A model generated the notes under the pieces. It was given only the letters and a program-made list of their open reading frames with translations. It did not search any database and was not told the origin of the DNA. Source: a bacterium (GTDB lineage: Bacteria; T1Sed10-126). Taken from it: a stretch of 20,037 nt of DNA. Positions 1 to 20,037 of the stretch are shown piece by piece (the stretch's first letter is position 1; every line of letters starts with the position of its first letter). Made by a program: the position numbers and the translations under genes. The stretch covers positions 1 through 20,037 of the forward strand of contig PWOD01000188.1 in NCBI GenBank assembly GCA_003557545.1, given 5' to 3'.

Positions 1-1176
1 ATCCGCTCACGGGATAATTACTGGACGGGAGGTATTGCTGCAGCTCATGGCGGTGTGACTACCGTGCTTGATTTTAGTGAACAACGACCCGGCGAACCAC
101 TTATGGTCGGTGTTGAACGTAAAATAAAAAAGGAAATAGCCGGTATCTCACCGATTGATTGTGGAATTCATCCGACTGTCTATGATTGGACCCCCGGATT
201 ACTGGAAGAACTACCGGAACTTGTCCGGCAGGGTTTCCCCACAGTGAAGTTGTTTATGATCTATTCGGAGGAGGGCTGGCAAACCTCTGAACCGGAAATC
301 TTCGAGAGTCTGAGCCGAGCTGGAGATACCGGGGCCACGATATTAATTCATTGTGAAAATTCAGCCATGCTTGATCATTTTACTCGCCAGGTGGTTGAAA
401 CGGAACAGCTGGAGGATCCCTACAGTCTGGCTCTGTCTCGTCCTAATCTTGTTGAGGCCACAGCTGTTCGTCGCGCGGTGGAACTGTGTGAGGCCGCTAA
501 CGGCCGGCTTTATGTAGTGCATCTTTCCACCGGTGAAGCGCTCCGGTCGATCGAACAGGCCCGCCAAAAAGGCCTCGATCTTTTTGTTGAAACCTGTCCC
601 CAGTTTTTGCTCCTGGATGAGGAGTTGTTTAAAGGCAAAGATGGGTTTCTCTACGCGGCCTGTCCTCAGCTCAAGACAAGCTTTGATAATCAACAGCTGT
701 GGGAGGCACTCGAAACCGATCTGATTGATATTGTGGCAACCGATAACTGCACTTTTGATTTTCATCAAAAATCTCTTGGACGAGATGATTTTCGTCGGAT
801 CCCCCGGGGTTTACCGGGGACAGAAACTGTTTTTCCATTGATTTATACCTTCGGTCACAAACAGCGTAACTGGTCGCTTAACAGGGTTATTCAAAAGATC
901 TCGACAGCGCCTGCAAAAATCCATGGATTTTATCCGGAAAAGGGGAGTTTGCAGCCGGGTACTGATGCCGATCTTATAATTGTTGATCCACAGAAAAAAA
1001 CTGTTGTTACTCCAGACTTTTTGAAAACCGATTGTGATTGGTCACCTTATACTGGATTTGAGCTGTACGGTTTTCCTCAATATACATTTTGTCGATGCAA
1101 AATGTTAGTTGAAAAGGGTCAGATCAAGAAGAATATTAAGGGGCATGGAAAGGTTTTAAAACGTCGGCCGGCTTGA
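1..1176 (+). CDS. Dihydropyrimidinase/hydantoinase-family amidohydrolase, 5' end outside window
   Basis: The frame is open from base 1, giving 391 residues of a family usually near 460, so about the first 65 residues, including the N-terminal HxH metal motif, lie upstream. Visible family landmarks (numbered from base 1) are VKLF with the candidate carboxylated Lys83, IHCEN with His117, VVHLS with His174, and ATDNCTF with the catalytic-type Asp248, then GRDDF and the C-terminal PEKGSLQPGTDADLIIVDP segment. These enzymes are cytoplasmic binuclear metal hydrolases that open cyclic ureides such as dihydropyrimidines, hydantoins or allantoin-like rings. Substrate cannot be fixed here. The residue after Asp248 is Asn, where the family usually has His (TDHCPF-type), so substrate or activity may differ. 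It is unrelated to the pilus genes downstream; no clear terminator follows it. Confidence 0.85.
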   Translation: MRSRDNYWTGGIAAAHGGVTTVLDFSEQRPGEPLMVGVERKIKKEIAGISPIDCGIHPTVYDWTPGLLEELPELVRQGFPTVKLFMIYSEEGWQTSEPEIFESLSRAGDTGATILIHCENSAMLDHFTRQVVETEQLEDPYSLALSRPNLVEATAVRRAVELCEAANGRLYVVHLSTGEALRSIEQARQKGLDLFVETCPQFLLLDEELFKGKDGFLYAACPQLKTSFDNQQLWEALETDLIDIVATDNCTFDFHQKSLGRDDFRRIPRGLPGTETVFPLIYTFGHKQRNWSLNRVIQKISTAPAKIHGFYPEKGSLQPGTDADLIIVDPQKKTVVTPDFLKTDCDWSPYTGFELYGFPQYTFCRCKMLVEKGQIKKNIKGHGKVLKRRPA

Positions 1177-1201
1177 AAGATATTCTCTACCAGCCTGTAA
1201 T
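1173..1201 (+). promoter_or_regulatory. Possible sigma-70 promoter for the GNAT gene
   Basis: TTGAAA (1173-1178) and TGTAAT (1196-1201) are separated by 17 bases. Each box matches five of six consensus positions, but the -10 lacks the important second-position A. It overlaps the stop codon of the amidohydrolase and would give a leader of about 100 bases before the TTG start at 1313. This is weak evidence; readthrough from upstream is the alternative. Confidence 0.3.
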
Positions 1202-1300
1202 TTAATAGTTAAAAAATGATAGTCATATAAGTTTTTGATAAATGGTATGTCGTTCTGGGTGAAATTATCTGAATTAGAATTATTTGTTGAGTTGGTTTAA

Positions 1301-1306
1301 GGAGGT
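1301..1306 (+). promoter_or_regulatory. Shine-Dalgarno GGAGGT that fixes a TTG start
   Basis: GGAGGT lies six bases before TTG at 1313. It decides the start of the acetyltransferase, because no ATG or GTG in frame has a comparable site. Confidence 0.8.
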
Positions 1307-1312
1307 ATAAAT

Positions 1313-1813
1313 TTGGCCCGGGAGATTGACCTGGTGGAAACAGTTGATCAAATAGAGAGAGTGGCTGAACTGGCACGGCAGATATGGTTAAAACACTATA
1401 GTCCAATCGTTGGCCGGGATCAGGTTGAATATATGTTGCAAAAGTTTCAAAGCTCGACGGCTATAGCGGAACAGATAAATAATGGTTATGAGTATTATTT
1501 AATTAGCGCTCGGCCCGGCTTCGTCGGATACATGGCATTAGTCCATGAAGCTGAGCGAAACCGGCTGAATCTTAGTAAACTTTATATATTGGAAGAGAAG
1601 CGTGGGGGTGGATATGGTACAGCATTGCTTTGCAGGGCTATGGAGAGGGGTAAACAGTTGGGGCTGGAGAAGATTACCCTGCGAGTTAACAAACATAATA
1701 AAAACTCAATAAACTGGTATAAAGAGCGGGGATTTGTTTATGCAGAATCCAGTAAAAAATCGATCGGCAGCGGTTATTATATGGATGACTACATTATGCA
1801 GCTGAGTCTTTAG
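1313..1813 (+). CDS. GNAT family N-acetyltransferase
   Basis: A 166-residue single-domain GCN5-related acetyltransferase, the normal size for the family. It would transfer acetyl from acetyl-CoA to an unknown amine in the cytoplasm. The acetyl-CoA pyrophosphate loop is visible as RGGGYG (residues 97-102), the R/QxxGxG/A pattern, after the beta-4 strand LSKLYILEE. The motif B region reads NSINWYKERGF, typical of the family's C-terminal half. The N-terminal stretch with HYSPIVGRDQVEYML and KFQS resembles a common Firmicute/Bacteroidetes subgroup of small-molecule or RimI-like acetyltransferases. The start is TTG with a GGAGGT six bases upstream. It stands alone between the amidohydrolase and a strong terminator, so it is probably monocistronic or the end of an upstream unit, and has no evident pilus role. 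Confidence 0.87.
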   Translation: MAREIDLVETVDQIERVAELARQIWLKHYSPIVGRDQVEYMLQKFQSSTAIAEQINNGYEYYLISARPGFVGYMALVHEAERNRLNLSKLYILEEKRGGGYGTALLCRAMERGKQLGLEKITLRVNKHNKNSINWYKERGFVYAESSKKSIGSGYYMDDYIMQLSL

Positions 1814-1827
1814 GAAAGGCTGTAAAT

Positions 1828-1845
1828 GAAACAGTTGACAGTTTC
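1828..1845 (+). promoter_or_regulatory. Near-palindrome overlapping a promoter-like -35 box
   Basis: GAAACAGTTGACAGTTTC pairs at seven of nine half-site positions (outer GAAAC/GTTTC perfect). It contains TTGACA (1835-1840), which is followed after 17 bases by TAGGAT (1858-1863). A perfect 9-base tandem repeat, GATAGGATT, follows at 1856-1873. This could be an operator over a short leader RNA ending at the terminator at 1911, or chance. Confidence 0.25.
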
Positions 1846-1910
1846 TTGAGTTTGCGATAGGATTGATAGGATTAATTCTCAAACAGAATAAAAGCCCTTC
1901 CCCACCAAAA

Positions 1911-1948
1911 GCCGGCTCCGGAAAACCGGGGCCGGCGTTTTTTTATTT
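1911..1948 (+). terminator. Rho-independent terminator
   Basis: GCCGGCTCCGG, AAAA, CCGGGGCCGGC form an 11-bp G+C-rich stem with one T-G pair and a four-base loop (1911-1936). It is followed by a G and a T7 tract and then ATTT. It ends transcription of the acetyltransferase unit and insulates the pilus operon, whose promoter starts 17 bases later. Confidence 0.93.
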
Positions 1949-1964
1949 ATAACAGCTTGATTTG

Positions 1965-1994
1965 TTGACATTTCACAATGTTTCGCCGTACAAT
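1965..1994 (+). promoter_or_regulatory. Strong sigma-70 promoter of the pilus operon
   Basis: TTGACA (1965-1970, six of six) and TACAAT (1989-1994, five of six) are separated by 18 bases. It lies directly after an intrinsic terminator and would start RNA near 2001, leaving a leader of about 35 bases before GTG at 2037. Any translation start earlier than about 2000 would lie within or upstream of this promoter, which supports the GTG. Confidence 0.8.
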
Positions 1995-2021
1995 GAAGCA
2001 AACTTATTGGTAATCTATTGT

Positions 2022-2026
2022 GGAGG
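2022..2026 (+). promoter_or_regulatory. Shine-Dalgarno GGAGG that fixes the pilB GTG start
   Basis: GGAGG lies ten bases before GTG at 2037. An in-frame upstream TTG at 1962 has no such site and sits at the -35 box, so it is rejected as a start. Confidence 0.75.
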
Positions 2027-2036
2027 AATTAGAGCT

Positions 2037-3797
2037 GTGGCTATCAAACGAAAAAAACTGGGTCAGATTTTAGTCGACGCCGGGTTAGTAGAGGAACAGC
2101 AGCTAAATGAAGCTCTGTCCCGGCAGGAAAGTTCTGACAAAAAAATTGGCGAAATATTAAAAGAACTTGGATATATTGACGGAATTGAACTGGCAGCAGC
2201 ATTATCGGTCCAGCTGGATATGCCCTATGTCCGGCTGTCAGATTATAATCTGACTCCTGAATTAACTGAGATAATTCCCGCCAGAGTAGCCCGCTCCCGA
2301 CTTATTTTACCGATTGAGTTATTGGAAGACCGGGTAGTTGTGGCCGTTGAGGATCCGCTGGATGTGGCCTCTCTGGACCTGGTAAAGATGATGGTCGGTC
2401 GGGAGGTGGAAGCGGTTATTGCTGCCCGTGAAGAGATTCTTGATGAGATTGACACTCTGTATGGCCCCCGGGATGAAATTGGCGATGTGATCGATGACCT
2501 AACCGGTGATGATATCGATGTTGTTTCTGATCAACGAATGGAGATTGGAGCAGATGTGGCAAATGCAATCGAAGATGAGCCGGTAATTAAACTGGTCAAT
2601 ATGATTTTGTTGGAAGCAATTAAAAATCGGGCCAGTGATATACATCTTGAGCCGTTTGAACACCGATTCACAGTAAGAATTAGAATCGATGGGGTTTTGC
2701 AGGAGTTGACCCCCCCACCTAAGGAATATCAGTCTGCTGTCATTTCAAGGATTAAGGTCATGGCTGACCTGAACATTGCTGAGTCGAGGCTTCCACAGGA
2801 TGGAAGAATTAGACTCAAGATGGGCTCGGAAGTGCTCGATTTCCGGGTCAGTACATTGCCCACAGTATTTGGCGAAAGTGTTGTTTTAAGGTTGTTATTG
2901 CAGGATGATATAGATCTTGAGCCGGAAGTGCTGGGATTTATTCCTGAGGTTGAAACAAAATTTAAAGAGGCGATTGAACGGCCCAACGGGATTATTCTGG
3001 TTACCGGTCCGACCGGTTGTGGAAAGACAACAACCCTTTATGCCGGCCTGCAGCATATAAATAATCCCCAGGATAAGATAATTACACTGGAGGATCCGGT
3101 TGAGTATGAGCTGGCCGGGTTGATTCAATGTCAGGTGAATGAGGAGATCGGATTTAGTTTTGCCAGTGGTTTGCGGGCGATCCTCCGTCAGGACCCGGAT
3201 ATCTGTCTGGTAGGTGAGATCAGGGATGTCGAAACGGCTCAGATAGCTGTTCAGGCCTCCCTGACAGGTCATTTGGTGCTTTCGACCACCCATACCAATG
3301 AAGCGGCAGGAGCTATCACCAGGCTGGTTGATATGGGTGTGCAGCCGTTTTTGTTAACAACAACTATCCAGGCCATAGTGGCTCAGCGGTTGTTGCGAAA
3401 AATTTGTGATGAATGTAGGGAGGAGTATCAACCGGATCCCGATGATCTGCGTGAACTGAGTAAGGATCCAGAAGAATGGAAAGATCAACAATTCATCCGG
3501 GGTGCAGGTTGTGATAGCTGTGGGGGAACCGGATTTAAAGGAAGAACGGGAATTTTTGAGATGCTGGAGATGAGTCGAAAAATTAGTGAGCTGGTGAATG
3601 AAAAGGCCTCGGCCGATAAAATTCATAAACAGGCGCTGGACGAGGGAATGATTCCGATGCGGGAGGATGGCTGGCAGAAGGTACTGGACCACAAGACAAC
3701 GATTGAAGAGGTCTTACGGGTAGCTCCGGTACAGGTCAGTGTGTCGATCGATAGTGAGGCTCTTGAGATTGATGAAAAAATCAGGCCATATCTATGA
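2037..3797 (+). CDS. pilB: Type IV pilus assembly ATPase PilB/GspE, MshEN-containing copy
   Basis: A 586-residue hexameric extension ATPase that would power pilin polymerisation at the inner-membrane platform. GTG start chosen from the GGAGG site and the promoter position. Residues 7-59 form an MshEN domain with two 24-residue half-motifs (K7-Q30 and K36-Q59; LGxxL/IGxxL, then a terminal Q) joined by exactly five residues, the layout known for c-di-GMP-binding MshEN domains. The first residue of each half is Lys rather than the usual Arg. The catalytic half has Walker A GPTGCGKTT (324-332, Cys where Ser is usual), an Asp-box LEDPVE (351 onward), Walker B with Glu394 in LVGEIRD, a His-box STTHTN (His419), and a zinc-type tetracysteine (C457, C460, C492, C495). 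It leads a tandem pair with the next gene, 68 bases downstream. Confidence 0.95.
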   Translation: MAIKRKKLGQILVDAGLVEEQQLNEALSRQESSDKKIGEILKELGYIDGIELAAALSVQLDMPYVRLSDYNLTPELTEIIPARVARSRLILPIELLEDRVVVAVEDPLDVASLDLVKMMVGREVEAVIAAREEILDEIDTLYGPRDEIGDVIDDLTGDDIDVVSDQRMEIGADVANAIEDEPVIKLVNMILLEAIKNRASDIHLEPFEHRFTVRIRIDGVLQELTPPPKEYQSAVISRIKVMADLNIAESRLPQDGRIRLKMGSEVLDFRVSTLPTVFGESVVLRLLLQDDIDLEPEVLGFIPEVETKFKEAIERPNGIILVTGPTGCGKTTTLYAGLQHINNPQDKIITLEDPVEYELAGLIQCQVNEEIGFSFASGLRAILRQDPDICLVGEIRDVETAQIAVQASLTGHLVLSTTHTNEAAGAITRLVDMGVQPFLLTTTIQAIVAQRLLRKICDECREEYQPDPDDLRELSKDPEEWKDQQFIRGAGCDSCGGTGFKGRTGIFEMLEMSRKISELVNEKASADKIHKQALDEGMIPMREDGWQKVLDHKTTIEEVLRVAPVQVSVSIDSEALEIDEKIRPYL

Positions 3798-3865
3798 TCG
3801 GCAGGAAAACTGAAACAAGCTCAACAGTAAAGCTGGTCAAATATACGGTGGAGGATAGTATTTAA

Positions 3866-5584
3866 ATGGAACCACATAGGTTGTTGGAATCTCTGGTGGA
3901 AAAAAAATTCATTTCCGGACAGGTGGCCGATCAGTTGTTAAGCCGTTCGGAGGCTGAGATTGAAGATATACTGGAGATTCTGGAGGAGGAGTTTGGGCTG
4001 GATCGTCGTCAGGTGCTGGAGACCTATGCCTTTAGTTACGGGATGGATTATGTTGATCTTGAGGGGTTTGAGCCGGATGATGAGCTGCTTGGGCTGCTTG
4101 ACTCTTCCACAGCACAACAGTATTTTATTTTTCCTTATGAACAGCAGGCCGGACATTTAAAACTGGCTGTGGCTGAGCCGCCGGATCTGAGGATGGTTGA
4201 CGATCTCGAAGCAATTCTGGAGATGCCGGTAGAATGTTCTCTGACCGATCCGCAGCTTCTTGAAGAGCTGGTTTCCAGCCATTATGGAACAACACTTGCT
4301 GATATTGAATCGATTCTGGCTGAGCTTGGTGGGGACGATTTGATCCAGGTGGAAGATAGTGCCGGCGAGGCTGATGTTGCTGAACTTGAGGAGCAGGCCG
4401 AAGAAGCTCCGGTGATAAAGCTGGTTAACATGATTATAATGGAGGCGGTTCAGGAGGGGGCAAGTGATATCCATATTGAGCCGCTTGAAGGTAAATTACT
4501 TGTCAGGTATAGAATAGATGGTGTTCTGCATAAGGCCCATGAACCTCCAAAAAAACTTCAAGGGGCGGTTATTTCACGAATAAAAATTATGTCGGAGATG
4601 GATATTGCCGAGCGTCGTACCCCTCAGGACGGTAGAATTAAATTAAAGATGATGGGGCGGGAGTTTGATTTCAGGGTTAGCTGTTTACCTGGAATTTATG
4701 GAGAAAGCGTTGTCTTGAGAATCCTTGATAAAGAGTCGGTTAAAATCGGGCTGGAAAATCTTGGTTTTCTGCCTGATAATAAGGCGATTTTCAATCAGTT
4801 GATTCGTCGTCCCAATGGGATTATTCTCGTTACCGGCCCGACCGGGTCGGGAAAAACCACCACGCTCTATTCGGCGCTGCGAGAGTTAAATACCCCCGAT
4901 AGAAAGTTGATTACAATTGAAGATCCAGTTGAATATCAGCTTGATGGGATTAATCAGATGCAGGTTAATAATGAGATCGGGTTGGATTTTTCCTTTGGTC
5001 TTAGCCGGCTGTTGCGCCAGTCTCCGGATATTATTCTGGTGGGGGAAATAAGGGATTATGAAACGGCAGAAACTGCGATACGGGCGGCGCTGACCGGTCA
5101 TTTGGTTTTTTCTACCTTACATACTAACGATGCACCCAGTGCGGTCAACAGGCTGATCGATCTGGGGCTTAATCCATACCTTATCAGTTCGGCGGTACAG
5201 GCGATAATGGCCCAGCGGTTGGTGAGAACTATCTGTAAACAGTGTAAAACTGAATACAAACCGGAGATCGATTATATTCGGCAGGTAGGATTTCCCGAGG
5301 AGGCAGTAGAGGAGTTCACATTTTACCAGGGTGCTGGCTGTGAAGAGTGTAATATGACCGGTTATTCAGGTCGGGCTGCGATCTTCGAGATGATGACCAG
5401 TACCGAGGAGATAAAACAGCTTATTATGGAGGGATGTTCCACGGCAGAATTGCGGGAAGCAGCCATCGACAATGGCATGCGGACCTTGCGTCGGGATGGA
5501 TTTATTAAGGTTATGCTGGGGCAGACAACCCTGATGGAGATAGCCAGGGTAACCCAGGCACACGGGACAACGGCGGCGATTTGA
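3866..5584 (+). CDS. pilB: Second PilB/GspE assembly ATPase, degenerate N-domain
   Basis: A 572-residue paralog of the preceding ATPase. Walker A GPTGSGKTT is at 324-332, Walker B Glu394 in LVGEIRD, and the tetracysteine at C457, C460, C492, C495. These are the same residue numbers as in the first copy, so the catalytic halves align without net gaps. The N-domain keeps the 24-5-24 spacing (residues 5-28 and 34-57), but LG is replaced by LL and IL and both terminal Gln are Ser, so nucleotide binding there is doubtful. It retains the canonical Ser in the P-loop and STLHTN. ATG start with GGAGG (3850-3854) 11 bases upstream. It could be a second extension motor, a hetero-oligomer partner, or a motor for another pilus or secretion function. 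Co-transcription with its neighbours is likely. Confidence 0.93.
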   Translation: MEPHRLLESLVEKKFISGQVADQLLSRSEAEIEDILEILEEEFGLDRRQVLETYAFSYGMDYVDLEGFEPDDELLGLLDSSTAQQYFIFPYEQQAGHLKLAVAEPPDLRMVDDLEAILEMPVECSLTDPQLLEELVSSHYGTTLADIESILAELGGDDLIQVEDSAGEADVAELEEQAEEAPVIKLVNMIIMEAVQEGASDIHIEPLEGKLLVRYRIDGVLHKAHEPPKKLQGAVISRIKIMSEMDIAERRTPQDGRIKLKMMGREFDFRVSCLPGIYGESVVLRILDKESVKIGLENLGFLPDNKAIFNQLIRRPNGIILVTGPTGSGKTTTLYSALRELNTPDRKLITIEDPVEYQLDGINQMQVNNEIGLDFSFGLSRLLRQSPDIILVGEIRDYETAETAIRAALTGHLVFSTLHTNDAPSAVNRLIDLGLNPYLISSAVQAIMAQRLVRTICKQCKTEYKPEIDYIRQVGFPEEAVEEFTFYQGAGCEECNMTGYSGRAAIFEMMTSTEEIKQLIMEGCSTAELREAAIDNGMRTLRRDGFIKVMLGQTTLMEIARVTQAHGTTAAI

Positions 5585-5634
5585 TAGATCTGAATCAGTC
5601 ATTAAGAGTTTATTAAACAGGTGGAGGTAATCAA

Positions 5635-6690
5635 ATGTTAGCTAACGAGATTATGGAGCTGTGTATTGAAAAAGATGCTTCGGATGTACATTTTGCGGTG
5701 GGCTCACCACCGGTCCTCCGGTTGGACGGCAGCATGCAGCGGTTGGAGGAGTTTGGCGATCTGACCTCGCAGGATACGAATGAACTGGTTAAATCTATTA
5801 CACCGGATAAATATCTCAAGCAGCTAAAAAAACGTGGCAGCAGTGATTTTGGTTATGAACATAAAGATGGTAACCGGTTCCGTGTGGCAATTTTCAAACA
5901 GCAAAAACATGCGGGTATGGTAATGCGGCTGATTCCCAACAAGATATTTTCATTTGAAGATTTAGGTCTGCCTGATATTATGAAGGAACTCTGTACTTAC
6001 CCACGGGGTATTGTGCTGGTTACCGGTCCGACCGGTTCTGGAAAGACGACGACGCTGGCAGCTTTTATCGATTACATTAATAAAAATTACAAAAAACATA
6101 TCATAACTATTGAGGATCCAATTGAGTTTAAACACCCCCATAAAAAATCACTTATTACGCAACGTGAATTAGGGGTGGATGTCCTCTCCTTCAGCGATGG
6201 AATCAGGGCTGGTTTACGGATGGACCCGGATGTTATGCTGGTAGGTGAGATGCGGGACAGGGAAACGATCGGCGCTGCTATAACAGCTGCGGAGACAGGA
6301 CATTTGGTGTTTGCCACTTTGCATACTAATAGTGCAGCCCAGACGGTCAACCGTATAATCGACACTTTTCCGCAGGAGGAACAGGCTCAGGTGAGATCAC
6401 AACTTTCAATAACTCTTACCGCAGTTATTTCACAGAATCTGCTGCCGCTGAAGGAGGGGTCGGGACGAACGGCTGCGTTTGAAATTATGGTCGCCACACC
6501 AGTAATAAGAAATCTTATCAGGGAGAAAAAGGAACAGAACATTCCTTCGGCCATTCAAACCGGTGGAAATCTCGGTATGCAGACACTTGATCAGCATATA
6601 AGTGAACTTTACAAACAGGGCAAGATCTCCTTTGAAGAGGCGGTGGCCAAGGCTCAGGATGCTGAAGAGCTGAAAAAAAAGATCCAATAA
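5635..6690 (+). CDS. pilT: Type IV pilus retraction ATPase PilT
   Basis: A 351-residue protein, the usual PilT length, that would depolymerise the pilus to give twitching and pilus retraction. The N-terminal PAS-like domain carries SDVHFAVGSPPVLRLDG. Walker A GPTGSGKTT is at 131-139, the Asp-box IEDPIEF follows, Walker B contains Glu205 in LVGEMRD, and the His-box is FATLHTN. The C-terminal region has VIRNLIRE (from residue 290), matching the AIRNLIRE motif characteristic of PilT, and NLGMQTLDQHI. No tetracysteine is present, which separates it from the two PilB copies. ATG start with GGAGG (5623-5627) seven bases upstream. It lies 50 bases after the second PilB and 60 before PilC, consistent with one operon. 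A true retraction motor argues for a T4P rather than a pure type II secretion system. Confidence 0.96.
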   Translation: MLANEIMELCIEKDASDVHFAVGSPPVLRLDGSMQRLEEFGDLTSQDTNELVKSITPDKYLKQLKKRGSSDFGYEHKDGNRFRVAIFKQQKHAGMVMRLIPNKIFSFEDLGLPDIMKELCTYPRGIVLVTGPTGSGKTTTLAAFIDYINKNYKKHIITIEDPIEFKHPHKKSLITQRELGVDVLSFSDGIRAGLRMDPDVMLVGEMRDRETIGAAITAAETGHLVFATLHTNSAAQTVNRIIDTFPQEEQAQVRSQLSITLTAVISQNLLPLKEGSGRTAAFEIMVATPVIRNLIREKKEQNIPSAIQTGGNLGMQTLDQHISELYKQGKISFEEAVAKAQDAEELKKKIQ

Positions 6691-6750
6691 AAAACCAGGG
6701 TTATTAACAGTTTTACGATTTAAATGAACCTTAAAAATTGAGGAGTTATT

Positions 6751-7971
6751 ATGGCTATTTTTGATTATCAGGCGCTCAATTCATCCGGTGAAGAGGTCTC
6801 AGGACGGATTGAAGCAGCAAATGAAAAAAATGCTGTAAGTAAGTTGCGTGAGCGTGGTCTGCGACCGTTTGAAGTGGAAACGGTGAATGAAAAAGTTTTC
6901 AACCTGATGGATTATGTCCCGTTTTTTGGTGGGAAAATTGCTTCGGCTGAGGAGATTGCCCTGTTTACCCGGCAGATGGCGACCCTGCTCAAGGCTGGTT
7001 TACCACTTTTGAGAGCAATAAATATTTTGGAAGAGCAGACCGAAAATGATGATTTTAAGCGGGTAATCGAGCAGATTTCTCAGGATATACAGGGGGGGGC
7101 AAGTTTTAGCGATTCTCTGCGCCGTCATCCGTCTGTTTTTGATGATCTTTACGTTAATATGGTTAAGGCTGGTGAGGTTGGAGGGGTAATGGATAAGGTT
7201 CTGGAAAGGCTGTCGGATTTTGCTGAATCAGCTGAAGAACTTAAAACTAAGATTAAATCTGCTGTTATGTATCCGGCTGTCATTTTCTGTATGGCTCTGG
7301 TGGTTGTGACCTTTCTGCTGCTGTTTGTAATTCCTACTTTTATCTCACTTTTCCAGGAGATGGGGGTGGCCCTGCCGCTGCCGACCAGGATTGTTGTCGG
7401 CGCCAGTAATTTTGTGCTGGGTTACTGGTATCTGCTGATTGGTGGAGCTGTTCTCGGTTGGTATATTTTGAAATGGTATTACAACACCGATAAAGGCGAA
7501 CATAATATTGACAACTTAAAGATTAATCTACCGATTTTTGGCAGTTTATTCAGAAAAGTTTCTATAGCTCGTTTTGCCCGGACTCTGGCCACTTTGATTC
7601 GCAGTGGTGTACCGATTTTACAGGCCATAGAAATCGTCCAGGATACGATTGGAAATCGTGTTGTCTCGGAAAAAATGGATGATGTATATGATAGCATTAG
7701 TGAGGGAGATACTATGAGCGAACCCCTCCATCAATCGGGGGTTTTCCCTCCCATGGTAACCCATATGATATCGGTGGGTGAAGAGACAGGAAATCTGGAC
7801 GGAATGCTGGCCCGGGTTGCCGACACATATGAGATGCAGGTTGAAGAGATGGTTGATGGACTCAGTTCGATGCTGGAACCGATTTTGATTCTTTTCATGG
7901 CGATTGTCGTGGGAACGATTGTCATGGCGATTTTCTTCCCGATGTTTCAGCTTGTTCAGGTGGTTGGATAA
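6751..7971 (+). CDS. pilC: Type IV pilus inner-membrane platform protein PilC/GspF
   Basis: A 406-residue polytopic protein, normal PilC length, that forms the inner-membrane platform turned by PilB and PilT. It begins with the conserved FDYQALNSSGEEVSGRIEA region. It has two GspF repeats, each with the helical signature (FTRQMATLLKAGLPLLRAI and FARTLATLIRSGVPILQAI). Three membrane segments are visible near residues 174-198, 221-243 and 378-400. The acidic MVKAGEVGG and ISVGEETGNLD segments are typical. ATG start with AGGAG (6741-6745) five bases upstream. A run of eight G at 7092-7099 lies inside the first repeat. Confidence 0.95.
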   Translation: MAIFDYQALNSSGEEVSGRIEAANEKNAVSKLRERGLRPFEVETVNEKVFNLMDYVPFFGGKIASAEEIALFTRQMATLLKAGLPLLRAINILEEQTENDDFKRVIEQISQDIQGGASFSDSLRRHPSVFDDLYVNMVKAGEVGGVMDKVLERLSDFAESAEELKTKIKSAVMYPAVIFCMALVVVTFLLLFVIPTFISLFQEMGVALPLPTRIVVGASNFVLGYWYLLIGGAVLGWYILKWYYNTDKGEHNIDNLKINLPIFGSLFRKVSIARFARTLATLIRSGVPILQAIEIVQDTIGNRVVSEKMDDVYDSISEGDTMSEPLHQSGVFPPMVTHMISVGEETGNLDGMLARVADTYEMQVEEMVDGLSSMLEPILILFMAIVVGTIVMAIFFPMFQLVQVVG

Positions 7972-7986
7972 ATTAAAGAAATCGAT

Positions 7987-7993
7987 AGGAGGT
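7987..7993 (+). other. Orphan consensus Shine-Dalgarno AGGAGGT with no start codon
   Basis: A perfect AGGAGGT lies 15 bases after the pilC stop. No ATG, GTG or TTG occurs within the usual distance (next bases are CGAAATCCAGGGATAATC). It may be a remnant of a lost gene between pilC and the pilin, or chance. Confidence 0.4.
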
Positions 7994-8042
7994 CGAAATC
8001 CAGGGATAATCAAAGGATTTTAATCGTTCAATCGTTAAATTA

Positions 8043-8071
8043 TTAACAAATCCTGAAAAATCAGGTAATAT
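8043..8071 (+). promoter_or_regulatory. Possible promoter for the pilin gene
   Basis: TTAACA (8043-8048, five of six) and TAATAT (8066-8071, four of six) are 17 bases apart, with a small CCTGA/TCAGG inverted repeat in the spacer. It lies in the 188-base gap before the pilin. A separate promoter would fit the high demand for pilin, but the -10 is poor. Confidence 0.3.
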
Positions 8072-8145
8072 TATGCTGTTCTGTATAGACTGATTAGCTG
8101 CTCTGATTGAGTTGATAGTAACCAGTGTGATCGGTTAAATATTAA

Positions 8146-8152
8146 AGGAGGT
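8146..8152 (+). promoter_or_regulatory. Full-consensus Shine-Dalgarno of the pilin gene
   Basis: AGGAGGT lies seven bases before ATG at 8160, the strongest ribosome site used by any gene in the window. This fits an abundant structural subunit. Confidence 0.85.
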
Positions 8153-8159
8153 CTTAAAG

Positions 8160-8582
8160 ATGGTATTGGCTAATTATAAAGGTGAAAAGGGTTTTACGTT
8201 GATTGAGCTTATGGTGGTAATAGCTATTATTGGTATTCTTGCTGCTGCTGTTGTGCCTCAGGTCTGGGACGTGGTCTGTGATGCTCAGGTGTCCCGGGCA
8301 AAATCGGACGCCGCGGTAATTGAAACTGCCTGGACCCAGTGTATGCTTGATAATGCCTGTGATGAAGAAGAACTGAATGATACATGGGAAGATTTTTTAC
8401 CCTCCAGGATTTATAATCCACGACCAAATGATCCGGAATGGCAGATTGTAATTAATGATGATCGTTTGATCGAAGTTGATGATGTGGGTTGTGAGTGGGA
8501 AGATGATGATGAAAATGTTGGCCGTGGACTGAGGTATAACACCAGCACGGGTGAGTTTGAGGCAATAGTCTCGCTTTCTTAA
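8160..8582 (+). CDS. Type IV prepilin (GspG/PilA-like), acidic, four cysteines
   Basis: A 140-residue class III-type prepilin. An 11-residue leader with two lysines ends in Gly11, followed by FTLIE with the conserved Glu at mature position 5, so prepilin peptidase should cleave between Gly11 and Phe12 and methylate Phe. The hydrophobic helix runs to VVPQV. The rest is strongly acidic (29 Asp/Glu against 9 Lys/Arg in the whole precursor by hand count), with a DDDE cluster near residues 115-118. Cysteines are at 40, 61, 67 and 111; C61 and C67 could form a small disulfide loop. The start of the mature chain resembles GspG major pseudopilins, but no GspG calcium-site motif is evident. It is the only pilin in the window and sits between PilC and PilM, so it may be the major or an accessory subunit. 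Confidence 0.9.
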   Translation: MVLANYKGEKGFTLIELMVVIAIIGILAAAVVPQVWDVVCDAQVSRAKSDAAVIETAWTQCMLDNACDEEELNDTWEDFLPSRIYNPRPNDPEWQIVINDDRLIEVDDVGCEWEDDDENVGRGLRYNTSTGEFEAIVSLS

Positions 8583-8821
8583 AAAGCAGTGGTCTACAGG
8601 TGGGGTTTGGGTAAAACTCTGTTGAAGGCTGTAAAATTTAGTAAAGCTTGACTTTCCTGGCCGCTTGTTGGAAAGTAATAGTAAGAGTCATCCCGGTATA
8701 TGTACTATTAAAGCATGGATAGACAGGTCCTGGGAGTAACAATCGGTCAGGCTTTCTTTACATTTCCTGGAGACCACGGTAGATGTCCTATTATACGAAC
8801 TAAAAGCTGGGAGATGGCACG
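8583..8821 (+). other. 239-base gap with a hairpin, no gene seen
   Basis: No open frame with a ribosome site is present. A perfect 7-bp inverted repeat, ACTTTCC/GGAAAGT (8651-8657, 8670-8676, 12-base loop), could form an RNA hairpin. It is not followed by a T tract, so it is not a standard terminator; it could slow decay or limit readthrough from the pilin. TTGACT (8648-8653) lacks a properly spaced -10. Near 8789, TATTAT lacks a -35. Confidence 0.45.
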
Positions 8822-11089
8822 ATGGGATTGTTTGGGTTTGGCAAGCAAACTAATTTTCTTTCCATAGATTTTGGTGCTTCAGCCCTGAAACTGGGTCGTG
8901 CCAGGGTCAAGGGGGGGAAGCGGCTGGATTTTTCCCTCGTTGATTCAATCTCTGTTCAGAATTTTTCTTCTGAAGATTATGTTGAACGTTCGATCGCAGC
9001 GTTAAAAAAATCTGTCGACAAAAATAAACTTTCCAAAAATCAACCTGTGATAATCGGCCTGCCCGCCAGTGATGTAATAATTCGCCGGCTTGAACTGCCA
9101 GCAATGCCCGAGGATCGATTGAAAAAGGTTATTGGTTATGAAGCCGAAAGTCATATTCCCTTTCCGGTCGATCAGGTGGTTATGGATCATCATCTGATTG
9201 CGCGTGATCAAGATGGAGTCGAGGTTTTGCTGGCAGCAGTCAAAGAGACAAATCTTGATAAATATCTCGAGATTGTTGAGGGAGCAGGATTGACCCCCTC
9301 AGTTGTCGATGTTACAGCTTTCGCTTATTTCAATCTGTTTCAGTTTATCCAGGATAATCAGGGAAAAAAGGCTGACCGGGGTGTGAAGGCACTGGTTGAT
9401 ATCGGTCATGGAAATACGGATATAATGGTTTTTGAAGGTAAAAATCTGCAGTTTGCCCGTTCGGCTTCTGTTGCTGGAAAAGCTCTTACCGGGGCTATAG
9501 CTGAAGAGTTTGAGGTTGAACCGGCTGAAGCGGCTGCTTTAAAACATCAGTATGGTCATATCCCTCTGGGAAAATCATCAGATGAAGGTACGGCAACCGG
9601 GACGAAGACCGGTGAGTCCTTATCCCGGTTGGCCGAACGGAGAAAACAGGATGAAAAACCACCTTCTCCCCCCCCACCACCGCCACCTCCAGAGGAAAGT
9701 TTGGAAAAACCGGCGGATGAGTCGGAGCATGAAAAAGAGGAGGAAGACAAGCCTCGCCCGCCGTCCGGGGATCAAAGTTTGACCCAACCGCAGGAAGAAG
9801 CAGAGAAATCAGAAGATGAAGAAACAGAAGAACTGTCGGAATCTATTGAGTCGACTGAAATCAGTCAGGATAGTCCTTCGGAGGTAGATACAGAGTCAGA
9901 TGAACCAGCTGATTCGGAGGTTGAAACTGGGCAAACATCTGATAAAGCAATAAGCCGGGATGAGATCGAACAAAAATTAGGGCTTGGGAAACCCCGAAAA
10001 CCCCGGGGGAAACAAAAAACCGTTGAGGAATCGAAAGAGGATGACGAATTTGAACTGGAGGGAGGGATTTTGGAAGAAGAGTTGGAGGAGGAAGATGGGG
10101 AAGGGTTGTTGGATGATGAGCTTGATGATGACGATTCGCTCAGTCTGGGGGCTGCGGAGCTGAATGATCAGGTTGAGACTAATGATGAAGCAGCCGAGAA
10201 AAGCAGGAGGGTTGGAGCGGCTGTTAATCCTCGAATGAATCGGCTTGTGGGAGAGTTAAGACATACCTTTGATTATTTTCAATCGGAGCTTGGTGGGGGA
10301 GAAATCACTGAGATAATTGTTTCAGGCGGGAGCAGTAAATTAAACAATCTTCCTGAGTTTATTTCTGATGGTCTCGGGATTCAAACAGTTTTATTCAAAC
10401 CGGGTGATAGTATAAGAGGTGTAAATACGGTTAAAATACCGGAGTTTGCAGTCTCGGCCGGGTTGCAGTTAAGAGCCCGCCCGGCCAGCTGTCTGCTTGG
10501 TTTTGATTTAACACCAGGGGAATTGATTGTAAAAAAGCGGCGTTCGCAGCAAAAGAAAAGACAGCGATTACTTGGTCTGCTTCTGATGTTGTTCGCTCTG
10601 TTATTGCTATTGACGGGTGCTTTATTCTACCAGCGCCGGGCTCGGGAGCTGGAAGTTACTGAGGAGATTTTAGAACGGTTGGATCCGGTTGTCGCCCAGG
10701 TGGAAGATCTGCAGGTGGCTGAGGAAGAAATTCGTCGCCGTCTACAGTTAATTCAAAATTTAGAAGACCAAAAATCAGATATTTTAGCTCTGCTGTGGGA
10801 AATCGAACAGTTTCCCCGACCGGATTATGGTCCGGAGCTCCGGGAAAGGACCTGGTTTGAATCGTTTGATTACACTAAGGATGAGCCTGAGGGGACCTTT
10901 ACTATTCAGGGAGTGACCGGTAACTATGAGGATGCTTCGAGGGTTTTTCGCTGGATGGAAAATCGTGACCATATCATCTCCCAGATAAGCGAAAACATGA
11001 GTACCCAGGAGTTTGTTATTGAGGGTGAGGAATGGGATATGATCTCTTTTAGTGCCAGATATAGTATTGCCTTTGGGGCGGAGCGATAA
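8822..11089 (+). CDS. pilM: PilM-PilN fusion with a long acidic insertion
   Basis: A 755-residue protein. Residues 1-245 are the first part of the actin-like ATPase PilM (phosphate-1 motif SIDFGASALKL; second phosphate motif VDIGHGNTDIMVF). Residues 246-467 are low complexity: polyproline at 280-290, then long Asp/Glu/Ser-rich stretches. Residues 468-551 resume PilM (LRHTFDYF, IIVSGGSSKL, PEFAVSAGLQL). At 561-567, FDLTPGE resembles the INLLPxE peptide by which PilN docks on PilM. A basic segment and one membrane helix (583-604) follow, then a coiled coil and a PilN-type periplasmic domain (FTIQGVTGNYEDASRVFRWM). PilM and PilN are normally separate. The fusion would place PilM in the cytoplasm and PilN in the periplasm. 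ATG start with GGGAG (8809-8813) eight bases upstream; a TAA in frame lies at 8801. Confidence 0.9.
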   Translation: MGLFGFGKQTNFLSIDFGASALKLGRARVKGGKRLDFSLVDSISVQNFSSEDYVERSIAALKKSVDKNKLSKNQPVIIGLPASDVIIRRLELPAMPEDRLKKVIGYEAESHIPFPVDQVVMDHHLIARDQDGVEVLLAAVKETNLDKYLEIVEGAGLTPSVVDVTAFAYFNLFQFIQDNQGKKADRGVKALVDIGHGNTDIMVFEGKNLQFARSASVAGKALTGAIAEEFEVEPAEAAALKHQYGHIPLGKSSDEGTATGTKTGESLSRLAERRKQDEKPPSPPPPPPPPEESLEKPADESEHEKEEEDKPRPPSGDQSLTQPQEEAEKSEDEETEELSESIESTEISQDSPSEVDTESDEPADSEVETGQTSDKAISRDEIEQKLGLGKPRKPRGKQKTVEESKEDDEFELEGGILEEELEEEDGEGLLDDELDDDDSLSLGAAELNDQVETNDEAAEKSRRVGAAVNPRMNRLVGELRHTFDYFQSELGGGEITEIIVSGGSSKLNNLPEFISDGLGIQTVLFKPGDSIRGVNTVKIPEFAVSAGLQLRARPASCLLGFDLTPGELIVKKRRSQQKKRQRLLGLLLMLFALLLLLTGALFYQRRARELEVTEEILERLDPVVAQVEDLQVAEEEIRRRLQLIQNLEDQKSDILALLWEIEQFPRPDYGPELRERTWFESFDYTKDEPEGTFTIQGVTGNYEDASRVFRWMENRDHIISQISENMSTQEFVIEGEEWDMISFSARYSIAFGAER

Positions 11090-11091
11090 AG

Positions 11092-11637
11092 ATGGAAAAA
11101 CGGGAAAAAATACTGGTTGGGATACTTTTAATAATAGCCCTGGGGGCTGGATATTTTTATCTGGACCTTCCATTCTGGGAAAACTACCTGGTCTGGGGAC
11201 AGGAGATCGAAGAAAATCTTCAGCAGATAAGGGTTGCCCAACGTCGAGCAGCAGAACTTGATAGATTGATTGAGGATTACCGGCAGATTCAGCGGGAACT
11301 GCGGGAAGCGCAGCGAAAACTGCCGGAAGAGGGTGAGTTTTTTGAGTTGCTTGCCAGTCTTGAACAGGAGGCAGAGCGGGCTGGCATACCATCACGTAAT
11401 ATCCGATCTTTTGAACGTGGGGCTGAAAGAACCCGGGATCAGGTTCGAGAAATGAGCATTCAAGCCCAGTTTGCTGAAATTACTATTGGCCAGTTAGCTC
11501 GTCTTCTCTGGAGTTATGATGATCTGGAACGATTGATCGACATTGAACGTCTTCGGGTCCGCCCGGTGCGGGGTAAGGATAGTTTTAATGTTGATCTGGA
11601 ATTGATGGTCTATATGCTGCGGGAGGGGGAGAGTTAG
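11092..11637 (+). CDS. pilO: Type IV pilus alignment protein PilO
   Basis: A 181-residue bitopic inner-membrane protein, near the small end of the PilO/GspM range. One membrane helix is at residues 7-24 after a short basic N-terminus (MEKREK). A heptad-rich coiled coil follows (about 35-85: QRRAAELDRLIEDY, QRELREAQRKL). A C-terminal ferredoxin-like domain then begins at EEGEFFELLASLEQEAERAGI, with IQAQFAEITIGQLARLLWSYDDL typical of PilO. It would dimerise with the PilN part of the preceding protein and link to the PilP-like next protein. Its ATG is two bases after the pilM-pilN stop and its stop is two bases before the next start, so translation is probably coupled. Confidence 0.9.
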   Translation: MEKREKILVGILLIIALGAGYFYLDLPFWENYLVWGQEIEENLQQIRVAQRRAAELDRLIEDYRQIQRELREAQRKLPEEGEFFELLASLEQEAERAGIPSRNIRSFERGAERTRDQVREMSIQAQFAEITIGQLARLLWSYDDLERLIDIERLRVRPVRGKDSFNVDLELMVYMLREGES

Positions 11638-11639
11638 TT

Positions 11640-12287
11640 TTGGAGGTAAGTGAACTGTGGGAGCGGTTAACCGGTAAAATCGATTTTGTAACTGCTGGAC
11701 TGGTAGCTCTACTGATTCTTAATCTGTCATTGGGTTTATTCTTTTTGTATAGTTATTTAACCCCGGTTGATTTTCATGAACAGCATGGAATTTCAGCAGT
11801 AGATGATTATCTGGAGCTGCAGGATGAAGTCGGTGAACTGCCTGAGATCGATGAAGTTGATGATAGACCGTTGGAGGAGCCCGAGGAGTTTCCAGAAAGG
11901 TATGCGGAGTTGGAAGAAACCGAGTTATTCATCTCTCTTCCCCGCCGACTGGAACTGGGGATCGGCGTTCCTCCCGAGGAACCGGTTGTTGATACTCCGG
12001 TGGAAGAGCCTGAGGTCGATGAAAAACCCCGGATAGAGGGGTACAGGGTGCTGGGAAGAATTATTAGTGAAGAAACTGAAAATCTTGGGATTATTGAGGA
12101 AATTGAGACGGAAGAAACTTATATTGCCCGTCCGGGTTCAAGGTTGGGTCGCACTGAAATAACGGTTGAAGCGGTAACTGATACTGCTGTCTGGGTAACC
12201 AAACCTGATCACCGGAAGACCGATTTACGGTTGCAGATGGATAGAATTTCAGAAGATATACGCGATGTGATTGATTTTCACAGGTAA
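11640..12287 (+). CDS. PilP/GspC-like periplasmic linker protein, one membrane helix
   Basis: A 215-residue protein. TTG start, two bases after the pilO stop, with a purine-rich GGGAGGGGGAGAG (11621-11633) upstream. It has a short cytoplasmic segment, a single membrane helix (16-38), a long acidic proline-rich linker (about 60-132; many EEP/EE and DD pairs), and a compact beta-rich C-terminal domain (about 135-195, from YRVLGRIISEE through TYIARPGSRLG and EVTVEAV-like strands to AVWVTK). That layout matches GspC and the PilP homology-region domain: a self-repeating IIEE..ETYxxRxGxxLG pattern. In those families the domain contacts the N0 domain of the secretin. PilP is normally a lipoprotein, whereas this protein is membrane-anchored like GspC. 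Position between pilO and the secretin supports a PilP role; homology is inferred from pattern and order. Confidence 0.7.
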   Translation: MEVSELWERLTGKIDFVTAGLVALLILNLSLGLFFLYSYLTPVDFHEQHGISAVDDYLELQDEVGELPEIDEVDDRPLEEPEEFPERYAELEETELFISLPRRLELGIGVPPEEPVVDTPVEEPEVDEKPRIEGYRVLGRIISEETENLGIIEEIETEETYIARPGSRLGRTEITVEAVTDTAVWVTKPDHRKTDLRLQMDRISEDIRDVIDFHR

Positions 12288-12315
12288 TATTATTTATCTG
12301 TCGGATTGATTTTAT

Positions 12316-12360
12316 AAGGGAATAGAGGTCTACGTTACTTGCATTTTTTGCTATTCTCTT
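12316..12360 (+). other. Long-loop hairpin in the gap before the Ig-repeat gene
   Basis: AAGGGAATAG (12316-12325) pairs with CTATTCTCTT (12351-12360) over 10 bp including one G-U pair. The 25-base loop contains a T6 run. It is not a canonical terminator because the T run is in the loop. The gap (12288-12425) also holds a weak TTGCAT-N17-TTTAAT promoter-like pair (12339-12367). Confidence 0.35.
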
Positions 12361-12410
12361 GTTTAATAGACAAAGTTTAAGGTGATATGCTTATTCTTAC
12401 AGACATACCA

Positions 12411-12415
12411 GGGAG
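12411..12415 (+). promoter_or_regulatory. Shine-Dalgarno GGGAG for the GTG start at 12426
   Basis: GGGAG lies ten bases before GTG. The nearer ATG at 12416 reads only five codons before a stop, and an in-frame TGA at 12417 blocks any earlier start, so GTG at 12426 is the first possible start. Confidence 0.75.
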
Positions 12416-12425
12416 ATGAAGCTTA

Positions 12426-15400
12426 GTGAATAGCAGGATTTTAAACTTCTTACCGCTTTTTCTCGTGGGAATTGCCCTGATCTTTCCGGGGGTAGCTGAG
12501 CCCCGGGGGGTAGTGGTAGAACCCGGAGAACCGGAAGAAATAATTGTAGATGTTCCGCCCTCAGCCCAGGCTGGAGTTGAGTTTTCTTTACGATTAACGG
12601 TGCTTGATTCAGAGGGAAATGTTGTAGAAAATTACGATAACATGGATCGTACTGTTGAGCTGTCTACTGATAGAAGCGGAAGGCTTTCCAAAACAGTGGT
12701 TGAGTCGACGGAGTTTAATAGAGGTAGAGCTACATTACTGATCAGTTATGATCTGGCGGAAGAGATTACCTTGAGGGCTCGGGAGTCTGAAAATGTGGCC
12801 CGGGGTCGTTCAGAAAATATCAACGTGCGTCCAGGTCCCCCCGAGGAGTTTATTGTTACAGTACCTGAATCGGTTCGTGCCGGTGAGGAGTTTCTGGCTG
12901 AAATTCGTGTAAAAGATGGTCAGGGTAACCGGGTGTTAAGATATCGGGAGATGACCAACGGAGTAATTTTGAACAGTACCGGACAGGCACGTCCATCTCC
13001 AGAATTTATTCCGGCCCATCGGTTTCATGAAGGCCGGGCAAGATTTAATTTAACCTATCAAATTGCTGAGGAGATAGAACTACAGGTTGAAGATGAAGTA
13101 AGGCAGATAACGGGCCAGTCCGGATTGCTGTCAGTGAAACCTGCTGCGCTTTCCAGATTTGTCATATCGATCCCGGAGATTGTTCGGGTTGGTCAGCCCT
13201 TTAGAATGGCGATTGAGGCTCGTGATAGGTTTGGCAACATAGTTAGAAATTATGACCAGATTGGTGGAGGGGTAGAGCTGCGAACAACCGGCGAGGGAGA
13301 GCCACAACCTGGATTTATTGATGCAGATAAATTTGAAGACGGAGTTATTTTTACCAGGCTTACCTATGACCGTGCCGAAAGTTTTAATTTAATTGTTAAG
13401 GATAGGGTGGCCCCGGTGGAGGGGCAGAGTGGTCGGATGAGGGCCCGCGCAGGTGAACTTGCAGAGATCGAGTTGGAAACTCCCGGCGAAGCTCAGGCGG
13501 GTGAAGAGTTCAGGGTTGAACTGACAGCCTTTGATAAGCATGGTAATCGGATTGTTGATTTTGCACGCTCAGGCGATACTCTCCTGTTATATAATCAATA
13601 TGATGAGCAGCAACGACGGATGGTTCCGCGGGAGATATTTGAACGTGGCAGGGCTGAACTATTATTTAGTGATACTGTTGCTCGGACCACCCGGCTGGTG
13701 GTTGAAACTCATGATCAACGGTTGCAAACTGTCGGTGAACAGATTCGTATTACCCCTGGTTCGCCGGCAAAACTGGCGGTTGAAACGCCGGGGATGGTTG
13801 AGGCTGGGACACAGTTTTCCGTCCGTGTTGGACTGTACGACCAGTATGGAAATAAGATTAAAGAGCCGGCCCATTTAACCGGTGAACTCACAGCCGGATT
13901 AATTGAAGTGGAAGATCCGGAGGATAAGATTGTCTCCCCTCGAAAATTTATTGATGGTTATCATCAAATGCAGTTTCGAACTGAGCGGGCTGATACCGTT
14001 CAATTATTGGTTGAATACAGTGAATATAATATTACCTCTAAAAGTGACCAGATTCGGGTTCGCCCGGCTGATTTTTACCGGGTTGCAGTTAGAACACCGG
14101 GTCAGGGTCAGGCCGGTGAAAAGATCCGTATGACCCTGCAGATGCTCGATCGTTTTGGTAATCTACTTGATGAGGTTCCTGAGGGGTTAGAAAGGTTTGA
14201 AATAGCCTCCACCGGTAGCGGTCAGTTTGTTCCTCGAATATTATCGCGCGAAAATATTGTGGCACCATCCTTTGTTGTGGAGTTGGATTATTTTGTTGCT
14301 GAAGTTGTCACCCTGAATATTTTAAATGAGCGTGGTCGTCAGTTGGGCAGTTCAGCTCCGATTAGTATTAGACCTGGGCGGCTGGCCCGTCTGAATTTGA
14401 GTGCTCCACCTGAAGTTGAAGCCGGCCGGTCATTTCCTGTACGTATCAGGAGTGAGGATCTCTATGGCAATATTATTGAAGATATTAGCCGTCATACCGG
14501 TGAGATTAGGCTTCTTGCCCGGCAGACCGGAGATGAGCTGGGTACTGTTTCTTTTGATAATTTTATCGATGGCCGGGTAGAAAGCTCGATCAGTCATGAA
14601 ACTGCTGGACGGTTGGAGTTGCTGGCAGCCCATGAAAATGTTCAAACTGCTTCATCCAAGATTGAAGTAATCCCCGGTGACCCCCGTGAATTTGTTGTGG
14701 CGGCGCCGGAAAGAGTTAATGCCGGAGTACCTTTCCAGGGAGAAATAACAGCCTACGATCGTTATGGCAACAGGGTGGCAGATTTGCCGGCTGATTTTGC
14801 GGGGGTGCAAATTAGAACCTCTAATGCCGAGGAAATAAGTCCCGGCGGAGTGATGAAAAATCTATTTGATAACGGCCGGGCTGAAGTTTTCTTTGTTTAT
14901 CCTCGAACAGGCCGGCTGGAAATAACTGCCGAACCGCTGGCCCATCGACTAACCGAACCGTCAGTCTCCCGCCCTTATGTTCAACGGCAGCCTGATACCG
15001 CTCGGATAATGTTTGTTTTTTCTGGTAATGTAAATGCTAGAATTCAGGCAATCGAGACCGGTCGTCGGGTCGATGTTGCCTTTCAACCCGCGGTTCTTAA
15101 CCGGGAAACACGATTTTACAGTTTTGACAACTGGTTTATCAAAAGAATTGCCCAGCAACAGGTAGAAAACCCTCCTTCTCCGTTGACAATGTTACAGGTT
15201 TTTCCCCGAGAAGAGGTCGATGTCAGCAAGACCGTAGAAAAGAATCTACTGGTCCTGGAATTTGGCCGCCGGCATCTTGACATACCAACGCTGGAAAGGA
15301 TTCATGATCTAATCGAGGGCCAGCAGTTTGAAGAGGCTCAAATAAAATTACACCGTTATTTAGAACAGAATCCCGATGATCCCTACGCTATCAGGTTGCG

Positions 15401-15440
15401 CCACAGGATAGAACGGATACAAGAGATCCTTAGTTTGTAA
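12426..15440 (+). CDS. Exported eight-repeat Ig-like protein with AMIN-like and TPR-like C-terminus
   Basis: A 1004-residue protein I cannot name. A signal peptide (about 1-24, ending GVA) directs export. Eight Ig-like repeats of about 103 residues begin at 37, 140, 243, 346, 448, 551, 654 and 754. Each has a beta strand ending in VP/TP/AP, then a (V/A)(R/G/E/N)xG..F, then a D..GN motif (GN conserved in all eight), and most end in a V.PG/V.PA linker. Residues about 859-947 resemble an AMIN domain (ARIMFVF, RRVDVAF, ending NLLVLEFG), which in secretin-associated proteins binds peptidoglycan. Residues 956-1000 form one TPR-like helical pair. It lies between the PilP-like gene and the secretin, 16 bases before the latter, so it is probably a periplasmic or outer-membrane accessory of the secretin. 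A purely extracellular adhesin is possible. GTG start. Confidence 0.85.
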   Translation: MNSRILNFLPLFLVGIALIFPGVAEPRGVVVEPGEPEEIIVDVPPSAQAGVEFSLRLTVLDSEGNVVENYDNMDRTVELSTDRSGRLSKTVVESTEFNRGRATLLISYDLAEEITLRARESENVARGRSENINVRPGPPEEFIVTVPESVRAGEEFLAEIRVKDGQGNRVLRYREMTNGVILNSTGQARPSPEFIPAHRFHEGRARFNLTYQIAEEIELQVEDEVRQITGQSGLLSVKPAALSRFVISIPEIVRVGQPFRMAIEARDRFGNIVRNYDQIGGGVELRTTGEGEPQPGFIDADKFEDGVIFTRLTYDRAESFNLIVKDRVAPVEGQSGRMRARAGELAEIELETPGEAQAGEEFRVELTAFDKHGNRIVDFARSGDTLLLYNQYDEQQRRMVPREIFERGRAELLFSDTVARTTRLVVETHDQRLQTVGEQIRITPGSPAKLAVETPGMVEAGTQFSVRVGLYDQYGNKIKEPAHLTGELTAGLIEVEDPEDKIVSPRKFIDGYHQMQFRTERADTVQLLVEYSEYNITSKSDQIRVRPADFYRVAVRTPGQGQAGEKIRMTLQMLDRFGNLLDEVPEGLERFEIASTGSGQFVPRILSRENIVAPSFVVELDYFVAEVVTLNILNERGRQLGSSAPISIRPGRLARLNLSAPPEVEAGRSFPVRIRSEDLYGNIIEDISRHTGEIRLLARQTGDELGTVSFDNFIDGRVESSISHETAGRLELLAAHENVQTASSKIEVIPGDPREFVVAAPERVNAGVPFQGEITAYDRYGNRVADLPADFAGVQIRTSNAEEISPGGVMKNLFDNGRAEVFFVYPRTGRLEITAEPLAHRLTEPSVSRPYVQRQPDTARIMFVFSGNVNARIQAIETGRRVDVAFQPAVLNRETRFYSFDNWFIKRIAQQQVENPPSPLTMLQVFPREEVDVSKTVEKNLLVLEFGRRHLDIPTLERIHDLIEGQQFEEAQIKLHRYLEQNPDDPYAIRLRHRIERIQEILSL
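12534..14995 (+). repeat. Eight tandem Ig-like repeats, about 309-base period
   Basis: Repeat starts are at 12534, 12843, 13152, 13461, 13767, 14076, 14385 and 14685. The spacings are 309, 309, 309, 306, 309, 309 and 300 bases. Conservation is at protein level (GN, AG..F, terminal V.PG); DNA identity between units is low, so the array is old and diversified rather than recently duplicated. Confidence 0.85.
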
Positions 15441-15456
15441 TTAGGAGAGTTAATAG

Positions 15457-18400
15457 ATGAAAAATATTCAGCAGGATAATTCAAAGGTGATTTTAAATTT
15501 ACGAACTTGCTCAAGGGCGTTACTGGCTTTAGTTGTCCTGTTATTTGTGGGAACTATGGCAGTGGAGAGTCTGGCTTCGATCCCTGATTTTACTGAAGCT
15601 GTTACTGCCTATGTTAATGGCGAGGATGGCCGGGCTCGTTCTATTCTTCAGGAAATTTTAACTGAAGAGCCTGATAATTTTCGAGCCAGAAATCTTTATC
15701 GTGAGCTGGGGGGGGACCCCCGTAACTTTGAAAAACTGGAATCGGATCGATCTGACAGGATTGAAAGTGAGGATGAACCGGCCACTGTTGAACAGTCAGC
15801 AGAAATAGTTCCAGATTTTTTAGATGATCGGCGTGAAGCTGCTGAAGTTGAATTAAAACCGGCCACAGGTCCGGTTGCTGTGGAACGGCAGAAAATTCGT
15901 CTGCCCGAAGAGCGCACTCCTCTGCAGAAACGGCAGTTTTATAATGAAGATCCTGATGGCCCGTCTCCGGGAACTGAAGCCGTATATGGGATTAGCGCTG
16001 AAGAGTATGATGATCATGTTCTGTTACTATTAGAAGGAACCGGCAATTTAAACTATATTTCATCCCGCGTTCTGAATCCACCCATGTTAATTCTTGATCT
16101 CATTAATGTTGAAAATGAACTGCCCCATCGAACCCACGATATTGGTCTGGGTGAGGTTTTGAGAGTAAGATCCACTATGGCCCGGACCGAACCGGTTGCT
16201 ATAGCCCGTGTAGTTGTCGATATTGATCGCTGGAGCGAAGAATATCAGGTTAAACCGGTAGAGTCCGAAAATATGCTGGCGATTAAAATATATGATAGAG
16301 AGAAAGAACCGGAGATTCCCGAACTGGATCCTCCCAAAATTCCTCTTGCCGAGGTAGAAACAGTGGAGAGCGATACAATTGGGCAACCGGAGAATCTCCA
16401 GATTGTAACTGGAGATCAGCAGCAGTTGGTGGTCGGGCAGGAGGCCCCGGAACGACTGGTTGTGCAGTTGACCGATGTTGAGGGGAATCCTGTGGTTGGA
16501 GAACAGGTGGAGTTTGAAGTGATTAATGAGGCCGGGGAAGTTGATGCTCAACCGGATCGGGCGGATCTTCAAAAAACCGCAGTTTCTGATTCTGCTGGAT
16601 ATCTATCAGCCAGCTTTAAAGCTGGGTCTAAACCGGGTAAAGCACTGGTTGAAGCTCGGGTACCAGCCCATGATCTACTGGTAAGATTTGGTTTTGAAAT
16701 AAGTCCTGGACCTCCGGCTCGTCTGGTCAAAATATCCGGTGATCAGCAGGAAGTTAGAATGGGGCAGCTGGCTCTTGAGCCACTGGTTGTGGAGGCTCAG
16801 GATGAACTGGGGAATCCACTTCCTGACCTGGGGGTGGCTTTTCGGGATCTGAGTGGTCGAGGAGTTTTAAAGCTGGAAAGAGGTCGTCAATCAGCAAAGC
16901 CGGTGGGAAACTATGTGAATCTTGTCACCGATGCTCAGGGTCGGGTTCAAAATCTATTGTACCGCGTTCCTCCAGATGAGAGAACCAGCCGGGTCGAAGC
17001 TCGTTTGCGTGATTCGGAGTATCAACAGATAGCAACAGTTTTTCATATTTATTCCAGACCAAAATTAATCGATCTTGCCCTGGAAGATGTTAACCTTCAG
17101 GCGCTTCTCCGGACTTTGTCTGAAATTGCCGGGTGGAACCTGGCTCTGCCGGATGAGATAGAGGGAATGCCGATCGACGAGGTTAATGTAACCGTCTATT
17201 TAACTGAAGTTTCGGCAATTCGAGCATTGGATACAATCCTTGATCTAAAAGGGTTGGCCCGGGTAAGCGATGGTAATATAATGAGAATTGTTGATAAATA
17301 TGAGGCGGTTCGCTCCGGGGTTCCGGTTATTTCTCCGGATGAAATTGATCAGCATCCCGGTAATAATATGGTGACGGTAGCCTATACACTGCGATTTCTG
17401 GAAGCCACCAGTGACCTTGCAAGTCGCTTGAGAGATGGTCTGATGTCGGATGAATCAAGTATAATATCCGATGAACGGAGTAATTCTCTGGTGGTAACTG
17501 ATCTGGCGGAAAACCAGCGACGGTTTAATAAAATAATTGAACAGATCGATCGTCCGGATGAGTTGTTTGAGGTTAAGATTGTTTCACTTCAATATCGTGA
17601 TCCCGAACGGATGGCCGACGAAATCGAACAGTTGTTACCTACTGGACAGGGTAATGTTGTTCCCAATGTAGCCACCAGCAGCCTGGTTATCTTTGGTGAT
17701 CCGACTCTGTTAACTCAGATAAACAAAGTGGTTGAAGCGCTCGACCGCCCCGGGGTTTTGATGGACTATTTCCAGGTGGTCGATCTGGCTGGATATGATG
17801 TTAATCAGATAGCCCAGCAGGTCAATACAATTCTCGGTTTACAGACTGTACCGATCGAAACAATTCTTGAACTTGATATTGAAATCGATGATCCCGAGGA
17901 TCTGCGTCGGATCCTTCAGGAGGGCCGGGCAGTTGATATTGAAGCTTTACTTTCTCAGGCTAGCATTATTCCAGTCGAGACGGTTGACCGGATAATAATT
18001 TTTGCTCCCCGTGAGATTCAGGAGACAGCCCGGAGGATGATTGAACATCTTAAACGTGATGCTGGTGAATATCTTGAGGAGCGCAGCTGGCGCTGGGTTA
18101 CTATCCAGAATCTACCCTTCCAGGAAGCTCGTCGGTTGATCAATCGGATGGGTGGGCTGACAATTCAAACAGTTCTGGCAGAACAAAATGCTTTTCTTAT
18201 CTCCTCGACGGACGCAGAAAACTTAGACCGTCTGGAGCGTTTTCTTCAAGAAGTTGATCGAGATATTGTGATCGATGATCGCCGGCAGATCCTTGTCTAT
18301 TCCCCCCAATATATTGAAACTGATCAGCTGGCCGATGATCTGGAAGATTATTATGAGGAGATAAGAGATGCAAATCTTGAAGATGTGGGAGATTATCCAC

Positions 18401-20037
18401 CACGTATTCTGTACCGGGACGAACGGACTCTTGTGGCTGTGGTAGCTCCTGTGGAAGCTGCTTTTATTCGCCGTTTAATGAACAAGTTGGATCGTTATGT
18501 TGCGGAGGAAAAAGCGGTCATAACATATTCACCATCTCATCTTGACGCTGATGAACTGGCTGACAAGCTGGAGGATCATGAGATTGGGACTGTGCTTTAT
18601 TCGGATGGACAGCGGTTATCATTACTGGTTCCCCGGCAGCGGCGGGAGGAACTGTATGAACTGATCCGGGCAATTGATGAGCCCCGTTATTCGACACAGG
18701 TCGTTTATCTCAAAAATACCCGGGCTCCTGAGCTGGTTGAATCTCTTGAAAAGATTCAGGAAGGGATGGATATAAATGTTCATTTTGCCGCTGACAGGGT
18801 AACTAACAGCATTATATATTCGGCACCGATCGAAGCCCAGGATGAGATTGAAAGGTTGCTACAGCGGCTTGATAAATGGCAAAAGCAGGTTTTTATTGAA
18901 GGAGTAATTCTTGAGTATTCCCATGAAGCCGGTCGCGAAGTAGGAGCCCGCTATGCGCTGACAACCGGGGGGTTCGAAGATGGTTTTGTGCCAGGTGGGG
19001 GTGTGTCGACCGACCAGCAGCTGGATGATCCAAGAATTGCGCCCGGGGAGGCTGGATTTCAGCTGATGGGTGATGGAACTTTTAATGCTATTTTAAATCG
19101 TGCCAGTTTCCGGGCAATGTTCCAGGCAATTACAACCGAGGCGGAGGGCGAAGTTTTAGCAAAACCATTGATTACTGCGATCAATGGCGAGGAAGCTTCG
19201 ATCAGGGTGGGGGATGAGCAGCAGGTTGAAGTTTCACGGCAAACTGCTGAAGGAATAGTTAGTTCCCTGGAGACAGTTGAAGCCTTCACTGAACTGCGTG
19301 TTATTCCTACAATCACCTCTAATCGTTTTGTACGAATGGATCTGCAGATATCAAGTGATGATTTTAGAACGCCGAATCCTGGTGGTAGTGTGGTTACACA
19401 AACCACCCGTCGGACAACGCAAAATTCCGTCCTGGTAAGGGATGGTCAGACGGTGGTTATAGGTGGACTGATTGAGGAACAGGAAAAAGAGTCCCAACGA
19501 GGCATTCCCTTTCTGAAAGATTTGCCTGTGCTGGGCCATCTGTTCAGGTCAAACACGGTTGAAACCAGTAAGCGTGAGTTGATGGTATTTTTAACACCAC
19601 ATGTAATCGAATCACCCGCTGAAGCTGAACGATCAACCCGTAGCGTCAGTGATGAGATGAGCCAACTTTCCCCTCTGGCAGTTAATCTTAATATCTCTCC
19701 CGGCCGCCAGCTTGAGCGGTTGCGGGGGTTGAGTCCGGAACGAGATGCTAACGAGCAGCGTCGCCGTCGGGCTGAAAGAATTATTGAGTTCAGGTCGGAA
19801 ATGGGCCCCTTCAGGCGACTTGATGATCTCCTTGAGGTGCCTGGTATAGATCGGGAAGTTTTGAATAGTATTGTCAGGGAGGTAGCCCTGGAAGTTGATT
19901 TAAATACTGTGTCAGCTAATGATCTAATAAATATTCGTAATATCGACCCTGATATGGCTCGTGAAATTATCGAAACCAGGGATGAGCTGGAGCTTTTCAG
20001 GACACTCGATCCAGTTCGGGAAATAGTTCTGAAACAT
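15457..20037 (+). CDS. pilQ: Giant PilQ-type secretin with ComEA-like tail, 3' end outside window
   Basis: The frame is open from ATG 15457 to the window edge (1527 codons, no stop); AGGAGA (15443-15448) precedes it. It forms the outer-membrane channel for the pilus. Order: signal peptide (about 1-40), TPR-like pair (44-84), acidic linker, AMIN domain (about 188-285), two Big_1-like Ig domains (about 313-418 and 419-535, each with GNP), STN/N0 (537-614), then about seven N1-type alpha/beta repeats (638-702, 703-766, 767-875 enlarged, 877-938, 939-1018, 1019-1077, 1078-1144), then the secretin channel domain (1145-1385) with VLVRDGQTVVIGGL (1326-1339) and GIPFLKDLPVLGHLF. After the channel, residues 1409-1477 and 1480-1523 form two ComEA-like helix-hairpin-helix units. 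Typical PilQ has one or two N1 domains and no such tail. Confidence 0.92.
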   Translation, partial: MKNIQQDNSKVILNLRTCSRALLALVVLLFVGTMAVESLASIPDFTEAVTAYVNGEDGRARSILQEILTEEPDNFRARNLYRELGGDPRNFEKLESDRSDRIESEDEPATVEQSAEIVPDFLDDRREAAEVELKPATGPVAVERQKIRLPEERTPLQKRQFYNEDPDGPSPGTEAVYGISAEEYDDHVLLLLEGTGNLNYISSRVLNPPMLILDLINVENELPHRTHDIGLGEVLRVRSTMARTEPVAIARVVVDIDRWSEEYQVKPVESENMLAIKIYDREKEPEIPELDPPKIPLAEVETVESDTIGQPENLQIVTGDQQQLVVGQEAPERLVVQLTDVEGNPVVGEQVEFEVINEAGEVDAQPDRADLQKTAVSDSAGYLSASFKAGSKPGKALVEARVPAHDLLVRFGFEISPGPPARLVKISGDQQEVRMGQLALEPLVVEAQDELGNPLPDLGVAFRDLSGRGVLKLERGRQSAKPVGNYVNLVTDAQGRVQNLLYRVPPDERTSRVEARLRDSEYQQIATVFHIYSRPKLIDLALEDVNLQALLRTLSEIAGWNLALPDEIEGMPIDEVNVTVYLTEVSAIRALDTILDLKGLARVSDGNIMRIVDKYEAVRSGVPVISPDEIDQHPGNNMVTVAYTLRFLEATSDLASRLRDGLMSDESSIISDERSNSLVVTDLAENQRRFNKIIEQIDRPDELFEVKIVSLQYRDPERMADEIEQLLPTGQGNVVPNVATSSLVIFGDPTLLTQINKVVEALDRPGVLMDYFQVVDLAGYDVNQIAQQVNTILGLQTVPIETILELDIEIDDPEDLRRILQEGRAVDIEALLSQASIIPVETVDRIIIFAPREIQETARRMIEHLKRDAGEYLEERSWRWVTIQNLPFQEARRLINRMGGLTIQTVLAEQNAFLISSTDAENLDRLERFLQEVDRDIVIDDRRQILVYSPQYIETDQLADDLEDYYEEIRDANLEDVGDYPPRILYRDERTLVAVVAPVEAAFIRRLMNKLDRYVAEEKAVITYSPSHLDADELADKLEDHEIGTVLYSDGQRLSLLVPRQRREELYELIRAIDEPRYSTQVVYLKNTRAPELVESLEKIQEGMDINVHFAADRVTNSIIYSAPIEAQDEIERLLQRLDKWQKQVFIEGVILEYSHEAGREVGARYALTTGGFEDGFVPGGGVSTDQQLDDPRIAPGEAGFQLMGDGTFNAILNRASFRAMFQAITTEAEGEVLAKPLITAINGEEASIRVGDEQQVEVSRQTAEGIVSSLETVEAFTELRVIPTITSNRFVRMDLQISSDDFRTPNPGGSVVTQTTRRTTQNSVLVRDGQTVVIGGLIEEQEKESQRGIPFLKDLPVLGHLFRSNTVETSKRELMVFLTPHVIESPAEAERSTRSVSDEMSQLSPLAVNLNISPGRQLERLRGLSPERDANEQRRRRAERIIEFRSEMGPFRRLDDLLEVPGIDREVLNSIVREVALEVDLNTVSANDLINIRNIDPDMAREIIETRDELELFRTLDPVREIVLKH
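19681..20037 (+). other. Two ComEA-like helix-hairpin-helix units fused to the secretin C-terminus
   Basis: The first unit reads NLNISPGRQLERLRG, a basic stretch, AERIIEFRSEMGPFRRLDDL, then LEVPGID. These positions match the ComEA pattern (N.N.A...L..L.GI, A..II..R...GPF....DL..V.GI). The second reads DLNTVSANDLINIRNIDP, then AREIIETRDELELFRTLD. The second hairpin lacks the Gly (RNID), so it may be degenerate. The tail continues past the window edge. Confidence 0.75.

Follow-up and report, generated by a model that had tools for sequence, protein, structure and literature searches.

The secretin encoded at the end of the analysed window, i.e. the whole stretch of 20,037 nucleotides, runs in one open frame from a PilQ-like channel protein into a tandem of two helix-hairpin-helix (HhH) units, and the same fusion occurs in the same pil operon in all seven examined genomes of three small phyla. 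Judged from their residues, these tails are preserved HhH folds without the ComEA-type grip on DNA. On balance, we consider it probable that the tail serves protein-protein docking or assembly, on a pilus secretin linked to competence, and lacks ComEA-type DNA binding. In the literature searched, mainly papers free of subscription, we found no description of a secretin with HhH domains, and to that extent the combination of a secretin with an HhH tandem appears undescribed.

Domain organization and operon of the secretin

The secretin ORF (15457..20037, + strand, as for all features below) leaves the contig, with 1527 of its 1573 amino acids in the window. It contains an AMIN domain, typical of PilQ (16009..16284, residues 185-276; PF11741, 21.9 bits with a cut-off of 20.5), followed by an Ig-like region resembling Invasin_D3/Big_1 (16414..16665, residues 320-403) and a weak N0-like domain (17080..17289, residues 542-611; PF21305, E 0.03), both below the curated Pfam cut-offs, the latter scoring E 0.001 in a relative. 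Three N1-type Secretin_N repeats are found (PF03958, E 4e-30 over the whole window protein), the best of them at 17572..17754 (residues 706-766), and the secretin channel domain lies at 19129..19611 (residues 1225-1385; PF00263, E 5e-42), with 143.7 bits exceeding the curated cut-off of 27.5 by far.

The channel domain is joined to the tail by a conserved linker (19612..19680), alignable in 7/7 homologues. HhH unit 1 (19681..19872, residues 1409-1472) is matched by HHH_3 with E 6e-16 in two stretches, and a relative's model of it shows the ComEA fold. Its first hairpin (GLSPERDANEQRRRRA, 19726..19773) is expanded, i.e. nine residues longer than that of ComEA and without the G-h-G motif, while its second hairpin reads VPGID (19837..19851), with D in place of the second glycine. 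HhH unit 2 (19891..20037) is matched by HHH_3 up to 20010, has RNID as its first hairpin and is completed on a second contig with GVSEQYFDRYLEPVFVV. An earlier sequence-only reading had described the secretin as continuing in frame into two ComEA/HhH units, and the Pfam matches to Secretin and HHH_3 in a single open frame bear this out, residue 1409 falling exactly on base 19681, from which that reading let the units start. The ‘PGI’ hairpin that it had pointed out in unit 1 is likewise real, except that the motif is G-I-D rather than the DNA-binding G-I-G.

The window is an entire contig (C167) of a 239-contig draft assembly (G000), and unit 2 is interrupted by its end. The missing part was located through the gene 3' of the secretin in G001, a genome of the same family, which encodes a protein of 399 aa lacking any Pfam match. 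Contig C221 of the window's genome, when reversed, starts with the final 27 bases of the window, and the frame goes on to GVSEQYFDRYLEPVFVVETGDADSSRPAPPPTQNRRREPLPEIDLF and a stop, giving a joined protein of 1,573 residues. We infer this join, with strong support, from the 27-base overlap together with the synteny to G001: in both genomes, the secretin is followed by the 399-aa protein or its homologue, a nucleoside diphosphate kinase and comEC. A protein of approximately 390-400 aa is also found 3' of the secretin in several relatives.

Regarding the type of secretin, both the AMIN domain and the pil operon context (pilM-pilO, pilT) that mark a type IVa pilus secretin are present. The NCBIfam model IV_pilus_PilQ reached 212.5 bits, below its curated cut-off of 284.35, and the GspD model reached 325 of the 351 bits needed, also below its cut-off yet higher than the PilQ score. 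The type IV pilus cluster begins with two PilB/GspE-type ATPases, a PilT-type ATPase, a PilC-type membrane protein and a pilin (1962..8582), of which the pilin was recognized by N_methyl (E 1e-10), and the ATPases and PilC were assigned by sequence reading and gene order. These are followed by PilM with a fused PilN-like part, PilO and a PilP-like protein (8822..12287); PilO is supported by PF04350 (E 1e-9), whereas PilM, PilN and PilP were assigned by sequence reading and gene order, i.e. PilP by its position. The PilM-type protein (8822-11089) combines a long acidic, proline-rich insert and the C-terminal PilN-like part in a single frame, and is similar in the relatives. Directly upstream of the secretin, a large Ig-repeat protein of 1004 aa (12426..15440), present in all three phyla, is possibly a partner of the secretin; by sequence reading, its end is AMIN-like and TPR-like. 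The order pilM(N)-pilO-(pilP)-(Ig-repeat protein)-secretin is recurrent across the relatives. A second secretin (L037:2080-3612), of the CpaC/RcpA type and belonging to a Tad-like cluster of the same genome, has no HhH tail.

Distribution of the fusion and of competence genes

The homologue in G001 is complete (1,614 aa) and shares 48% identity with the window protein over 446 residues. Homologues of 2,201, 2,026 and 2,126 aa were found in G029, G041 and G042, i.e. in 3/3 examined genomes of their phylum, and of 1,961 and 2,109 aa in G135 and G271, i.e. in 2/2 of theirs, with the phylum limits as defined in the search tool. The proteins of the G029 and G135 lineages carry, after a low-complexity linker, a third HhH unit at their extreme C-terminus. 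Searching 386 sampled genomes with a tail-only model (E<=1e-9) yielded a secretin fusion in no genome beyond those of the three phyla, and a second model, applied to a largely overlapping genome sample, likewise yielded no further one. Viral contigs yielded no relative, and the tail was unmatched on plasmids.

Since the window is one contig of a 239-contig draft, a chimeric assembly misjoining two genes near 19620-19700, the error that would have undone the sequence-only reading, had to be considered. The fusion together with its alignable linker is present in six other genomes across the three phyla, which excludes such an error for practical purposes; we consider its probability close to nil.

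Of the competence genes whose search had been proposed along with that reading, comEC and dprA are present in 7/7 genomes with the fusion. In G001, comEC, a ComEA-like protein, a metallo-beta-lactamase-type protein and a ComEA-like lipoprotein are encoded within 8 kb after the secretin, and contig C106 of the window's genome has this same cluster, starting with the end of comEC. Tight linkage of comEC and secretin was observed for the window's family alone; G029 has a comEC some 22 kb off on the contig of its secretin, and the remaining genomes have it on contigs other than the secretin's. The comEC/ComEA neighbourhood supports a role of the pilus in DNA uptake in the window's family. Two loci downstream of comEC (L039:268-1317 and L035:2013-3086) encode a stand-alone ComEC-type metallo-beta-lactamase protein between two ComEA-like genes.

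Stand-alone HhH proteins are encoded in every one of the seven genomes, with 11-32 HHH_3 stretches per genome, and the fusion genomes encode ComEA-like proteins with intact hairpins separately from the secretin. Therefore, the tail is unlikely to be the sole ComEA of these cells. HhH proteins are expanded in G029 (32 HHH_3 stretches), where serine/threonine kinase-like proteins also carry terminal HhH units (L148:109-3374, contig C33). On the contig of the G029 secretin, a TPR protein (L041:11156-12598) ends in a GID-type HhH unit and is a candidate partner; this terminal unit is almost identical to the third unit of the secretin, about 20 kb away.

These proteins raise an alternative, namely that the tail is a putative dock for stand-alone HhH/ComEA proteins, with HhH-HhH contacts concentrating ComEA at the pore. 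Such a dock would fit both the many HhH proteins per genome and the near match between the third, GID-type unit of the G029-clade secretin and the end of the TPR protein. However, HhH domains are, to our knowledge, not generally known to pair mutually, and we consider a dock of this kind unlikely.

Fold and DNA-contact residues of the tail

The complete tail of G001 (150 residues), modelled with AlphaFold from an alignment of the seven sequences, was predicted as two HhH units (pLDDT 87). Unit 1 of this model superposes on ComEA of G. stearothermophilus (8dss; Z 11.8, 1.3 A over 65 residues) and on a ComEA-related protein of Thermus (2duy; Z 9.6), so that the HhH fold expected by the sequence-only reading was recovered in the relative's tail. 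The two-unit tandem aligns with the type II secretion pseudopilin GspK/XcpX (6utu) over 123 residues with Z 8.2, a likeness that is only loose because the rmsd is 8.9 A, and single tail units align with PsbU (Z about 5). With Foldseek alone, the tail had no match below E 0.001; ComEA ranked first, at 0.15. When the window's secretin domain was modelled together with its tail, the result was poor (pLDDT 55) and confident in the tail region only, which is insufficient for positioning the tail with respect to the channel.

NCBIfam comE matched the tail with E 4e-13, its 49.5 bits staying below the curated cut-off of 152.35. The T2SSK model of Pfam scored 20.0 bits (E 9e-4) on the window tail and 25.3 bits (E 2e-5) on the G029 relative, with a cut-off of 24.2. 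Since HhH folds are widespread, the fold alone is uninformative about DNA.

More can be learned from the residues that ComEA needs. Critical in ComEA of V. cholerae is K63, its exchange for alanine cutting transformation about 250-fold; G60, in the GIG hairpin, tolerates alanine, not valine or glutamate, G60E being non-transformable; and R71 is required although positioned away from the DNA, probably for stability (PMC3879209). The B. subtilis equivalent of K63, K164, touches DNA in a model (PMC9747964). In our alignment of seven proteins, the equivalents of G60 and K63, on which ComEA of both V. cholerae and B. subtilis depends for DNA binding or transformation, are kept in 0/14 tail units, while those of A64 and R71 are kept in 14/14. 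No hairpin of the seven tails has an in-register G-h-G motif, and hairpin 1 of unit 1 carries an expansion of about 6-40 residues. The first hairpins of unit 2 read NID, NID, GIN, GLT, GIT, GLD and GFT, and the K63 position of this unit is occupied by M, A, M, M, M, I and I. The second glycine of hairpin 1 is present in 42/49 of the stand-alone HhH units encoded by these seven genomes vs 0/14 tail units (Fisher p 3e-9, a value that overstates the contrast because the sequences are related). The key lysine is absent in most of the stand-alone HhH units of these genomes, too. The tails are neutral to acidic and cannot be separated from stand-alone HhH units by net charge, which is uninformative on DNA binding because the proteins of G000 and G001 are acidic throughout. 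Unit 1 of the window has a basic run, RRRR, just before the A64 equivalent and near the position of the ComEA lysine, and a lineage-specific DNA contact through this run is possible from the sequence.

These data bear on the central claim of the sequence-only reading, according to which the tail would be a tethered ComEA that catches DNA arriving on the periplasmic face of the channel, one protein thus acting as both PilQ and ComEA. The fusion itself, the ComEA-like predicted fold (Z 11.8 for the tail unit) and a gene content as in transformable cells, with comEC and ComEA-like genes shortly downstream in the window's family, agree with it, as would the RRRR run; moreover, the pore region of meningococcal PilQ, a protein without such a tail in the reports concerned, binds DNA (PMC2885667). 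What is not supported is the step from fold to receptor, since the G60/K63 equivalents have been lost in 14/14 units, positions at which exchanges in V. cholerae ComEA abolish or strongly reduce transformation, and separate ComEA-like proteins with intact hairpins exist. Considering also the expanded hairpin of unit 1, the stand-alone HhH proteins of every genome and the neutral to acidic tails, we regard a takeover of the ComEA role by the tail as quite improbable.

Role of the tail and comparison with known systems

Some secretins carry a C-terminal S-domain after the channel domain, which binds a pilotin lipoprotein (PMC10499894). As the C-terminus of secretins is the S-domain pilotin site, the tail probably lies outside the channel and does not face the pore. 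The favoured docking or assembly reading would run as follows. In a type IVa-like pilus that probably serves DNA uptake, this protein is the secretin, and in it two degenerate HhH domains of the ComEA/GspK type occupy the position of the S-domain of other secretins. The tail would then stand in the periplasm beside the channel and act through protein contacts, either helping the secretin subunits to assemble and to be anchored at the outer membrane, i.e. the task of S-domain and pilotin, or holding partners there. A docking or assembly role is thus what we infer to be most likely. It is tempting to speculate that the tandem HhH module holds the DNA-uptake machinery at the pore, by non-canonical DNA binding or by docking of the ComEA type, and so physically couples the outer-membrane channel to DNA capture in the periplasm, a broader proposal to which we would give a modest chance.

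In natural transformation, the handover of DNA from the PilQ pore to ComEA in the periplasm is still an open question, and a secretin with a built-in module of the ComEA fold, present in three phyla and located beside comEC in one lineage, offers a test case for a channel that recruits DNA-handling proteins. In addition, the tail points to an S-domain of a new, folded type that would serve in secretin assembly.

Among known systems, PilQ is closest to the secretin as a whole: both have AMIN, N-domain repeats and the secretin channel, and the genes of both share an operon with pilM-pilO, close to pilB, pilT and pilC. In contrast to PilQ, the window protein has a long Ig-containing N-terminal part and the tandem HhH tail. 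With ComEA, the tail unit shares the fold, the NxN start, the A and R core residues and the GPF segment, but it lacks the second glycine of G-h-G and the DNA-contact lysine, its hairpin 1 is expanded and it is fused to a secretin. GspK (T2SSK, XcpX) also has tandem helical units of the HhH type, the sequence match being weak; however, GspK, being a pseudopilin, has a pilin fold and N-terminal helix of its own, whereas the tail is the C-terminal part of a secretin frame. Finally, the S-domains of PulD-PulS, GspD-AspS and RcpA-TadD share with the tail their position C-terminal to the channel domain (here after residue 1385), and while the known ones are short helical or coil segments, the tail is an HhH tandem of 150 residues.
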